Shown here: positions 1-64,000 of the stretch, in pieces | Numbering within the stretch: the first letter of the stretch is position 1 | Layout of the letters: each line of letters opens with the position of its first letter | DNA from: Streptomyces showdoensis | GTDB lineage: Bacteria > Actinomycetota > Actinomycetes > Streptomycetales > Streptomycetaceae | Assembly (NCBI RefSeq): GCF_039535475.1 | Contig: NZ_BAAAXG010000021.1 | Coordinates: 10,481 to 74,480 of the forward strand | Length of the DNA: 64,000 bases | Reading direction: 5' to 3' | The notes under the pieces: model-generated | What the model saw: the letters and a program-made list of their open reading frames with translations, nothing else | Databases searched by the model: none | What the model was told of the DNA's origin: nothing | Translations under genes and position numbers: made by a program

Positions 1-2
1 AG

Positions 3-959
3 GTACTGGAGGAGCTGGAGCTGCCCGAGCCGGTGCCGGCTGCCGGCCAGGTCGCTGTGCGGGTCGCCTTCGCGGGCGTCAATTTCGCCGAGATCCAGCA
101 CCGGCGGGGCGAGTTCGGCGCCCCGGACGGGCCTGGTGGAGTGGACGTTCCCGGGTTGGAGGTAGCCGGCACGGTCGCCGCGCTCGGAGCGGGGGTCAGC
201 GGGCTGGTGGTCGGCGAACCGGTTGCGGCGTATCTGCCTGCCTTCGGCGGATACGCCGAGGTGGTGACCGCGGACACGCGGTTCGTCCGGTCGCTGCGCA
301 CGGCGGCAGGAGAGGTGGACCCGGCTGAGGCGGCGGGGCTGCCGTGTGTCTTCCCGACGGCCTTTGGTGTGCTCAAGGATGCCGGGCGGCTGCGGGAGGG
401 GGAGGACGTGCTGATCCACTCCGCGGCGGGAGGCGTCGGCTTCGCGGCCGCCCAGCTGGCCCGGGAGTTGGGGGCCGCTCGGGTGTACGGCACGGTCGGC
501 TCGGTGGAGAAGATCCCGTACGGCCTCGAACTCGGCTACGACGGAGTGTTCCTGCGTGACGGCTTCGCGGAGGGGCTGGCCGAGGTGACCGGTGGCCGGG
601 GCGTGGACCTGGTCCTCGATCCCGTCGGCGGGCCGGTTCGGGAGCAGAGCCTGGCCGTCTTGGCGCCGTTCGGCCGCCTGGTGGCCTACGGAGACCTCGG
701 TCGGCACGAGCAGTGGACGGCCTCGGTGTGGGACTTGTGGAAGGGCAATCGGACCATCGCCGGGTTCAACATCGGCGACCTCGCGCGTCGGGCTCCCGAG
801 CGGATCGGCGAGTACCTCGCCGAGGCCCTCCGGCTGCTCGCGGTGGGGCGGATCCGGCCCGGGGTGACGCAGGTCCTGCCGCTGGCCGAGGCGGCGAAGG
901 CACACCAGCTCCTGGAGACGGGCACCGGCCGCGGCAAGGCCCTTCTCTCGCTCGCCTGA
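3..959 (+). CDS. Zinc-independent quinone oxidoreductase / MDR-family alcohol dehydrogenase, 5' end outside window
   Basis: This is a medium-chain dehydrogenase/reductase of the NADPH:quinone oxidoreductase type, expected to be a cytosolic NADPH-dependent reductase of quinones or enones. The frame is open to the window edge (reads VLEELELPEPVPAAG), so the GTG at 33 is probably internal. An N-terminal GroES-like domain (AFAGVNFAEIQHRRGEFG) is followed by a Rossmann fold with the nucleotide-binding stretch HSAAGGVGFAAAQLA and the downstream GRGVDLVLDPVGG. No zinc-ligand cysteines typical of true alcohol dehydrogenases are visible. It ends with a normal C-terminus (GRGKALLSLA). The substrate cannot be inferred. 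Confidence 0.85.
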   Translation, partial: VLEELELPEPVPAAGQVAVRVAFAGVNFAEIQHRRGEFGAPDGPGGVDVPGLEVAGTVAALGAGVSGLVVGEPVAAYLPAFGGYAEVVTADTRFVRSLRTAAGEVDPAEAAGLPCVFPTAFGVLKDAGRLREGEDVLIHSAAGGVGFAAAQLARELGAARVYGTVGSVEKIPYGLELGYDGVFLRDGFAEGLAEVTGGRGVDLVLDPVGGPVREQSLAVLAPFGRLVAYGDLGRHEQWTASVWDLWKGNRTIAGFNIGDLARRAPERIGEYLAEALRLLAVGRIRPGVTQVLPLAEAAKAHQLLETGTGRGKALLSLA

Positions 960-1226
960 TCTGGAGTCGACCAGCCCAGCCGGCCGGCGCATTTCCGGTG
1001 ACGCCTGCTGAACTCTGGTCGCGCGGCGTAGGGTGCCGCCGGTCACCGGACCAGGAGAGGGGAGTTGCGCGACCGTCCACCATCGACGTGGCGCTCCTGG
1101 ATGACGTCCTGCACGGCACCGTCAACGACAAGGACGGTGCCGACGGCGGGGACGGTGACGGTTTAGGCGGCGAGGGAAAGAATGCGCTTCTGAGGACCTG
1201 ATCCGCTGATCCGACTCGTTGACCTT

Positions 1227-1490
1227 TTGGAGCAGGACCGTAAAATCGGAGCGTCGTTTCACCTTTCCGAGCCGGATAGACTCGTAGCACTGAAGGAGGT
1301 TGAGGAGATTTTGGGTGCCCTCCGGAAAACGCATAGCGTGGGAAACGTGAAACGCCTGCTGGAGTCCAGCCGGAGTATGGCGACCTTGGTGCGTAAGGCA
1401 AAACTGTCAGGCGGCCCCATCGATGAGCTGCATATCAGGCTTGGCATTGCCGTAATCTCATCCGCTCGCCCCATCACCGGCTGGCGATAA
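1227..1490 (+). CDS. Possible hypothetical protein or remnant
   Basis: An 87-residue frame starting at TTG; it is open back to about 1194 (DPLIRLVDLLEQDRKIG), so it may be the tail of a longer lost gene. The peptide has a natural-looking helical composition (SEPDRLVALKEVEEILGALR) and is not the antisense of an obvious gene. No domain was recognised. It ends ITGWR just before a region of transposase debris. Likely a fragment. Confidence 0.3.
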   Translation: MEQDRKIGASFHLSEPDRLVALKEVEEILGALRKTHSVGNVKRLLESSRSMATLVRKAKLSGGPIDELHIRLGIAVISSARPITGWR

Positions 1491-2007
1491 ACTTCCCAGG
1501 ATCATCGACGGCCTTGGGGTTGTAGGCGAGATCTGTTATCGCCGGCTCGATCGCTGCGTCATTCTGGCTGCACCTGACAAGAGGCCTTCGAAAGGCTTTC
1601 GCGCTTGGCGTGGCTGCCGATTTCGGGAGTAAGATTCGGTGCGCCGGATACGGTCGGTCGGCAACCTGTACCGGATGACCCAACAGGCGTTGCGCGCCTT
1701 CGCGACTCTCTGCGTGACCGAAGCCCAAGGTCACTTGGATGCTCTCACCGCCGCTTACGCCGTGCACCGGGCCTCCTGGCAGGCCTGGATCGCCTGATCG
1801 ATCCGCTACGTGATCTCGGTCCCCTCGCCTCCGGTAGCGTGTCCGGCTCGGGCGGGGGCTTGTCGATGCCAAGGCTGCGGCGTGCAGACGCTGCAGAGGA
1901 CCGCAGCCGCCTACGGTCCCGATCATGGATTCCGCCTCGCCTGCCGCGGTAGCTGCCCGTACCCCCACCAGCCGTGGCAGAGCGTCGCGCTCGTGGTCCT
2001 GGACGGG
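1491..2007. other. Degenerate stretch without an intact gene
   Basis: About 500 bases of apparent debris. A short plus-strand frame at 1633-1798 encodes a protein-like 53-residue peptide (LYRMTQQALRAFATLC near its centre, ending WQAWIA). A second plus frame at 1810-2010 has paired cysteines (CRCQGCG). Neither has a convincing ribosome binding site. They look like pieces of interrupted genes rather than working ones. Confidence 0.4.
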
Positions 2008-2374
2008 TGAGCAGCCCTGACGTGGCTGGAGTCGATCAACGCCCGCGACCGGTCCAGCTGCTTCGTCGACCGCAGCCTCGTCAGCGGGACGCATGAAGCC
2101 GGTCCCGCGCCCCGGACTCGTTCCGCGCAGCCAGTCGTCGGCAGCGCGTCATACCGGATCTTGAGCCGAGCTCCTGAGGCAGGAACTCCCATTGGAACCC
2201 GGTGTGGAGGACGAACAGGGTTCCGCGCAGAGCCTGCCGGTCAGGCACCCGCGGCCGACCCGCCACCAGCTGCGGTGCCGAGCCCGGCAATATCGGCTTG
2301 ACCAGGAACCACGGTTCATCGGACTCAATCCACCGCCGAGAGTTCCTCTTCGCCACGAACGGATCAGCGGGCAT
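2008..2374 (-). pseudogene. IS5-family transposase N-terminal remnant
   Basis: Read on the minus strand from 2374, the peptide has the recognisable start of a Streptomyces IS5-type transposase: an N-terminal SRRWIESDEPW segment, then GRPRVPDRQALRGTLFVLHTG and QWEFLPQELG. After about 2140 the frame shifts. The family continues as QLDRSRALIDSSHVRAA in another frame and stops abruptly near 2008. The catalytic DDE core is missing, so it is inactive. Its first codons overlap the 3' end of the neighbouring acetyltransferase gene, which suggests insertion into that gene's tail. Confidence 0.8.
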
Positions 2375-3314
2375 CCAAGCCGACAGTCACGCCATCCACG
2401 GCTTCTGTGAGGACCTCTTGACCGGCAGGACCTGAAGAGACGTCTTGGCCGCCGTCGCGGCAGACGTCGCGGACGTCGGGGCGTCGGCGGAACCCGGCTG
2501 ACTCGTACGTGGCGACGGCGCCGACGTTGGAGCTCGGGGTGCCGACGAGCGCGCTGGACGAGCCGAGTTCCCGGAGCGCGGCCGCCGCGGCGATGGTGAT
2601 CGCCCTGCCATGGCCGAGGTGGCGATGGGCCCTGTGCACGCCCATCGGCTCGAGCAGGCCGGGTCGGCCGCGGCCCGCCGACCACACAGTCACCGACGCC
2701 ACGGCGTTGCCCTTGTCGTCGTAGGCCAAGAGGCTCCGCGCGTCGGTGTACGGCGACCCGGCCGTCATAGCCCGCCAGCGTGCGTCCGTGAACGTGGACC
2801 CGTCGAAGGCTGCCCGGAGCACGGCGGCGAAACGGTGGGCGTTGCCGGGTGTGACCACCTCGATCCGCAGGCCCGAGTCCTCCACCGGCTCCGTCAGGTC
2901 TCGCCGCAGCGATGTCCACGGCTCGCCGCCGTACCAGCCGCGCGCGAGCAGTACATCGCGGATGAGTGCGTCCCCGGGCGCCTCGATCGAGACACTTCCC
3001 TCGGGCAGCACGCCTCGCCGTGGGTCGGTCACGTCGTCGTGGATCTGTTGCGCCAGGTCCGGGTCATGCCGAGCGTCCGGGGCCAGCGTGACACGCAACA
3101 GCTCGGCCCCATCGAGGAGCCCGACGGCGAGCACTCGCTCGTCCCGGCGCCAGGTGCGCACCGCGTCGGCCGTTGCTTCCGCGCCGGATCTCCAAAACCA
3201 TCCCAGGTCACCCGGATGCAGCTGCATCGGTGCGCCGTCGTCCTGCCAATCTCGCAGGATGTCCACGACGTCGCCCAGTTCGTCGACGCGGGGCTTGCCA
3301 CAAACGATCGTCAT
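2364..3314 (-). CDS. GNAT-family N-acetyltransferase (tandem-domain type)
   Basis: A 316-residue protein with ATG start at 3314 (MTIVCGKPRVDEL). The second half is a typical GNAT domain: LLEPMGVHRAHRHLGHG is the V-x-x-x-x-R-x-x-G-x-G/A acetyl-CoA pyrophosphate-binding region, followed by ALVGTPSSNVGAVATYESAG, a C-terminal GNAT strand-helix pattern. The first half is weakly GNAT-like, so a tandem (MshD-like) arrangement is plausible. The acceptor is unknown. The last residues (EAVDGVTVGLDAR) abut and overlap the IS5 remnant, so the natural C-terminus may have been replaced. Confidence 0.8.
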   Translation of the reverse strand: MTIVCGKPRVDELGDVVDILRDWQDDGAPMQLHPGDLGWFWRSGAEATADAVRTWRRDERVLAVGLLDGAELLRVTLAPDARHDPDLAQQIHDDVTDPRRGVLPEGSVSIEAPGDALIRDVLLARGWYGGEPWTSLRRDLTEPVEDSGLRIEVVTPGNAHRFAAVLRAAFDGSTFTDARWRAMTAGSPYTDARSLLAYDDKGNAVASVTVWSAGRGRPGLLEPMGVHRAHRHLGHGRAITIAAAAALRELGSSSALVGTPSSNVGAVATYESAGFRRRPDVRDVCRDGGQDVSSGPAGQEVLTEAVDGVTVGLDAR

Positions 3315-4115
3315 ACGGCCGATGGAACACGACGACCACGTGTGTCCGCATCCGAGTTACTCCGCTGTCGCTCATGGACGTTCTTGGTTCCCCGGGTGAA
3401 CGAGCAGGCTCTTGGCGATGCTTCGGACGGCGGCGCACGTTCCGCCGACCGGGACCAGGCGAGTTCCGTCCGAGGTTCTGCCCGACCTCGCCGGTAGGCG
3501 CCGGCAGCGTGGTGCGCCCCTCTTGTGCCGCCTGTCCCGTTCGCGCCGAACCGCTTTGACTCGTGGCGGGCAGGTCTCCGTCGAGTCGGAAGGCATCCGT
3601 GTCGCCCGGGCCGGGGTCGGCCGGTACTCCATGGCCTGTGTCCATGGCCTACGGATTCATGATCGGCCCGCGGGGGCCAGTTCGGGATCCACGGTCACCG
3701 TTGGGCGCCGCTCACGCCAGTGCGCAGGGCTTGCGGCAATCGCTGGCGCGGGCCGACCCGCGTCGTGTTCCTGGCAGTGGGCGTTTGGAACGGGGCGCCA
3801 AATCTGGGGGTACAGGGCGATGTGCCGGCGCCGGAACGTCTGGTTGGGCTGGGTGCGGCGGTCGTGCGCAGTTCCTGGATTCGTCGAAGTGGATGCGGAT
3901 GGCGGGGCCGAGGACGCTCGAGCGTCTGCGTGGACGTCGAAGGACCAGCCGCACGGGCAGGCCGCTCCGGTAGCGGTATCCGCTCGCGGCGCGGTGGCCC
4001 CGGCTCTCGGCTCTCATGACTTTCCCTCAGGGGAAGCGCCCGTCCTTCCCGACTAGTCGCACTGGTAAACGCCGGTAGTCTGATTCTCTTCAGTCGAACG
4101 TACTGAACTTTTCGT
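3315..4115. other. 800-bp region with no supported gene
   Basis: Overlapping frames exist on both strands but none has convincing codon use plus a recognisable product. A minus-strand frame (4017 to 3712) begins after a GAGGG ribosome-binding-like sequence and starts plausibly (GYRYRSGLPVRLVL) but soon becomes arginine/proline-rich low-complexity sequence. It may be a frameshifted relic. Confidence 0.4.
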
Positions 4116-4134
4116 GATCAACAGACAGTTGATC
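4116..4134. promoter_or_regulatory. Inverted repeat upstream of the small gene at 4198
   Basis: GATCAAC, 5-base spacer, GTTGATC: a perfect 7-bp dyad about 64 bases before the start codon at 4198 in locally AT-richer sequence. The position suits an operator, but no bound regulator is known. Confidence 0.45.
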
Positions 4135-4197
4135 GATCCGGCAGCCCTAGGGTTTGAGAGGAGCAGCCCACCCAACCCGCATTGAAAGGGCACGCAC

Positions 4198-4356
4198 ATG
4201 TCCAAGCGCTCAGCCGTACCCGTCGCCAGTCCGCGTCCATTCATGGAAGTCCGAGTAGGTGGACTTCACCTGACCTTGCAGCACGTCCCCGGCTGGCTCA
4301 TCGCTCTGATCACCACGGCCAGCGGCGCGGGGCTCATGTGGTGGAAGCAGCAGTAG
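4198..4356 (+). CDS. Small conserved-looking protein with one hydrophobic segment (52 aa)
   Basis: A short gene starting with ATG at 4198, with GAAAGG about eight bases upstream. The peptide begins MSKRSAVPVASPRPFMEVRV, continues GGLHLTLQHVPGWLIALITT and ends GLMWWKQQ. It has a polar N-terminal half and a C-terminal hydrophobic stretch that could be a short membrane segment. I believe similar small proteins (V-R-V-G-G-L-H-L-T followed by a Trp-containing hydrophobic tail) occur in Streptomyces, but I cannot name a family. It is bounded by IS debris downstream and has its own AT-rich leader with an inverted repeat, so it may still be expressed. Confidence 0.6.
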   Translation: MSKRSAVPVASPRPFMEVRVGGLHLTLQHVPGWLIALITTASGAGLMWWKQQ

Positions 4357-4579
4357 GTCTGTCCGCCGCGCTTGGATGGAGTGTGGGCCATGGTCATCGC
4401 CATCGGCCATCCGCTGGCCCGGCTCAACCCGTAGGCGCAGTCGCACTGGTGGCATGCCGTGGCATAGAACCAGCGGTCCCCGACCACCGAGCATGCGCGC
4501 GACCACCGCATACGCCTGACCATGGCGCGTGCGCCCGGTATCGCGTAGGCCGTCTGGTGGGCCGGTTGCGTACCGAGAG

Positions 4580-5040
4580 AAGGCGAGCCGTCGGCAGCGT
4601 CCGTCGGCGGCGAGGTGAATCTTGGTGGTCAGTCCGCCGCAGGAGCGTCCGAGGGCATGGTCAGACTGCTCGCGGGCCGGGGCCCCTTTGACGGGCCCCG
4701 GCGGCATGCTGGTGAAATCGGGCAATCGTGGAGTCTGCCGAGACGACCCAGTCGAGGTCGCCTTCAGTGTCGGCCTCAGCGAGGAGGGCGGTGGAGACTT
4801 CTTCCCAGGTGCCGTCGGCGGCTCACTTCCGCAGCCGGTTATGGGCACCTTCCACGACCCGAAGTGCTCGGGCAGATTCATCCACGGAGTGCCGGTGCGG
4901 TACTTGAACGCGATCGCGTCGATCACCTGCCGGTGATCACGCCACCACCTCCCCGCTTCGGCGTACGGTCCGGCAGCAACGGCTCGATGCGGGCTTACTG
5001 GGCGTCAGTCAACGACACACATCAACCATCGATCCGATGA
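4580..5040 (-). pseudogene. IS5-family transposase remnant, frameshifted
   Basis: On the minus strand from about 5040 the family sequence is recoverable across frames: LTDAQ, a stop, ARIEPLLPDR, GGRWRDHRQVIDAIAFKYRT, GTPWMNLPEHFGSWK, later GGLTTKIHLAADGRCRRLAF. At least one nonsense codon (expected Trp, now TAA) and several frameshifts interrupt it, and similarity stops near 4580. The C-terminal catalytic part is missing. Its type differs from the intact-ended element that follows at 5059. Confidence 0.8.
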
Positions 5041-5122
5041 TACGAAAGAGACGGCCTAAGGGCTGTCCCGCGAATGATCTCCGGGTCGCCTCGGGCATGG
5101 CCGGCCGTCGTGCGCCGCTCTT

Positions 5123-5925
5123 CTATCCGGCGAGTGTGAGGTTGTGCATCCGGGCGATGCCGAGCATGGCGTGGTGAACGCCGTCGCCTTTGAGGCGGCA
5201 GTCGCGGAGGATCTTCCAGGTCTTCATCCGGGCGAAGACGTGCTGGCCACGGGCACGGACCTGCTTGTGGGACTTGTTGTGCGCCTCCTTCCACTCGGGC
5301 AGCTCATCGCCCTTTCGCCGACGGTGAGGCATGACAAGTCCGGTGCCCGGGTGGTCGCCGTCGGCGATCGTCATGGTCCTGCCGGCGGCGGCCTTGGCGC
5401 CAGGTTCCTCCCACGCCTTGCAGTCGTTGCGATTCCCGGCAAGCGGCCGGCCGACCACGACCACCAGGCGGGTGTCGGCGTCGATCACTGGCGATTCGTC
5501 GAGTACCGATAGTTCTTGAACTGCTCCGCCACCGTGTGGTCCCGGGTGGGCACCAGGGTGCCGTCCACGATGAGCACAGTGTCCCTGCGGACCCGCTCGC
5601 GCGGCCGGAGCGCGAGCAGGGGGCTGATGTGTCTAACGACGTGGTCAGCCGCGGACTTCGGTACCCCGAAGAGCGGGGCGAGCTGGCGCAGCTTCAAGTT
5701 GGTGCGCCAGTACGCCGTGACCAGCAGCACCCGGTCCTCCAGCGGCACCCCCCACGGCCGGCCCCGCCGTACCTCGTCGGCTCCCTCGCGGCGCAGCGCG
5801 GTCACCAGCTTGCCGAAGCAGCTCGGGCTCAGCCCGGTGAACGGGGTTATCCAGGACGGGGCCGACGCCGTGATCACTCCAGTCACAGCAAGATCATGGC
5901 GCCAGCCGGTGGTTTGTTGCACCAC
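5123..5925 (-). pseudogene. IS5-family transposase split into two overlapping frames
   Basis: The first frame (5925 to 5485) carries the N-terminal HTH and first catalytic region: LSPSCFGKLVTALRREGADE, LKLRQLAPLFGVPKSAADHV, then TVLIVDGTLVPTRDHT with the first Asp. It stops after NYRYSTNRQ. The second frame (5488 to 5123) restarts as MIDADTRLVVVVGRPLAGNR and continues through the remaining DDE region to GDGVHHAMLGIARMHNLTLA. Stop and restart overlap as GTGA. Relatives encode one continuous protein, so a small deletion at about 5488 probably broke the gene. Programmed frameshifting or re-initiation is a less likely alternative. Confidence 0.8.
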
Positions 5926-6020
5926 CCGGTCAAAGGTCGCCTGGCCAGGGCCTCACCCGTAGCTGCACCATGTTCAAGGCACCGCTGGGGCCGGCACGAG
6001 GATCTGATGAGGAGCAGGGC

Positions 6021-6524
6021 GTGGGAAGTCTGTTGAGGAGCCTCTCCGGGGTCCGCTGGGGAGAACTGCGCGACGCGACGGGCGCCGCAGCCGGCGGTAT
6101 CCCCCCTCTGCTGTCCCGGATCGCATACGGGGACGAGGACACGGCCCGCATCGCCATCGATGACCTGGGCGATGCCATCTGCGCGCTGGGGTTCGTTGTC
6201 GGCGAGGCGACAGCTCCCACGGTCCCGTTCCTTCTCGAACTGGCCGGGTCCCCGCACGTGGCCTGCAAGGCCGAGTTGCTAGACCTGCTGGGAAGCATTT
6301 ACCAGACCGACCAGTGGCACTCCGCCGCTTCGGCGACCCAGGACCGCAAGCACGATGCGAGCTACCGGCAGCAAACCGGCTGGGAGACGGCCTCAAGGAC
6401 AGCCGTGTGCGCAGGCCGGTCAGTCATCGAGGGTGTCGCCTCCTCCGTACGGCCAGAGGAAGCGACACCTGCTCGGAAGTTGTTGCAGGTGATGGACGAC
6501 ACCCTGCCGTTCCCGGAGCTATGA
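6021..6524 (+). CDS. HEAT-repeat-like hypothetical protein inside the IS5-type unit
   Basis: The GTG start at 6021 is chosen because TGAGGAGCAGGGC precedes it; the frame is also open to an ATG at 5970. The product (about 167 aa) is rich in paired helices, for example RIAYGDEDTARIAIDDLGDA and TAPTVPFLLELAGSPHVACK, with LLDLLGSIYQTDQW resembling a HEAT/armadillo-like repeat solenoid. It ends MDDTLPFPEL only 10 bases before the right terminal inverted repeat. No enzymatic motif is visible. Its position between transposase and TIR suggests a passenger gene, though trapped host DNA is possible. Confidence 0.65.
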   Translation: MGSLLRSLSGVRWGELRDATGAAAGGIPPLLSRIAYGDEDTARIAIDDLGDAICALGFVVGEATAPTVPFLLELAGSPHVACKAELLDLLGSIYQTDQWHSAASATQDRKHDASYRQQTGWETASRTAVCAGRSVIEGVASSVRPEEATPARKLLQVMDDTLPFPEL

Positions 6525-6642
6525 GGGCTCTTTGCGGGACAGCCCTTACGTAAGCGTCGTGTTCGGCGCCGGGGCGGCTCTCGCGGGGAGCATCGAGTGG
6601 GGTCAACCGGTGGGAAGCATTGTGCTGAGTTGGAGGGGTCGC

Positions 6643-6867
6643 ATGTACTCGAAGTCTGAGCGTTTTCACGACCACGCGGGCCTGCTGTGCCACCCTGGTG
6701 ACAGCTTCTATGACTGCTCGGGTCAGCTGTGCCACCCCGGTGACAGCTTCTACGACCATGCGGGTCAGCTGTGCCGCCCCGGTGACAGCTTCTACGACCA
6801 CGCGGGTCAGCTGTGCCGCCCCGGCGACAGGTTCTACGACTGCGCGGGCATTCTGACGAACCCGTAG
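6643..6867 (+). CDS. Small cysteine-containing tandem-repeat protein (74 aa)
   Basis: ATG at 6643 follows the strong ribosome binding site GGAGGGG. After MYSKSERFHDH come four copies of a 14-residue unit, best represented as AGQLCRPGDSFYDH, then CAGILTNP-type tail. Each unit has one Cys and a conserved PGD-x-F-Y-D core. The DNA repeats are 42 bp long with mostly synonymous or conservative changes, which suggests selection on the protein. No signal peptide or membrane segment is evident. The repeated D/Y-x-x-G-x-x-x-x-P-G-D pattern recalls short beta-hairpin repeats of bacterial surface or tail proteins, but I cannot assign a family. It sits between the IS5-type unit and a Tn3-type remnant. 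Confidence 0.6.
   Translation: MYSKSERFHDHAGLLCHPGDSFYDCSGQLCHPGDSFYDHAGQLCRPGDSFYDHAGQLCRPGDRFYDCAGILTNP
6676..6843 (+). repeat. Four tandem 42-bp repeats
   Basis: Four consecutive 42-bp units starting GCGGG (or TCGGG) and containing CAGCTGTGCC and GACAGCTTCTA, ending at a partial fifth unit (GCGGGCATTC). Units 2-4 are the most alike. The period is a multiple of three and stays in the reading frame of the small protein. Confidence 0.85.
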
Positions 6868-6887
6868 CACCGTGCCGTGGTCCGACC

Positions 6888-7632
6888 TCACCAGTCGTCG
6901 GGGCCGTACATGGCGCCGGCGCGCAGCTGGGCGACGGCGCTGCTGTTCCACGGGACCACGGCGTAGAGGATCAGGCCGAGGGCGGCGAGCTGCCCCTCCT
7001 GGCCGTCCCGGTACGCCTGGCGGATCTGTCTGCGGCCGCCGTGGCAGATCGCGCGGGCGAGCCGGTGTCGGGACTCCTGCACGGTGAGCTGCCGGTTCAT
7101 CAGCCGGCGAAAGGTGTCGTCCATCAGGTCGACCAGGGCCAGCAGGTGCATGGTCTTGTCGATCCGCCCGTACTCGGAGAACGCTGCCCCAAGTGGCGTG
7201 GGGTGCCCCTCGCGGCCGAACATCCGCAGCAGGTCGTACGCCCGCCCCTGGTCGGTGAGCAGCGACCCGGCCACCCGCAGCATGTCCGGCCAGTGCGTCT
7301 CGATCCCTTTCAGGTTCACCTTGTGCCGGGCGATGGCCTCCAGCGGGCCGTAGTCTCCGGCAGGCCTCGCCCTCGGGCGCGGGGTACGTCCGCTCGCCAG
7401 AACCGCTGGTCAGGCCAGGTCGCGGAAGCGCGGGGTGAAGCGGAAGCCGAGCGTCTCGTACAGGCTGAAGTCCATGTCCGAGTACGAGGCGTTGTCGGTG
7501 GCCACCATCTCCGGGCGCACGCCGCCGTCCAGGTTCAGCAGCGTGTCCAGGGTGAACAGGCTGTCGCGCGGGGTGCCGCGCATCACCCTCGCGCAGATCC
7601 CCGCCACCTGGTCGATTATTGGCGGAGATCAC
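6888..7632 (-). pseudogene. Tn3-family transposase C-terminal remnant
   Basis: Two minus-strand frames together give the C-terminal part of a Tn3-type (TnpA) transposase. From about 7607: MAGICARVMRGTPRDSLFTL, LDGGVRPEMVATDNASYSDM and GFRFTPRFRDLA then stop. After a frameshift near 7400: MNLKGIETHWPDMLRVAGSL, GRIDKTMHLLALVDLMDDTF and a C-terminal GLILYAVVPWNSSAVAQLRA. These are the conserved D/T-S-Y-S-D and NA-VVxWN blocks of the family. The first roughly 600 residues are absent. No resolvase was seen nearby. Confidence 0.85.
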
Positions 7633-7671
7633 CTATTCCCGGCAGGTCGTATTCCTCGCTCCAGCCGCGCT

Positions 7672-8421
7672 TCATGCTCGACGTCGGGGACCTGGCCAGG
7701 CATAGCCGAGCTGATCAGCAAACTCCTTCGAACCGCCACAAACCTCGGCGACCGCGCGGGGGTCTTCGGCCGTGAGGCGTGCTTCAATGCGCTCTGCTTG
7801 GTCACCCGGATCGTCGCCGGAGACCGGAAGGGTCATCCTGAACTGAAGCCAGGGACGGTCTTCTCTGATCGCGGAACGGCCGGGATGGAAGAGGAAGACG
7901 CTGATCTGGTCAGGTTCCCAGTGCCAAGCTGAGACGGCTCCCAGTTCGCATTCCCAGGCCGTCAGCCAGCCGACACGTTCGCGGAGCCGCTCTTCCAGAA
8001 GCCTGGCGACTGTTCGGGCCGGCCACTCCCAGCTGTGGTCGGTCGAGGCCCGGCGGACCTCCGCGTCGTACTGATTGACGTCGAATCGAAGCTCTGGGAG
8101 GTCGACATCCTCCTCACCTGGGTTGCGCCAGTCGCTCCAGACGACGTGATGCCCTTCGCGCCGGATGGTCACGTAGACAGCGCCGCAGCATCGTTCCGTG
8201 CACTCGGCCTCGGCAATCCGAACCTCGTGAGGCGTGTCTGTCGCGTGAAGCGGCGCAAGCTGCCCCAACAGATTCCGAGGGTCATGTGCCGGGCCCTCGT
8301 CGAACACGTCGGCCAGGATGTCTCGTCCGTTGATGACCGGTCGACATTCCACGGCGCCGTGCCGGCTTCCCAACGGTGGCACGACGATGCGGAGGGACAG
8401 CAGATGCGGTTCTGTGGTCAT
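7672..8421 (-). CDS. Hypothetical protein (249 aa)
   Basis: ATG at 8421 is preferred over the far upstream start because residues before it are low-complexity; the protein then reads MTTEPHLLSLRIVVPPLGSR. It is a soluble acidic protein with a Cys pair (CTERCCGAVYV) and Trp-rich segments (VWSDWRNPGEEDVDLPELRF, HWEPDQISVFLFHPG). No family was recognised. It is divergent from the S1-like gene at 8702, and both stand alone among IS remnants. Confidence 0.65.
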   Translation of the reverse strand: MTTEPHLLSLRIVVPPLGSRHGAVECRPVINGRDILADVFDEGPAHDPRNLLGQLAPLHATDTPHEVRIAEAECTERCCGAVYVTIRREGHHVVWSDWRNPGEEDVDLPELRFDVNQYDAEVRRASTDHSWEWPARTVARLLEERLRERVGWLTAWECELGAVSAWHWEPDQISVFLFHPGRSAIREDRPWLQFRMTLPVSGDDPGDQAERIEARLTAEDPRAVAEVCGGSKEFADQLGYAWPGPRRRA

Positions 8422-8701
8422 TGGCTGATGGTCTCGGAGTCGGTGCCAGTTGTCCTGGGTGTTTCTACTTGAGGGGAGACGGGGGACTCCGTCCTGGACA
8501 TCCTTGCCCGGGTGCCTCCGCCTGTCGTGGGCGCGGGCGGCGAGGTAGTCGGCCCGCGAGTGGCTTCGTTCGGGTTCAGCAGCAGCGTTGGTCGGTGAGT
8601 TTCGGCAGCGGTTGGTCATCTGCCGGCTCGCGGATGCTCACGAGAAATGACGGCGGTGACGTGCCGCTGAGACAGACGGACGATGGTGCGATGGTCTGTT
8701 C

Positions 8702-9115
8702 GTGGTGACAGATGTCGAGTGGGCTCGGATTCGGAGGGACCTGCGCTTCGGGCAGATCTTCGAGGGCACCGTGGTGAAGGTTCCTGGGCCCGGTGCAATC
8801 GGGATCTTCGTGGACATCGGCCTGAGCGTCGGGGGGTTCGTCGATGTTCCGCTGCTGCCGAGCGAGGGCGAAGACTGGTCGGCGGAGGGCACGGTTGCCG
8901 ATTTCGAGATCTGGTGGGCAGACAGCCGCCAGCAGATCCGGCTGAAGCCGTCCGACTCTCGGTATGTGCGGACCGACTTCACAGACTTCGTCGAACACTT
9001 CCGTCCCAGTTGGCCTGCCGACGTCGGTCATCCCGTTCGTGAGCCGGGGCCTGTCACCCCGTACGAGTTGCGGGCCCTGCTTCGCTCCGATGGGGCGTTG
9101 GCCAGCTCCCCCTGA
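8702..9115 (+). CDS. S1-like (OB-fold) domain hypothetical protein (137 aa)
   Basis: GTG start at 8702 (or the adjacent GTG at 8705). The N-terminal half has the layout of an S1/OB-fold domain: GQIFEGTVVKVPGPGAIGIF, then VDIGLSVGGFVDVPLLP, similar to the G-x-V-x-x-V-x-x-F-G-x-F-V-D-I-G pattern of S1 repeats. The C-terminal half is specific to this protein (EIWWADSRQQIRLKPSDSRY). It might bind RNA or single-stranded DNA; the evidence is fold-level only. It ends in LRSDGALASSP just before an istB fragment that points back at it. Confidence 0.65.
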   Translation: MVTDVEWARIRRDLRFGQIFEGTVVKVPGPGAIGIFVDIGLSVGGFVDVPLLPSEGEDWSAEGTVADFEIWWADSRQQIRLKPSDSRYVRTDFTDFVEHFRPSWPADVGHPVREPGPVTPYELRALLRSDGALASSP

Positions 9116-9149
9116 GACTGGAGAAATGGCCGACGTCCCCAGCGGAACC

Positions 9150-9350
9150 TAGCTGGCCGCCGCTTCGGCGCGGGCTCGTGTGCTGGCGAGGCGGTAGGAG
9201 CCGGTGCCGGTCTCGAAGATGGTGCCGTTGAGGGGTGAGGCGGTCGACGATGGCCGCGCAGAGGCGGGGGTCGGTGAACGTCTTGGTCCAGCCGCCGAAA
9301 GACTCGTTCGAGGCGATGGCCACGCTGCCTTTCCTCCCGCTCGGTCAGCG
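9150..9350 (-). pseudogene. istB: IstB (IS21 helper ATPase) C-terminal fragment
   Basis: Minus-strand peptide MAIASNESFGGWTKTFTDPR followed by LCAAIVDRLT matches the fragment at 52791-53195 word for word in this stretch. A preceding LTEREE in another frame and a following ETGTGSYRLAS-like tail in a third frame show two frameshifts. Walker motifs are missing. Confidence 0.8.
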
Positions 9351-9568
9351 ATTCGCGACGGTGATGGAGTCTTTCGGCGGAACCTTTCGCGAGGCCTTGC
9401 TCCCGCAGGGGAGTGAGTGGGAGCTCGCCGCCGTGCAGATCGTCGGTCCCGGGACCGGTGGGCTGACGGGCGCCTCGCCCCTGCTGCCGCACTTCACAGG
9501 CCGCCGGCAGTCTGAACCGGGGTGCCGGCAGCGTGTGGCGGTCGTGAGGAGGGCGGAGCCGGGGTGGC

Positions 9569-10834
9569 TCAGAAGTCCACCGCGTCCCGGATCAGCGGGC
9601 AGGTCATGCAGTGTCCGCCGCCTCGTCCGCGTCCGAGTTCGGCGCCGACGATGGTGATGACCTCCACTCCCGCTTTGCGCAGCAGGGTGTTGGTGTGGGT
9701 GTTGCGGTCGTAGGTGAAGACGACACCGGGTTCGAGGGCTACGGCGTTGTTGCCGCTGTCCCACTGCTGGCGCTCGGAGGCGTAGGCGTCTCCGCCGGTC
9801 TCGATCACCCGGAGCCCGGGCAGACCGAGGCTCTTGGCCACGACGTCGACGAACGGGGTGGTGCCTTCGTCGGTGATCTCGACGCCCGGTGCTTTGGTGG
9901 TCGGCCGCAGGGAGAAGGTGTGCACGGCGTCCATGATGGTCGGGTAGACCGTGACGATGTCGCGGTCGGCGAAGGTGAACACGGTGTCGAGGTGCATCGC
10001 CGCCCGCAGTTTCGGCATGCCGGCCACGATCACGTGCTCGGCGGCGCCGTTGTGGAAGAGGGCGGCGGCGACCTGGGTGAGGGCCTGGCGTGAGGTGCGC
10101 TCGCTCATGCCCATGAGGACGACCCCGTTGCCGACCGGCATGATGTCACCGCCCTCGAAGGTCGCCTGGCCCCAGTCCTGTTCGGGGTCGCCCCACCAGA
10201 CGGTCGAGTCCTTGAAGTCGGGGTGGAAGGTGTAGACGGCCTTCATGAGGAGTGTCTCGCCGTGACGGGCCGGCCAGTACAGCGGGTTGAGGGTGACGCC
10301 GCCGTACAGCCAGCAGGTGGTGTCGCGGGTGTAGAGCGTGTTGGGCAGCGGTGGCATGAGGTACTCGCGCGCCCCGATTCCCTCCCGGGCCAGGGACACG
10401 TACCCGGAGCGGAAGTCATCGGGAAGGTCGGCCGTGGACAGTCCGCCGATGAGGTATTCCGCCAGCTCGCGCGGGGCGAGGGACTCGAGGAACGCGCGGG
10501 TGCCGTCGACCAGTCCGAGCCCCACCTCGTTGGGGACGATCTTCCGGTCGAGGAGCCAGGCCTTCGCGTCGGGGATCGCCATGGTCTCCGCGAGCAGCTG
10601 GTGCAGCTCGACGACGTCGACGCCGCGCTGGGTGAGCTTGTTGACGAAGTCGGCGTGGTCGCGCTGCGCGTTCTCCACCCACATGACGTCGTCGAAGAGC
10701 AGGTCGTCGGAGTTGGTCGGGGTCAGCCGCCGGTGCGCGAGACCGGGGGAGCAGACCAGGACCTTGCGCAGCCGGCCCACCTCGGAGTGGACGCCGAGCG
10801 GGGAGGGGGCGGAGCCGGAGCGGGTGCTGTTCAT
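9569..10834 (-). CDS. arcA: Arginine deiminase
   Basis: Hydrolyses arginine to citrulline and ammonia. The 421-residue protein has the family's full length and motifs: N-terminal [28 protein letters not shown], the substrate-binding [31 protein letters not shown] with the catalytic His, and the C-terminal nucleophile [17 protein letters not shown] (Cys about residue 409). The ATG start at 10834 is preceded on the minus strand by GAAAGG. The antiporter gene at 11017-12477 lies 182 bp upstream in the same direction, so the pair probably forms an arginine uptake/degradation unit. Ornithine carbamoyltransferase and carbamate kinase are not in the window, so citrulline processing must occur elsewhere or the pair serves deimination alone. 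Confidence 0.95.
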
Positions 10835-10864
10835 GGTCAGCCTTTCCGAGAAGAGTCGGGCACG

Positions 10865-11010
10865 CGTCCGCCGCCTAGGTGTGCGCGGCGTCGGTTGCGT
10901 GGCCGTCGGGTGCGTGTGCGTGGCTTACGTGCGCGTCACTTACGTATCCGCCGGGTTTACGGGTGCGTCGTTCACGTGACTGGGCAGGTGTGCGCCGGGT
11001 ACGTGTACGG
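10865..11010. other. Intergenic segment rich in ACGT-core motifs
   Basis: Between the antiporter and arcA the sequence contains many GTGCG, TTACGT and ACGTG words (TTACGTGCGCGTCACTTACG at about 10924, CACGTGAC at 10974, TACGTGTACG at 11000). They look like degenerate short repeats of about 10-20 bp. They could be regulator sites or an mRNA processing spacer. No gene lies here. Confidence 0.4.
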
Positions 11011-11016
11011 GCGGGT

Positions 11017-12477
11017 TCAGAGCTCGATCCAGCCGGCGGCGAGCGCGACGACCCCGATGACGGCTCCGGCGACGGAGACCGCGCAGATCACGGCCTCGGC
11101 GGGGGAGAACGGGCGCCGGTTCTGCTCGCGCCGGGCCTTGACGAACAGGAAGGTGGCGGGGGCGTAGAGGATGAAGGAGACGAGGACGAACTTGAGCCCC
11201 GCTGCGTAGAGGAGGAAGGCCGTGTAAAGGGTGGCGACGAGGGCGACCACCAGCTCGCGCCGGGTGCCGCGCCCGGCCACCCGCTCCGCCTGAGGCCGCA
11301 GCGCGATCTTCACGGCGAAGGCGGCGGCCAGGAGGAACGGAATGAGGCTCAGGGCGCTCGTCAGGTCCAGGGCGAAGTTGAACGCGTCGTCGGAGAAGGC
11401 CGTGACGACCAGGACGACCTGGCTGAGAGCCGTCGTCAGGAGCAGCGCCGGGACCGGAACGTCGTCTCCGCTGGAGCGCCCGAGGAAGCGGGGCATGTCC
11501 TTGTCCTTGGCCGCGACGAACAGCACTTCCGCGGCCATCAGCGTCCAGGCGAGGTAGGCGCCGAGCACGGAGACGATCAGGCCGACGCTGACGAAGGCCT
11601 TGCCCCAGGTCCCGACGGCGGCCTCCAGGACGCCCGCCATGGAGGGCTGGCGCAGCTCGGCGATCTCGCTCATCGGCATGATGCCGTACGACACGATGGT
11701 CACCGAGGCGAAGATCGCGAAGACGCTGAGGAAGCCCAGGATCGTGGCCCGTCCGACGTCCTCCCGGCGTTTGGCGTGCCGCGAGTACACGCTCGCGCCC
11801 TCGACGCCGAGGAAGACGAAGACGGTGGCGAGCATCGTGCCGCGGACCTGGTTGAAGAGCGATCCCGCGTAGTCGGCGCCCGCGAAGTTGTCCGCGAAGA
11901 CGGACGGCTCGAAGTAGAAGAGCGCCAGGATGATGAAGACGATGATGGGCACGATCTTGGCGATGGTGACGATCCGGTTGATCGCCGTCGCCTCTTTCAC
12001 GCCCCGGCGGATGAGGAGGAAGAAGCACCAGAGCCCTGCGGAGGACAGGACGATCGCGAGGGCGGTGTCGCCGTCGCCCAGCGCCGGGGCGATGGCACCG
12101 ATCGTCGACATGATCAGGACCCAGTAGGTCACGTTCCCGACGCAGGCACTGGCCCAGTAGCCGAAGGCGGAGAAGAAGCCGAGGTACTCGCCGAAGCCGG
12201 CCTTGGCGTACGCGTACACGCCGGCGTCCAGGTCGGGGCGCCGGACCGCGAGGGTCTGGAAGACGAAGGCGAGCATCAGCATGCCGAGGCCGGCGACCGC
12301 CCAGGCGATCAGCGCGCCCGCGACGCCCGTCTCCTGGGCGAAGCGCCGGGGCAGCGAGAAGACGCCGGCTCCGACCATGGAGCCGACGACCATGGCGGTG
12401 AGCGTCAACAGCGTCAGCTTGGCCGTGGGCGGGGAACCGCCCGAGGAGGCCTCGGTGCTGGTTTCCGCATGGGTCAT
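11017..12477 (-). CDS. APC-family basic amino-acid antiporter (arginine/ornithine type)
   Basis: A 486-residue integral membrane protein with about 12-13 hydrophobic segments. The first (LTLTAMVVGSMVGAGVFSLP) carries the G-[S/A]-x-x-G-x-G-[I/V]-F amine-binding motif of the amino acid-polyamine-organocation superfamily. The closest type is the basic amino acid/polyamine antiporter group that includes ArcD-like arginine:ornithine exchangers. Position upstream of arcA supports arginine import. ATG at 12477 follows GAGGTATGCC. The order antiporter then deiminase, without arcB/arcC, differs from classical arc operons. Confidence 0.88.
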   Translation of the reverse strand: MTHAETSTEASSGGSPPTAKLTLLTLTAMVVGSMVGAGVFSLPRRFAQETGVAGALIAWAVAGLGMLMLAFVFQTLAVRRPDLDAGVYAYAKAGFGEYLGFFSAFGYWASACVGNVTYWVLIMSTIGAIAPALGDGDTALAIVLSSAGLWCFFLLIRRGVKEATAINRIVTIAKIVPIIVFIILALFYFEPSVFADNFAGADYAGSLFNQVRGTMLATVFVFLGVEGASVYSRHAKRREDVGRATILGFLSVFAIFASVTIVSYGIMPMSEIAELRQPSMAGVLEAAVGTWGKAFVSVGLIVSVLGAYLAWTLMAAEVLFVAAKDKDMPRFLGRSSGDDVPVPALLLTTALSQVVLVVTAFSDDAFNFALDLTSALSLIPFLLAAAFAVKIALRPQAERVAGRGTRRELVVALVATLYTAFLLYAAGLKFVLVSFILYAPATFLFVKARREQNRRPFSPAEAVICAVSVAGAVIGVVALAAGWIEL

Positions 12478-12560
12478 GGCATACCTCGTAGACGGGAGCG
12501 TTCCGTTGCGGCAGTAACACGGGAATCTAACCTCCCGGATGGTGATTCATCCTGATTTGA
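12478..12560 (-). promoter_or_regulatory. Leader of the antiporter-arcA unit with a small dyad
   Basis: The leader is locally AT-rich (GATTCATCCTGATTTGATTA) and contains GGATG, 6 bases, CATCC at 12537-12552. This is the only AT-rich stretch upstream of the unit and is the likely promoter/operator, possibly for ArgR-type control; the dyad does not clearly match a known ARG box. Confidence 0.35.
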
Positions 12561-13059
12561 TTACCCATTCGCGCGGGAAAATCGCTCCAATGGCGAAGGG
12601 CGCGGGTGATGACGTGGCCGCGTCTCGGCGGGGCCCAGGCGCGTTGGTCGCCCCTTGTGCTCCATGCGATCCACATGGCTCCGGTATGGGCGAAGGCGGG
12701 GAATCGCCCGTCGGTCACTCGGGAGGGGGCTCCCCGGCGTGGGTCTGGCGGCGGTGTCTGGTGGGCTCCTCGGGCATCGGGGCGAGGCCGCGGCGTGACG
12801 TCCTCACGCGGCGGGCTGGGGCCACCGCGAAGCCCGTGGCCGGTCGGCCGTCACCGGTGCCGGCGCAGACCCTCGACGTTTGGTTCAGGGACGTGCGGCG
12901 GGAGCTCAGGGGCATGCCCTCGCCCTGCGGCTTCTGTCCGAGGGGGAGTGACGAGTCACTGGAATGTGCAGCTCCGCCAGCCGTGGCGGTATAAGTCGAT
13001 GTCATGTTTACTCTCGCCGCCGCCGAGCGGGCTGGCACCGACCCGTGGACTGCCATTGC
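12561..13059. other. Region without a supported gene
   Basis: About 500 bases between the antiporter promoter and the IstA fragment. Frames here have no recognisable products. The minus-strand frame running on from IstA (PARSAAARVNMTSTYTATAG and beyond) is likely fusion read-through after truncation. Confidence 0.4.
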
Positions 13060-13608
13060 CTCTTGGGCCTGCGAGGCGTAGGCGGTGGACGATTTGCCGG
13101 AGTGCGACAGCCACAGCGTGAACAGGTGGTTCTTGACGACCTCGCCCGCCAGACGGACCCAGACGTCGGCGAAGTCGACGTCGGCCTCCTCGCCGGGCAG
13201 GTGGACCTGGGGGAGGATGCCCGTCAGATGCCGGCGTCCCTCCGGCGCCTCGGCCTCGACCTGCGGGCGCCTGGCCAGCACGTAGTCGCAGACCGTGGAA
13301 TAGGACACCAGGGCAAAGCCGTACTCCTGGGCGAGACGCTGATGGATCCGACGGGCGGCGTGCTTCTGCTTGCGCGGCGCACCCGCGTCCTCCCGCAGCA
13401 TGTCGCCGATCCACGGCTTGGCCGGGCCCAGGACCGTGGCCCGGGACACCGGCTTCTTCCGCGGCGGCGGAACCGCAGACAGCAGAGCCTGCCGCACCGC
13501 CCTGCGGTGCACCCCGTACTTCTCCGCCAGACTCCGCTGCGACAGTTCCGGATCAAGGCGCTTGTCCCTCCGGATTGCAGCGAACAGTTCTGTCCGCGAC
13601 AGGCCCAT
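13060..13608 (-). pseudogene. istA: IstA (IS21-family transposase) N-terminal fragment
   Basis: ATG at 13608 gives MGLSRTELFAAIRRDKRLDP, then the HTH region QRSLAEKYGVHRRAVRQALL and the start of the rve-type catalytic domain (GEEADVDFADVWVRLAGEVV) with the first Asp. Family similarity ends near AYASQAQEA at about 13060, before the remaining catalytic residues. The original stop codon is lost, so the frame reads on to 12715. No istB follows it here. Confidence 0.85.
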
Positions 13609-13617
13609 CCCGGCCTC

Positions 13618-13665
13618 CCGACATGACCGTGATCAAGCAGCACGGCCTCCGACATGACCGTGATC
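13618..13665. repeat. Direct repeats at the IS21 left end
   Basis: Two identical 17-bp copies of CCGACATGACCGTGATC at 13618-13634 and 13649-13665, upstream of istA. IS21 elements carry multiple short repeats near their ends, which act as transposase sites, so this marks the element's left terminus. Confidence 0.65.
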
Positions 13666-13752
13666 GACGCACAAATCCTGCCGTCGCCGGGCGGACGGAC
13701 CAGCGCATTCACTCCTAAGAGGGCACGTCGTGAAAGTGTCGGATACCGGCAT

Positions 13753-14334
13753 TCACGCCAGGAAGTCCTCGATCAGGTCGGCCGGGTTGGCGGCCTTGGT
13801 GGCCTCCTCCTCCCAGCCTGGACAGTCCATGTCGAACACAACGACGGGCAGTCGGCGGCCGAAGACCCTCTCGATGGCGCCGCTCGCATGGAGGTAACGG
13901 GCGAGGTCGATCACGGCGTCGTGGAAGTGGAGTTCGAGGAGCCCGGACTTGGCGCGAAGCTCTTTGTCCTCCAGCATCCGACCGAGATCGAACTCGCCGT
14001 CGTACCAGATGCCGAGCCCCCTGGCCTCCTCCTCATACAGTGGGCCGCCGACCGGGTCCTCGGAAACGTTGCCGAGCTTGTCGAAGCCCTCAAGGATCCA
14101 GAAGGCATAGTTCCAGCGCACCTCCCAGGGATCGGAATCCCGGCGTATCCCCTTCTCGTACTGGCTCTCTGTGTTGTAGCCGATGTCCACGTACGGGTGG
14201 CGGTTGTCGGCGTCGATGCGCCAGACGTTGAAGGCCAGGACGTATACCTCTCGCTTCAGTTGCTCGGGGACGCGCTCCAGGATCCCGATGGCGGCCTGCC
14301 GCAGATGCGTTTGGAAAGTCTTCCGTTCTGTCAC
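13753..14334 (-). CDS. Hypothetical protein resembling DUF4303-type proteins (193 aa)
   Basis: GTG start at 14334 (MTERKTFQTHLRQAAIGILE). A soluble acidic protein: VYVLAFNVWRIDADNRHPYV then DIGYNTESQYEKG and SDPWEVRWNYAFWILEGFDK. The Y-x-F-A/x-N-T-E pattern with an aromatic-rich second half is reminiscent of DUF4303, a family often found among contact-toxin immunity proteins; I offer this only as resemblance. It appears intact, flanked by an IS21 fragment and an IS110 fragment. Confidence 0.65.
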   Translation of the reverse strand: MTERKTFQTHLRQAAIGILERVPEQLKREVYVLAFNVWRIDADNRHPYVDIGYNTESQYEKGIRRDSDPWEVRWNYAFWILEGFDKLGNVSEDPVGGPLYEEEARGLGIWYDGEFDLGRMLEDKELRAKSGLLELHFHDAVIDLARYLHASGAIERVFGRRLPVVVFDMDCPGWEEEATKAANPADLIEDFLA

Positions 14335-14489
14335 GGCGACAGCGTCTCACTGGCCCGAAGACCCCGCCGCCGTGGCTTCAGCCCTGGTGGAATCCAGAAG
14401 CCGGCGGCGGAGCACCCGCACGGTGGGGCCAGATCAACTTCATACGTCGTGGAGCCACTTTTGGACCGTGCAGTGGAGCCCAAAAGGGT

Positions 14490-14618
14490 GGTTACAAACA
14501 TGGCGGTGGCGTGGTGTTCGCCCTTGCCGACGTCCAGGCCGAGGAAGACGTCGATGCCGCGGGTGTCGCTCACGTGCAGGCCCCTCCGCTCACGTTTGCG
14601 TCCGGCCTTCCTCGGCAC
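14490..14618 (-). pseudogene. IS110-family transposase N-terminal fragment
   Basis: Minus-strand peptide from about 14560 reads GIDVFLGLDVGKGEHHATAM, the characteristic DEDD-type IS110 N-terminus with the first catalytic Asp (G-L-D-V-x-K). Similarity ends within about 50 residues. It is a different lineage from the intact IS110 gene at 34393 (FCGIDWAEGHHDVALV). Confidence 0.8.
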
Positions 14619-15159
14619 CGAGCTGCCACCTCCACGTTACGGAGAGCTCTTCCGGCCTGGGTGAAGCCGGTGCTCAAGCCCCTCATCAGCGGTCCGTCGA
14701 TGCCTCCGGACCCGGCGACACCACTCCCCCGGATCATGAACAACAAGGGAGGAAGTCATGCCGGACCCGAAGGCCGGAGGCCCCATTGCGGAGCCACGAA
14801 GACGGTGACGGGGGGCTTCCATTGCGACACGGCGTCTTCGCCGGCGTGTTCCCGAACGCCTTTCGCGTCGTGGGCAGGGGCGGCCTGGCGAGTTCGGTGC
14901 CCTTCCTGGTCTGGTACGAGCACCGCATGGGCGCACGATCGCTGACTTCTGTCAGCTTCGTCATGGGGGCGTGGGAATGATGCGGGCGGTGGGATGCGTG
15001 GACGGCTACGGTTCGGCCTGAACGGGCCATGGCCGGATGTCGCGGATTGCCGTGGTGGTGCTGTGAGCGTGCTGATGCGGGAGGGTCTGTACCGGCGTCG
15101 CGGCTACCGCTTTCCGGGAAGTGGGGTCGCCGCTACGGCTGGCCGGCAAATGGGCGCTG
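14619..15159. other. 540-bp region without a supported gene
   Basis: Contains the sequence upstream of the IS110 fragment, so part may be the element's non-coding end. A strong ribosome-binding-like AAGGGAGGAAG precedes an ATG at 14758, but that frame stops after about 15 codons (MPDPKAGGPIAEPRR). Confidence 0.35.
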
Positions 15160-15459
15160 CTACTGCTCTTCGGGGAGTTGTTCGGGTGTGGCTTTGCTTT
15201 TCGTGGCCGCGGTGTGCAGTACCCGTAGGGTGATCAGGAGCACGCCGATGTCGTCGAGGTAGACCGGGTCGGGGATGAGGTCGACCGGGGAGATGGTGTA
15301 GACCACCGCTGCCCAGAACAAGGCCTTGGACTGCAGCGGGACGCCGGCGTCCCGCAGCATCCGGCGGGCGCGGAAGACGCGGACGAGCAGGACGACGGCG
15401 ATCGTGGCGAGTGCGAGCAGGAGTATCACGGCCGCGATGGCCCAGAGGGATCCGTCCAT
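15160..15459 (-). CDS. DUF1232 / YkvA-family small membrane protein (99 aa)
   Basis: ATG at 15459 after AGGAGAACGGC. The N-terminal transmembrane helix (LWAIAAVILLLALATIAVVL) is followed by the DUF1232 core: SKALFWAAVVYTISPVDLIP with the hallmark S-P-x-D-L-I-P and DPVYLDDIGVLLITLRVLHT. Function is unknown. Family members are small membrane proteins. It probably forms a single-gene unit. Confidence 0.85.
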   Translation of the reverse strand: MDGSLWAIAAVILLLALATIAVVLLVRVFRARRMLRDAGVPLQSKALFWAAVVYTISPVDLIPDPVYLDDIGVLLITLRVLHTAATKSKATPEQLPEEQ

Positions 15460-15817
15460 GCCGTTCTCCTGCCCGCTGCCGGTCGGCGGATGCCGGGTGG
15501 GTGTGATGTCGTGCCGCGCCGGCCGTCCGCGGTGTGTTCCAGGCTACGACGAGTAAGCCGGTCCGATGTGCTCGGGCAGCAAGGCGCACGGGCGCCGCGG
15601 GCTGATCCGGCCTGTTCCGGAAGACGGTGCCTGGGTTGTGTCCGGAGAGGCCGGCCTGGTTCGCGGCGTCCGGCACGCACGATCGCCGCGTTGCCGGAGT
15701 GCCCAGCTGGCTCCGCTATGAGGGCACGGCCTTTTGCGTTCGCACGCGCCAGACGCTGCGAGCCCTGTGCTGCGAGCCCTGTTCTGAGGGCAGACGGCGC
15801 TACCTTCCGGACGGGGT
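15460..15817. other. 360-bp region without a supported gene
   Basis: The 3' flanks of the phosphatase gene and the leader of the DUF1232 gene meet here. Only arginine-rich shadow frames are present, and no clear structural feature was found. Confidence 0.4.
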
Positions 15818-17533
15818 CTAGGTTGTGGTGATGCGGATGGCGAAGAGCACGGTGTCGTCTCGTGCTTCGTGTGGACCGACGGTGTCCAGGAGGGACCGCA
15901 GCAGTGCGGGCAGTGTCGTGCCCGGTGGTGTGGTGGTGAGGTGGTGGGCGAGGCGGTCGATGTTGTCCTCGATGTCTTTGCCGCGTTCCTCTACCAGTCC
16001 GTCGGTGTAGAGCAGCAGGGTGTCTCCGGGGGCCAGTGAACGGCTGTCGCAGGTGCGTGCACTCGGTGGCAGGGCGTGGTGCAGGAGCATGTCGTGCTGG
16101 GTGAGGCTTTCCACGGTGCCGTCGGCGGTGACGAGCAGGGGTGCGGGGTGGCCGGCGTTGCTCCATTTGAGGTGCCAGTAGCCGTCGGCTGCCGGGCGGA
16201 GATGGGCGTGGACGGCGGTGCCGGTGGCCGGCAGGTCAAGGCGGCGGCAGGCCCGCTCGAGTGCGGTGAGGGCTTGCTCGGGGCCTTTGCCGGGGTGGTC
16301 GTGGTCGGCCTGGCGGAGCATGCTGCGGACCTGTCCCATGAGGGCGGCGGCTCGTATGTCGTGGCCGGTCATGTCGCCTACGGTCAGCGCCAGCCCTCCG
16401 GTCACGTCGGTGTTGTGTGCGTCTGGCAGTGGGTATGCGTCGTACCAGTCACCGCCGACCATGTCGTCCCGGGCGGCCGGCCTGTACCGGGCGGCGAGTT
16501 CGAGGCCGGGGGTGTGGGGGAGTTGTGTGAGCATGGCCCGCTGAAGCTGGCGGGCGACCGTCACCCGTTCGTCGAGGTGCAGGGCGCGCTCCACCGCCTG
16601 AGCGGTGTAGCTGGCGAGTGTGGTCAGCACCGCGAGCTCGTCCAGGCCGATCGTGTAGGGGGCGTCCCATCCCAGTACCAGGGCGCCGAGAACCCCGTGG
16701 GCTCCGCGCAGGGGCAGACAGGCGACGGTCGCGAGGTCCAGGGTGGCGAAGGCCGGGCTGCCTATGCCGCCGGTGGGGGCGTCGGTCTGTGGCGGGGTGT
16801 CGACCACGACGGTCCGGTTCCTCCGTACGGCCTGCGCGGCCGGCCAGGCCGTATCGAGGTCGAATGAGTCGGGGACGTCGGGCTGCTCGCCGTCGACGGG
16901 GCTTCGGACGTGGTGGAGTCTGCCCTGCCGCAAGAGGACGAGGTCGATGCGGGCGGGTTTGAGGTCTCCGCTGACCAGGTCTCCTACACGCTGTCGTACG
17001 TCGTCCAGGCTGCTGGTGTCGGCGAGGTCCTCGGAGGCCCGCAGCAGCAGCTCGGAACGGCTCAGGAGCCTGTGCGCACGGTGGCTTTCCCCCTGGGCCG
17101 TGTGCGCGGCGACCTCGGCGGCTTCGCGGGCCTGGCGCCCGTTCTCGGAACGCTTCCGCATCCGCATCTGCGCACTGCAGGCCCCCGCCAGGTCCGCCAG
17201 ATCCTGCATGTCGTCCTCGTTCCACACCCGGGGGGCGGGGTCGATGACGGCAAGGACTCCCAGGACTTCGCCGGATCCTCCGATGAGCGGGACGCCGGCG
17301 AACCCGAACGCCGGTGAGCCGGTCTCGGCACGTGCAAGGAACTGCGGGCGCCCGCTTTTTGCGACCCGGCGGCAGCGTTCCAGCCCTTCCCGGGGCGGCA
17401 GCGCCTGAGGCGGCCAGCGTTCGGGGAGCGCTCCTGCGGCCTCGCCCGCTGGCTCCAGCCAGACGAGGCCGAGGGGGGCGGCCAGCACTCGGGCGGCGAG
17501 CCGGGCGAACCGATTCAATCCGTGGCCTCCCAA
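15818..17533 (-). CDS. GAF-domain PP2C/SpoIIE-type serine/threonine phosphatase
   Basis: The frame is open far upstream, but coding character starts at NRFARLAARVLAAPLGLVWL, a typical GAF-domain beginning. I chose TTG at 17533 (after CCCCAGG), giving about 571 residues. Order: GAF 1 (about 1-120, with FAGVPLIGGSGEVLGVLAVI), a helical linker with a heptad-like AREAAEVAAHTAQGESHRAH, GAF 2 (about 170-330, VACLPLRGAHGVLGALVLGW), then the PP2C/SpoIIE domain (GGDWYDAYPLPDAHNTDVTG; VGDMTGHDIRAAALMGQVRS; LLLYTDGLVEERGKDIEDNI; DDTVLFAIRI). The metal-binding Asp residues of GDWYD, GDMTGH and DGL are present. Such phosphatases act on anti-sigma-factor antagonists in sigma-factor partner-switching. No anti-sigma gene is adjacent. 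Confidence 0.88.
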   Translation of the reverse strand: MGGHGLNRFARLAARVLAAPLGLVWLEPAGEAAGALPERWPPQALPPREGLERCRRVAKSGRPQFLARAETGSPAFGFAGVPLIGGSGEVLGVLAVIDPAPRVWNEDDMQDLADLAGACSAQMRMRKRSENGRQAREAAEVAAHTAQGESHRAHRLLSRSELLLRASEDLADTSSLDDVRQRVGDLVSGDLKPARIDLVLLRQGRLHHVRSPVDGEQPDVPDSFDLDTAWPAAQAVRRNRTVVVDTPPQTDAPTGGIGSPAFATLDLATVACLPLRGAHGVLGALVLGWDAPYTIGLDELAVLTTLASYTAQAVERALHLDERVTVARQLQRAMLTQLPHTPGLELAARYRPAARDDMVGGDWYDAYPLPDAHNTDVTGGLALTVGDMTGHDIRAAALMGQVRSMLRQADHDHPGKGPEQALTALERACRRLDLPATGTAVHAHLRPAADGYWHLKWSNAGHPAPLLVTADGTVESLTQHDMLLHHALPPSARTCDSRSLAPGDTLLLYTDGLVEERGKDIEDNIDRLAHHLTTTPPGTTLPALLRSLLDTVGPHEARDDTVLFAIRITTT

Positions 17534-18341
17534 GATCCTGGGGAACGACGGGGCGAGTGGGCTTGTGCCATCTCCACCTGGGGCTTTTGCCTTTTGCCTC
17601 GGGCCCCATTTTAGGCAGGGGAGCGTTTTGAAGCACGCAAGCCCGGCACGGCCGCCTCTCACCCGACCTCCTGCGTCGTGCTTGCGGAGGCGAGCGCCCC
17701 CGCGGCCAGGGACCCCGCCGCCCAGCACAGGCAGGGCCCACCCCCCTTGCCGGCCGGTACGGAGGCCCCTGAAGGCCGGCGCCGTCTTCGAAGCGGTACG
17801 GGCGTGATGCCAGCTTGTCCTGCGGCAGGGTCTTCGGCGGTGCTTCCCGCAGCGGATCCGGCGGCCGGTCCACCTCACCCCACCCCGTCCTTTCGGCAGT
17901 CAGGCGGGCCTTGCGGCGTCGGGCCGCCGACGCGGTCCTCCTGGCCGTCTCTGCTCCTGTCCGCTGCGTGCGACGGCCCTGGCGCGGACGTCTACGGCCA
18001 GGCGGCCTGGCCCTCGCTGCCAGGCCAGGCCACTGCTTCAGCGGCAGCGTGATGCCGTCCGGCGCTCGCACTCTCACGCTCGTGCCCTTGGCCGCTGGTG
18101 CCCGCGCTCGCCCGTGCCCGCGCCGGCGCACGTGGAGTCGGCGGGTGTGAGGCCGGTGCCGGTGGCTGCCTCCGCCGTGAGACGGCCGATTCCCCGGTGC
18201 GAGGTTGACGGCCGCGGGGGGAAAGGGGGCGACCACGGGTCGTCGGAGGGCGCTGGATCGCTGGCCCTGGGCTGTGCTGCCGTATCCGTTTCTGGACGGG
18301 GCCCGCCCTCCCCGGCGGCTGCCGGGGGCGGAGTGTGGGTG
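17534..18341. other. 800-bp region without a supported gene
   Basis: Only Arg/Pro/Gly-rich frames are open on both strands. There is a short inverted repeat (CACGCAAGC near 17633 and GCTTGCG near 17688) but no gene with a credible product. It may hold the long upstream region of the phosphatase gene plus decayed sequence. Confidence 0.4.
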
Positions 18342-18938
18342 TCAGCGGGCGATCGAGATCGCGAAGGGGGCGAATCCGCTGGACCGGATCACGTGCGGTA
18401 CGAACAGTATCGCGGCTTCGGTGGCGCGGGCGGTCTGGATCCCGCCGAGGTCGGTGATCCATTCCTTGCGCCAGCCGAGGTCGGTGAGCAGTTCGCGGAC
18501 CATCTGCTTGGCCTGCGCGTCGTCGCCGGAGAGGAAGACATCGGGCGCCCGGGTGAGTGTGTCGGGTGCGGTCATCACCGGGAAGAGCATGGTGTTGAGT
18601 GTCTTGACGACGCGTGTTCGGGGGAGTGCCTCCTGGAGTTGCTCGGCGAGGCTTGAGCCGGGGTAGACCAGGCCGGCGGGCAGTCCGTCGGGTCCGTCGA
18701 CGGTGGCGTTGGAGACGTCGACGAGGATCTTGTCGCGCAGTTCCTCCCGCAGGGCTGCGAGCCGCTCCAGCGAGCCGGCGCCCGGGGTGGCGTTGATGAC
18801 GACCTGGGCTTTCCAGGCGGCGTCGGCAGCGGCGCCGGGCGCGCGGTCCGCCACGCTCACCTCATGCCCGGCCCGGGTGAGGGCTGCGGCCAGGCTGCTG
18901 CCGACGCGGCCGTTTCCGAGAACTGCAAGGGTGGTCAT
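18342..18938 (-). CDS. NADP oxidoreductase, coenzyme-F420-dependent type
   Basis: ATG at 18938 after GGAAGGACC. The 198-residue protein starts with a classic dinucleotide-binding fold, MTTLAVLGNGRVGSSLAAAL, followed by GHEVSVADRAPGAA, then VVINATPGAG and KILVDVSNATVDGPDGL, ending GWRKEWITDLGGIQTARATE. This matches the small F420H2:NADP+ oxidoreductase-like (Npd) family that moves hydride between F420 and NADP. It shares direction with the 18980-19798 gene, 41 bp downstream of it, so the two are likely co-transcribed. Confidence 0.88.
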   Translation of the reverse strand: MTTLAVLGNGRVGSSLAAALTRAGHEVSVADRAPGAAADAAWKAQVVINATPGAGSLERLAALREELRDKILVDVSNATVDGPDGLPAGLVYPGSSLAEQLQEALPRTRVVKTLNTMLFPVMTAPDTLTRAPDVFLSGDDAQAKQMVRELLTDLGWRKEWITDLGGIQTARATEAAILFVPHVIRSSGFAPFAISIAR

Positions 18939-18979
18939 GGTGATCTGGTCCTTCCGTGTGTGCGGGCTGTGGTGTGCGG

Positions 18980-19798
18980 TCAGCGTGAGAGCGTGGCGAC
19001 GGCCCCGGCGTGGACGCCGGGTGCGGCGGCCAGGAAGCTTTCGCTGTGCGGGGTCCACGGGCGGCCCTCGGCGTCGGAGACCTGTCCGCCGGCCTCGGTG
19101 ACGAGCAGCGCTCCGGGCAGCAGGTCCGCGCGGGCGCCGGCGAACTGCCAGAAGGCGTCGATCCGGCCGGCGGCCACGTTCAGCAGGTGCAGGGTCGCGG
19201 GAACAGAGGTGCGGACGACGAGCGCGTCGAGGAGCATCGCGGTGATCGAGGAGCCGACGCGCCGCACGACCTTCTCGTTCTCCTGCGGCCGGGCCTGGCT
19301 GGTGGCCACGATGCCCAGGCCGAGGTCCGCGGTCGGGGAGACGTGCAGCGGCCGGCCATCGAGACGGGCGCCCGCGCCGGTGAGCGCGGTGTAGGTCTCA
19401 CCGGTGAGCGGCAGGTGAACCACGGTGAGCACCGGCTGGTTCTCACGCACGAGGGTGGCGGTCACCGCCCACTCCGGCAGGGCGTGCAAGTGGTTGACGT
19501 TGCCTTCGGCCGGATCCACGACCCACCATTCGCCGGGCGGCAGCGCCCCGCCGTCCAGCTCGTCCTCCACCCAGCCGGCCTCCGGGCGCAAGCTCGTCAG
19601 GCGCGGGCGCAGGATGTCGAGGGCCGCGTCGTCGTTGGCGGCCAGCGCGCGCATCAGCTCGTCGCGGCTCTGGTAGCGGACCACCTCCCCGAACCGCTCG
19701 CGCAGCACCGAACCGGCCGCGCGCACGGCGGTCGCGGTCTGGGCCAGCAGGCCGGCGTCCGAGACGGACAGGTCAGTGGTCTGAAGAGTTTCGGACAT
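18980..19798 (-). CDS. Inositol-monophosphatase-family phosphatase
   Basis: ATG at 19798 gives MSETLQTTDLSVSDAGLLAQ, about 272 residues. The FIG superfamily metal site is visible, though altered: EDELDGGALP, then WWVVDPAEGNVNHLHALPEW in place of the canonical W-x-I-D-P-[L/I]-D-G-T-x-N-[F/Y]. The middle Asp is replaced by Glu (DPAEG). The second motif, FAGARADLLPGALLVTEAGG, replaces W-D-x-A-A-G-x-x-I-x-x-E-A-G-G. These changes make the exact substrate uncertain; a divergent phosphatase or a non-catalytic homologue is possible. It heads a two-gene unit divergent from a LysR regulator, which probably controls it. Confidence 0.82.
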   Translation of the reverse strand: MSETLQTTDLSVSDAGLLAQTATAVRAAGSVLRERFGEVVRYQSRDELMRALAANDDAALDILRPRLTSLRPEAGWVEDELDGGALPPGEWWVVDPAEGNVNHLHALPEWAVTATLVRENQPVLTVVHLPLTGETYTALTGAGARLDGRPLHVSPTADLGLGIVATSQARPQENEKVVRRVGSSITAMLLDALVVRTSVPATLHLLNVAAGRIDAFWQFAGARADLLPGALLVTEAGGQVSDAEGRPWTPHSESFLAAAPGVHAGAVATLSR

Positions 19799-19936
19799 GG
19801 CGGTGCTCCCGTGTGAGGAGGGGTGATGAGGCCGGTCGGGGCCGAACTGCGCTTTGCTTCCCGCGCCTTCGCCTCGAACGTATCCAGCCCCACCATTAAC
19901 TTCAAATGCATGTAAAGCACGACTAGCATTACTCGC
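19799..19936. promoter_or_regulatory. Divergent promoter region of the LysR regulator and the phosphatase operon
   Basis: The AT-rich core at about 19893-19940 contains TTCAAATGCATGTAAAGC and CATTACTCGCATGCAATTGG, with two ATGCAT/GCATGC palindromic words. LysR-type regulators bind T-N11-A dyads in such divergent spacers, so operators for both promoters are expected here. Confidence 0.5.
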
Positions 19937-20890
19937 ATGCAATTGGATTTGAATCTGCTCGCCGCCCTCGACGCGCTACTGGAGGAGGGAAGCGTGGCCG
20001 GGGCAGCAGCACGCCTGCACGTCACCGCCCCCGCGATGAGCCGGAGCCTGGGCCGGATCCGGCGCACGACCGGGGACCAGATCCTGGTCCGCACCGGCCG
20101 CACGATGACCCCGACGCCGTATGCGATCGCCGTCCGGGAACAGGTACACGAGCTGCTGCACCAGGTCCAGGGGGTGCTGGCACCCAGCCGGGAACTCGAC
20201 CTGGCCACACTGGAGCGCACCTTCACACTCCGCTGGCACGATTCCCTTGTCGCTCTGAGCGGCCCCGCACTGCTCACGGCCGTGCGCCGGCAGGCGCCGG
20301 GCGTGCGATTGCGTTTCGTCGCGGAATCGAGCACCGACACCCCCGAGCTGCGGCGCGGCGAGGTCGACCTGGAAGCGAACGCCAACAACCCGAGCGCACC
20401 GGACATCCGGGCCGAGACCGTAGGCGAGACCCCCCTCGTCATCGTCGTGAGGCAAGGGCACCCCCTCACCCGCGCCAGGACCCTCACCGCACAGCAGTAC
20501 GCCGACGCCGAGCACGTCTCCGTCTCCCGACGCGGAAACCTCAGCAACGCCCTCGACGACGCCCTCGCACACCTCGGCCTCACCCGCCGCGTCGTGGCGA
20601 CCGCGCCCACGGAAGCAGCCGCACTGGAGTTCGCGCGCGGCTCCGATCTCCTGATCAGCGTCCCCGAAGCCACCACACGCTCAGCGGCCGCCGACCCCGG
20701 CCTGGCCGTACTCCCCCTCCCACTCGAACTGCCGCCGGCACCGGTATACCTGTCGTGGCATCAGCGCTACGACACCGACCACGCCCACACCTGGCTGCGC
20801 GGGCTGGCACGCACCGCGCTGGCCACGTGCGCAGCGCCGCCCTCGGCGCCGTCCGGGCGCCTCACCCCTCCGCCCACACGATCACCTTGA
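19937..20890 (+). CDS. LysR-family transcriptional regulator
   Basis: A 317-residue protein starting at ATG 19937. The N-terminal winged HTH is clear: LDLNLLAALDALLEEGSVAG, AAARLHVTAPAMSRSLGRIR, DQILVRTGRTMTPTPYA. It is followed by a periplasmic-binding-protein-like effector domain from about residue 92. Divergent from the IMPase-like/NADP oxidoreductase pair, the usual geometry for a LysR regulator of its neighbours. The C-terminus is a short proline-rich tail. Confidence 0.9.
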   Translation: MQLDLNLLAALDALLEEGSVAGAAARLHVTAPAMSRSLGRIRRTTGDQILVRTGRTMTPTPYAIAVREQVHELLHQVQGVLAPSRELDLATLERTFTLRWHDSLVALSGPALLTAVRRQAPGVRLRFVAESSTDTPELRRGEVDLEANANNPSAPDIRAETVGETPLVIVVRQGHPLTRARTLTAQQYADAEHVSVSRRGNLSNALDDALAHLGLTRRVVATAPTEAAALEFARGSDLLISVPEATTRSAAADPGLAVLPLPLELPPAPVYLSWHQRYDTDHAHTWLRGLARTALATCAAPPSAPSGRLTPPPTRSP

Positions 20891-20944
20891 CGCCGCACCA
20901 CGCTCGAGGCCGAGCAGCCCCCTGCACCTCACCAGGAATCTGCG

Positions 20945-21100
20945 CGGTTGATCGGCGGCATACGATTTCGGGTCCGGGTCGGTGTTCCGTGGCGGGATGT
21001 GCCCGTCGAGTACGGGCCGTGGGGCCGGGTCTGCGGCCTGTTCCGTCGGTGGCAGCGGACCGGCACACCTGGCCCCGGGTCCTGACCCGGCCAGGAGCGG
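20945..21100 (+). pseudogene. IS5-family transposase N-terminal fragment
   Basis: Plus-strand peptide RLIGGIRFRVRVGVPWRDVP followed by VEYGPWGRVCGLFRRWQRTG closely matches the N-terminal part of the transposase at 60003-60875. It stops after about 50 residues. No terminal repeats were found. Confidence 0.8.
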
Positions 21101-21642
21101 CTGCGGTTGCCCCGGCGCTGTTCCGTTACGCGGTTCTGGCCGCGATGGCGGGTTGCCGTGCGCCTTGTTCGGATGGATGAAGGTCATGTCGGCCCCGGGC
21201 TGCACCCTCGAGGACCGCAAGGTGCTGCCGGCCTCCTGCTGGATCAGGCGTTCACCCTCGCGGAGCGGTCAGGTGTCGGCCGGCTCTCCTCTGGTCCCGG
21301 CCTGGTCGTGGTCCCGGCGGTATGCAGGGACCACGACCAGGCTGAGGGCCTACTCACCGCCGCTGCCAGTGGCGACGGTGAGGGTGATGAGGGCGAGGGC
21401 GGCGGTGGCGAGCTTGATGACGCCGGCGGCGGGCCAGCCCTGGTTGAGAGTGCGGGCGGTGCCTCCCGAACCGGTCTCGGAACGCTGCTCTACGGCGTGG
21501 ACAGGGCCAGTCCTTTGCCGCCAGGACTTTCGTCGGGCCGCTCGGGACTTTTGTCCCTTAGGCCGCCTTCGTATTCATGATCGACTTTATGTGACTGATC
21601 AACAGATGCGTATATCCATACGCCTCGATGGGGGATTCTCAT
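21101..21642. other. 540-bp region with a possible minus-strand coding fragment
   Basis: On the minus strand between about 21490 and 21360 a frame reads TARTLNQGWPAAGVIKLATA then ALALITLTVATGSGGE and a stop. It has good codon use but no start codon with a ribosome binding site, so it looks like the tail of a truncated small membrane protein. The last about 60 bases before 21643 are AT-rich and probably hold the promoter of the secreted-protein gene. Confidence 0.4.
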
Positions 21643-22197
21643 ATGAACTCTGGCACCACTACGTCCCGTCGCACGTTCCGGACCGCTTGTGCCACCGTCC
21701 TCGCCACCTCCCTGCTGGTGGCCGTCGCGCCCGTCGCCTCGGCCGCCGGTGGGCCGGCTGCCGCGGCGAAGCCGGCGAACGCCGCCACGGTGGTGAACGT
21801 CGACGGGGGCGGCGCCTACCTCGACCTGGCCTCCGCCGGCTACACCTACGAGGAGGCCGTCGAGGCCTTCAAGGACTCCGCCGTCGTGACCGTCGTCCGG
21901 GGCGAGCTGCCCCGCGAGAACGGCGAAGCCTCTTCCCGCGTGGCCCGGGGGGTGTCCCTCGGCTGCTACGTCTACGTCAAGCTGAGCAAGTCCCAGGCCA
22001 AGGCCGTGAACGCCGGTTCGGCCGCGACCGCAGCCGGGCTGATCGGGGTTATCACCGGCGGCATCGGCGCCGCCGTCGCGGCCGGTGTGTACGCGTACAT
22101 GGTCTCGCTCGGCAACGAGGGCATCGACCGGTGCAAGAACGGCGTGGAGATGAAGTTCACCTACACGGGCAGGTCGGCCGGGGTGAAGTGCTACTGA
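21643..22197 (+). CDS. Secreted Gly/Ala-rich protein, candidate bacteriocin-like effector
   Basis: The ATG at 21643 is preferred over 21628 because GGGGGA lies just upstream. The 184-residue precursor has a Sec signal peptide (RTACATVLATSLLVAVAPVA with likely ASA-A cleavage). The mature part has a soluble segment (NVDGGGAYLDLASAGYTYEE), then GCYVYVKLSKSQAKAVNAGS, a hydrophobic glycine-zipper stretch (AGLIGVITGGIGAAVAAGVY) and a basic Cys-containing tail ending GVKCY. The same architecture occurs in the protein at 37274-37744, and both are followed by a small membrane protein gene. A membrane-active peptide toxin is my inference; no known bacteriocin family was identified. Confidence 0.7.
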   Translation: MNSGTTTSRRTFRTACATVLATSLLVAVAPVASAAGGPAAAAKPANAATVVNVDGGGAYLDLASAGYTYEEAVEAFKDSAVVTVVRGELPRENGEASSRVARGVSLGCYVYVKLSKSQAKAVNAGSAATAAGLIGVITGGIGAAVAAGVYAYMVSLGNEGIDRCKNGVEMKFTYTGRSAGVKCY

Positions 22198-22397
22198 TGG
22201 ATAAGTCCGTCGTGCGCCGTCCCACCCCGCTCTCGACCGGGCTGGTCGTGGGCCTGTTCGTCCTCTTCGGGGTGCTCTCGTGTACTACATGGCGGTCCAG
22301 CGGGGATGGTCTGGCACAGACGCTCGCGCTCTACCTGACGGTGGCCGTCCCCGGCTGCCTGCTGGTGCTCTGGCTCATGCGCCGCTGGCAGCGGTAA
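22197..22397 (+). CDS. Small two-helix membrane protein, candidate partner/immunity protein
   Basis: The ATG at 22197 overlaps the stop of the upstream gene by one base (TGATG), so translation is probably coupled. The 66 residues form two transmembrane helices (STGLVVGLFVLFGVLSC and ALYLTVAVPGCLLVLWLMRR) with basic ends. The tight linkage to a secreted Gly/Ala-rich protein resembles immunity or accessory proteins next to membrane-active bacteriocins; this is inference from position and topology. A perfect hairpin follows at 22524. Confidence 0.65.
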   Translation: MDKSVVRRPTPLSTGLVVGLFVLFGVLSCTTWRSSGDGLAQTLALYLTVAVPGCLLVLWLMRRWQR

Positions 22398-22523
22398 CAG
22401 CGCGACCTGTCCGCACTACCTGAAGACGCGGCGCCACCACGGCGGCCCGCCGCTCCCTGAGCGGCAGCTGGCCGATCTCGTCGTCCTGCTGTATCGGGAC
22501 GGCCTCGTTCTCCCCGGCGGCGA

Positions 22524-22556
22524 ACGTGGGCCCCGCCGGACCGGCGGGGCCCACGT
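22524..22556 (+). terminator. Perfect GC-rich hairpin, likely terminator of the secreted-protein unit
   Basis: 16-bp arms ACGTGGGCCCCGCCGG and its exact complement around one central base, 126 bases after the membrane protein's stop. No T-run follows, which is common in high-GC actinobacteria. Confidence 0.65.
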
Positions 22557-23156
22557 GGGAGTGGTGGACCACGGTGGCCGACTCCTCTTCGTGTGCGGGG
22601 GAGCCGGTCACCTGGGTGCTGGTGTCAGGTGGCCGGGGTGCAGGTGGTGCTGGTCTTCCTGCGGATGTACTGCTGCATTTCGACGACGTGGCGGGCGTGT
22701 ACGCGTTGGAGGTCAGCGCGTTGCGCCCGTTCACGTTGTCGATGTGCATGATCGCGTCGAACGCGCGGCCGACCTGGTGGGTCGGCAGGCCACCAGGCGG
22801 GAGAGTGTCTGACGGCAGTTCGCCGCCGTCCGGGCAGCCGCAACGACGCGAAGGCCACCTCCGCCCTCACCAGGGAAGGCAGGACAGAGGGCCCGCGACC
22901 GCCGCCGGATGGACCAGGTCACTGCTGACGCCTGCGCCGAAGCGCTACCACCAAGGTCAGGGCCGAGCAGTACGACACCGGCTACGTCCTGCGCCGCAGC
23001 ATGTCCGCCAAGGTACTTCGCAGGAGGTCCGGACTTGTCCCACGGGGGGATGGCGGATCGCTGGGTGGGGCGCGTTGGTGGTCGTGGTTTCTGTCTTGTG
23101 ATTCGGGGCGGGTGGTCGGGGCATACGGGGGGTTCGGAGGATGGGGAGGGTCTGGC
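22557..23156. other. 600-bp region without a supported gene
   Basis: A minus-strand peptide near 22690-22630 (VHARHVVEMQQYIRRKTSTT) looks protein-like and may be a remnant of a lost gene, but no start or family is visible. The rest is shadow frames. The last 60 bases are G-rich leader of the DUF1206 gene. Confidence 0.35.
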
Positions 23157-23987
23157 ATGGCTGTAAACGGGTCGTCGTGGGCTGCTGTGAGGCGTGGGGC
23201 ACGGGGGGAGGTGATTCGTGCGGGTGCCCGGGCGGGTTTCGTGGCGCGGGGTGTGCTGTACCTGCTGGTCGGAGTCCTGGCCGTACGCATAGGAGTGACG
23301 GGCTCGAACGAGCAGGCCGATCGGGGCGGGGCTCTCACCGAGGTCGCCGCGACACCCTTCGGGGCCGGGCTGCTGTGGGCGCTGGGTGCCGGGCTTGCGG
23401 GGATGGCGGTGTGGCGGCTCTGCGAGGCGCTGTTCGGCTCGGCGGGGCCCAAGGGCGGCAGTGCGGGCAAGCGCGCCCTGTCCGGCGTCCGGTGCGTGTT
23501 CTACGGGGTTTCCTCGTTTTTGGTCCTGGCTTTCGCGGCCGGTGACCGGGGGAGCGGGGCGGGTTCCACCGACCGGCAGAGCCGGGACGTCACCGGGCGC
23601 CTTCTGGCTCTGCCCGGCGGGCAGTGGTGGGTGGGCGCCGCGGCCGCGGGGTTTGTCGGCGCGGGTTTGTGGATCGCGGGCCGGGCGGTACTGCGCGCCT
23701 ACCGCAAGCACCTGGCCTGGGGCGGGATGACGAAGCCTCAGCGGCGGTTCATGGACGTGACGGGAATCGGTGGAGGGGTGGGACGCGGGCTCGTCTTCGG
23801 CGCGGTGGGCTACTTCGGCTTGCGGGCGGCGGTCACCTTCGACCCGAAGGAGTCCAAGGGCATGGACGACGCCATCCGCTCTTTCGCCCAGACGCCTGTG
23901 GGGCCGTGGCTCTTGGTCGCCGTGGCCGTCGGACTCGTCCTCTTCGGTGTGTTCTCCTTCGGCCAGGCCAAGTGGCGCGACGTCTGA
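23157..23987 (+). CDS. DUF1206 membrane protein
   Basis: ATG at 23157, after GGGGAGGG. The 276-residue protein contains three DUF1206 repeats, each a pair of transmembrane helices: ARAGFVARGVLYLLVGVLAV; KRALSGVRCVFYGVSSFLVL; GIGGGVGRGLVFGAVGYFGL, with the repeated G-x-x-x-R/x-G-x-x-Y/F pattern, ending LFGVFSFGQAKWRDV. Function is unknown. It appears intact and monocistronic, ending at a hairpin shared with a convergent gene. Confidence 0.88.
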   Translation: MAVNGSSWAAVRRGARGEVIRAGARAGFVARGVLYLLVGVLAVRIGVTGSNEQADRGGALTEVAATPFGAGLLWALGAGLAGMAVWRLCEALFGSAGPKGGSAGKRALSGVRCVFYGVSSFLVLAFAAGDRGSGAGSTDRQSRDVTGRLLALPGGQWWVGAAAAGFVGAGLWIAGRAVLRAYRKHLAWGGMTKPQRRFMDVTGIGGGVGRGLVFGAVGYFGLRAAVTFDPKESKGMDDAIRSFAQTPVGPWLLVAVAVGLVLFGVFSFGQAKWRDV

Positions 23988-23999
23988 GCCCGCCCGCAC

Positions 24000-24023
24000 C
24001 CCCGGCGTAGTTTGGTGCCGGGG
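24000..24023. terminator. Hairpin between convergent genes
   Basis: CCCCGGC, 10-base loop, GCCGGGG, located between the stop of the DUF1206 gene (23987) and the convergent gene ending at 24046. Likely a bidirectional terminator. Confidence 0.5.
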
Positions 24024-24045
24024 TTGCGCGGCACGCTGAAGTCCT

Positions 24046-24324
24046 TCAGGACAGATGGTCGATGAGCCCGAGGCCCTGCGGGAGCTCCTCCAGGAACTCA
24101 CGGCGGGCGGGGTTGGTCTCGGCAGCTGCCGTCTCCCCGAGCAGGGCGATCAGCTCCTGCTGCTGATCACTCGACAGCGTGCTGACCACGTGGGCGACGC
24201 CCTCCATGACCTTGACCGCATCGTCCTGGTCCATCTGCTCGTCATCACTGCCGTCGATGAACCACAGGACATCGAACAAAGCCTCGGCCAAGGCGCGAGT
24301 CAGGGACGGGTACGAAGACGTCAC
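24046..24324 (-). CDS. Hypothetical acidic protein (92 aa)
   Basis: The GTG at 24324 is chosen because GGGAG lies six bases upstream; the frame is open to 24372. The peptide (MTSSYPSLTRALAEALFDVL, FIDGSDDEQMDQDDAVKVME, LSSDQQQELIALLGETAAAE) is a helical acidic protein. No family was recognised. Confidence 0.6.
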   Translation of the reverse strand: MTSSYPSLTRALAEALFDVLWFIDGSDDEQMDQDDAVKVMEGVAHVVSTLSSDQQQELIALLGETAAAETNPARREFLEELPQGLGLIDHLS

Positions 24325-24519
24325 GACGGTCTCCCAGCAGATCGACGGCAGAGCCCGGCCATCCCACCACACACCACCGACAATTCAACTGGCATGACCC
24401 GGAACGTAAGGGCCCACCCCGGCATCGTAGGGCGCCCGGCCACCGCCTATTCAGCCGCTGCCCGGGCCCGCCGGTCAGCGGCGTGGCGGACCGTTTCCCC
24501 GGCGCGCGGCGGGGCTGTC

Positions 24520-25689
24520 CTACTCGGCCGGCAGACGGAGCATCGGTTCGAAGGCCGCGTCCTCCTCGCCCTCGACCGAAGGGAGGAAGCCGTCCGGGAC
24601 GGTGCGGGCTGCCGTGGTGAGGAGGCGGGCCAGGACCTCGGGCTCGGTGGCCGGGGGGAGGCGGAGGGCGGCGAGGAGGTGGTCGCGGACCTCGGGGTGG
24701 TCCGGGTTGTCCTCGAGGTAGTCGGCGTTGAGCGAGGGGGGACGGAAGCCGGCCAGGGCGTCGCGCCAGGAGGGGAGGACGATGGCCAGGGTCAGGGCCT
24801 CGGCGAGGGACTCCGCGATGAGGGAAGCCTGGCCCTCGGAATCGGTGTAGAGGACGGGGCGGACGCGGTCGGAGCCGGCCGGGCCGCAGAGGTAGTGGGT
24901 GCCTCCCGCGTTGCAGCCGGCCACCGGTTCCACCGGGAGACCGGTCGGCAGGGCGATCGACTCGATGGGGTCGGTCCGCGTGAGGTCGAACTCACCGTCG
25001 CAGGCGAGGTACGCCTCGAGCGCAGGGTCGGCGGCGATCCGGCGGAGCAGGGCCTCGTCGGAGAGGGCGGCCGGGTTGAGGCCGCGGGCGGCTTCGGGGG
25101 TCAGGGGGTGGCCCGCGAGGACGTGGCGGACGGTGTCGAGGGGGACGGGCCGCCCGTAGTCCTCCTCGAAGTGCGCCTGGACGGCCTCTGGGGAGCGGTC
25201 GGTGAGGAGGCGGAAAAGGTGTCCGGAGCCGTCCGGGTCCGGGCTGCCCGAGGGGAACTCGATGCCGGAGCCGGTGCGCCATGCGCTGCCGCCGGTCTCC
25301 CACCACAGGCAGGCGGTGACCCGCGGGGCGCCGAGGCCCTCGTCGACGAAGGCCGGGTCGTCCAGGAGCGGGCGCAGCGCGACGGGCACCTCGTCGATGA
25401 CACCGGGCCAGACCTGTTCGTCGTCCGTGCCGTACGGACTCATCTCCGACTCGTGGTCGAAGCCGCGGACGAGCACACCGGCCGGGGTGAAGAGGACGGA
25501 GAAGTCGTCACCCGAGCCGTTGTCCATCAGGGCCACCTCCGTCCCAGGCCCCCAGGTGGTGGAGAAGGAGTAGCGGGAGAACCGCGGGTCGCGGCAGATC
25601 GCCTGGTCCAGCACGGCCAGCGCACGCAGGTACGCGCGGAGCTCGGCGGGGTCGGGGAGGAGGGCGGCGGTCGTGTGCACGGTGTCCAT
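24520..25689 (-). CDS. Hypothetical protein (389 aa)
   Basis: ATG at 25689. A long acidic soluble protein with good codon use: AELRAYLRALAVLDQAICRD, TEVALMDNGSGDDFSVLFTP, SEMSPYGTDDEQVWPGVIDE in the first half, a more helical second half (HVLAGHPLTPEAARGLNPAA). No catalytic motif, signal peptide or membrane segment was seen. The N-terminal part has a beta-rich, D/W/P-rich look reminiscent of SUKH-like immunity proteins, but this is weak. Ends EPMLRLPAE. Confidence 0.7.
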   Translation of the reverse strand: MDTVHTTAALLPDPAELRAYLRALAVLDQAICRDPRFSRYSFSTTWGPGTEVALMDNGSGDDFSVLFTPAGVLVRGFDHESEMSPYGTDDEQVWPGVIDEVPVALRPLLDDPAFVDEGLGAPRVTACLWWETGGSAWRTGSGIEFPSGSPDPDGSGHLFRLLTDRSPEAVQAHFEEDYGRPVPLDTVRHVLAGHPLTPEAARGLNPAALSDEALLRRIAADPALEAYLACDGEFDLTRTDPIESIALPTGLPVEPVAGCNAGGTHYLCGPAGSDRVRPVLYTDSEGQASLIAESLAEALTLAIVLPSWRDALAGFRPPSLNADYLEDNPDHPEVRDHLLAALRLPPATEPEVLARLLTTAARTVPDGFLPSVEGEEDAAFEPMLRLPAE

Positions 25690-25749
25690 GGGCTCATGTA
25701 AGCAGCAGGCACCGACATCCAGGGCGGCGGTTCGGCCCCACCCGCTCTC

Positions 25750-25959
25750 TCACTCAGGGAACGAAAAGCCCAGCTCACGCAGGCGGGGCAAACACACTGC
25801 GAGGCATTGCTCCACAAACACGGCATCGGTTCGTACAAGGACGTCCTCGCGCAACGGCGCTCCACTGGCGACGAAGGTCCAAGGCTTGCCCCTCTCTGCC
25901 ATCCGCTCAGCATCGGCCTTGAACAGCACCGTTACGCCCTGTTCAGCCAGTGCTTCCAT
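25750..25959 (-). CDS. Small hypothetical protein (69 aa), possibly truncated
   Basis: ATG at 25959 with GGGGAG upstream. The sequence (MEALAEQGVTVLFKADAERM, KPWTFVASGAPLREDVLVRT, CLAVCLPRLRELGFSFPE) has normal composition and the frame continues upstream without clear starts, so it may be a complete small protein or the end of a larger one. No family recognised. Confidence 0.5.
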   Translation of the reverse strand: MEALAEQGVTVLFKADAERMAERGKPWTFVASGAPLREDVLVRTDAVFVEQCLAVCLPRLRELGFSFPE

Positions 25960-26145
25960 AATCGCGACGACGCTCTCCCCTCCCGAGGCGCCATCGGACG
26001 AACATACTCACTCCGGGCCGGACCCTGAACACCGCCCGCATGACCCAAAGTGACCGATCGGGGCGCTCTGAGCTGGAGTACGCGACACCTCAACATGCGA
26101 GCTCACCGGTCCCGAGGCCGTTTGAGCGGCAGCAGCCGCTGGTGT

Positions 26146-26661
26146 TCAGTCGGTCGTGAGCAGGGCGACCACGATGGCGTCGTCGCGGTGGGTCCCGCCG
26201 CCGTCGTTCTTGTCGAGCTCGCCGTCCTCGGCGGCGGCGACGAGAGCGTCCGCCAGGGCCTGCGGGTCGCTGGCGTGCTTCCGGCACAGGGCCTCCCAGA
26301 CGTCCGGGTCGACCTGGTCGGAGATGCCGTCCGAGACCAGGAGGCCGAGCGGGACGTTCGCGGGGATCTCCAGCTAGCGGCACGTCATCTCGGTCGCCTG
26401 GGACAGTCCGAGCCGTGCCCGGTTGTCCTGGGTCTGCGCGATCTCCTCGGGCACGATCTGGATGCTGCGGCCGCCGTTCCAGCGCAGCCACTCGCCCATC
26501 GTCTGGTCCGAGCTCCAGAGGGTCAGTTCCTTGCCGTCCCAGCCATAGGCGTGGCAGTCGCCGATCCAGTGGACGCTGGTGGGAAGGCCCGGCTCGATCG
26601 AGGCGACGATCGCGGACCAGCCACCTCCACGACAAGGCACTCCCCGAAACCCAGGCCACAC
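26146..26661 (-). pseudogene. PP2C-type protein phosphatase fragment with a premature stop
   Basis: Minus-strand frame reads GWSAIVASIEPGLPTSVHWI, GDCHAYGWDGKELTLWSSDQ, an in-frame TAG at 26374-26376, then LEIPANVPLGLLVSDGISDQ and ending GGGTHRDDAIVVALLTTD. The VSDGISDQ and DDAIVVALL blocks are PP2C metal-site motifs. The N-terminal third including the first GD motif is missing. One nonsense codon plus 5' truncation mark it as dead. Confidence 0.8.
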
Positions 26662-27632
26662 GGGAGACAGGCTGGGCGTCGATGAACGCGGTTACCGCTC
26701 GCCGGAGTCCAAGATCAGCCGCGCGCAGGCGGACCGCCTCCTCGATGCCGCCCGCCCCGTCACCACCCACACCGACCCGGCCGCCACCCGGGCCGCGCTC
26801 GACTACGGCTTACCCCAGCGTGACCTGCTCGCCGTCTCCGCCCGCTCCACCGACATCGCTGGGCACATACCGACTGCCTCGCCGTGCTCGCTCACAGCAG
26901 CTCTCAGCCCCCGAACAAGCCCACAGCCCGGCAGGGCGTCCACGACGTCCGCACCCCGCCCACGCCGCGCGCCGAACCACCATCTGACCCGACCACCACC
27001 GCCGGCCGCGCCCTCGTCGCAGAGCTCCTCGCGCCCCGCCACGAGCTCGGCGAGCTCATGCTGGACATCGCCCCCCCGCCTACCGCTCCGGCACCGCCGG
27101 CACCGAGCCCCAGGTGCTGCTCTGCGACCAGATCGCCGAGCCCACCGACCAAGACCTCGCCACCCGCCGCTACGCCCCCACCGGCGACCACCGGGCGCTC
27201 GCGGAGTTCGGGGGCCGGTGAAGGAGAAGGGCGTGTTACGTGAGGCCGCGGCCCTGCTGTGCCGGCGCAGCAGCGGCGCTGGTGGGGGAGTGGTGGATGG
27301 TGGACCGGGACGACGACGGAACCCTGGTACTGAGCGCGTTCATGCCGCAGGACGTCGACTCCGACGGTATGACGAGCGGGGCGGGCGTGTCCTGGTACGC
27401 CTACCTCGGCACCCCGGCACACCCCGGCGCCCTGGACTGCGCCGCTCACGCGCAGGCACCTGGGCGTCGTGTCCCAGACACCGAGTACGTGGCTTTGTTC
27501 GGAGTTTGGACGGCTGTTGTTCATCGTCTCGGGAGGCGGTTGGATCGGGGCGGGGTCGGTGTTCACGAGAACGGGAGGCACCTGATCCGGGGCCTGTTCC
27601 GGGTGCCGGTGGGAGTGGGCTGAGGGGATGTC
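26662..27632. other. 970-bp region of gene fragments
   Basis: Two plus-strand pieces have coding character: 26660-26850 (SPESKISRAQADRLLDAARP, ALDYGLPQRDLLAVSARSTD) and 26980-27221, where GRALVAELLAPRHELGELML continues across a frameshift at a C7 run into YRSGTAGTEPQVLLCDQIAE and ends RALAEFGGR. Neither is intact or recognised. From 27222 to 27632 nothing convincing was seen. Confidence 0.4.
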
Positions 27633-28418
27633 GTGGAGTGGTCGATGGGGCTGCTCGGGTTCGCCGCCGGGCTCCTGATATCCGTCGTCACGGCGCCCGT
27701 GGGCGTCTCCGGAGCGGTCTTCCTGCTGCCCGTCCAGGTCAGTGTGCTGGGCGTGCCGAGCCCGGCCGTGACACCCACGAACCTGCTCTACAACGTCGTG
27801 GCCGGCCCTGGTGCCCTCCTGCGCTACTGGAGAGCCGGACAGCTGGGCGGGCCGCTGACCCGGCTGCTGATCGCAGGCACCGTGCCCGGCGTCATCGTCG
27901 GTGCCGGAATTCGCGTGTTCGCCGTTCCCGGCCCGCGCGTCTTCCGCCTGCTCATCGCTGTCCTGCTCCTGCCGCTCGGGCTGTGGCTGTGGCTGCGGAC
28001 CGTACGCCCGGCCCCGCCCCGGGCCAGGGAGAAGCTGCTGTCGCCCCGCGCGACGACGTCGCTGGCCCTGGCCGTCGGCGTGGCCGGCGGCATCTACGGA
28101 ATCGGGGGCGGCTCGCTCCTCGGCCCGATCCTCGTCGGCCGCGGAATACCGGTCGCCACTGTCGCACCCGCAGCACTGGCCTCCACCTTCGTGACCTCCA
28201 TCGTCGGCGCCGCCACGTACGCGCTGCTTTCCCTGGCCGCCGCCGGTGAGGTCGCCCCCGACTGGCTGCTGGGCCTGTCCTGCGGCGCCGGCGGACTCCT
28301 CGGCGGATACCTCGGCGCACACCTCCAGCCGCACCTGCCCGAGAAGACCCTCCGGCTCCTGCTCGGCACCCTCGCCACCGGTATCGGCGCCCTCTACGCA
28401 GCCCAGATCCTTCGCTGA
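27633..28418 (+). CDS. TauE/SafE (sulfite exporter) family permease
   Basis: GTG at 27633 (ATG at 27645 is an alternative), after CTGAGGGGATG. The 261-residue protein has about eight hydrophobic segments in two repeats, each with the family signature: LISVVTAPVGVSGAVFLLPV and GVAGGIYGIGGGSLLGPILV, with TPTNLLYNVVAGPGALLRYW after the first. Members export sulfite or organosulfur anions, or move other anions. No sulfur gene is adjacent, so the substrate is open. Confidence 0.88.
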   Translation: MEWSMGLLGFAAGLLISVVTAPVGVSGAVFLLPVQVSVLGVPSPAVTPTNLLYNVVAGPGALLRYWRAGQLGGPLTRLLIAGTVPGVIVGAGIRVFAVPGPRVFRLLIAVLLLPLGLWLWLRTVRPAPPRAREKLLSPRATTSLALAVGVAGGIYGIGGGSLLGPILVGRGIPVATVAPAALASTFVTSIVGAATYALLSLAAAGEVAPDWLLGLSCGAGGLLGGYLGAHLQPHLPEKTLRLLLGTLATGIGALYAAQILR

Positions 28419-28595
28419 CCGTGCGGCGACCAGCCGTGCCGGAGCACCGGGGCGCTGTCGAAACTCGTGACCATTCCGGCCCCGACGTCAGCCCGCTGCG
28501 CCTCCCGAACCGGTGTCGAAGCGCTGTCGTTCTCGCGTACAGAGCCACCGGACTCACCACGCCCGGCGCCACCCGCACCCGCGGCTGGGTCGACG

Positions 28596-28741
28596 ACTGC
28601 TCCCCGCGCACGCGGGGATGGTCTGTTCGAGCGCCTGGCCGAGGCCGCGAGGAGCTGCTTCGCGTGCATTTGGGGATAGCACGTGTTTGCGAAGCTGCAT
28701 TTCGGCTGCGTGCTCTGCTTCTTGCGTGCGCAGGATGGATT
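28596..28741 (+). CRISPR. Solitary type I-E-like CRISPR repeat with two degenerate repeat-like segments
   Basis: CTGCTCCCCGCGCACGCGGG (28596-28615) plus GATGGTC reads as a canonical actinobacterial type I-E repeat, including its internal GCTCCCCGCGCACGCGGGGA dyad. At 28654-28680 a related segment begins CTGCTTCGCGTGCATTTGGG (19 of 27 positions match), and at 28715-28741 another begins CTGCTTCTTGCGTGCGCAGG. Spacings are 58 and 61 bp; type I-E arrays have about 61. No cas genes are present. This looks like the stump of a decayed array. Confidence 0.45.
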
Positions 28742-28846
28742 TGCCGGCGTGATGCGGCTGGTGTGGGCCGACAGTCAGGGAGTCTTTTACAGACCTCTCA
28801 TCGATCTGTGAACGATTGTGTACCTTTGCGTATTTCTGCGCCTCGG

Positions 28847-29329
28847 CTAGGAGCGTTGCGTCTCCCCGACCGGCCGCAGCAGCCCCAGCCGCTCCCGTCC
28901 GCGCAGCGCGTACTTCACCACGGCGACCTTGTCGGTCCTGCTCAGGGCCTGACGCAGGAGGGTGTACGGCTTGTTCGCGACCTCGCCCTTTGGCCGCGGG
29001 CAATAGTCGCCGGTGCCGAAGCTGACGTTGCCGGCGTCGATGAACGCCACGACTTCGATGGCCCGTGCGGTGGGGGGCGGCATCCCGGACAGGTCGTCCT
29101 CGGTGATCGGGATCAGCTCGTCCTTCGTGACCTCGTACGCCTTGCCGATCACGTCCTCGGTGAGCACCTGGCCGTCGATCTCGCGCCGCTTCTGGTAGCG
29201 GACGCGGCCGCCGTCCTCCACGTGCACCTGCCGGAAGTGGACGTCCTGCGTCTCCGTGGCGGGCTCGAGAGTGATCGGAACGGTCACGAGTCCGAGGCTG
29301 ATGGCGCCGTTCCCTATGGGTCGGGGCAT
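28847..29329 (-). pseudogene. ku: Truncated Ku DNA-end-binding protein
   Basis: The ATG at 29329 opens with the Ku N-terminus MPRPIGNGAISLGLVTVPIT and goes on through the beta-barrel: VHFRQVHVEDGGRVRYQKRR, IGKAYEVTKDELIPITEDDL, TARAIEVVAFIDAGNVSFGT, VVKYALRGRERLGLLRPVGE, then stops after 160 residues. Bacterial Ku proteins of non-homologous end joining are about 270-350 residues, so the C-terminal half needed for dimerisation and LigD contact is missing. The stop falls in sequence that also holds the CRISPR-like repeats, suggesting a deletion joint near 28850. Probably non-functional. Confidence 0.85.
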
Positions 29330-29665
29330 CGGGTGATGCTCCTCCGGGACACCCCCTTGGGGTCCGCCCTCAGGTTATGCAGACTCAACCATGTTCCCGT
29401 GGCCGGCACACCCGGCTGCCGCCGCCCAGGGGCAGCCGTGCCACTGACGCTGGACGCGTACGGAGGCGTGGGCCGGGCGGTTGGAAGGCGGGCCGTAATC
29501 AGTTGCCGGGGGAGGGGGCGGGGAACGCGGTGTGGTGCTGCGCAGGCGTCCATCGACTGGTGGACGCCTGGGTCGAAGCTGCCGCTCGGTTGGCGGGTGG
29601 AGGTGTGTGGCTCGGGTGCGGTGGGTGACGGTGGGAATGCCCGGGAGGGGGCACGGCGCGCTTGT
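29330..29665. other. 335-bp intergenic region
   Basis: Separates ku from the DUF2071 gene. It should contain the ku promoter. Only proline/arginine-rich shadow frames are seen. Confidence 0.4.
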
Positions 29666-30454
29666 TCAAGAGATCCGGAACGGCCGGCCGAAGCGTACCG
29701 ACAGGCCCTGCGAGTACAGCAGGCTTGCTGGTGCGGACGCGTCGACGGTCAGGCCGGTGGCTGCCCGCACGAGTTGGTCCTCGAGCAGGAGCAGCGCCGC
29801 GTCTCTGAAGCGCCATGGCTCGTGGTGCAGTGGCCAGTAGAGTGTCCGGCCCCGGGTCCGGGCGTGGAGGCCCCATCTGGCGGTCAGGAAATTCTCCAGC
29901 GGGTTCGGGCCCCGCTCCTCGCCCTCGATCGCGGCCCAGAGCCGGGAGTGGGGACATTCCCGGCTTTTGCGTCGAATGGTGTAGAGGATCCTGTCTTCGA
30001 AGCGGTCGCAGCGGGCGGACGCCCAGCGGTAGGGCAGTCCGAACAGTGAGTTCGCGGCGATGACGGGAAGCAGCCGGCTGCAGTCCAGGCTCAGGAACAC
30101 CACCCCGCGCCGACCGGCTGCGTCGACGCTGTAGAGGCGTACGTTGATCTCCTCGAACCGGCCTCCGTAGGGCACGGCGGGGCCTCGCGCCAGACGGAGT
30201 TCGCGCATGCCGAAGAAGACGAGGCCGACGTAGGTTTTCCCGTCGAGTACGTCCGGCCGCGTTCCCTTGGGAAACAGATGGGCGACGGTGTCAGGCGATG
30301 TCTCCCAGTGCACGAACACCAGATCGGTCCATCGCTGGCGGAAGACGCTTCCGGAAGAGTGTTGTGGAGCGGCCGCCGGCACTGGCTGCGGCACCGCGTA
30401 TCGGTCCGCCCGGCGCACGGGTGATCCATCGCAACTGCGGCGCGGCCTCGCCAT
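29666..30454 (-). CDS. DUF2071 (YqjF-like, acetoacetate-decarboxylase-like fold) protein
   Basis: ATG at 30454 with AAGGAGGAG 9 bases upstream, giving 262 residues. Family features: RQRWTDLVFVHWETSPDTVA near the start, FPKGTRPDVLDGKTYVGLVF, FFGMRELRLARGPAVPYGGR, FEEINVRLYSVDAAGRRGVV and a later ENFLTARWGLHARTRGRTLY. DUF2071 proteins share the fold of acetoacetate decarboxylase but their activity is mostly unknown. Follows the small membrane gene at 30498-30740 by 43 bp in the same direction. Confidence 0.85.
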   Translation of the reverse strand: MARPRRSCDGSPVRRADRYAVPQPVPAAAPQHSSGSVFRQRWTDLVFVHWETSPDTVAHLFPKGTRPDVLDGKTYVGLVFFGMRELRLARGPAVPYGGRFEEINVRLYSVDAAGRRGVVFLSLDCSRLLPVIAANSLFGLPYRWASARCDRFEDRILYTIRRKSRECPHSRLWAAIEGEERGPNPLENFLTARWGLHARTRGRTLYWPLHHEPWRFRDAALLLLEDQLVRAATGLTVDASAPASLLYSQGLSVRFGRPFRIS

Positions 30455-30497
30455 GGCTTGCTTCTCCTCCTTGCCCGATGGCGTCACCGTGGGGGTG

Positions 30498-30740
30498 CTA
30501 CCCGGCGTCGGCGGGGCCCGCAGGGGTTTCCTCCCGCTCGTAGTTCGCCAGCGCCAGCCCCAGGGTGAAGAACGTGGGCGCCCACTCGCCGACGAAGATT
30601 CCCCAGCGGTCGGCCCTTTCCAGGTTCTCGCTTCGCCGCGAGGTGAGCCACGAGGCGAGCGACAGCCCGATCGAACCGAAGGCCGCGAGGTAGGCGTGTT
30701 CGCTGGTGACTCCTGCTTCGTGGAGCTTCTTGACGATCAT
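30498..30740 (-). CDS. Small membrane protein (80 aa)
   Basis: ATG at 30740. The short protein has two hydrophobic helices (HAYLAAFGSIGLSLASWLTS and WAPTFFTLGLALANYEREE) separated by a polar loop with SRRSENLERADRWG. No family is recognised, though a similar two-helix layout is common in small actinobacterial proteins. It probably leads a unit with the DUF2071 gene. Confidence 0.65.
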   Translation of the reverse strand: MIVKKLHEAGVTSEHAYLAAFGSIGLSLASWLTSRRSENLERADRWGIFVGEWAPTFFTLGLALANYEREETPAGPADAG

Positions 30741-30893
30741 CTTGGTTTCCCGCTTTCGTCGAGTAGGACGAGGGCGTCTGCTCGGGAGTGAGCAGACAGG
30801 TCCGGTCCGCTCAGGAGCGCGTGGTCGCCGGCCGGCGCTGGTGGTGCCGGCCTGGGGGCTGGGGCGCTGCGCGGAGCGCCCTGGCCGGCCCTC

Positions 30894-31103
30894 TCACAGC
30901 TTCGAGTCGCTCTCGGGGCCGGCCGGGGCAGTGGTCCCGGGGTCTTTCGCCCGCCAGAGGCCGGCGGAGCAACCGGGTGGGAACGAGGGGAAGGCGTGAC
31001 CGGCCAGATCGATGAGCCAGAGGTGCCCGGCGGCGCAGTCGCACTCGTAAAGGCCTGCTCTTGGGGTGCAGGCGCCGGGCGTGTGGGTCTCGGCAGGGGA
31101 CAT
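30894..31103 (-). CDS. Small cysteine-containing protein (69 aa)
   Basis: ATG at 31103 is preceded by a near-consensus AAGGAG seven bases upstream, which decides the start although the frame remains open to 31715. The peptide (MSPAETHTPGACTPRAGLYE, CDCAAGHLWLIDLAGHAFPS, CSAGLWRAKDPGTTAPAGPE) carries four Cys that could form a small zinc knuckle (C-D-C with G-C after 20 residues). No family recognised. Confidence 0.6.
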   Translation of the reverse strand: MSPAETHTPGACTPRAGLYECDCAAGHLWLIDLAGHAFPSFPPGCSAGLWRAKDPGTTAPAGPESDSKL

Positions 31104-31803
31104 GAGATCTCCTTGACAGAGCGTGGGAGTGATGCGACGGAGAGGGTGAGCGCCTGTCTCCCGCGGAGGAGTCCTCGGCCCGGGCGGGCGTACGCGGTCC
31201 ACCGCAGAGGGAGCGTGACGTCGGTCCGAGCCCTTCAGGACGGGCACGCGATTGAGTGTCTGAGCGCCCTCCTCCTTTCCCGGGGCACGCGCCGCCTGTG
31301 GTTGATCCGTCAGCGCGCGGCCGTGCCGGGCGGAGCGGAACACCGGTGGGGTGACGTCCTGCGCGTCCCGGGTGCTGCCGGGGCGTCGGGCAGGCGGGGA
31401 AACCAGCGGAGAGCGCTGTCCGTGCAGTGCGGGGACCGAGGCGGGCGGATCGCCGCCGGCGAACCGCCTCGCGGGCTCCGCTTCCGGGGCACGGTGCTTC
31501 TTCGCCGAACTGCCGGCCCGGAAGGCAGATGTGAGCGGATGCGCGGGCGGCGCCTGCCGGCTGCGTTGCGCCGAAGCCGGATACGGTGCGAAGACCATGT
31601 CATGCTCCTCTGGCAGGGTCACCGTTCCTCCTGACGTTCGCCGCACCGATGCATCAGGGCAACACGCACTGATGGTGCAGCGAAAAATGCGCCTCTTCCC
31701 AACGGGTCCGGTCACACAGCCGCACGTGCCGGGCTCACCCCGGGGGGCCGCGCTCCGTCGCCCGGATCCTGCCGTCGCCCGGAAGCCCCCGGCCCGACCG
31801 CGG
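31104..31803. other. 700-bp region without a supported gene
   Basis: A minus-strand frame from an ATG at about 31598, preceded by GAGGAG, stays open into the small gene at 31103 (starting MVFAPYPASAQRSRQAPPAH). Its Ser/Pro/Arg-rich composition does not look like a folded protein, so I do not call it. Confidence 0.4.
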
Positions 31804-32149
31804 CTATTCCTGCGGGGGTACCGGCGATGCCTCTGTGCTGGCCCCGAGCTGATGCGGCCGGAGCCGGTTGGCCCAGTCGGTGCGGGGCACCTCGAAGGGC
31901 CTTCGGTACGCGGACATCTCGCCCGGCAGACGGTCGGTCAGGGGGCGCAGAGGATGCGAGGGCGGGATCCGGCGGCGCAGTCTCCTCGTCGCGGACCTTG
32001 GACCCCAGGACGAAGGCGCCGATCAGCACGGCGACGACGATCACTCCGATCAGAACGAGCACAGCGGCCTCCCGTGGTGCGAAGCGATGGATCTGCCCCT
32101 GCTTCAGCCCCCGCTCCGCAGACGGATGCAAAAACAACGAAAAGTCCAT
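31804..32149 (-). pseudogene. DUF6479-like small membrane protein, frameshifted
   Basis: ATG at 32149. The N-terminal half has one transmembrane helix (REAAVLVLIGVIVVAVLIGA then FVLGSKVRDEE), typical of small Streptomyces proteins I associate with DUF6479. The expected C-terminal tail (EMSAYRRPFEVPRTDWANRL, then RPHQLGASTEASPVPPQE and a stop at 31804) is in another frame, so a single-base frameshift lies near 31930. In the original frame the protein reads on to 31712. Family assignment is moderate. Confidence 0.5.
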
Positions 32150-32892
32150 CTTCGGGAGAAATCGGCCAGGCGCCGGCAGGAAGACATGACGGAAGAAGAG
32201 CGCTCAGAGACCCCCCACCGTCCCCGCGCGTGGTCACCGCCTCCTCCAGGGCAGATGACTGCCCTCGGCGGGGTGCGAGGGCTGAAGGACGGCCGACCGT
32301 CTGAGGGTGTGGTGCGGGAGGGACGGGGGCCGGGTCTGGGTCGCTTCAGTCCGTACCAGCCGCATTCGGCACCCGTGCGGTCCATGACCACGGTCACGAG
32401 TCGGATGGCCGCCCGTTCCAGGTGCCAGCTGCGATCCTCGGCATTCGCTCCGCTGGATGGAGCCAACCGCTCGAACCGCTCAGCCAACTCCTCCAGCCAG
32501 TCGCGCCATTCCAGCAGCGACGCGACCACTTTGGCGGCCGTTGCTGCGGGCCCACCCATGGAATGGGAGGTGCAGCACCAGTGGGTGACGACGCCACCGC
32601 CGCCACCCTCGCCGACCGCCCAATGCCAGCCGCAGGTCCATCGGCCGTATCGGGCGGCCAGGAGCGCCGTGACCTCGGTGGTGAAGCGATGTTTGTCTTC
32701 CCACCCGGCATCGTCAGGAGGCACCATCGAGGCGATCACCGTGGTGATCTCGGATGCCTCCGCTTCGTCCCAGGCGAAGGCGATGCGGTCGGGATCGACG
32801 GCAGACCACGGCAGCCAGGCCGGAGCGAGCTCGTAGTTGATAGCCGTGGTGTTCCTCCAGAACCAGGCACGGTAGGACAACCGGGCGATCAT
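32104..32892 (-). CDS. Hypothetical protein with altered C-terminus
   Basis: ATG at 32892. The first about 180 residues look natural (MIARLSYRAWFWRNTTAINY, ELAPAWLPWSAVDPDRIAFA, ITTVIASMVPPDDAGWEDKH, ASLLEWRDWLEELAERFERL, RAAIRLVTVVMDRTGAECGW). After about 32350 the composition becomes Arg/Pro/Ser-rich, so the original C-terminus seems lost and the frame runs on to 32104. Trp-rich with a poly-Gly loop (VGEGGGGGVVTHW). No family named. Confidence 0.55.
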   Translation of the reverse strand: MIARLSYRAWFWRNTTAINYELAPAWLPWSAVDPDRIAFAWDEAEASEITTVIASMVPPDDAGWEDKHRFTTEVTALLAARYGRWTCGWHWAVGEGGGGGVVTHWCCTSHSMGGPAATAAKVVASLLEWRDWLEELAERFERLAPSSGANAEDRSWHLERAAIRLVTVVMDRTGAECGWYGLKRPRPGPRPSRTTPSDGRPSFSPRTPPRAVICPGGGGDHARGRWGVSERSSSVMSSCRRLADFSRRWTFRCFCIRLRSGG

Positions 32893-33174
32893 GCCAAAAG
32901 CTCGTAGCCTCTGCACGCAAATTTCTGGCACACCCCTCACCCACCTGGGCCCACAGCGCGACACTGCCTGGCCATCTGCCCCGCCCGATACGGCACTCCA
33001 CTGAGCACGTTCACTTGTACGTGGGTGAGCACTTCGAGAAATACGCCGGCAGGAGTGCACGCGGCTGATGCCGTCCGGCGTCCAGCAGCAGCTCGCCTTC
33101 CTCCGGGAGCACCACTCGGCTCGGTGGAGTTGCTGGCTACGTCGGTGCGGCATGAGGCTCATTTGACTGCTGTC

Positions 33175-34003
33175 ACTGAGCTCTTTCCAAGCTGGCGGTA
33201 CCTGTGAGCCTCACAGATCGTCTGTTCACCGCCCCCGCGTGGTGAGCAGCTTGATCTGTCCAGCCGCACCTTGCGGTTCCTGACCGGACGGCTGGAGGCC
33301 AGGCGGCGGGAGATCGGGACGCGTTGGCGACGCCTTCCCGCCTCGCGACAGGCTCTGCTCGCCCTGGCCCACCTGCGATGCGGTGACACCTACGCCCAGC
33401 TGGCCGCCGGGTTCGGCGTCGGGATCGCGACCGCCTACCGATACATACGCGAAGCCGTCGAGGCCCTGGCAAGCCTTGCCCCGTCCCTGGCCGAGGCGAT
33501 GCGGACGATCCGGGAGAAGGCGTTCGTCATCCTCGACGGCACCCTGCTGCCGATCGACCGCATCGCCGCCGACCCCCCCCCATTACTCCGGGAAGCACAA
33601 GCGCCACGGCATGAACGTGCAGGTCCTCACCGATCCGCTCGGACGGCTGCTCTGGGCCTCGCCGGCTCTGCCCGGCTCGACCCACGACCTGACCGCCGCA
33701 CGGCAGCACGGGATCATCGAAGCCCTCGCCGAAGCAGGACTCAGATGCTGGGCGGACAAGGCGTACCAAGGCGCCGGCAACCCCGTCCTCGTACCGTTTC
33801 GGGGCCGGCTCCTCAAACGGTGGAAGCGCCGCCACAACACCACCCACGCCAAGATCCGCTGCCTCGGCGAGCAGGCCACGGCCACCCTGAAGGGCTGGCG
33901 TCTCCTGCGGAAGCTCCGCTGCAGCACCAACCGAATCACCGACGTGGTGAAGGCCGTCCTCGTCCTTCACCACGCGTCAGCGTGAGGTTGGAAAAGGCTC
34001 AGT
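33175..34003. mobile_element. IS5-family insertion sequence (829 bp)
   Basis: Imperfect terminal inverted repeats: ACTGAGCTCTTTCCAAGCT at 33175-33193, and AGGTTGGAAAAGGCTCAGT at 33985-34003, 16 of 19 positions complementary. They enclose one transposase, frameshifted in the middle. The element sits directly before the IS110 element. Confidence 0.7.
33208..33985 (+). pseudogene. IS5-family transposase (DDE_Tnp_4 type) with a frameshift at a C9 run
   Basis: The N-terminal frame reads LDLSSRTLRFLTGRLEARRR, LRCGDTYAQLAAGFGVGIAT, AYRYIREAVEAL and AFVILDGTLLPIDRIAAD with the first catalytic Asp. At nine consecutive C (33573-33581) the family sequence moves to another frame: YSGKHKRHGMNVQVLTDPLG, LPGSTHDLTAARQHGIIEAL, CWADKAYQGAGNPV, CLGEQATATLKGWRLLRKLR and a normal end VLVLHHASA. 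Family members read D-R-P-[H/Y]-Y-S-G-K at the joint, so one extra C explains the break. Everything else is intact. Confidence 0.85.
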
Positions 34004-34026
34004 AATTAGAGGTCCTGGATCTCTGA

Positions 34027-34338
34027 TGGGCCCGGGGCGGCGTTGTTCAGCCCGGGGCAGGACGTGTGTGGTCCGGTCGGTGCCGTGGTGACCCCTACGA
34101 CACCTCCGACCGTGCGAGGCCTTTGTAAAGACTGGTGGCGCTGGGCGCCGGCCGGTCCTCGCACGTTCTGCCCCGCGGGCCCGTCGGGTTCGGGATCCTC
34201 GATGGATGAGCTGCCGCACGGTGACGCGTTTCTCCTCACGAGCTTCGAGCTCTGGACACGGCGTGCGCCCGTGCGGTCTGGCGGTGCCGCGCACGGCTGA
34301 TGAGGTGGCGGGCCTTGGAGCCCTGGAATTAGTGCGCC
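34027..34338 (+). ncRNA. Candidate IS110 bridge-RNA region
   Basis: The non-coding DNA before the IS110 transposase contains strong structure: a 9-bp stem CGTGCGAGG (34111-34119) / CCTCGCACG (34157-34165) around a 37-base loop with its own small dyads (CTTT..AAAG; GGCG..CGCC), plus two copies of GCCCGGGGC near 34029 and 34048. IS110-family recombinases use a structured bridge RNA made from their non-coding end to pick donor and target sites. The position fits; guide loops were not identified. Confidence 0.4.
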
Positions 34339-34392
34339 GTGCGGCCCCGCGTGCTCGCCTTCGAGATCAGCACCGGAGAAGGGGCGGGATTC

Positions 34393-35634
34393 GTGGACGT
34401 GTTCTGTGGGATCGACTGGGCGGAGGGACACCACGACGTCGCGCTCGTGGACGACACCGGCAAGCTGCTGGCCAAGTGCCGGATCAATGATGACTTGGAC
34501 GGCTACCGGCTGCTGCTGGACCTCCTGGTCGAGCACGGCGACTCCGCGGAGACGCCGATCCCGGTGGCCATCGAGACCAGCCGCGGCCTACTGGTCGCCA
34601 CGCTGAGGCAGGGCCCCCGGCAGATCTACGCCGCCAATCCGATGGCCGCCTCCCGCTACCGTGACCGGCACGGCGTCAGCCGCAAGAAGTCGGACCCAGG
34701 CGACGCCCTGGTGCTGGCGAACATCATCCGCACCGACGCTCCGATGCACCGCCCGCTGCCCGCCGACACCGACCTGGCCCAGGCGGTCGCCGTCCTGGCC
34801 CGCGCACAGCAGGACGCGGTCTGGAACCGCCAACAGGTCGCCAACCAGCTCCGATCCCTGCTCAGGGAATACTTTCCGGCGATGATCGAGGCCTTCCGGG
34901 ACAAACAGGGAACTCTGACCCGCCCCGATGCCCGCCGGATCCTGGCCGTCGCACCCACACCTGCCTTGGCCGCCAAGCTGCAGATGTGGAAGCTGACCGC
35001 CATGCTCCGGCGAGCCGGCCGCCGCCGCGGCATCGAAACCGACGCCGAACGAATCCAGCAGCTCTTCCGCGAGGAAGCCCCTCGGCAGCTGCCCCTCGTT
35101 GAGGACGCCATGGGCAAGCAGGCACAGGCCCTGCTCCTGCAGCTGGACGCGGCCTGCCAGGCGGTCGACGACCTGGCGCGGGCCACTGAGGAGGCCTTTC
35201 GCTCGCACCCGGACGCCTCGATCATGCTGAGCCTTCCCGGCATCGGCCCTCAGGTCGGTGCCCGCATTCTGGGCGAGATCGGAGACGACCGGACCCGGTT
35301 CGCCACGGCTGGTGGGCTGAAGGCTTACGCTGGCTCGGCCCCGATCACCCGGGCCTCTGGCAAGCGTCGCTATGTCGGCCGCCGGTTCGTGAAAAACAAC
35401 CGGCTCAACCACGTCGGCCACCTGTGGGCCTTCGCCTCCATCAGCGGTTCTACCGGGGCGGAGGCCCACTACCGGCGCCGCCGAGCGGGAGGGGACTGGC
35501 ACATGCAGGCACTGCGGCACCTGTTCAACCGGATGCTCGGCCAGTTCCACCACTGCCTCCTGGCGCGCACTCCCTTCGATGAATCGATCGCCTTTCCCAC
35601 ACAGCCGCTACGAGCCGGGACAGCCGCTAGGTGA
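34393..35634 (+). CDS. IS110-family transposase, apparently intact
   Basis: GTG at 34393 gives VDVFCGIDWAEGHHDVALVD, the usual N-terminus; the frame is open to 34339. About 413 residues. The DEDD RuvC-like N-terminal domain is complete: FCGIDWAEGHH (D), PVAIETSRGLL (E), YAANPMAASRYRDRHGVSRK then KSDPGDALVLANI (D..D). The C-terminal transposase_20 domain has SLPGIGPQVGARILGEIGDD and KAYAGSAPITRASGKRRYVG, with the conserved Ser expected in AGSAPIT. No frameshift was found, so this may be active. A structured leader (34027-34338) lies upstream, as expected for a bridge-RNA-guided element. Confidence 0.93.
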   Translation: MDVFCGIDWAEGHHDVALVDDTGKLLAKCRINDDLDGYRLLLDLLVEHGDSAETPIPVAIETSRGLLVATLRQGPRQIYAANPMAASRYRDRHGVSRKKSDPGDALVLANIIRTDAPMHRPLPADTDLAQAVAVLARAQQDAVWNRQQVANQLRSLLREYFPAMIEAFRDKQGTLTRPDARRILAVAPTPALAAKLQMWKLTAMLRRAGRRRGIETDAERIQQLFREEAPRQLPLVEDAMGKQAQALLLQLDAACQAVDDLARATEEAFRSHPDASIMLSLPGIGPQVGARILGEIGDDRTRFATAGGLKAYAGSAPITRASGKRRYVGRRFVKNNRLNHVGHLWAFASISGSTGAEAHYRRRRAGGDWHMQALRHLFNRMLGQFHHCLLARTPFDESIAFPTQPLRAGTAAR

Positions 35635-35792
35635 AATGAACGGGACAGCTCGTCCGGGGGCGGCCGAGCGACGACCACGCCCCTGAGACCCCAAGCGCAA
35701 ACGATCGCCGCCCGGCTCGTCGTCCCGTCCTCCGAGTGACCGCTGTCCAGCCCACACGATGAGGCGATACCGGAAGGTGCGACCATCGTCGG

Positions 35793-36524
35793 ATGCGAGG
35801 CATCGATGAACTGGTCAATGTGGAAGATCCGGCGTGGCCGGAGCTGCAGGGGGCTCTCAGGGCGAGCTCCGTGCCGGTCCACGTGCTGCCCGGAGACCCC
35901 AGTGAGAGCCGCCGGTGCCTTCTGCAGATGCAGGTCACCGCACGATCGGCGCTGGGCGCATTGGCCTTGCACACCGGCGGATTGCTCGTGGACAACGGGT
36001 GGCTGCGAGTGTTCGGCGGGGGTTCGGGTTCGGTCGAGGGTGGGCGGCTTCCGAGTCTGGCGCAGGTCAACCGCTTCCCCACGGACTTCGATCCCAATTG
36101 GCATCCTGCGACAGGCCTTGTCGTCGGCCACGACATCGTCGGAGGGGTCTTCGCGTTGAACGGTGGCGATCCTGCGGCCGCGGGCCGCCCCGGGGCACCT
36201 GGACAGATGACGTACTTCGCTCCCGACACTCTGGAGTGGGAGGCGATGGAGATGGGCCACTCCGGGTGGGTCTCCTGGCTGCTCTCGGGCAGGCTGGAGA
36301 CCTTCTATGACGGAACGCGCTGGCCCGGCTGGCGCGAGGAGGCCGAAGCCCTGGCTTTCGAGCAGGGCCTGTCCGTGTATCCGTTCCTGTGGTCCGAGGA
36401 AGCTCACGCCGATCTCGCAGCCACGAGTCGGCGACCTGTGCCGATGCGCGAGGTGCTGGGAGTCGCAGCGGACTTCGCCCGCCAGATGGGGCCGTCCGAT
36501 CCGGGGTTCCTGGGCGACCTGTGA
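35793..36524 (+). CDS. DUF2625-family protein (243 aa)
   Basis: ATG at 35793. The protein matches DUF2625 in layout: MRGIDELVNVEDPAWPELQG at the N-terminus, SALGALALHTGGLLVDNGWL, RVFGGGSGSVEGGRLPSLAQ, VVGHDIVGGVFALNGGD, then YFAPDTLEWEAMEMGHSGWV and TFYDGTRWPGWREEAEALAF. Function is unknown; members are soluble and widespread, with an SMI1/KNR4-like look. It appears complete and monocistronic. Confidence 0.82.
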   Translation: MRGIDELVNVEDPAWPELQGALRASSVPVHVLPGDPSESRRCLLQMQVTARSALGALALHTGGLLVDNGWLRVFGGGSGSVEGGRLPSLAQVNRFPTDFDPNWHPATGLVVGHDIVGGVFALNGGDPAAAGRPGAPGQMTYFAPDTLEWEAMEMGHSGWVSWLLSGRLETFYDGTRWPGWREEAEALAFEQGLSVYPFLWSEEAHADLAATSRRPVPMREVLGVAADFARQMGPSDPGFLGDL

Positions 36525-36929
36525 CTGGCTTCGCCGACCGTCCTGGTGCGTCAGCTTAGGCCCGGAGCTGGTCAACTCGGCCGATGTTGTGCGGGCGCGA
36601 TGGGGCGGCGATCACCCCACGGCTTGACGGCTTAACTGCATGAGGTGTCTTTGTACGCGTAGCCGTGCAAGGAGGTCTTCTCTCTCCAGGCCGGGGCGCG
36701 GCCGGCGGGGACCTCCACCGCCGGCCCTACGGCCGCGAGACGCTCTCGCGCAGGGCCCGCAGCCGCTCGATCGTCCCGTCCACGCCCCACACGGCGACCC
36801 CGCGCGCGGCGGTCGACAGGGCGAGGACGGTGGTCTCCTCGTCGTACGACAACCGCCGCCACGCCGCGTCGTCTGCCCGACTGCACCGAGTGCCGCCGCG
36901 AGGTCCAGCTCCGCGGTGAACGGCCCTGA
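36525..36929. other. 400-bp region with a minus-strand coding fragment
   Basis: A minus-strand frame ending at 36727 reads AWRRLSYDEETTVLALSTAA, RGVAVWGVDGTIERLRALRE then SVSRP and a stop. It has good coding character but no start or family, so it is probably the C-terminal remnant of a lost gene. Nothing else was recognised. Confidence 0.4.
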
Positions 36930-36965
36930 CGGTGGCCGCTTGCCCGGCCGGGCAAGCGGCCACCG
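36930..36965 (-). terminator. Perfect 36-bp palindromic hairpin
   Basis: CGGTGGCCGCTTGCCCGG followed by its exact reverse complement, 5 bases after the stop codon of the membrane protein gene at 36970. A strong terminator for the second secreted-protein unit; the first unit also ends in a perfect hairpin (22524). Confidence 0.75.
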
Positions 36966-36969
36966 GGGG

Positions 36970-37254
36970 TCAGCGTGTCCGGGTGGTCCGCCGCCGGGCT
37001 GTCTTCGGCGCGGTCCAGCGCACTGCGCCGAAGACGACCGCGGCGGCCAGGAGCCCGTACGCGGGGTGAAGGAAGGACAGCAGGATGCCGGCGCCCAGGC
37101 CATGGAAAGCAGCCCAAACGTTGGGGTGCTTGAGGATCAGCCGGTCGGTGGCCTGCCGGTCACGGCGGGCGCGCTGGTAGGCCAGGAGGGCGAAGTAGCC
37201 CGCCCAGCAGATCAGCAAGACCGCGTACAGGCCGTCGCTGGGGTTCCAGCGCAT
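36970..37254 (-). CDS. Small membrane protein, candidate partner/immunity protein (94 aa)
   Basis: ATG at 37254, with GGGGG upstream and only 19 bases after the stop of the secreted-protein gene. Two or three transmembrane segments: DGLYAVLLICWAGYFALLAY, then FHGLGAGILLSFLHPAYGLL and LAAAVVFGAVRW, with a basic tail RRRTTRTR. It is not evidently homologous to the 22197-22397 protein but occupies the same position next to the same kind of secreted protein. Confidence 0.7.
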   Translation of the reverse strand: MRWNPSDGLYAVLLICWAGYFALLAYQRARRDRQATDRLILKHPNVWAAFHGLGAGILLSFLHPAYGLLAAAVVFGAVRWTAPKTARRRTTRTR

Positions 37255-37273
37255 CGGACATACCCCCTGGTGA

Positions 37274-37744
37274 TCAGTAGCATCCCTTGGCGGCGCGCTT
37301 CTGGCGTTCCGGCTTCAGCGTCGGGCCGATGATCTTCAGCTTCACGCAGTTGCCCTCCTCGTAGTACCGGCCCGCCGCGATCGCGATGCCGCCGGCCTGG
37401 GCCGCGATCGGCATGCAGATACCGCCGGCGGCCGAGCACACAGCCGCCCCGAGAGCGACGATGTACCCCGCGTCCCGGGCGTTACGTGTCTCGTTGCGGT
37501 TCAGATACAGCGTCCCGGTCACGATCCCCCAGTTGAACTCCCAGTACGGAGTGATCTGAGGCGTCCCGCCAGGACCCGGAGCGGGCCCGGACGCCTCCCA
37601 CAGCGCCCCCTCAGGCAGTGCCCCCGGAGCAGACGAGGCCGGGGAGCCGGCGTCGGCCAACGCTGCCGGGGCAGCCCCCAGCAGGAGCGCCCCCGCAGTG
37701 GCCGCAGAGACCGCTGCGCAGAGGATGCGTCGGATTCGGTTCAT
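37274..37744 (-). CDS. Secreted Gly/Ala-rich protein, candidate bacteriocin-like effector
   Basis: ATG at 37744 after GAGGAG. The 156-residue precursor has a clear Sec signal peptide (RRILCAAVSAATAGALLLGA, likely cleavage after ALA). The mature region contains TPYWEFNWGIVTGTLYLNRN, ETRNARDAG, a Gly/Ala/Cys-rich hydrophobic stretch (YIVALGAAVCSAAGGICMPI, AAQAGGIAIAAGRYY), then NCVKLKIIG and a basic tail ending KRAAKGCY. Compared with the 21643-22197 product, both share strand-x-L-[S/N]-[K/R]-x-x-[A/T], a small-residue hydrophobic core, a Cys followed by alternating Lys/hydrophobic residues, and a final G-x-x-[K/G]-C-Y. Membrane activity is inferred. Confidence 0.72.
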   Translation of the reverse strand: MNRIRRILCAAVSAATAGALLLGAAPAALADAGSPASSAPGALPEGALWEASGPAPGPGGTPQITPYWEFNWGIVTGTLYLNRNETRNARDAGYIVALGAAVCSAAGGICMPIAAQAGGIAIAAGRYYEEGNCVKLKIIGPTLKPERQKRAAKGCY

Positions 37745-37839
37745 GTCTGGAGCTCCTCGTCGTAGGCGAAACGGACAGGTCGCGACCCGTACCCGTAGTG
37801 ACGGCCCGTCAGCAACCTCGCTCCAGAACAAGATCATGT

Positions 37840-38020
37840 GAGGTTCGGTCGTGATGTCACTGGGATGTTCGGCGTTCTACGTCACTGACGTGTAGACGTG
37901 TTCGTGCTGTTCAAGGGCTGCTAGATCGGTTGATCATGGTGGCAGTTCTCCGAGCGTTGCAGTGACGTGAAGCCGTATCGGCTGGTGTCACGTTCGCCGA
38001 ACCTCCTTTGTGATTACGGC
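37840..38020. other. Cluster of repeated TTCGGCG / ACGTCAC-type motifs
   Basis: GGTTCGGTCGTGATGTCAC (37852), TGTTCGGCGTTCTACGTCAC (37865), GCAGTGACGTGAAG (37958) and GTGTCACGTTCGCCGAACC (37987) are related in direct and inverted orientation. They lie upstream of the TnsB-like gene. Transposons of the Mu/Tn7/Tn5053 kind carry several transposase-binding repeats at their ends, so this could be a left end; the match is by eye only. The rest of the interval to 38336 holds no gene. Confidence 0.35.
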
Positions 38021-38336
38021 CTTGTCGCTTGGGGGGCTTCTTCCGCTGGAGATGGGCGCCTTCGGGCTGTGGACTGCGCTTGCGGTTCCTTGCTCCGCCC
38101 GGCGTGCTTTACGTAGCGCGTGCGGCGAGGGGGTGGGAGTGAAACGGATGGGTGTCACCCGTCGTGGTGATCGGCCGGGTGGTTGCCTGTGGTGCCGGAT
38201 CTAGTCTCACGTCAGGCACATCTTTCGCTCGGTCGCCTGGCTGGACTTCGCTATCTTGCAACGCCGTTAACTGCTGGAGGCTGTACGTGATCACCATGCC
38301 GTTATCCGCCCGCCCGCTTTACGGCTGCCGGCACCG

Positions 38337-39929
38337 GTGACGAGAGGGGATGTCGCCCCGGAGGCTGCGGAGGCGGGCTTGGGGCGGCATCGGGACGAGT
38401 TGCGGCCCGCTGCGGTGGCCCGGTTGCTGCAGCTGCGTGGGGCGGGGGAGCTGAGGACGGCGCATGTACGGCTGGTCGCCGAGTCAGTGGACGTCAGCGT
38501 GCGGCAGGTGTGGCGCTGGCTGGCCCGCGCGGAGGAGACGGGTAGCACGGAGAAGCCGGAGCGCAGGCGGTTCCGTATCACTGAGGAGATCATCGAAGTC
38601 CTCGCCGACCACCAGGGCAATGTGAAACGCGCTCACGAGTACCTGGTGCGCGTGGCCGAGGCGGCGGGGGAGAAGCCGGTCGGTCTGACCACGCTGCACG
38701 ACGCGATCGCCCGTGACCTGGACCCTGGTTTCATGGCGGGTCTGCGGGAGGGGATTCCGGCCGCCCGCGGCTTCGACCCCGCCTTCCATCGCCCGGCGGT
38801 GGCCCGGAACCAGGTGTGGGAGGGGGATCACAAGCAGGCTCCGCTCGTCGTGATGATGCCCGACAAGAAGCTGTCGAAGGTGTGGGTGACCTGGTTCGAG
38901 GACCGCGGTACCAGCTATGTGATGGGCTGGGCGGTCACCGCCGGCAGTGCGCACCGCGGCTCGGTCCTGGCGGCGGTGCGGGCTTCGGTCCTGCGGGAGG
39001 ATCCTTACGGGCCGGCCGGGGGACTGCCGCACCTGGTACGGGTCGACGGCGGTGCCGACTTCCTGTCCAAGACAGTCCGGCGGGCCTTCGGCCTGCTCGG
39101 TGTCCCTGCACACCGGGTGCGCAGCGCCCGCCACAAGGGCGGTGTCGAGCGGCTGAACCGAACCGGCGTGACCCGCTTCTTCGCCGACCTGCCCCGCTAC
39201 ACCAAGGCGCCCCTGCTCGATCACCGCCGCCGTGTCGGCGAGACGGACCCGCCGTTGACCTTCGAGGCATTCGTGGAGCTCCTGGGGGAGTGGGTCACCG
39301 AGCACAACACCCAGCACGTGGTGAAGCGCACCGGGCTGACGCCGCTGGAGGCGTGGCTGGCCGACCCGACCGAGATCCGTCCCGAGCCCACCCCGGCCGA
39401 GCTGCGCGCGTTCATGCTGGAGAGTGATCACCGGCTTCGGAAGATCACCAGCCACGGGGTGGAGTTCGCGGGCCGCTGCTACATGCCGGAAAACGGTGTG
39501 GGCCGCATCGGGGTCGAGGTACGGGTGCGGTGGATGCCGCACCACAGCCACGAGATCGACCTGTACACCTTCCGCGGGGACCGCTACCTGGGCCGGGCGT
39601 TCCTCAGTGACGAGGCCACGAAGGAGCTGCGCGCCAAGGTCCTTGCCGACCGCCGGGAGCACAGCGCTGAGCTGCGCCGGGCCCTCAAGCGCTCCGGTGA
39701 GCGCAGGCACGACCGTTATCTGCCGGCTACCGAACCCCAACTGCCTGTCTCTGCGACCCGCATGACCAAGGAAGAGGCGCTCGCCGAACTCGCGGGCCCC
39801 AGCCGGTCAGCGCCTGCCGCGCCTCGCCGGCGCGTGGAGCCGTATCAGCCTTTGACGCCCGTCCCAGCCGGCTGGGTGCGCCCCGGCCAGGCCACTGCCC
39901 CCGCCGATCCGTCTTCGGAGGACGCATGA
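38337..39929 (+). CDS. Mu/TnsB/TniA-type DDE transposase
   Basis: GTG at 38337, 530 residues. An N-terminal HTH (about 40-66, HVRLVAESVDVSVRQVWRWL) is followed by the rve/RNase-H-like catalytic core with D164 (NQVWEGDHKQAP), D237 (LVRVDGGADFLSKTV) and E271 (RHKGGVERLNRTG), the D,D-35-E spacing of this superfamily. A Mu-type C-terminal beta-barrel is visible around 370-430 (ITSHGVEFAGRCYMPENGVG, GVEVRVRWMPHHSHEIDLYT). The C-terminal tail is Pro/Ala-rich. Its stop overlaps the start of an ATPase gene by four bases (ATGA), the gene order of TnsB-TnsC or TniA-TniB. It should catalyse strand transfer of an element whose ends are unproven. Confidence 0.9.
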   Translation: MTRGDVAPEAAEAGLGRHRDELRPAAVARLLQLRGAGELRTAHVRLVAESVDVSVRQVWRWLARAEETGSTEKPERRRFRITEEIIEVLADHQGNVKRAHEYLVRVAEAAGEKPVGLTTLHDAIARDLDPGFMAGLREGIPAARGFDPAFHRPAVARNQVWEGDHKQAPLVVMMPDKKLSKVWVTWFEDRGTSYVMGWAVTAGSAHRGSVLAAVRASVLREDPYGPAGGLPHLVRVDGGADFLSKTVRRAFGLLGVPAHRVRSARHKGGVERLNRTGVTRFFADLPRYTKAPLLDHRRRVGETDPPLTFEAFVELLGEWVTEHNTQHVVKRTGLTPLEAWLADPTEIRPEPTPAELRAFMLESDHRLRKITSHGVEFAGRCYMPENGVGRIGVEVRVRWMPHHSHEIDLYTFRGDRYLGRAFLSDEATKELRAKVLADRREHSAELRRALKRSGERRHDRYLPATEPQLPVSATRMTKEEALAELAGPSRSAPAAPRRRVEPYQPLTPVPAGWVRPGQATAPADPSSEDA

Positions 39930-40723
39930 CCACCACCGCCGCCACTTCTGCCGCGCCGCCCGAGTCGGGGCCGCCGCGCCGTCCGGATCTGCGCCCGCAG
40001 TTCTTCCTCGGCCTTAAGGACTCCTCACTGGTCGCCACCGACACGCTGCTGCAGATCAAGGACACCGTCGTCGACACCGTCGAATCGCGGGCCATGTCGG
40101 TGATCTACGGCGACGCGGGGCTGGGGAAGAGTTTCGGCACCCGGGCCACGATCCAGGAGATGAACCCAGATCTGATCCTCCCGCTGGACTTCGCTCGTTC
40201 CCGCCCGGGGCCGAAGGACCTGCGCGAGGAACTGTTCCACCAGATGAATCTGTCCTGCAAGATGCCGGGGACGCCGACCGCGTTCGACAAGCTGCTGCGC
40301 GAGACGCTGCCCCGGCGCCCGTATGTGATCGTGTGTGACGAGGCCCAGCAGTACCGGCGGGAGAACTTCGAGTTCCTGCGCAAGCTGTGGGACACCTGCG
40401 ATCCCAAGCCTGCCATCGTCTTCGTCGGAGGCCGAGAGGCGTACGAGACGCTGCAGAGCGACCCGGCGCTGGCCTCGCGGATCTATATCCGCCTGGAGAT
40501 TCCGGCGATGAGGGAGGACGAGGTCCTCAAGGTCGTGCCCGACTCCCACCCGGTATGGAAAGGCGTACAGGAGGCGTTGCTGAAGCGGGTCGACACCCAG
40601 TACGCGCTCGGGTCCTTCCGTGAGTGGGCGAAGGTCACCAAGCACGTGATCAAAGGCATGGAGCACTTCAAGGCCGACAACGTCGACGACCGCATCGTGG
40701 ACTGGGCCCTGAACCGTTGCTGA
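39926..40723 (+). CDS. TnsC/TniB/MuB-like AAA ATPase
   Basis: ATG at 39926 within the ATGA overlap; 265 residues. The Walker A motif (YGDAGLGKSFGTR, about 61-73) and Walker B (RPYVIVCDEAQQYRRENFEF, acidic pair about 138-139) are clear, with sensor-like IVFVGGREAYETLQSD. It matches the target-selection ATPases that pair with Mu/TnsB-type transposases and bind DNA as filaments, delivering the transposase to target DNA. The C-terminal helical part (SFREWAKVTKHVIKGMEHFK) is typical for the family. A zinc-binding N-terminus is not evident. Confidence 0.88.
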   Translation: MTTTAATSAAPPESGPPRRPDLRPQFFLGLKDSSLVATDTLLQIKDTVVDTVESRAMSVIYGDAGLGKSFGTRATIQEMNPDLILPLDFARSRPGPKDLREELFHQMNLSCKMPGTPTAFDKLLRETLPRRPYVIVCDEAQQYRRENFEFLRKLWDTCDPKPAIVFVGGREAYETLQSDPALASRIYIRLEIPAMREDEVLKVVPDSHPVWKGVQEALLKRVDTQYALGSFREWAKVTKHVIKGMEHFKADNVDDRIVDWALNRC

Positions 40724-41535
40724 CCACTGCGCTGGCTGTTCAGAGTGCCGCCGCTGCGCCGGACCTCTTCGATGCGATGGGACACGCTGCCCCGACAGGT
40801 CTGCACTTCCTTGGCACCCCAGGTCTGCGCACGTTGCTCACCCCGGGCCTGCTTGCCGTGGGCGATGCGCTCGCCGACGCCTACGCCAAGGGCCGGTTCG
40901 TGTGCGTGCTGGGACAGGCCGGGGTCGGCAAGACCTTCGCCGTCCACACTGCCGCACGCCGCCTCGGCGAGCTGCTGCCCCTGGACCTTCGTGCTCAGCC
41001 GTCACCGGCAGACCTGCGTGACGCCCTCCACGAGGCACTGAGGCTCCCCGGCCAGGCGCCTGCCGACCCCGCCCCTGCCGACACGCTGATCCGCCGCGCC
41101 CTCGCGCAGGGGCCGCGGATTGTCGTGGTCGAGGACGCCCACCGGCTGTCACCGTCGTGCTGGGAGTATCTGCGATTCCTGCACGACGAGCTCTCCCAGG
41201 GGCTGTGCGTGGTCCTGACCGCCCCGGCGTGCGGCGAACGCTTCCTGCGTGCCCAGCGGATGCTCGCCACCCGCACGACGAGCTGGCTCTGTGTGCAGCC
41301 GCTCACCCGCGACCGCATTCCGCAGGCGGTTCCCGCCTTGCATGCGCTGTGGCAGGGCGTCGCGCCCGGTGACCTCGACGCACTCGACGCCCGATGTGCC
41401 GGCGGCGTGCTGCGCCGGTGGGCTGTGCTGACCCGGCACACCCAGCGGGCGATGGCCGCCCACGGGGCGAAGAAGCCAGACCGGGTCATGCTGCAGGCTG
41501 TGGCCGACCGAGCCGACGGCGGACGGCGCCCGTGA
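40717..41535 (+). CDS. Second P-loop ATPase of the transposition module
   Basis: The TTG at 40717 overlaps the previous gene's end; ATG at 40777 is the alternative start. About 272 residues. Walker A is RFVCVLGQAGVGKTFAVHTA and Walker B is GPRIVVVEDAHRLSPSCWEY, followed by GLCVVLTAPACGERFLRAQR. It resembles TniB/MuB-like ATPases but differs strongly from the first ATPase, so it is a paralogous or heteromeric partner rather than a recent duplicate. Two distinct ATPases in one Mu/Tn7-like operon are unusual. Its end overlaps the next start (GTGA). Confidence 0.78.
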   Translation: MLTTALAVQSAAAAPDLFDAMGHAAPTGLHFLGTPGLRTLLTPGLLAVGDALADAYAKGRFVCVLGQAGVGKTFAVHTAARRLGELLPLDLRAQPSPADLRDALHEALRLPGQAPADPAPADTLIRRALAQGPRIVVVEDAHRLSPSCWEYLRFLHDELSQGLCVVLTAPACGERFLRAQRMLATRTTSWLCVQPLTRDRIPQAVPALHALWQGVAPGDLDALDARCAGGVLRRWAVLTRHTQRAMAAHGAKKPDRVMLQAVADRADGGRRP

Positions 41536-42968
41536 CCGCACCCAAGTTCAGCAGCATCGCCCGGACGAGGGCGGAAAGCCGGCCGATGCCGGCGACTTCT
41601 GTGAAGCGGCCGGTCCGACTCCTCCTGGACACCGACGACGACCACGCGGTCGACCGGTCCGCCCACCAGTGGGCGGACCCCGCCCGCCGACGCATCACCG
41701 TCGAACCCACCCCGCACACCACCAGCCCGGCCCACCTCGCACTGGACGTCTTGCGCGCCATGGGCCGTGAAGGGTACTTCCGCCCGGAGGCGGAGCGAAT
41801 GTCCACCAACCCGGCCTGGCGCGCGGTGACCTGCTGGACCCTGACCACCGGCATACGCGACGTCATCGTGCTGCGTGCTCACCGCCTGAGTGCTGAACGC
41901 CTGCGCCGGCTGGCCGTCTGGGTGGCACAGACCGGCATCCGCCTCACGCTCCTGGCGCACACCCCGCAGCGGGATGGCGAGCGGAGCCTGCTCGAGCACC
42001 TCACAGCCGCCGGTCTCGACCCCCAGGTGGCCGCACGCGGCACGACCTGTGTCCTCGACGCGATCGGCCCGGCCGCCGGCCGGCGCACCGGCTCCCCACC
42101 GCACGATCACACCTACCGGCTACCGCCGTTGCCGCACAGCCCGGTGCCCGTCTTCCGCGAGGACTGCCGGCGCCGCCTGAACCCAGCCGACTTCGCCCAC
42201 ACCGACGGCCAATACCGCGCCGGCTACGCAGCCGCCCGCACCTGGCTGGCCCGGACCCAGCCACCCCGCCCCGAGAACACCCCGACCACCAGCCGCCGCG
42301 ACGAGCGCACCCCTTTCAGCCTCCAGCAGACAGAAGCCCTGAGGCTGTTCCTTGCCCGCCTGACCGTCTCAAGCCCCAGCCCCCAGCACACCCTGGCCCG
42401 CGTCCGAGGAGCCCAGGCAGGCTTCCTCTCCCGCTCCACTCTGCTCGACGTACCCCACGACCTCACCACCCGCACAGGCCCCGGCATCACCACCAAGCCC
42501 CTCACCCCGCAAACCGTGCACACGATCACCACGCGCCTGCCCAACCCCCTGCGCGCCGCCGCGATCGCCGCCCTGCTGTTCACCGGCACAGACACCTCGC
42601 TGCTCTCCATGACCCAGACCGCAGGCATCGAACACGCCCACAGCACCTTGGCCATCGACCGCGACTCCCGCATCAACATCGGCGAACCACCCGGCCCCCG
42701 CCACATGTACGCCGTCCCACCCCGCGCACGCCCCCTGCTGCAGACAGCCGTCGCATTCCGCCGCCGCACCCCGCGCACCTACGACCACCACGGCCTGTTC
42801 GCGAACTGTTTCGGCACCACCCCACGCTTCGAGGCCCTCATCGCCGACGTCGGCCTCCCGATCCCCGCCCTGGCCCGCCACGCCGGGGACGATTGGCACA
42901 CCGCCACCCACGCCTGGCATCTGCACACCCCCGCGCCGCGCACTTCTGACTTCCCTGCGCCCTTTTGA
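41532..42968 (+). CDS. Unrecognised fourth protein of the transposition module (478 aa)
   Basis: GTG at 41532 overlaps the upstream stop by four bases. It occupies the place where TniQ or TnsD would stand, but the zinc-finger cysteines and N-terminal L-P-x-R-P-x-P pattern of TniQ are not seen. The N-terminal part (VRLLLDTDDDHAVDRSAHQW) precedes a middle region (LRRLAVWVAQTGIRLTLLAH). The C-terminal half, NPLRAAAIAALLFTGTDTSL then LSMTQTAGIEHAH and HAGDDWHTATHAWHLH, loosely recalls a tyrosine-recombinase core with its catalytic residues not evident. Possible target-site factor; function unknown. Confidence 0.6.
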   Translation: MTAPKFSSIARTRAESRPMPATSVKRPVRLLLDTDDDHAVDRSAHQWADPARRRITVEPTPHTTSPAHLALDVLRAMGREGYFRPEAERMSTNPAWRAVTCWTLTTGIRDVIVLRAHRLSAERLRRLAVWVAQTGIRLTLLAHTPQRDGERSLLEHLTAAGLDPQVAARGTTCVLDAIGPAAGRRTGSPPHDHTYRLPPLPHSPVPVFREDCRRRLNPADFAHTDGQYRAGYAAARTWLARTQPPRPENTPTTSRRDERTPFSLQQTEALRLFLARLTVSSPSPQHTLARVRGAQAGFLSRSTLLDVPHDLTTRTGPGITTKPLTPQTVHTITTRLPNPLRAAAIAALLFTGTDTSLLSMTQTAGIEHAHSTLAIDRDSRINIGEPPGPRHMYAVPPRARPLLQTAVAFRRRTPRTYDHHGLFANCFGTTPRFEALIADVGLPIPALARHAGDDWHTATHAWHLHTPAPRTSDFPAPF

Positions 42969-43195
42969 AAGTCCTCGGGTGACCGAGCCCCGACGCTCCG
43001 CCCGTCCACAACCGCAGTGTGTGCCTTCGTCAGTGGACTGCACAGGGCCCTCCGGCTTACCGGGCAACGTCGCAGCACCCGGGGTTCTCGCCGGGGGACC
43101 GCCGCTGACGGCGCTCGTCGGTCTGTGCTCGTTGTTGTGGTGCAGCCGGGACGGCGTGCCCGCCTGGGTCACCCGGAAGGGGGTAAAGCAAAGGC

Positions 43196-43220
43196 TAAAT
43201 CTGTAGGTAAATCTGTTAGG
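43196..43220 (+). promoter_or_regulatory. Tandem direct repeat just upstream of tap
   Basis: TAAATCTGTAGG (43196-43207) is followed at once by TAAATCTGTTAGG (43208-43220), ten bases before the tap start codon at 43230. AT-rich in GC-rich surroundings, so a likely promoter/operator, possibly for Tap autoregulation through its own HTH. Confidence 0.5.
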
Positions 43221-43229
43221 TTCTGGGGT

Positions 43230-45452
43230 ATGCCGACTCAGGATGAGCTGTTCGATGCGGTGGATGCGTTGCTGGCCGGGGAGCCGGAGATGCCACCGCC
43301 GGCGGAGCGGGCGCGGCTGCGTGAGGCGGCCGGGGTCACGCAGGCGCGGCTCGCGCAGGTCCTGGAGACCAGTACGCAGACGGTGAAGAATTGGGAGGCG
43401 GGCCGCAGCGAGCCACGGCCCCCGCGCCGCGCGCCGTATCAGCGTCTGCTGGAGGGATGGGCGCAGAAGTATCCCGCCCCCGCCCCGGAGGCGTCCACCA
43501 CCCCGGTTCAGCAGCCGCCAAGGCTCGAGGAACCATGCGCCCCGGCGCCGGAGACGCCCCCGGCCCCGACACCTGCTGCTGCGGCACCCGGACAGCCCCG
43601 CAGGCTCGAAGCAGCACCCAGCCCGGCGGCTACAGCTCGTCCAACGGCATTGCGGCGCCCGGGCGCGAAGAAGGCCGCCGCTTCGAAGCCCGTGACCGCC
43701 GCGCCCCCCGCCTCCGATCCGAGGTTTGTGCATGGCCCGCTGGCCGTCATCGACGTCGATGACGAGGGTCAGGTTCTCGCGTACTGCGTGGGCGGTCTGG
43801 TCCTGGACGTGCCCGCGAAGACACTGCCCTCGCTGGTGGAGTGGACACTGACCGAAGCACAGGTGGGTGCGCAGCGGCTGAACGGCTCGGGTAAGGACGC
43901 CGACCCGCTGCTCGTCCTCACGAAAACCGCCCTGGAGCGCTTCGGCCTGCCCGCCGAGCTCACCGACCAGGAACGCCTGGCCGGCCGCCTGCCCGACGCC
44001 CACAAGGCGATCGCCCAGCTGACGCGGGAGCAGTGGCAGCTCACGAAACGCGGTCTCGGCCCCTGGGCACGGATCTACCGCCCCGCCCAGGGCGGCCGCC
44101 GTTCCTGCGTCCAGCTGTGCATCCCGTCCTGGAACGCGCTCGACACCCGCAGCTGGGGCCACGCCGCGGACCTCCCCCCTGCCGAACTCGCCTCCGTTCT
44201 CGGTACATACGCCACCCGGGTCATGACCCCCCGAGGATCCACCGCCGTCACCGGCCTGGAGCTGATGACCGCCCTCCACCCACCGACCCGGGCCTCCGCC
44301 CCGGACGAGACGGGCAAGCGGCACAGCGAGCACAACCCCGGCTCCCTGGGCAAGGAGCCGATGGACCCGGCGCCGTGCGAGGCGACCGACGGCCACCCCG
44401 TCCTCTCCCACCTGCCCCGCTTCCACGTCCGGACCCCGGCCGAGAAACTCTTCGAGGAGGCCTACGACTGGGCGCGCCCGCTCACCGACGACGAGTGCAT
44501 GAAGCGTCATCTCGTCGGCATCGACGTGAACATGGCCTTCGCCGCCAGCGCCAACGGCGCGGTCGTCGGCCTCGCCACCCCGCCCGTCCACGTCACCCAC
44601 CCCGTCTTCGACGCGAAGACACCCGGCTCGTGGCTGGTCGACCTCTCCCACGTCGACCTGTCCCGCGTGCAGGTCGGCAAGCAGTGGCACACCCTCGACG
44701 GCGATCTCCTGCCCAGCCCGTTCACTCCGACCGGCAAGCGTCCCGAAGGGCCTGCCTGGTACGCGACCCCGACCGTCGCCTACGCCGCCGAACTCGGCTA
44801 CGACGTCGCCCCCACCGAGGCCTTCATCCGCACGGAATCGGGCCGTTACCTCGACGGTTGGTACAAGCGGCTGCGCGACGCTTATGTGTCGACGATGGCC
44901 GACCTCGGCGTCACCGAGAACCTGACACCACCACAACTGCTCGCGGCGATGGACGGCTACAAGCGGCGCGACCCGCAGGCGGCGATCGTCCTGGACGCGA
45001 TCAAGTCGACGGTGAAGAACGGCATCGGGAAGTTCCAGGAGAAGGCACGCGGAGGAGGCTGGCGGCCGGGACAGCCCTGGCCGGCTCTCACCCGCCCGAC
45101 GTGGCGCCCGGACATCCGCGCCGCCGTGATCTCCCGCGCCCGGATCGGCATGCACCGCAAGATGGTGGCACTGGCCGCCGCCGCCGGCCGCTACCCGGTC
45201 GCTGTGCTGTCCGACTGCGCCGTCTACGCCGCCGACGGACCCTCACCACTCGACGTCCTGCCCTACGACGACGCCGGTAAGACGGTGCCCGGGTCGTTCC
45301 GGCTCGGAGTGTCACCCGGAATGGTCAAGCACGAAGGCACCCAGACGACCCTGTGGGCCGAAGAGCTCCGCGAGCGCGTCCAGGCACCGGAGCTGAACCT
45401 GGCCCGCTACATCAAGACCGGCGACGTCACCACCGCCGACACAGGGGAGTAG
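43230..45452 (+). CDS. tap: Telomere-associated protein Tap
   Basis: ATG at 43230, 740 residues, the usual length of Streptomyces Tap. Tap binds the 3' overhang of linear replicon telomeres and recruits the terminal protein for end patching. An N-terminal XRE-type HTH is evident (RLREAAGVTQARLAQVLETS, TQTVKNWEAGRSEPRPPRRA), then a low-complexity Pro/Ala linker (about 80-165). A large conserved domain follows (FVHGPLAVIDVDDEGQVLAY; LGPWARIYRPAQGGRRSCVQ; HLVGIDVNMAFAASANGAVV; DRGRYL-type YLDGWYKRLRDAYVSTMADL), ending YIKTGDVTTADTGE. Only 10 bases separate it from tpg, the normal tap-tpg operon. Confidence 0.92.
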   Translation: MPTQDELFDAVDALLAGEPEMPPPAERARLREAAGVTQARLAQVLETSTQTVKNWEAGRSEPRPPRRAPYQRLLEGWAQKYPAPAPEASTTPVQQPPRLEEPCAPAPETPPAPTPAAAAPGQPRRLEAAPSPAATARPTALRRPGAKKAAASKPVTAAPPASDPRFVHGPLAVIDVDDEGQVLAYCVGGLVLDVPAKTLPSLVEWTLTEAQVGAQRLNGSGKDADPLLVLTKTALERFGLPAELTDQERLAGRLPDAHKAIAQLTREQWQLTKRGLGPWARIYRPAQGGRRSCVQLCIPSWNALDTRSWGHAADLPPAELASVLGTYATRVMTPRGSTAVTGLELMTALHPPTRASAPDETGKRHSEHNPGSLGKEPMDPAPCEATDGHPVLSHLPRFHVRTPAEKLFEEAYDWARPLTDDECMKRHLVGIDVNMAFAASANGAVVGLATPPVHVTHPVFDAKTPGSWLVDLSHVDLSRVQVGKQWHTLDGDLLPSPFTPTGKRPEGPAWYATPTVAYAAELGYDVAPTEAFIRTESGRYLDGWYKRLRDAYVSTMADLGVTENLTPPQLLAAMDGYKRRDPQAAIVLDAIKSTVKNGIGKFQEKARGGGWRPGQPWPALTRPTWRPDIRAAVISRARIGMHRKMVALAAAAGRYPVAVLSDCAVYAADGPSPLDVLPYDDAGKTVPGSFRLGVSPGMVKHEGTQTTLWAEELRERVQAPELNLARYIKTGDVTTADTGE

Positions 45453-45462
45453 GACACCAAAG

Positions 45463-46023
45463 ATGACCAAGTCCGTTGGCGAGGGACTCAACAACGCACT
45501 AGAACAAGCCGTCACACGCCCAGCACCCAAGAGCCCGGGCGTCCAGATGCGCTACCTGGTCAAGCAGCTGAAAGGAACCAAGGCCGCAGCCCAAGCCCTC
45601 GGGATCTCCCAGCGCACCGTCGAGCGGTACATCAAGAACCAGCTCAAAAAACCGCGCCCGGACCTCGCCGCCCGACTGTCCAGCGAGGTGAAAAAGCGGT
45701 GGCAGCCCCGCGTGAAGGCGCAAGCGAAGAAGACCGCCGGCACGAGCAGCGGCCTCGTCATCGACGTCCAGGGCCGCCTCGGCTACAGCGCGCCCGTCGG
45801 CACCACGGACGAGGCACGCGAACGCCACCTCACCGTAGCGCTGCCGCCGCGCTTCGCCGAGCGCCTGTTCACAGCGCAGGAGCAGGGCGCCTCTGAGAGC
45901 CAGCTCCAGCAGATCGCTGCCGAAGGACTCAAGGAGACCTACTTCCAAAACCATGGGACGCGGGCCGGGAGCCTGGAGGAAGTGCATCTGTTCGACGTCC
46001 AGCACATCGAGTTCGGCCTCTGA
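45463..46023 (+). CDS. tpg: Telomere terminal protein Tpg
   Basis: ATG at 45463, 186 residues, the family's normal size. Tpg is covalently attached to the 5' ends of Streptomyces linear DNA and primes telomere end-patching. The sequence matches throughout: MTKSVGEGLNNALEQAVTRP, the HTH LKGTKAAAQALGISQRTVER then YIKNQLKKPRPDLAARL, KKRWQPRVKAQAKK, LVIDVQGRLGYSAPVGTTDE and a C-terminal VHLFDVQHIEFGL. Follows tap in one operon. Its presence indicates that the replicon is linear or that a telomere-replication module has been inserted here. Confidence 0.93.
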   Translation: MTKSVGEGLNNALEQAVTRPAPKSPGVQMRYLVKQLKGTKAAAQALGISQRTVERYIKNQLKKPRPDLAARLSSEVKKRWQPRVKAQAKKTAGTSSGLVIDVQGRLGYSAPVGTTDEARERHLTVALPPRFAERLFTAQEQGASESQLQQIAAEGLKETYFQNHGTRAGSLEEVHLFDVQHIEFGL

Positions 46024-46174
46024 CCATCCCACCACAGGACGAGGCACCGCCCCGGCAACTGAACCGCAGCGCGAGAGGCGCCGCCAAGACAGGCCCGTGG
46101 TCACAGGATGGTGGCAGTCAGCGGAACCGCACTTCGCACCGAAGAATCCCCCTTGGGGAGAAGAGCTACTCTCC

Positions 46175-46208
46175 TTGCCTAGCATGACCGTGCGTAACTA
46201 TAGTTACG
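46175..46208 (+). promoter_or_regulatory. Promoter with -10 box inside a perfect 16-bp palindrome
   Basis: TTGCCT (46175-46180), 18-bp spacer, TATAGT (46199-46204). The -10 box is the centre of the palindrome CGTAACTATAGTTACG (46193-46208). The GTG start at 46215 is 11 bases after the -10, so the transcript would be leaderless or nearly so. A repressor bound to the palindrome would cover the -10. Confidence 0.65.
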
Positions 46209-46214
46209 CCAATC

Positions 46215-47441
46215 GTGACACAGAAGATGCCGCACTCCGCGGCCGGCCAGATGGTCGGATACCTCTACCAGTGCGAATGGGCCCTGGTGGAACTGGCCCG
46301 CCGATGGTTCAGGGACCCGCAGACCGAGCTCCGCATGGAGATGCTCGACGACATCGACCTCCTCCGCCACGGCACGCCGGTCGAGCTCGTCCAGTCCAAA
46401 CACCACGGACACGCCGGCGAACTGGGGTCCACCAGTGCCGACCTGTGGCGTTCGATCAACTCCTGGTGCGACGCGCTCGAACACCTGCCGGCGGGGCAGC
46501 TTCCCATGCTCAGGCTCGTCACCACACAGACTGTCTCGCCCGGCAATGTTCTGGCCAAACTCAGACACGACGCCCGGGATGTCACCGCTGCACTGGCAGA
46601 ACTCGAGGCCATCGCCGGCGATCCCGACGGCGCCAAAACCACATTGCCCTGGCGATCCCGGTTCATGGCCTGCACCGCTTCGACGCGCGCTGCCCTCGTG
46701 GGCGCCATCGTCCTCGACGATTCCGCGCCGCGAGTGTCAGAGGTGGACTCTACGCTGCGCGAAGTGATCGGAATCTGGAAGAACGACGAGCAGAGCCAGG
46801 CGATCCTCGAGGAACTGAAAGGCTGGTGGTGGAACGTGTCCCTCGACATGCTCGACCACACCAATCCCGGCCGGCGCATGTCCGTCAGCGCCGAGGAACT
46901 GCGCACTCAGATCGACTACGTCTCCGGCAAGTACACCCACACCGCCCTGCCCGTCGTCGACAGCCTCGACGACCTCACCGAGCAGGAGATCGCCCAGTAC
47001 ACCGGCCACGTCTTCGTCGAACAGCTCAAGCTGATCGGCCTCGGCAACCGCAGCATCCGCGCCCACATCGGCGAGTACCACCACGCCTGGGCCCACCGCT
47101 CACGCTGGCTCTACCACCATCACGTCACCCCCGGGGAACTCACCCAGTTCGACAGCGACCTGCGCCAGGAATGGAACCTCATCTTCGCCAAGTACGCCGA
47201 CCGCTTCGATGCCGGCAAAGAAGGCGACGACGCCCAGGCCGTCGGCGAGACCATCCTCGACGCCACCCTCACCGCGGCGCAGGACATCAAACTCCGCCAG
47301 CTCGGCAAACGGTGGATCGCCCGCGGCACCCTGCACGCACTCGCCGACAACGCCCGCAACGAACCCAAGCCGCTGGGCTGGCACCCCCACTTCGAGGACC
47401 TGCTCAAGACACCCCCGCGCACGCAGACGAAGGGGGAGTAG
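46215..47441 (+). CDS. ABC-three-component (ABC-3C) system effector with nuclease-like N-terminus
   Basis: The GTG at 46215 fits the leaderless promoter (ATG at 46227 is an alternative); no ribosome binding site is present. The N-terminus resembles Cap4/DUF4297-type restriction-endonuclease-fold domains: GQMVGYLYQCEWALVELARR, then MEMLDDIDLLRHG and VELVQSKHHG, giving the D45/D46...Q60-x-K62 catalytic pattern. The rest is alpha-helical (QIDYVSGKYTHTALPVVDSL; GHVFVEQLKLIGLGNRSIRA; GEYHHAWAHRSRWLYHHHVT; RQEWNLIFAKYADRFDAGKE), as in ABC-3C C-terminal domains. Together with the middle component and DUF3732 ATPase it forms a complete ABC-3C unit, proposed to sense foreign nucleic acid and cut DNA. 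Confidence 0.82.
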   Translation: MTQKMPHSAAGQMVGYLYQCEWALVELARRWFRDPQTELRMEMLDDIDLLRHGTPVELVQSKHHGHAGELGSTSADLWRSINSWCDALEHLPAGQLPMLRLVTTQTVSPGNVLAKLRHDARDVTAALAELEAIAGDPDGAKTTLPWRSRFMACTASTRAALVGAIVLDDSAPRVSEVDSTLREVIGIWKNDEQSQAILEELKGWWWNVSLDMLDHTNPGRRMSVSAEELRTQIDYVSGKYTHTALPVVDSLDDLTEQEIAQYTGHVFVEQLKLIGLGNRSIRAHIGEYHHAWAHRSRWLYHHHVTPGELTQFDSDLRQEWNLIFAKYADRFDAGKEGDDAQAVGETILDATLTAAQDIKLRQLGKRWIARGTLHALADNARNEPKPLGWHPHFEDLLKTPPRTQTKGE

Positions 47442-47444
47442 CAC

Positions 47445-47933
47445 ATGACCACCACCCAGCTTCCTGAAGCAGCGGCCCTCCTCAACCCTGCTTTCGGCGC
47501 CTACATCCTCAGCCACAGTGCTGCCGCGTACGCCGCAGCCGCCACCGAGCCGGAATCCCATCTGCCCTGGCCGTCCGCGTTCCTGGTCCTGCCGCTGGTC
47601 CTGCCCCCCGACTCCCGGAGCGCCCTGCCGCGAGACACCCGCACCCAGCTCGCCGGATGGCTGGCAGACAACACCATGATCCGCGCAGCATTCCCTCAGC
47701 GCGCACCCGCTCTGCACGCCTACACCCAAGGCTGTATCCGCTTCGGCATCCGCCACGGCACCCTGGCGCTGACCGGAGGCGGCCTGCGGGCCACCCGCAA
47801 ACCCGCGAAGCCCGACTCGTCACAGCCCGCCGGCGAAGCCGCCACCTGCGTACGCGCCGCGGTTCTCGTGGGCCGCTGGTTCGCCGCGACAGACACCGCC
47901 ACCCTCTTCACGCTGCTGGGCGTAAGGCCCTGA
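47445..47933 (+). CDS. ABC-3C system middle component
   Basis: ATG at 47445, three bases after the effector's stop. The 162-residue helical protein (AALLNPAFGAYILSHSAAAY, FLVLPLVLPPDSRSALPRDT, RTQLAGWLADNTMIRAAFPQ, ALHAYTQGCIRFGIRHGTLA) is typical of the small middle proteins that connect effector and SMC-like ATPase in ABC-3C systems. The N-P-A-F/L-x-A motif and conserved L-P-x-x-x-R region fit. No catalytic motif; an adaptor role is expected. Confidence 0.82.
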   Translation: MTTTQLPEAAALLNPAFGAYILSHSAAAYAAAATEPESHLPWPSAFLVLPLVLPPDSRSALPRDTRTQLAGWLADNTMIRAAFPQRAPALHAYTQGCIRFGIRHGTLALTGGGLRATRKPAKPDSSQPAGEAATCVRAAVLVGRWFAATDTATLFTLLGVRP

Positions 47934-47954
47934 CCCGACAAAGGACCCTGCCCC

Positions 47955-49901
47955 ATGCACCTGATCGCCCTCGCCCTCTACCACCGAGACGGCCGCCCCG
48001 ACCCCCGCGTCGTCCGCTTCCGCCCCGGCACCCTCAACATCCTCACCGGAGAGTCCGAGACCGGGAAATCCGCGGTCCTGAGCATCGTCGAGTACTGCCT
48101 CGGCCGGCAGACCTTCACCCTTCCAGACGGAGTCATCACCGACACCACCGCCTGGTACGCGCTCCTCGTACAGATCGGCCCCACCCGTCTCCTCCTGGGC
48201 CGCCCCGCGCCCAAGGGCGCCTCGACGAACAAGGCGATGCTCGTCATCGGCGACCACACACTAGATGTCCCTGCGGCAGACCAGATGCACGTCAACGCTG
48301 ACGCCGCCGCCATCCGCACCGAGCTCAGCGCCCGTATCGGCATCGAGGAATTCCGCTTCCAGCCCCCCGCCGGAGCCGGCCGTCACGCCTTCGACGTCTC
48401 CATCGCCCAGGCCGTCCTGCTGTGCCTGCAGAAGCAGAACGAGATCGCCAACCAGAATCTCCTCTTCCACCGCCAGGGGGAGCAGGGAATCGCCCAGGCG
48501 ATCAAGGACACCCTTCCCTACTTTCTCGGCGCGGCAGGCCCCGAACAGGCAGCCCGCCGTCACGAACTCGCCGAACTGAACAAAGCCCTGCGCAGGGTCA
48601 ACAAGCAGATCGAAGAGGCACGGCGCCGAGTAGAAGGCGGCGAAGCCCCCCGCGTCGCCCTGGCACGCATGGCAGCCGACGCAGGTCTCATCGACACCGT
48701 CCCCGAAGCTCCCACCGCAACCGCCCTCGACACCCTGCTGCGCCAAGCCCTCGACGCCGTTCCCGACGCCTCCTTCGTCTCCGGCCCAGACACCAGGCGT
48801 GAACAGCTCGCCGCCGAACGCCGCGCCCTGCGCAGCCAGCTTCAGGAGATTGACAACTCCCGCACCATCCTCGACAGCTGGAAGGAAGAGAGCACCGCCC
48901 TCACCGGCGAACTCCACGTCCAGCTCAGCCGCCTCAAGCCCATCGGCCTGCTCGGCGACGCCTCCCACGACCGCGACGCCCACACCTGCCCCCTGTGCTC
49001 TCAGCACCTCCCCATCCCAGACCCTCGAGTCTCCGACCTCCAGGAACTCACCCGCCGCCTCGAGACAGAACTGGACGATCTGGCCGCACTGCAGCCGGCC
49101 CGGAACCAGCACCTCGAAGCACTCGAAGCACAGACCCGCGAGATCCAGGCAAGCCTGCGTAACAACGCGGCCACCCTCGAAGCCCTCAACGCCAGCGACC
49201 GGCAACTCCGCCAAGCCCAGGACCAGCGCACCTACCTCGCCCACGTCCAAGGACGCATCCTCCAAGAACTCCAGCGCACCAGCCCCCAGGGCAAGGACGA
49301 CCTCGGCGACCTCCTGCGGCACGGCGACAGGTTGACCGAACAGGCCGAAGCCCTCCAGCTTCTCGTGGACGCCGACGAAGTCGGCGCCGAGACCGAGAAC
49401 CGGCTGAACGAAGTCGCCGACCTCATGACCACCTGGGCGCGAACCCTCGGCCTCGAGCACGCCGACACCGCCGAAGAGGTCCGCATCAGCCCCACCTTGC
49501 TCAACGTCGTCCTGCGCACCCCCGCCGGACGACTGCCCCTCACCCGCATCGGCAGTGCCAAGAACTGGATCGGCTACCACCTCGTCGCCCACCTCGCCCT
49601 GCACACCTACCTGCAGCGCCACAACCGTCCGGTCCCGGGCTTCCTCATGCTTGACCAGCCCACCCAGGCGTTCTTCCCCGAGGAGGTGCACGACGCGGTC
49701 ACCGTCGAGGACGCCGACTGGGAAGCCGTCCGCGCCTACTTCGCCCTCATCTCCCAGGCCGTAGAGCAGAACGGCGGAGCTCTCCAGGTCATCGTCTGCG
49801 ACCACGTCAACCTCCGCGACGACTGGTTCCAGCAGGGAGTCGTCGAAAACTGGAGAGGCGGCGTCGCACTCATTCCCACAGACTGGATCTCCGCCGAGTG
49901 A
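47955..49901 (+). CDS. DUF3732 SMC/Rad50-like ABC ATPase of the ABC-3C system
   Basis: ATG at 47955 with AAAGGA upstream; 648 residues. Walker A is [20 protein letters not shown] (G32-S39). A long coiled coil (about 195-320 and 360-490) is interrupted by a Rad50-like zinc-hook Cxx[15 protein letters not shown] (C345, C348). ABC signature region [20 protein letters not shown] (about 531-550) and Walker [18 protein letters not shown] (D567) follow. DUF3732 proteins are the ATPase subunits of ABC-3C conflict systems and are thought to bind DNA or RNA structures and license the nuclease effector. Ends [14 protein letters not shown]. Last gene of the operon. Confidence 0.9.
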
Positions 49902-50005
49902 CGACCTGAGCCCTCCCTGTCTCGTTATCACGGGGCAGCGCGTTGAGGTCGACGACGGCCGGCTGCTGCACCGAGACCGCCGACGAGCAAGGGGACGAAC
50001 CGAAG

Positions 50006-50443
50006 TGATCGAACGAGTCCGTGCCGTCCTGGTCACGCTGACGACACGATGCTAGCCATCCGCCGCACCCGGCCGGGCATCCCCGTGTACTGGGTCCTGC
50101 CCGGCGGCGGTGTCGAGCCCGGTGACGAGTCCCGTGAGGCCGCCCTGTACCGGGAGATCCACGAGGAGATCGCGGGGAAGGCCGACATCGTCCGCCTCCT
50201 CCACACGATGAGTCCGACGACGAGCGCCAGCTCTTCTACCTCGCCCGCATCGCGACCTGGTCCTTCGAGGACCGCACCGGCCCGGAGTTCTGCGCCAAGG
50301 ACCGCGGCGAATACATGCTGGAGGAGATTCCGCTGACCCTGGAGGGGCTCAACGGCATCGACCTCAAGCCCGAGGAGATCGCCCACGTGCTGAGGGGAGC
50401 TATCGGCACCGCGACCCTCGGAGCCGAGGCGACTTCATTCTGA
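50006..50443 (+). pseudogene. Nudix hydrolase, frameshifted
   Basis: Recoverable across three frames: VIERVRAVLVT at 50006, then MLAIRRTRPGIPVYWVLPGG, GVEPGDESREAALYREIHEE with the Nudix box G-x5-E-x7-R-E-x2-E-E, then after another shift near 50210 DERQLFYLARIATWSFEDRT and LEEIPLTLEGLNGIDLKPEE to a stop at 50443. Two indels break it, so it is inactive as written. Relatives read continuously through both joints. Confidence 0.82.
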
Positions 50444-50636
50444 GTCTTCGAGCACCTCACCACGCCAACCAGTGCCGGACTCGAACGGCGCCGGTCCTGG
50501 CGGCCTTCCCCTACCTCGCAAGCCAGTGCTGCAGGCGTGCCAGCCGCAACCGGACCACAGCGTGCAGACCATCTCTGCCACGCCCCGGACCCCACAAGCC
50601 ATAGAGGAGCCATACGCCTGGCATGGCCTAGTGCTT

Positions 50637-51101
50637 CTACCGGGACCACCACGGTTTGACCGTGTCCAGGTGCGCCCGGACGGCAGCGATGTAGGCAGTC
50701 TCCAGCGGCTGCAGCGCGCTGAGGTCGATCTGCGCCGGCGGGATGTTCATGGCCGTGTCGTTCTCGATGGGAGGCGCCTCCCAAGCCGCACGCATGGCGA
50801 CCCCGGCCGTCTTGTGCAGCTCCTGGACGAGCTCAGCGTAAGCAGCGCCCACCGCTTCGGATTCGATCTTCGTCCACGCAAGATGGTAGGAGAGGTTGCC
50901 CTGGATCTCCCGCAACGACTCCGACAGCCGCACGCGCTCCTCTGGCAAGGCATCAAATCTCCGCCGTCTGATGGCGTAGGGCATCTCCTTGTAGGCACTG
51001 TGGGCCGCGAACGCCTCGGCGAAGGCGGTCCGGAGCCTGCTGATCTCCTCCTCCCGGCTCTTTCGCCGGGCAAGCCAGATGTTGATGACCGCGGTGAGCA
51101 T
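50637..51101 (-). CDS. Hypothetical protein, N-terminally truncated
   Basis: The ATG at 51101 is the first usable start; coding similarity seems to begin abruptly at about 51128. The protein starts within what looks like a membrane helix (LTAVINIWLARRKSREEE), then a helical domain: RLRTAFAEAFAAHSAYKEMP, ESLREIQGNLSYHLAWTKIE, AAYAELVQELHKTAGVAMRA, ending AHLDTVKPWWSR. No family recognised. The truncation point coincides with the broken end of the plus-strand gene at 51131, marking a recombination joint. Confidence 0.6.
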   Translation of the reverse strand: MLTAVINIWLARRKSREEEISRLRTAFAEAFAAHSAYKEMPYAIRRRRFDALPEERVRLSESLREIQGNLSYHLAWTKIESEAVGAAYAELVQELHKTAGVAMRAAWEAPPIENDTAMNIPPAQIDLSALQPLETAYIAAVRAHLDTVKPWWSR

Positions 51102-51130
51102 GGCGGCGAGGAACTCGCCCCTGCCCTCCA

Positions 51131-51691
51131 GCCGACCTCGTCGAAGGCCGCAGGACTGTCGAGCACGTCCGCAACCTGTCGAAGCTGACGCCCGAGCAGC
51201 ATCAGGCGAAGGCAGACGAACGTGCCAAGGCAAGCGAGGAGCGAGCCGTCGCGAAGCGCGGGGTATCACGCCGTGATACTCCCGAACCGGCGCCGACCAC
51301 GGTGCCGGAGACGAAGAACAGGAACGCGACAGAGCCGGGCGACCTATCACGCCGTGATAACCCCCAGCAGCAGGAAGGCGCCCAGCGCACGGCACAGCCG
51401 CACCAGGCGGAGGGCGCGGACGTACCCGAACCGCGGTCCGCACCTGGGCAACCCAGTACGCCCGTACGGCCAACTGAGAACGCCTGGAGCGACGGCCGCG
51501 CAGCTATGGACCATGCCCTGACCGCGCTGAGCGATGCGGAGCGCAGCCGCTTCCTGCACCGCTACGTCGAGCGCGCCGGCAGCACCGAGGCACTCGTTCA
51601 GGATCTCGCACGAGGAATCAATGACGGGGCCCGCCTGCAGCTCGCCACCATCCTGGAGCAGGCCGCCCAAAGGCTGAGGCGCGCTGGCTAG
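51131..51691 (+). pseudogene. C-terminal part of a partition/replication-like gene, 5' truncated
   Basis: The frame reads ADLVEGRRTVEHVRNLSKLT, PEQHQAKADERAKASEERAV, then a linker with two SRRD words and a C-terminal helix bundle (MDHALTALSDAERSRFLHRY, AGSTEALVQDLARGINDGAR). There is no start codon before 51302. The charged linker plus helical tail resembles plasmid partition or DNA-binding proteins, but I cannot name it. Two palindromes are embedded in the linker. Confidence 0.45.
51262..51359. repeat. Two identical 15-bp palindromes
   Basis: TATCACGCCGTGATA occurs at 51262-51276 and again at 51345-51359, 83 bp apart. Each is a perfect 7-bp dyad around one central base. They encode the SRRD words of the truncated gene but look like protein-binding operators or partition sites. 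Confidence 0.7.
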
Positions 51692-51912
51692 GCGCCAGGT
51701 CCCAGCACGGGGCTGCCTCTCTTTGAGAGACAGCCCCGACCTCGCCCCGTTCCCACGGGACTGGGGGAGTGCCCCTCGCGCGGCCCGAAGGGGGTCCCTC
51801 GCTGGTCCAGGCAACCCTCTCCAGCGTGGCGACACACGCCGCAGCACGCGTAGAGCGTGCCCATAGTGGGGAGCAGTAGCTGGTTACCGGAGATGCCGGG
51901 GGAGGACTTGGC

Positions 51913-52494
51913 ATGGGAGCCGTCACAGTTGCACTTGTGGTACTAGCCGTCCTCAGCGTGGCTGTCGTAGCCGGACTACAGGCCAGGGCTGGTCGTCGTG
52001 AGGCCGAGGCAGAGAAATCGCGCCTGGCCGAGCAAGCCCGAATCCAAGCCCAGCGGTCACTTGAAGCCGTTTGGGCCATGAGCCCCTCGGACTTCGAGGA
52101 ATACGTCGCGGAACTCTGCCGCCGAGACGGCTGCACCGGAGTGCGCCGCGTGGGTGCTGCGAACGACCTGGGCGCCGACGTGACGGGCCGGCTGCCGGAT
52201 GGCCGGAAGCTCGTGGTGCAGTGCAAGCGCTACGCGAAACACCGCACCGTCGGTAGCCCGGACCTCCAGAAGTTCAACGGCACCGCCCGCAGCGAACACG
52301 GAGCAGACGTCCCGCTTTTCGTCGCCTCGTGCAAGTTCACCAAGCAGGCGCGAGCCTTCGCAGCCCGCCACGGTCTGGTCCTCGTGGACGTCGACCTCCT
52401 CGGCTTCTGGAACAGCGGCACCGCTCTGACCGCGCTCCTGGACCTGGACATCGGCCGGTCCGGCACCAACCAGAAACTCGCCCCGGACAACTGA
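51913..52494 (+). CDS. Membrane-anchored Mrr-type restriction endonuclease-like protein (193 aa)
   Basis: ATG at 51913, preceded by GGGGGAGG. The N-terminal transmembrane helix (VTVALVVLAVLSVAVVAGLQ) is followed by a charged coiled segment (EAEAEKSRLAEQARIQAQRS) and an Mrr_cat domain: SPSDFEEYVAELCRRDGCTG, GAANDLGADVTGRLPDGRKL, VVQCKRYAKHRTVGSPDLQK. The D-x(n)-Q-x-K catalytic site (GADV...VVQCKRY) is intact. Ends NQKLAPDN. Membrane-anchored Mrr-like proteins are widespread in actinobacteria and may cut incoming DNA. Its closeness to the ABC-3C system supports a defence role. Confidence 0.85.
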   Translation: MGAVTVALVVLAVLSVAVVAGLQARAGRREAEAEKSRLAEQARIQAQRSLEAVWAMSPSDFEEYVAELCRRDGCTGVRRVGAANDLGADVTGRLPDGRKLVVQCKRYAKHRTVGSPDLQKFNGTARSEHGADVPLFVASCKFTKQARAFAARHGLVLVDVDLLGFWNSGTALTALLDLDIGRSGTNQKLAPDN

Positions 52495-52790
52495 ATTCTT
52501 AGCGCTCAGCAGCCAGCGTCGATGCCCTTCCAGCCGTTCCCGAGCGAGCGGCGCTGGGGCCGCGACGGTCCGGCAGCGGGGTGCAGGGCGGGTGTTCAGT
52601 GCGCCGGTCACCTGGACGGCGCCGTGGGGGAGAGGCCGGCGGTGACTTGTCCGGAGGCGAGGACGCGCGCGTACGTCCCTGGCCCGTAGGCGGAGAGGGC
52701 CACCGCGAGCGCGGCCGCGGCCGTCTCGGCCGGCCTTGCGCCCCAGCGGGGTTCGTCCTCGATGGCGGGCGGTTGGTGGGGGAGTGCGCG
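52495..52790. other. Intergenic stretch without a gene
   Basis: About 300 bases with no recognisable product. Its right border is where IstB similarity starts, in LGTEAAMKGYRV. Confidence 0.4.
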
Positions 52791-53195
52791 GCGCTGGGCA
52801 CCGAGGCCGCAATGAAGGGCTACCGCGTCCGCTACATACTCGCGACGAAGTTGGTGAACGAGCTGGTCGAGGCCGCGGATGAGAAGCAGCTGAACAAGAC
52901 GATCGCCCGCTACGGCCGAGTCGACCTGCTCTGCATCGACGAGCTCGGCTACATGGAACTCGACCGCCACGACGCCGAGCTCCTCTTCCAGGTCCTGACC
53001 GAACGCGAGGAGAAGAACAGCGTCGCCATCGCCTCCAACGAGTCGTTCGGCGGCTGGACCAAGACCTTCACCGACCCCAGGCTCTGCGCGGCCATCGTCG
53101 ACCGGCTCACGTTCAACGGCACCATCATCGAGACCGGCACCGACTCCTACCGCCTCGCCTCCACCCGAGCCCAAGCGGAGCGAGCAGCCGGCTGA
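52791..53195 (+). pseudogene. istB: IstB (IS21 helper ATPase) C-terminal fragment
   Basis: The frame contains KGYRVRYILATKLVNELVEA, the Walker B region GRVDLLCIDELGYMELDRHD, then LLFQVLTEREEKNSVAIASN and ESFGGWTKTFTDPRLCAAIV up to the natural C-terminus YRLASTRAQAERAAG. The Walker A part (G-x-x-G-x-G-K-T) is missing, replaced by unrelated sequence before 52791. It is inactive. The 3' end overlaps the end of a convergent hypothetical gene. Confidence 0.85.
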
Positions 53196-53604
53196 AAGGC
53201 TGAGGAGCTGCGTCATGAGGCGTTGACGGGGTTCCAGCTTCGATCTCCCGTAGCAGTTCCCCGTCATCGTCATAGAGCTCAAGATTGAACCGCAGACCGA
53301 GCCGGGTCAGCAGCGCAGCGAGATCCTCGAACCGTTGAGGATCGACGACTCCGTTCAGGAGCGTGTCCCCGTCGGTCGGGTCGACCTCGATCCGGCACCA
53401 GCTGGTCTCGACCTCATACGACTCCCGCGACGAGCCGGATTGGGATCTCCAGCCGGCCCCGATGAACCGCTTGGCCACCCACGATGCACTCGGGGCTCCT
53501 GCCAGGCCGCCATACACGTTGTTGTTAATCTCATGCCAGACGGGATCGAGCGGCTGTCCCTCATCGGATATGTCCACAGCTGGATTATGAAGCAGACCCC
53601 GCAA
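53125..53604 (-). CDS. Hypothetical protein with disrupted C-terminus
   Basis: TTG at 53604 is the first start. The first 120 residues look natural: DEGQPLDPVWHEINNNVYGG, ASWVAKRFIGAGWRSQSGSS, YEVETSWCRIEVDPTDGDTL, NGVVDPQRFEDLAALLTRLG, LRFNLELYDDDGELLREIEA. After about 53230 the frame overlaps the IstB tail antisense and becomes Arg-rich, so the genuine end was probably lost to the IS insertion. The middle part has the strand pattern of an immunity-type or SUKH-like domain, weakly. No family named. Confidence 0.55.
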   Translation of the reverse strand: MRGLLHNPAVDISDEGQPLDPVWHEINNNVYGGLAGAPSASWVAKRFIGAGWRSQSGSSRESYEVETSWCRIEVDPTDGDTLLNGVVDPQRFEDLAALLTRLGLRFNLELYDDDGELLREIEAGTPSTPHDAAPQPFSRLLAPLGLGWRRGGRSRCRSR

Positions 53605-53709
53605 CCCGTGATCGCACCGCTATCGACATCAAAACTTGTCGATGTTGATCACTGCACCCCGGGTCACACGCTTCCCGAACTCCTCGACAAACGAATCCCC
53701 AAGAAGTCG

Positions 53710-53925
53710 TCATAGCCACCCTGCCGGTCCGGTGCCCATGGACCACGTCAGTTCGTAGATGCCGACCCCGCGCTGGACGCGCTTGACGCGGAGGCCGGCG
53801 CGGAAGCGGCCGGTGCGCAGGTCGTCGACGAAGGCCGCCACGGTCTGGCGGAAGCGGCGGCGCTGCTCGGGGGTGAGGCGGTCCAGGTCTCCGGTGAAGC
53901 GGGGCAGGGCCTCGTACGTGGGCAC
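53710..53925 (-). pseudogene. RelE-like toxin fragment
   Basis: GTG at 53925 gives VPTYEALPRFTGDLDRLTPE, QRRRFRQTVAAFVDDLRTGR, FRAGLRVKRVQRGVGIYELT, then SMGTGPAGWL and a stop. The helix-helix-strand order with L-R-V-K-x-V-[Q]-x-x-x-x-I/V-Y-E-L-T-W suits the RelE/ParE-like ribonuclease fold. The last strand and its basic/catalytic residues (expected G-R-A-T-W-x-Y) are missing or replaced, so it is truncated. No antitoxin gene was seen. Confidence 0.65.
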
Positions 53926-54142
53926 GGTGAACTTCTCCAGAAAGCACGAAGCCCCCGCCCGGTGGCCGAGGGCGGGGGTGGCTGTTCGTGTCGAAGGGCG
54001 TCGGGGACGTGGTCTGCTCAGCGGTCTCGGCTGGTTGGGGCTGGCGTGCGCTGGTGTGCGTTCGATGACGCTCGATTGGGTTGGAGTGGGCCGGGGTGGG
54101 CGCCACTCCGGTAGCCGGGGCGCAGTGTTCGCAAGGTCCGCG

Positions 54143-54445
54143 TCAGGTCTCGTAGCGGTCGCGCATCGCGTCCCAGAACTGCTGGGGCCGGGTGGCCTCG
54201 CAGCCGTCACACCGGTACCCCGCGAACCAGACGCGGGCCGGCCGTCCTGTTGGGCTGACTCGCGGGAGCAGCCGAACTCGGGGCGAAGCGGCCGGAGGCA
54301 CAGTGGGCAGGAGTCCGCCTTGATGGACTTCGGCTTCCGGGGCCGCTTTGTCGTCCTGGACCTGGACGGCGCGGAGGTAGCTGAACGCGCTGATCGCCGC
54401 GTGCGGGGTCATCGGTGCGAGCGGCAGGGCGATGGTGTCGGGCAT
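54143..54445 (-). CDS. Hypothetical protein with CxxC (100 aa)
   Basis: ATG at 54445. The peptide begins MPDTIALPLAPMTPHAAISA, FSYLRAVQVQDDKAAPEAEV, and ends RVWFAGYRCDGCEATRPQQF, WDAMRDRYET. The beginning and end look like a natural small protein with a C-x-x-C; the middle (PPAASPRVRLLPRVSPTGRP) looks frameshifted. Alternatively intact. No family recognised. Confidence 0.5.
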   Translation of the reverse strand: MPDTIALPLAPMTPHAAISAFSYLRAVQVQDDKAAPEAEVHQGGLLPTVPPAASPRVRLLPRVSPTGRPARVWFAGYRCDGCEATRPQQFWDAMRDRYET

Positions 54446-54718
54446 GACGGCTCCTCACGTACGGGCCACCGCGCGGATCGCAACGGCCCCAGATCCAGAG
54501 CCTGGGGGAGTCGCCCTGTGGACAGAGTCCGCGCACCGAAGGTGACCACCTACCCCCCTTGTCCAGGTTCGGACGGCCGTGCGTTTCCCCTTGACAGGGT
54601 CCACCAGGTGCGACAAACCGCCCACCTCGGTGGGGGAGAGATCTCCGTCCCGGCACGCTGAGTGACGGATGGGGAAAAGCCGCTGCCGGACCCGGTACAC
54701 CACTGGGAGACTCCGGAG

Positions 54719-55189
54719 ATGACCACGCAGCGCCTCCCGTTCCCCGTGCCCGACGAACGCGCCCACTACTTCGTCGGCCAGTACGCCGACATGCACGACC
54801 TCGTGGCGGACCTGGTCGTGCCCGACGGCGTCCCCGAGGCTGCGGCGACCGTCCTGCGCACGGCCCGGGAGCTGCTGCGCCAGTCGTACTACTGCTTCGA
54901 GTTCTCCACCGTGGCGGTCCTGCACTCCCTGATCGCGGTGGAGATCGTGCTGCGCGACCGGATCCCGGGTGCGGGCAAGAAGCCGCTGCAGAACCTCATC
55001 CAGCAGGGCGCGGAGACCGGCGTCCTGACCGGCCGGCAGGCGGAGTACCTCGACTACGGCCGGAAGATCCGCAACGGCATGGCGCACGGCAAGACCACGC
55101 ACGCGGCGATGCCGCCGGCTATGGCCGTGCCGATGGTGACGACCTCATTCACGATCGTCTCCGAGCTCTGCGCCGCACCCACCACATGA
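54719..55189 (+). CDS. HEPN-like protein with Rx4H motif (156 aa)
   Basis: ATG at 54719, 8 bases after GGAGA; a GTG at 54662 in the same frame is an alternative. All-helical protein: VADLVVPDGVPEAAATVLRT, ARELLRQSYYCFEFSTVAVL, HSLIAVEIVLRDRIPGAGKK, LQNLIQQGAETGVLTGRQAE, YLDYGRKIRNGMAHGKTTHA. The RNGMAH stretch fits the R-x4-6-H catalytic signature of HEPN ribonucleases, in a four-helix context with a first-helix acidic/polar face. HEPN proteins act as RNases in toxin-antitoxin and defence systems; no MNT-type antitoxin is adjacent. Function is inferred from the motif only. Confidence 0.6.
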   Translation: MTTQRLPFPVPDERAHYFVGQYADMHDLVADLVVPDGVPEAAATVLRTARELLRQSYYCFEFSTVAVLHSLIAVEIVLRDRIPGAGKKPLQNLIQQGAETGVLTGRQAEYLDYGRKIRNGMAHGKTTHAAMPPAMAVPMVTTSFTIVSELCAAPTT

Positions 55190-55526
55190 TCACGGCTCGA
55201 TGCACCAGGCGGGGGACTGCGGGTGTGACCAGAGGTGGGACCACCGAAGTCGGCGATCTTCCATTCGTGCAGTTCAGAGGCCGTGGGCAAGCCCTCCTCA
55301 GAAAACGACACCCTTCCTCGCGAGAGCCGAGGGGAAAGGTGATCCGTATCCCGGGCCGGCGGCCGCGTGGAGGGGTAGATCGGGCCCGGCCACGATTGCC
55401 GGTTGGCAGCGTGGCCGGACACGCGATGAGGGAGTTGTTACGCCTTGCCTGCGGCTTCGAAGCGGAAGCCGAAGAGGCCGCCACCAAGCCGGACGTCGAC
55501 GGCCTGGCGCACGGGAGCTGTCAATG
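55190..55526. other. 340-bp region between convergent units
   Basis: No gene supported. A minus-strand frame near 55330-55220 (FSEEGLPTASELHEWKIADF then GGPTSGHTRSPP) looks protein-like but lacks start and family and may be a remnant. Confidence 0.35.
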
Positions 55527-56927
55527 TCAGCCGCAGGACGCGATGAGGTCGCGGAGGATCCCGGACGTCAAGTCGGGGGGTGCCGCCTCGGTCGCGACGC
55601 GTTCCATGAATCCGTTGTAGACCGCCGCGTCGGGACCCCGCACCTGAGCCTCCCGCAACGTCTCGGCGTGCCCCAGGATTGCGTGGACAATGCTCTCCGT
55701 GTTGTGCGGTCGCTCGGCAGCGTCAGCCAACCGGTACAACTGCTCCTGGTACCGCGAGTGGGCGTCTCCCCGGCTGATGTACTGGGCGCCGGAGAGTTGT
55801 TCCGTGTAGACGATGTCAGGCAGCAGCCGTTCCGCGAAACGCAGGATCGTCACCGGTTCGCCGATGTCCACGACACCCCCTGCGCGGAAGGGCACGATCT
55901 GGATGGTGACGTTGGGCCACCGCGCGAGACGCAGAAGGTGCTCGAGCTGTTCCTGCATCACACGGCGGCTACCTACCTGGCGGAGTAGGACCCCCTCGTC
56001 GAGAACAGCGTGGAGCTTGGGAGCGTGGATGGAATCCAGCAGCTGCTGGCGCTTCATACGCAGCTCCACCCGGCGATCGATCGTTTCCTCCTCATCAAGA
56101 GGCAACCCAGTCCGGAGGATCTCCCTCGCGTACTTGGGTGTCTGGAGCAGGCCGGGAACGAGTCGCGCCTCGTATGTCTGGATGGAATCAGCGCTCTGCT
56201 CCAGGTCGAAGAGGAGCCTCAGCCGCTCGGGCGTGATGTCGTTGTACTCGTGCCACCAGCTTTCCCCCTGGGCCGCGTTCAGGGTGTCAAGGAGGCGGTT
56301 CCTTTCCCAGGGGTCGTGAACCTCGTACAGGTCGAGTAGCCGTTCCAGCTTGTCCGCCGACCCTGGCACGGGCTGTCCGTGTTCGAACCGGGAGACCGTG
56401 GCAGTCGAGGCGTGGACCCGCAGCGCGGCCTCGGTCTGGGTGATGCCACGGTTTTCACGCAGTTCACGCAAGCGCGCGCCCAACAGAATGCGTTGAGCCG
56501 CAGGGGCGAGGCGCCTGCTGGCGGGGAGCCGGGGGGTGGCGGATGCCGTCGGCGCGGCGGCCGCTCGGGCTCCGTCCCGGTCCAGAGGAGCGAGGTGCCT
56601 GCCAGTGGGAAGCGGGGGGATGACGGATGCCGCCGGCGCGGCGGCCGCTCGGGCTCCGTCACGGTCCAGCTCCTCCAAGGCGCCGCTGACGTGATAGCGG
56701 GCCGCGGTGCTCAGCCAGTTCTTCGCCTCGTCCCTGCGCCCCTGTGCGAGGAGTTCGAGCCCAAGGGCGTACGCCTGATGGCCCAGTTCGGCCTGCTCGG
56801 CTTGGAGGACCACCGTGGCCCGCTCGTGATCCGTGAGCTGCTCAATGCTGTCCATGACCGCTTCGAAACCGCCCTCGGAGCCGCTCAGGGGGGGCTGAGG
56901 CGGCCAGGTACCGGCGTTCACTCGCAT
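55527..56927 (-). CDS. XRE-family regulator with DUF5753 (Scr1-like) C-terminal domain
   Basis: The ATG at 56927 overlaps the sigma-factor stop by 10 bases, so translation is coupled. 466 residues. The N-terminal 80 residues are a helical tetratricopeptide-like segment (LGLELLAQGRRDEAKNWLST). Next is a tandemly duplicated 28-residue linker, each copy beginning LDRDGARAAAAP. An XRE HTH follows (LRELRENRGITQTEAALRVH, ASTATVSRFEHGQPVPGSAD), then DUF5753 (SIQTYEARLVPGLLQTPKYA; RRVELRMKRQQLLDSIHAPK; LRLARWPNVTIQIVPFRAGG). This C-terminal domain is typical of Streptomyces regulators usually paired with DUF397 proteins; here the partner is an ECF sigma factor instead. Confidence 0.88.
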   Translation of the reverse strand: MRVNAGTWPPQPPLSGSEGGFEAVMDSIEQLTDHERATVVLQAEQAELGHQAYALGLELLAQGRRDEAKNWLSTAARYHVSGALEELDRDGARAAAAPAASVIPPLPTGRHLAPLDRDGARAAAAPTASATPRLPASRRLAPAAQRILLGARLRELRENRGITQTEAALRVHASTATVSRFEHGQPVPGSADKLERLLDLYEVHDPWERNRLLDTLNAAQGESWWHEYNDITPERLRLLFDLEQSADSIQTYEARLVPGLLQTPKYAREILRTGLPLDEEETIDRRVELRMKRQQLLDSIHAPKLHAVLDEGVLLRQVGSRRVMQEQLEHLLRLARWPNVTIQIVPFRAGGVVDIGEPVTILRFAERLLPDIVYTEQLSGAQYISRGDAHSRYQEQLYRLADAAERPHNTESIVHAILGHAETLREAQVRGPDAAVYNGFMERVATEAAPPDLTSGILRDLIASCG

Positions 56928-57508
56928 TCTCCCTTTCCCGTGGCCATCGGTCGGTAGTGCTCCAGAGCGCTGGCGCCGCGGAGCGTCGCCAAGGCCCGTT
57001 TGAGTAGCTTCTTCACTCCGTTCTCCCCGATCCCCATGAGTACGGCGACCTCCGCGACGCTGAGGTCGTCGAGGTACCGGAGGCAGAGGGCCACACGCTG
57101 CCTGTGTGCCAGGCCGGCCAGGGCCCGTTCGACGTCCACGCCCCGCTCGATCGCCACAGGAAGGTGCGTGACCATCACGCGCATGAGCAAGGCCATCTCC
57201 GGCTCGTCGACGGGGACCTCCCGCGCGATGCCGCGCCTCTCCCAGAATTCCGCGATGCGGCATCGGGCAATGGAGTAGAGCGCTTTCGCCGGCTCGTCGT
57301 AGAACTCGACGTGGTGGTCATACCTGACGAAGAACAAACGCCAGGTCTCCTGGCACAGGTCCTCCGCCTCCTGCGCTCCTCCCACCCGGCGCGCCACGAA
57401 CGCGTCCAGCCTGGGGTGCTGGGCCAGGTAAAAGTCCCTCATGGCCTTCCGGCGCTCAGGATCCTTTGCGGCTCGGGCTGCGGGACCGCTGCCCTCCGTC
57501 GATGTCAT
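56918..57508 (-). CDS. ECF-type RNA polymerase sigma factor
   Basis: The ATG at 57508 overlaps the upstream stop as ATGA. 196 residues with both ECF regions. Region 2: MRDFYLAQHPRLDAFVARRV, GGAQEAEDLCQETWRLFFVR. Region 4: ALAGLAHRQRVALCLRYLDD, LSVAEVAVLMGIGENGVKKL, LKRALATLRG. No anti-sigma factor gene with a zinc-binding domain is beside it. The 85-residue membrane protein upstream could act as a membrane tether or anti-sigma-like partner, but that is speculation. Confidence 0.88.
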   Translation of the reverse strand: MTSTEGSGPAARAAKDPERRKAMRDFYLAQHPRLDAFVARRVGGAQEAEDLCQETWRLFFVRYDHHVEFYDEPAKALYSIARCRIAEFWERRGIAREVPVDEPEMALLMRVMVTHLPVAIERGVDVERALAGLAHRQRVALCLRYLDDLSVAEVAVLMGIGENGVKKLLKRALATLRGASALEHYRPMATGKGECE

Positions 57509-57762
57509 CGAGCCTCGTCGACGTCGATGTCGGCGCCGACACGGACCGACCACTGGGCTTCAGACAGCCTCTGACGTGCGGAAACCGCCTGCCCGCTCGC
57601 TCCGGCTGCGTCCATAACCGTCGCGATGGACCGGCGTTGCTCTCGGGCAAGGAGGACCTTTCCCAGGATGCGCAGCCCCGCAACGGTCACACCACATAAG
57701 CCGGAGATCGCCAACGCCAGCTCACTAGGACCCATCGACCGCAGCACTGCAGGATCACCCAC
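57505..57762 (-). CDS. Small membrane protein heading the sigma-factor operon (85 aa)
   Basis: ATG at 57762. One hydrophobic helix (ELALAISGLCGVTVAGLRIL) is followed by a charged helical tail (GKVLLAREQRRSIATVMDAA, AVSARQRLSEAQWSVRVGAD, ending IDVDEAR). The stop overlaps the sigma factor start by four bases (ATGA). No family recognised. Topology, one helix plus cytoplasmic tail, would fit a small signalling or anchoring protein. Confidence 0.65.
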   Translation of the reverse strand: MGDPAVLRSMGPSELALAISGLCGVTVAGLRILGKVLLAREQRRSIATVMDAAGASGQAVSARQRLSEAQWSVRVGADIDVDEAR

Positions 57763-57892
57763 TCCCTACCCAACCGAAACACTGTCACCTGTACATCGGT
57801 GCAGAACCCGGTTTCGGGTACCCCCAGCCCCGCCGTTCTTCCTTCGGACGAAGTCCCGCGCTCGCTCGCGATGGCGAAGCTGACCAGACACG

Positions 57893-58378
57893 TCACTCAC
57901 TAGCGGCGTCAGCTGTGCCCCGCACGGCGAGAATCTCCGAGACCGGGCAGCCCCATGCCGCGCCCGGGCCGGCGGGGCCGTAGAGCGTGAACCCGCACGC
58001 CTTGAAGAACGCCTGCCGGTCAGCCGCGTCGGCGCCGTCCTGCGGCACCAGGGCCAGGAACGTGTCGCCGGCCTTCTGGGCCCGGCGGGCGATCTCAGTG
58101 AGAAGTGCCCGGCCGACCCCGCCGCGACGACCGGTAAGGGCGACCGCCATCGTTGAGATGAACGTCTGCTCGCCGGGATGCGCCTCCCGGCCTTCGTCGT
58201 GCCCGAAGTCGCAGTGGAGCTGGAACTCGGCGACCCCGACGACAGACCCTTGGAGCTCGGCCACGACGACGTCCAGGCCCTCGGGGTCGTAGAACCTGCC
58301 GTCTCCCAGATGATTCGAGTACAGCAGCTCCTCCACCACCGAGTAATCGGCTTGGACGATGTCACGGATGAGCGGCAT
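57893..58378 (-). CDS. GNAT-family N-acetyltransferase
   Basis: ATG at 58378, 161 residues. Starts MPLIRDIVQADYSVVEELLY. The acetyl-CoA-binding motif is MAVALTGRRGGVGRALLTEI (Q/R-x-x-G-x-G/A region), followed by AQKAGDTFLALVPQDGADAA and a C-terminal FFKACGFTLYGPAG, all usual GNAT features. Acceptor unknown. Stands alone, convergent with nothing obvious. Confidence 0.88.
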   Translation of the reverse strand: MPLIRDIVQADYSVVEELLYSNHLGDGRFYDPEGLDVVVAELQGSVVGVAEFQLHCDFGHDEGREAHPGEQTFISTMAVALTGRRGGVGRALLTEIARRAQKAGDTFLALVPQDGADAADRQAFFKACGFTLYGPAGPGAAWGCPVSEILAVRGTADAASE

Positions 58379-58501
58379 GACCCAAGTGTTCCAGGACCGC
58401 GGCGCGGAGGCACCGTCTACGGGCGCCGAGGTCTACGAGCGCTTTGCCTGCTGGCCCATGGTGTCGACTCTGGCAGAGGTGCAGAGCATTACGCTCCTTC
58501 C

Positions 58502-58843
58502 ATGTGGAGTGAGTCGAACAACTATGGCTTCGAGAACGAGCTGGACTACCTGCGGTCGATCAAGGAGGACGACAGCTATACGTTCACGTACCCGTTCGAG
58601 TACATCACTAAGAACTACGGGAACGACTATTACGACATCGGCACAGCGGACATGGTGGTCCGGGTCCAGTGGAACGACGCAGAGGCTGGTTACACGGTGG
58701 CCTACGACGTCCCCGAGATGGACAAGATCGACCCCGCTGAGGGGAACGGCGATGCAGCGAGCTTCTACGAGAGCGACGTTTACTGGAGGCTCGTGAGCGA
58801 CCTCGACGGCATGGGGATCAGCTCCGAGCTTCGTGCAATCTAA
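58502..58843 (+). CDS. Hypothetical acidic Tyr/Asp-rich protein (113 aa)
   Basis: ATG at 58502. The protein (MWSESNNYGFENELDYLRSI, TFTYPFEYITKNYGNDYYDI, VQWNDAEAGYTVAYDVPEMD, DVYWRLVSDLDGMGISSELR) is unusually rich in Asn, Tyr and Asp for this replicon and has less GC-biased codons, so it may be horizontally acquired. No domain recognised. A perfect hairpin follows. Confidence 0.65.
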   Translation: MWSESNNYGFENELDYLRSIKEDDSYTFTYPFEYITKNYGNDYYDIGTADMVVRVQWNDAEAGYTVAYDVPEMDKIDPAEGNGDAASFYESDVYWRLVSDLDGMGISSELRAI

Positions 58844-58898
58844 GCACGGTTGGCTTGCCATCGCAGACGCCAGGCTGAGAGCGGGATACCGATCGGCT

Positions 58899-58942
58899 CC
58901 GTGGTGGTGCCCGGCCCCTCGTGAAGCCGGGCACCACCACGG
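58899..58942 (+). terminator. Perfect 17-bp hairpin
   Basis: CCGTGGTGGTGCCCGGC, 10-base loop, GCCGGGCACCACCACGG, 56 bases after the stop of the Tyr/Asp-rich gene. A likely strong terminator. A second bulged stem (CTGATGGG + GCGACGCC at 59071-59094 pairing with GGCGTCGCCCATCAG at 59122-59136) lies downstream. Confidence 0.75.
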
Positions 58943-59249
58943 GCCAACAGCCAGAGCACCAGGCCCCTCGGGAGGGGATGGAGAGGGGCCAGCATCGACC
59001 AGCAAGGGGCGGCGGTCCTGTACGCCGTCCCACCGCCAAGGTAGGAGCCCCTCCCGCACAGCGCAGCTTCTGATGGGCTGCCAGGGCGACGCCCCTTCCC
59101 CCGCGATAGCGGACTGGAAGAGGCGTCGCCCATCAGGGTCCGACCGCGGAGCTCAGGCCGGCTGCGTCTGAAGCCCGGCGAGGGGAGAGCGCCGGCCCTT
59201 GCCGACTGTACGCAGCTGCGCCCAGTCGACCTCGGGGTGTGCCCCCGGG
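58943..59249. other. Structured non-coding stretch
   Basis: No gene. Contains the second, bulged inverted repeat around 59071-59136 and otherwise only shadow frames. Confidence 0.4.
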
Positions 59250-59456
59250 GAGCAGACGCTGACGGCCGCACTCGACAACCCCGACGGCCACGCCCTCTGC
59301 CGCGCCCAGGAGGCCCGCGCCGACGCGGAGGACAGGGAGCGCCGCGCCGCACAGCGGGAGGCGGAGCGCTCGGTGTGCCCGCGGTGCGGGGCGAACCTCA
59401 GCGACGAACGCTGGCAGCAGCTGCGGCACGGTAGCCGGCCTCGAGCCGGGACAGCT
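59250..59456 (+). pseudogene. C-terminal fragment with a zinc-ribbon-like motif
   Basis: Plus-strand frame with coding character: TLTAALDNPDGHALCRAQEA, RADAEDRERRAAQREAERSV, CPRCGANLSDERWQQLRHG. The charged helix followed by C-P-x-C-G suggests the C-terminal part of a small DNA-associated protein whose start is missing. The TIR of the next element begins at 59455, so the element probably inserted at or near its end. Confidence 0.5.
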
Positions 59457-59459
59457 AGG

Positions 59460-59930
59460 GCGTGTATCAGAAGCCCGCTTCGAGTGAGCTGTCAGTTGGC
59501 AGCAAGAATGCTGGAGAGACTCACAGCGGGGGCGGTCAAGCATGCCTGTCAGCGTGCGCTGCTGGCGCTCGGTCAAGGAGGCAACAAAGATCACGGCGTC
59601 AGCGTTGGCCTGGTCACAGGCCTGAGCTACTTCATGGACTTTCCCGTAGCTCAGCAGAGTCCGCGAGGAGTAGGGCAGATCCATCTTCTGGACCCCGCCG
59701 GCCGAGACGCCTCGCCGTTGCACAATCTGCACGACGACCCGAGCGCCGCGCGCTGCCAGTTCTCTGGCTGCCGACACCATGAGCGTTTCGAAGTCCTTCT
59801 GCTTCGCAGAGAAGTAGCCAACCAGGACTACATCAGCGCCCACGTTCGTGAGTCGGAACGCCCGGCGCTGGGTCGGCTTCGAGGGCACGCGGCGAGCCAG
59901 GCGCCGGTCGCGCCTTCGAGGCTGATGCAT
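59460..59930 (-). pseudogene. HflX-like N-terminal domain fragment
   Basis: ATG at 59930. The peptide RLTNVGADVVLVGYFSAKQK, DFETLMVSAARELAARGARV, VVQIVQRRGVSAGGVQKMDL, PYSSRTLLSYGKVHEVAQAC matches the N-terminal, nucleotide-binding-regulatory domain of HflX GTPases (D-x-V-F/L-V-G; V-Q-R-R-G-x-S; G-K-V-x-E). The GTPase domain is absent. The frame runs through the left inverted repeat (ASDTRPS is encoded by it), so the gene is cut there. Could be a free-standing short protein, but truncation is more likely. Confidence 0.65.
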
Positions 59931-60002
59931 GCGCCACAGGCTAAATGCCTTGTTGCCTGCGGTGATACCGGATTTCTCTCTGACCGAGCTTAGCGAGCAA
60001 GA

Positions 60003-60875
60003 TCAGAGCCACTCGTTGATGGCGGCGATCGTGACGGTGGCCTCGTAGCGGACGGAAAGTTTGTCGTGTCTTGTGGCCACCGCCCGGTGGCGTTTGAGGC
60101 GGTTGATCCCGCACTCGACCGCGTGGCGCTGGCGGTAGTCGACCGGGTCGAAGTGCGGCGGTCGGCCGCCGCGGGAGCCGAGCTTGGCGGTTGCGTGCCT
60201 GGTCGGCCTTGTCAGGGATGGTGCAGCGGATCCTGCGGCGGCGCAGGTAGTCGCGGTTCTTGCGGGAGGCGTACGCCTTGTCGGCCCGCACGCGGTCGGG
60301 CCGGATCCGTGGCCGGACCGGCCCGATGCGGGGCACGCGAACCTTTGCCAGCACGGGCTCGAACTGTGGCGAGTCCCCGCGCTGTCCTGCCGTGATCACG
60401 ATCGACAGGGGCTTCTGGCCCCGCTCGACCGCCAGGTGCAACTTGGTGGTGAACCCGCCGCGCGACCGTCCCAGCCCGTGATCGACCGGCTCGGTGAACA
60501 CGCCACCCGGCGGTTCCTTCTGCAGGTCACCCCACTTCCGGGCCCCAGCCGCGTGCTGGCGGGCGCGGCAGACCGTGGAGTCGACGCTCAGGTCCCACAT
60601 GATCGCACCCGCTGCGTCGGCCAGGGACTGGAGCCGGGTGAGGATCCGCTGCCAGGTGCCGTTCCGCTGCCACCGGCGGAACAGGTCGTAGACCCGGCCC
60701 CACGGCCCGTACTCGACGGCACATCCCGCCACGGCACACCGGTCCGGACCCGGAACCGTATGCCGTCGATCAACCGCCGCCGAGGCCAGACAGGGGGCCG
60801 CCCCGCCTTCGCCCCTTTCGGCAACAACGGCTCCAGCGCGGCCCACTGCTTGTCCGTGAGATCTCCCCGCCCCAT
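60003..60875 (-). pseudogene. IS5-family transposase with frameshifts
   Basis: ATG at 60875: MGRGDLTDKQWAALEPLLPK, PPVWPRRRLIDGIRFRVRTG, VPWRDVP; shift; VEYGPWGRVYDLFRRWQRNG, AAGAIMWDLSVDSTVCRARQ with the first Asp, [40 protein letters not shown] then [11 protein letters not shown]; shift near 60210; [40 protein letters not shown] and stop at 60003. All catalytic blocks are present across three frames, so only two indels separate it from an intact gene. Confidence 0.82.
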
Positions 60876-60924
60876 GAACCATGATCATTCACAGCCCAAG
60901 ATCCACTTTCGATACACGGCCTAG

Positions 60925-61349
60925 TCGGCGTTGACGGCGACGGCCTGGCCAGGACCGCGCCGATCTTCAGGGGAACTCCGGGACGCTTCGCCCGGCGCGG
61001 TCACGAGATTCCCGTGGCACAGCTCCGGCGCCACATATGCGCCCACCGGGCCTTTGTTCGCAGCCCCGGTGACCTTTGGACCATCGTCGCCCCGCGTAGA
61101 CATCCCAGAGCGGGTCTTCAAGGAGCGGGAGGAGCCGGGAAGGCAGCGCGCCCCGGTCGGGATCCGGGGCATGCTCGCTGGCGTCTGCTACTTGCGTCTC
61201 CAGCAGTTTGGCTGTGACTTACGCGGTCCGTGTCGAGGACGGGTTGGCGTGATGTCGAGGCCGAAGAGCGCGTAGATGTGTCGCAGGGCTTTCGTAGGCG
61301 TCGCGCTCGGGTTCCCCCAGGGCCTTCCAGCTGTGGTTCCAGTCGTTAC
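60925..61349. other. 425-bp region without a supported gene
   Basis: A minus-strand peptide near 61085-60925 (KVTGAANKGPVGAYVAPELC, HGNLVTAPGEASRSSPEDRR) may be a small gene remnant. Nothing else is supported. Confidence 0.35.
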
Positions 61350-62493
61350 TTGTGGCGGCTGGGTGAGCCCAAGAGCGGAGGTGGGTCGTCACCGGGGGCT
61401 AGGGTGCGCGCGGGCGGGCGGGTGAACTCCGATGCGACGATTCGGTGCGGTCCATGTGCCGTCGACCAGCGGAAGGACGTGCTGGTCGACCAGCCGGAAG
61501 TATCCAGGGTGATCTCGGTCAGTACGAACACGCTGATCCGGCGTCCCTCGCTGCTGAGTTTCGCTCAATCGCCCAGCCGACATGTCCGTGGTCGCGGCTG
61601 TGCGGCCGCCGTGACCGTCCCCATCCGATTCGACCAGCAACCCACGCGAGGAGGTTCCGCAAGAGGAGACCGCCCTCACGAGGCTCTGGACGCTTGTAGT
61701 CCGAGGACCAGTTGAAGCCGTAGGGACTCCGGAGCGTGCTCTGGTGCGTCAGGAATCCCGCAGGCCGCCGTCGCCGTACATGCCGGAAAACGATCCCGCG
61801 CGGATGATCGGGGACGCTCTGGAAGAAGAGCACCGCGTCTCCTCAACTCCCAGGGTTACGCGCAGGTCCTCCCGGCTCCTCACACGGTCCGCGGCCGAGT
61901 GGGGGGCGGCATCGGCGCGCCGCCGAGTGCGCAGCCGTCGTTCACAGCTGTACACCTCATCCGGCCGGAGGGTAGACCGTGGTGTCGCCGTTGCGGATGG
62001 GACCGTCCAGCTGCCCTTGACGAACTGGCGTTCTCGGTGATCCCGCGTGTGACGAGCGCCCATCGCTCGGACTCGGGCAGCGCCGGTACTTCGATTACGA
62101 AGTAGTGCCCGGACGCCGTCGGGTCGCGGGCGGGTGGTCGTACCAGTAGAACTTAACCTTGAGCAGTGGGCGTACGTACTCGTTGAGGACGTCCCTTGTA
62201 GGAGTCGGTGTTCACCACCTTCCTCTCGAAGGGCGTCACCTTCTCCGCAACTCATAGAGCTCGCTCGGGCGCTTCTTGGCCTTGAAGCCGCACACGATCA
62301 GACCGCCGCCGGCGTTCGCGAACGCGCGACGTCCTTGGCGAGCTCGAACTTCCCCTTGTCGGTCGTTAGGTCGTACGGCCCGCTGGCGGACGCTCTTGAA
62401 GTCGACCCACTCGCTCTCTGGCGTGCCCAGGATCTCGTTCGGCTTCTGCGCGGTGAGGTAGGAGATGAGTTGCACCATGCTGTCGGCGGCCAT
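61350..62493 (-). pseudogene. AlbA_2/Schlafen-type ATP-binding protein, heavily frameshifted
   Basis: Reading across frames from 62493: MAADSMVQLISYLTAQKPNE, ILGTPESEWVDFKSVRQ (the E-S-x-W-V-D-F-K core of AlbA_2), GKFELAKDVARFANAGG-type, GGLIVCGFKAKKRPSELYEL, then KVTPFERKVVNTDSYK, VLNEYVRPLLKVKFYWYDHP, YFVIEVPALPESERWALVTR, QFVKGSWTVP. At least four frameshifts. Farther on, LFFQSVPDHPRGIVFRHVRR and LRSPYGFNWSSDYK may be its C-terminal half. AlbA_2 domain proteins include putative defence and regulatory proteins. Divergent from a second AlbA_2 gene. Confidence 0.65.
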
Positions 62494-62694
62494 ACTGCGG
62501 GGAGCCTACGCACACGAGGGCACAGCCTGCGCGACAGCCGCCCCTCAACGTTTGATTGATTCGCTGGCGGCGGAGGCCTGCTCTGGGCCGCAGTGGCGTG
62601 TCCCGCGGCGACGAGCGGAGCGGGTAGACAGGCGCTCCGCAGGTCCCACGCTCACCATGGATACTGCTGGGATGAGTGAAGGTGTGACTCGCTA

Positions 62695-64000
62695 ATGGCT
62701 CTGGAGTTCGATACACGCCGTCCACCGGTCCGTGCCTCGCAGTATCTGGAGGTTGGTCAAGGCGGTCCGCGCGGCGAGCGCAGCGGACGAGCTGGACTGG
62801 CTGGAGTGGAAGTCGACGCTGGAATTTCAGCCGAAGAACAAGGCGGACAAGAGCGCTCGTGCACATCTGGCACGCGCCATCATCGGTTTCGCTAACCGCC
62901 AGCCCGACGTTGCCCTGCGCAACGTGTGGAAGGATACGGGCTCCTGGTAGTCGGGGTCGATCCAGAGGGCTACTACGGCGTCGACGAACTCGACAGCGTC
63001 GAGCTGGGAGCGGTGGATCACGCCGTACGTCGGTGAGGAAATCGACTGGCGCCACCACTTACGTCCCGTCAGCGAGGAAGGGCCATGAACGGCTTCCGGT
63101 CCTGATCGTCACGGTCAGTCCTCCGAGCTGGGGCGATCCGATCTATTGCATCCGTAAGGAGATCCCGCCGCCTCCACGGGGTGAATCGGAGCAGACGAAG
63201 GACAAGGAAACGATCCGCGAAGCGACGATCTTCGTACGGCGTACCGGCCGGACGGACCGTGCCCGAGCGGTTGACATCGATCGTCTGGGCGGCGCCTCCT
63301 GCGTAGGGCACCAGGCGCTCGACCTGACGCTTTCCGTGCAACAGGGTGTCGTGCCCCATGTTAGTCACTCCAGCTGACGACCTGGACCGCGTTGTCGACG
63401 CGGAACGCGAGCGCCTCGTCAGACCTCTGCGGTCCTGCTACAGGGGGGTTGGCCATGGAGGCAGATGATGAGAGGCTTCTCCTATCCGGGATCGACCCCG
63501 GATCCACGCAGCCGCGAAGGGTATCTGGAAGAGTCAACCGTATCTGGAGGCGCTCAGGAACGCCCTCCCGAAGACACTGCCGGAAGTCGCGGCACTCGCC
63601 GCACCGCGCATCGCGCTGCGTCTGCACAATCGCACGCACATCCACCTCAAGGACGTGCAGATCAGGCTGGAGTTGCCGGACGGCGTCTCGCCCTGCCTCC
63701 GATGGACCCCGATGACCAGGACAAGAGCGATCCGGTCTCGAGAGAGCTGCCCAAAGGCGCCCCGCCCTTACGGGCCGGTGAAGCGAGACCTGTATGGGCG
63801 GCTTTCCTCCCTCCCTCTTGCAGCCCTCCCTGGGTGTCATGCCTGCCTCCCTGCCGCATACATGGGAGATCGAGGTGGTTGGGAACACGGTTGTCTTCCC
63901 CGAGGAGGACGTGCGCGTCGGCTTGTCAGAGGACCTGGTTCCGTTCGTGGCCGTGACCGAACAACCCCTATCCGGGACGTTGCAGGTGTCGTGGACAGCC
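62695..64000 (+). pseudogene. Second AlbA_2/Schlafen-type protein, frameshifted, 3' end outside window
   Basis: ATG at 62695: MALEFDTRRPPVRASQYLE, shift, LVKAVRAASAADELDWLEWK then STLEFQPKNKADKSARAHLA, RAIIGFANRQPD (the AlbA_2 core), shift, VEGYGLLVVGVDPEGYYGVD, GEEIDWRHHLRPVSEEGH, IVTVSPPSWGDPIYCIRKEI, ETIREATIFVRRTGRTDRAR, then several further shifts with EALRNALPKTLPEVAALAAP, RIALRLHNRTHIHLKDVQIR and near the edge WEIEVVGNTVVFPEEDVRVG. At least five indels. The tail looks like a beta-sandwich domain. It continues past 64000. Confidence 0.7.

Follow-up and report, generated by a model that had tools for sequence, protein, structure and literature searches.

A probable telomeric transposon of the Mu/Tn7 kind, with one sequence-specific end, three AAA+-like proteins and the genes tap and tpg, in Streptomyces showdoensis

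RESULTS

A four-gene transposition operon

The window, by which we mean the whole stretch of 64 000 nucleotides that was analysed, carries an operon of four overlapping genes on its forward strand. The first, tnsB (38337..39929), encodes a DDE transposase with a Mu-type C-terminal domain. The second (39926..40723) encodes ATPase 1, a MuB/TnsC/TniB-like AAA+ protein in which the Walker A motif and the Walker B motif (CDEAQ) are intact, and the third (40717..41535) encodes ATPase 2, a paralogous AAA+ protein in which Walker A is intact and Walker B reads ED instead of DE. Both motifs are kept in both ATPases of the window copy. The fourth gene (41532..42968) encodes a protein of 478 aa, termed p4, in which a P-loop-less AAA+-like domain is followed by a possible tyrosine-recombinase-like fold at the C-terminus. 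The overlap between tnsB and the ATPase 1 gene is an ATGA; the ATPase 2 gene starts at a TTG (40717) within the 3′ end of the ATPase 1 gene, an overlap of 7 bases; and the start codon of p4 is the GTG of a GTGA at 41532, the ATPase 2 gene ending at 41535. The initial annotation had described four genes with overlaps of 4–7 bases, and these coordinates were confirmed on the window.

The same annotation had assigned a DDE transposase with D164, D237, E271 and a Mu-type C-terminus, which was borne out in three ways. TnsB matched Pfam Mu-transpos_C, barely over the cutoff, the three residues line up with the DDE motif of ShCAST TnsB (8rdu), and they are unchanged in all 19 aligned TnsB sequences. 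The proposed likeness of ATPase 1 to TnsC and MuB also held, with a Pfam match to TniB (again barely over the cutoff) and profile matches to MuB (E 2.7e-5) and ShTnsC (0.0025), Rab GTPases coming next at 0.007. ATPase 1 is probably a target-binding ATPase of the MuB/TnsC type. ATPase 2 is 28.5% identical to ATPase 1 over 228 residues. None of the four operon proteins matches TniQ in Pfam. The genome was also searched for TniQ (PF06527) and for the TnsA endonuclease (PF08722), without a match, and both searches were likewise silent in every control. The functions given to the proteins here are putative, being assigned by homology.

The fourth protein

Residues ∼24–172 of p4 form an AAA+-like domain with the AAA+ fold of the MuB/TnsC group, and residues 325–459 make up the possible tyrosine-recombinase-like fold. 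The Walker A motif GxxxxGK[ST] was found in none of 69 sequences and in none of the 20 aligned p4 sequences. Profile–profile comparison related p4 to the two ATPases only at probabilities of 2.3 and 0.3. Among viral models, Foldseek found no match that reached E 0.001, and the first integrase in the ranking stood at 0.026. We describe p4 as a MuB/TnsC-like pseudo-AAA+ domain fused to what is possibly a tyrosine-recombinase-like fold. First labelled an unknown protein, p4 can now be described in terms of these two domains. The concern that it might be an unrelated fragment is removed, since at least 91 database proteins, p4 itself included, match it at E 0.001 or better.

Conservation of the gene set

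A search for p4 in one genome of each species gave 17 loci, and gene order was checked by tblastn. The order tnsB–ATPase 1–ATPase 2–p4 was found in 16 of these loci; the exception, L020, has only p4 and a split ATPase 2. The joint search for the four proteins, which the initial annotation had proposed, thus returned a unit conserved beyond chance. Of the 392 genomes of the genus sample, 82 match some part of p4, and 17, in a count from our own table, match it over nearly the full length.

Four more distant plasmid loci, one in Nocardia, two in Rhodococcus and one in Paenarthrobacter, have TnsB, one ATPase and p4, and lack ATPase 2. This makes p4 a part of the core, whereas ATPase 2 looks like an extra copy added in this clade. 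In three of the four distant loci (the two from Rhodococcus and the one from Paenarthrobacter) inverted repeats flank the TnsB–ATPase–p4 set on both sides, the right repeat lying directly after p4; no convincing inverted pair was seen in Nocardia pNF1. No 5-bp duplication was found at the inverted pairs of these relatives. Since three of the four look two-ended, the one-ended state described below is apparently particular to the telomeric clade.

A gene homologous to the N-terminal part of p4 lies ∼1 kb downstream of the operon in 14 of the 17 loci. The window does not have it, and tap and tpg occupy that place. The adjacency of tap–tpg can therefore not be kept as a fixed part of the operon, as it had first appeared; at other loci tap lies between the operon and the contig end, or is not detected.

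A single, base-exact transposon end

A transposon end of about 175–180 bp (TGTGAGGTTCGGTCGTGATGTCACTGGGATGTTCGG..., 37837..38016, forward strand) was defined from 30 junctions, a profile match (E 4.6e-47) and a motif map. It begins at window position 37837 (TGTGAGGTTCGG...), 500 bp upstream of tnsB, and holds direct and inverted copies of a motif containing TGTCACTG. When the regions upstream of tnsB were compared, a block of ∼175 bp was shared from the same first base onwards, and the sequence outside was wholly different. For the 30 distinct junctions, the mean pairwise identity was 0.288 over the 50 bases outside the end, about the chance level at 70% GC, and 0.685 over the 50 bases inside. 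Positions 1–12 (TGTGAGGTTCGG) are each common to at least 27 of the 30. Element boundaries, the possible lack of which had been raised against the transposon reading, can thus be defined on this side.

Among the 17 loci, the end is present from its first or second base in 15, partial in L012 and absent from L020. The contigs of L008, L010 and L016 start at the end or no more than 3 bp from it, as expected where an assembler meets a repeat whose copies differ in their flanks. These three and L086, whose contig likewise starts at the end or no more than 3 bp from it, have flanks of <100 bp and were dropped from the junction count; six of the 36 others were duplicates, and merging them left 30. 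The junction position was taken as the start of the end-profile match, or, for G333, as the start of the shared sequence. In raw counts, 8 of the 30 junctions fall within or directly beside tap or terminal-helicase genes, and 19, including that of the window, have no telomere gene within 3 kb.

A second end was sought with the end profile in seven telomere-side stretches of 11.6–27.7 kb. The one end was found in all seven (E 3e-37 or better in six, 3e-5 in the seventh), and nothing else scored better than E 0.5. When the flanks were read, no target duplication was shared by two inner junctions of one replicon. A 5-bp overlap in pSSP121038 (8140 versus 8145) was considered as a duplication and rejected, as it is not a clean repeat. 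Aligning the copies had been suggested as a way to find element ends and target duplications; it yielded one base-exact end but no duplication. A search of 150 genomes for an empty site matching the window junction gave none, the best non-self matches stopping after the first 380 bases of the 1537-base flank and the rest being short and scattered.

Position at replicon tips

The element lies in a terminal inverted repeat (30205..64000 of the window) shared by contigs C21 and C8, which are 99.67% identical from 30205 to where both contigs stop; the telomere lies outside the assembly. From 37837 toward the telomere, the order is end, tnsB, the two ATPase genes, p4, tap and tpg. The repeat starts at 30205, which is 7.6 kb further inward than the transposon end at 37837. 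Eleven replicons with two copies were examined, a set that leaves aside NZ_CP109250, a second S. cellulosae plasmid with the element in two places. Shared sequence begins no more than 5 bp from the end in five of the 11; in five the repeat goes inward past the end, and a sixth, G148, yielded no end.

Position was judged in those 9 of the 17 genomes with full-length p4 whose assemblies were good enough. Of their 19 copies, 18 lie at distances of 7–83 kb from a contig end, toward which they read. The exception is in G333, where one copy of the pair is terminal and the other is 1.83 Mb into the contig, next to a run of N. Three of the nine genomes (G219, G056 and G377) have a single copy, with which the compared parts of the opposite contig ends share nothing, and in two genomes the same element is found on chromosome and plasmid with different flanks. 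The two chromosome tips of G049 share one stretch of 11 645 bp, which runs from the telomere palindromes to the TGTGAGG end and holds tnsB, the two ATPase genes, p4, other frames and a terminal helicase. In this relative the telomere is thus the other boundary of the element; the right boundary in the window is inferred from relatives, because the assembly of this strain stops short of the telomere. The initial proposal of a transposon that targets linear replicon ends, or travels with them, was right in this: the element travels with such ends and frequently lands at them.

Telomere genes within the element

Downstream of the operon, on the same strand, lie tap, encoding a telomere-associated protein (43227..45452; NF047542, 1097.6 bits, cutoff 600), and tpg, encoding a terminal protein (45463..46023; NF047541, 270.4 bits, cutoff 90). 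The start codon of tap was chosen within a frame that is open from 43017. The only tap and tpg genes over the curated cutoffs in the window genome are the element's two copies, so that a transposon here carries the only tap–tpg of its host detected at that level. Ten genomes were chosen for comparison, and in six of them the stretch from the operon to the contig end holds a tap that scores over the curated cutoff. Neither tap nor tpg passes the cutoff in G049, G295, G342 and G333; thus, tap–tpg is not an obligatory part of the element, and other proteins must serve the telomeres of these four. As a control, the tap search gave matches in 4 of 14 control genomes, none over the cutoff. The element can take over telomere upkeep.

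DISCUSSION

The telomere as probable second boundary

Comparison of the sequences shows a precise end, an outward-reading position near replicon tips, a presence in some cases at both arms and on more than one replicon of a cell, junctions in or beside older tap or terminal-helicase genes in 8 of 30 cases, and an element that can carry the only full tap–tpg detected in its genome. The element is very probably a telomeric transposon of the Mu/Tn7 kind, with one sequence-specific end at 37837 and the telomere as its other boundary.

The window copy could be a decayed, immobile remnant that serves only the telomere of its host. This reading is compatible with a telomeric transposon for the family as a whole, and is consistent with the absence from the window of the gene that follows p4 in 14 of 17 loci and with a tap–tpg pair that is the sole one detected over the cutoffs. 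We consider it rather unlikely, as the four frames are open, the DDE residues, both Walker sets and the end are intact, and relatives have near-identical copies on several replicons of one genome.

In a second alternative, an ordinary two-ended Tn7-like transposon landed in a terminal inverted repeat and its right end diverged beyond recognition. The distant relatives with the same core, which look two-ended in three of four loci, and the terminal repeat of the window, which is longer than the element, would fit such an event. The seven telomere-side stretches, however, gave no second end where the first was found so readily, shared sequence starts at the end in 5 of 11 replicons, and 18 of 19 copies lie close to a contig end in outward orientation, so we regard this origin as very unlikely. 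Telomere exchange by homologous recombination or break-induced replication, with the operon as a passenger and no part for the transposase, draws on those 5 of 11 two-copy replicons whose repeat goes inward past the end, and on the telomere replacement and repeat homogenization by recombination proposed for a Streptomyces population (PMC7205883), but is extremely unlikely, because the border is the same base of the element with outer flanks at chance identity, whereas recombination would leave scattered, homology-based breaks.

A possible mechanism

A telomeric transposon of this kind would move by pairing two ends from two telomere-bearing copies, on sister or opposite arms or in a fused telomere pair, through TnsB. 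With ATPase 1, p4 and ATPase 2 as guides, the paired ends would then be joined to target DNA in the neighbourhood of another telomere. Of the target, the piece on the origin side would gain a new telomere and keep it, and the distal piece would be lost. In this model no duplication common to both arms is expected, and none was seen. Such movement would swap chromosome tips and could bring in genes for tip maintenance; recombination might afterwards lengthen the inverted repeats or make their copies more alike. The model would explain in concrete terms how Streptomyces chromosome ends turn over and why inverted repeats begin at one fixed sequence, and the analysis supplies a base-exact end and 30 junctions for a transposon that would move telomeres between replicons.

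For target choice, we infer that p4, together with ATPase 2 in the telomeric clade, fills the position of TniQ as an adaptor or target selector. More tentatively, the clade might choose its targets through a mixed AAA+ assembly of an active MuB/TnsC-like subunit, a subunit with a swapped Walker B and the P-loop-less p4, whose dead recombinase-like domain would sense telomere-bound DNA or a telomere–protein complex. An element so guided might home to other telomeres and displace the tap or helicase genes there, and the invading element would thereby run telomere maintenance for the host in some strains. With a P-loop-less AAA+ protein in the TniQ slot, the choice of telomeres as targets becomes directly testable.

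Relation to known systems

Telomeric transposons reportedly have a Mu/Tn7-type transposase, occur on linear replicons including those of Streptomyces, and combine one specific end with the telomere as other boundary. Of these features, the window element has the one end with Mu/Tn7-like genes beside it, and the telomere boundary is seen in G049. CRISPR genes were not noticed within the element. Its sequence would place it in this class as a new member whose set of three AAA+ proteins is unusual. Hsieh et al. published the class in 2025 (Science 387:eadp1973, as cited in PMC12669027 and PMC13228271), and the view that no such system had been described therefore fails for the class. A literature search that did not reach the text of Hsieh et al. 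2025 returned no paper plainly describing this operon.

The element resembles Tn7, Tn5053 and Mu in having, in one operon, a TnsB-type DDE transposase with a Mu C-terminal domain and a MuB/TnsC/TniB-type ATPase. It differs from them in its one detected end, in the lack of a Pfam TniQ match among its four proteins, and in its second ATPase and pseudo-AAA+ p4. Set against Tn7-like elements in particular, the TnsB-type transposase and TnsC-type AAA+ regulator are present, but two inverted ends and a target duplication were not found. TnsF of Tn6022 and Tsy elements has N-terminal zinc fingers and interacts with TniQ, as described in parts of Faure et al. 2023 (PMC10293859); going by that description, it is unlike p4, which has an AAA+-like domain and is encoded in an operon without TniQ.

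In a Streptomyces population, passages of PMC7205883 describe a telomere replaced together with terminal-protein genes, and chromosome ends that share a plasmid-type telomere. Both features would be shared with our case, in which telomere and terminal-protein genes would likewise be exchanged as one. The replacement is discussed there with recombination, and the words ‘transposase’ and ‘transposon’ are absent from the main text of that paper.

Beyond tpg, on the forward strand, the window holds three Lamassu-like defence genes (46215..49901) that are probably cargo of the element: lmuA (46215–47441; PADLOC 5.8e-51), lmuC (47445–47933; 3.1e-05) and lmuB (47955–49901; 2.8e-112).

Further features of the window and of related loci

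In the window, genes matched by PADLOC as the Lamassu-like defence genes lmuA, lmuC and lmuB (46215-49901) lie within the terminal inverted repeat, immediately 3′ of tpg, and are likely to be carried by the element as cargo. On a small plasmid (locus L033, NZ_CP027025.1), a copy of the element's end is found ∼11 kb from type I-E cas genes (147-8217), the cas genes being on the interior side. A type I-E5 CAST has been linked to telomeric transposons (PMC12669027).

On the S. cellulosae plasmid (L030), p4 is followed at 16610-18507 by genes for two proteins, of 247 aa and 385 aa; the N-terminal part of the longer one resembles p4, and a Pfam search with the two proteins gave no match at E 0.01. 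Plasmid pSSP121038 has a third ATPase in the corresponding place. A more distant set, comprising a TnsB (42% identical), one ATPase and a 399-aa protein with a p4-like N-terminal part, occurs on a linear plasmid (L092, NZ_CP108847.1, 10328-18839), 7 kb short of the plasmid end, and is followed by a terminal helicase gene. This set probably represents another family of the same kind as the element.

Locus L080, in genome G377, has two telomere modules one after the other: tap and tpg genes of a different type are found just inside the junction between transposon end and unrelated flank, ∼0.8-3.0 kb away on the interior side. In L031 (NZ_CP030074.1), the first 47 bases of the transposon end recur in partly decayed form (20244-20198, minus strand), at a distance of 7.5 kb from the current end on its interior side; this second copy may be a trace of an earlier capture. 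In genome G333, one copy of the end and operon (contig C1, about 1828853-1835057) is located 1.83 Mb inside the contig and adjoins a run of N; this internal position perhaps reflects a scaffold join at a telomere.

Two further features of the window were observed. A perfect 36-bp palindrome (36930-36965) lies ∼0.9 kb outside the end, and a gene for a Ku-domain protein (Pfam Ku; 28847-29329, minus strand) lies on the interior side of the terminal repeat, 0.9 kb from its inner border. At 160 aa, the encoded protein seems short for a Ku protein.
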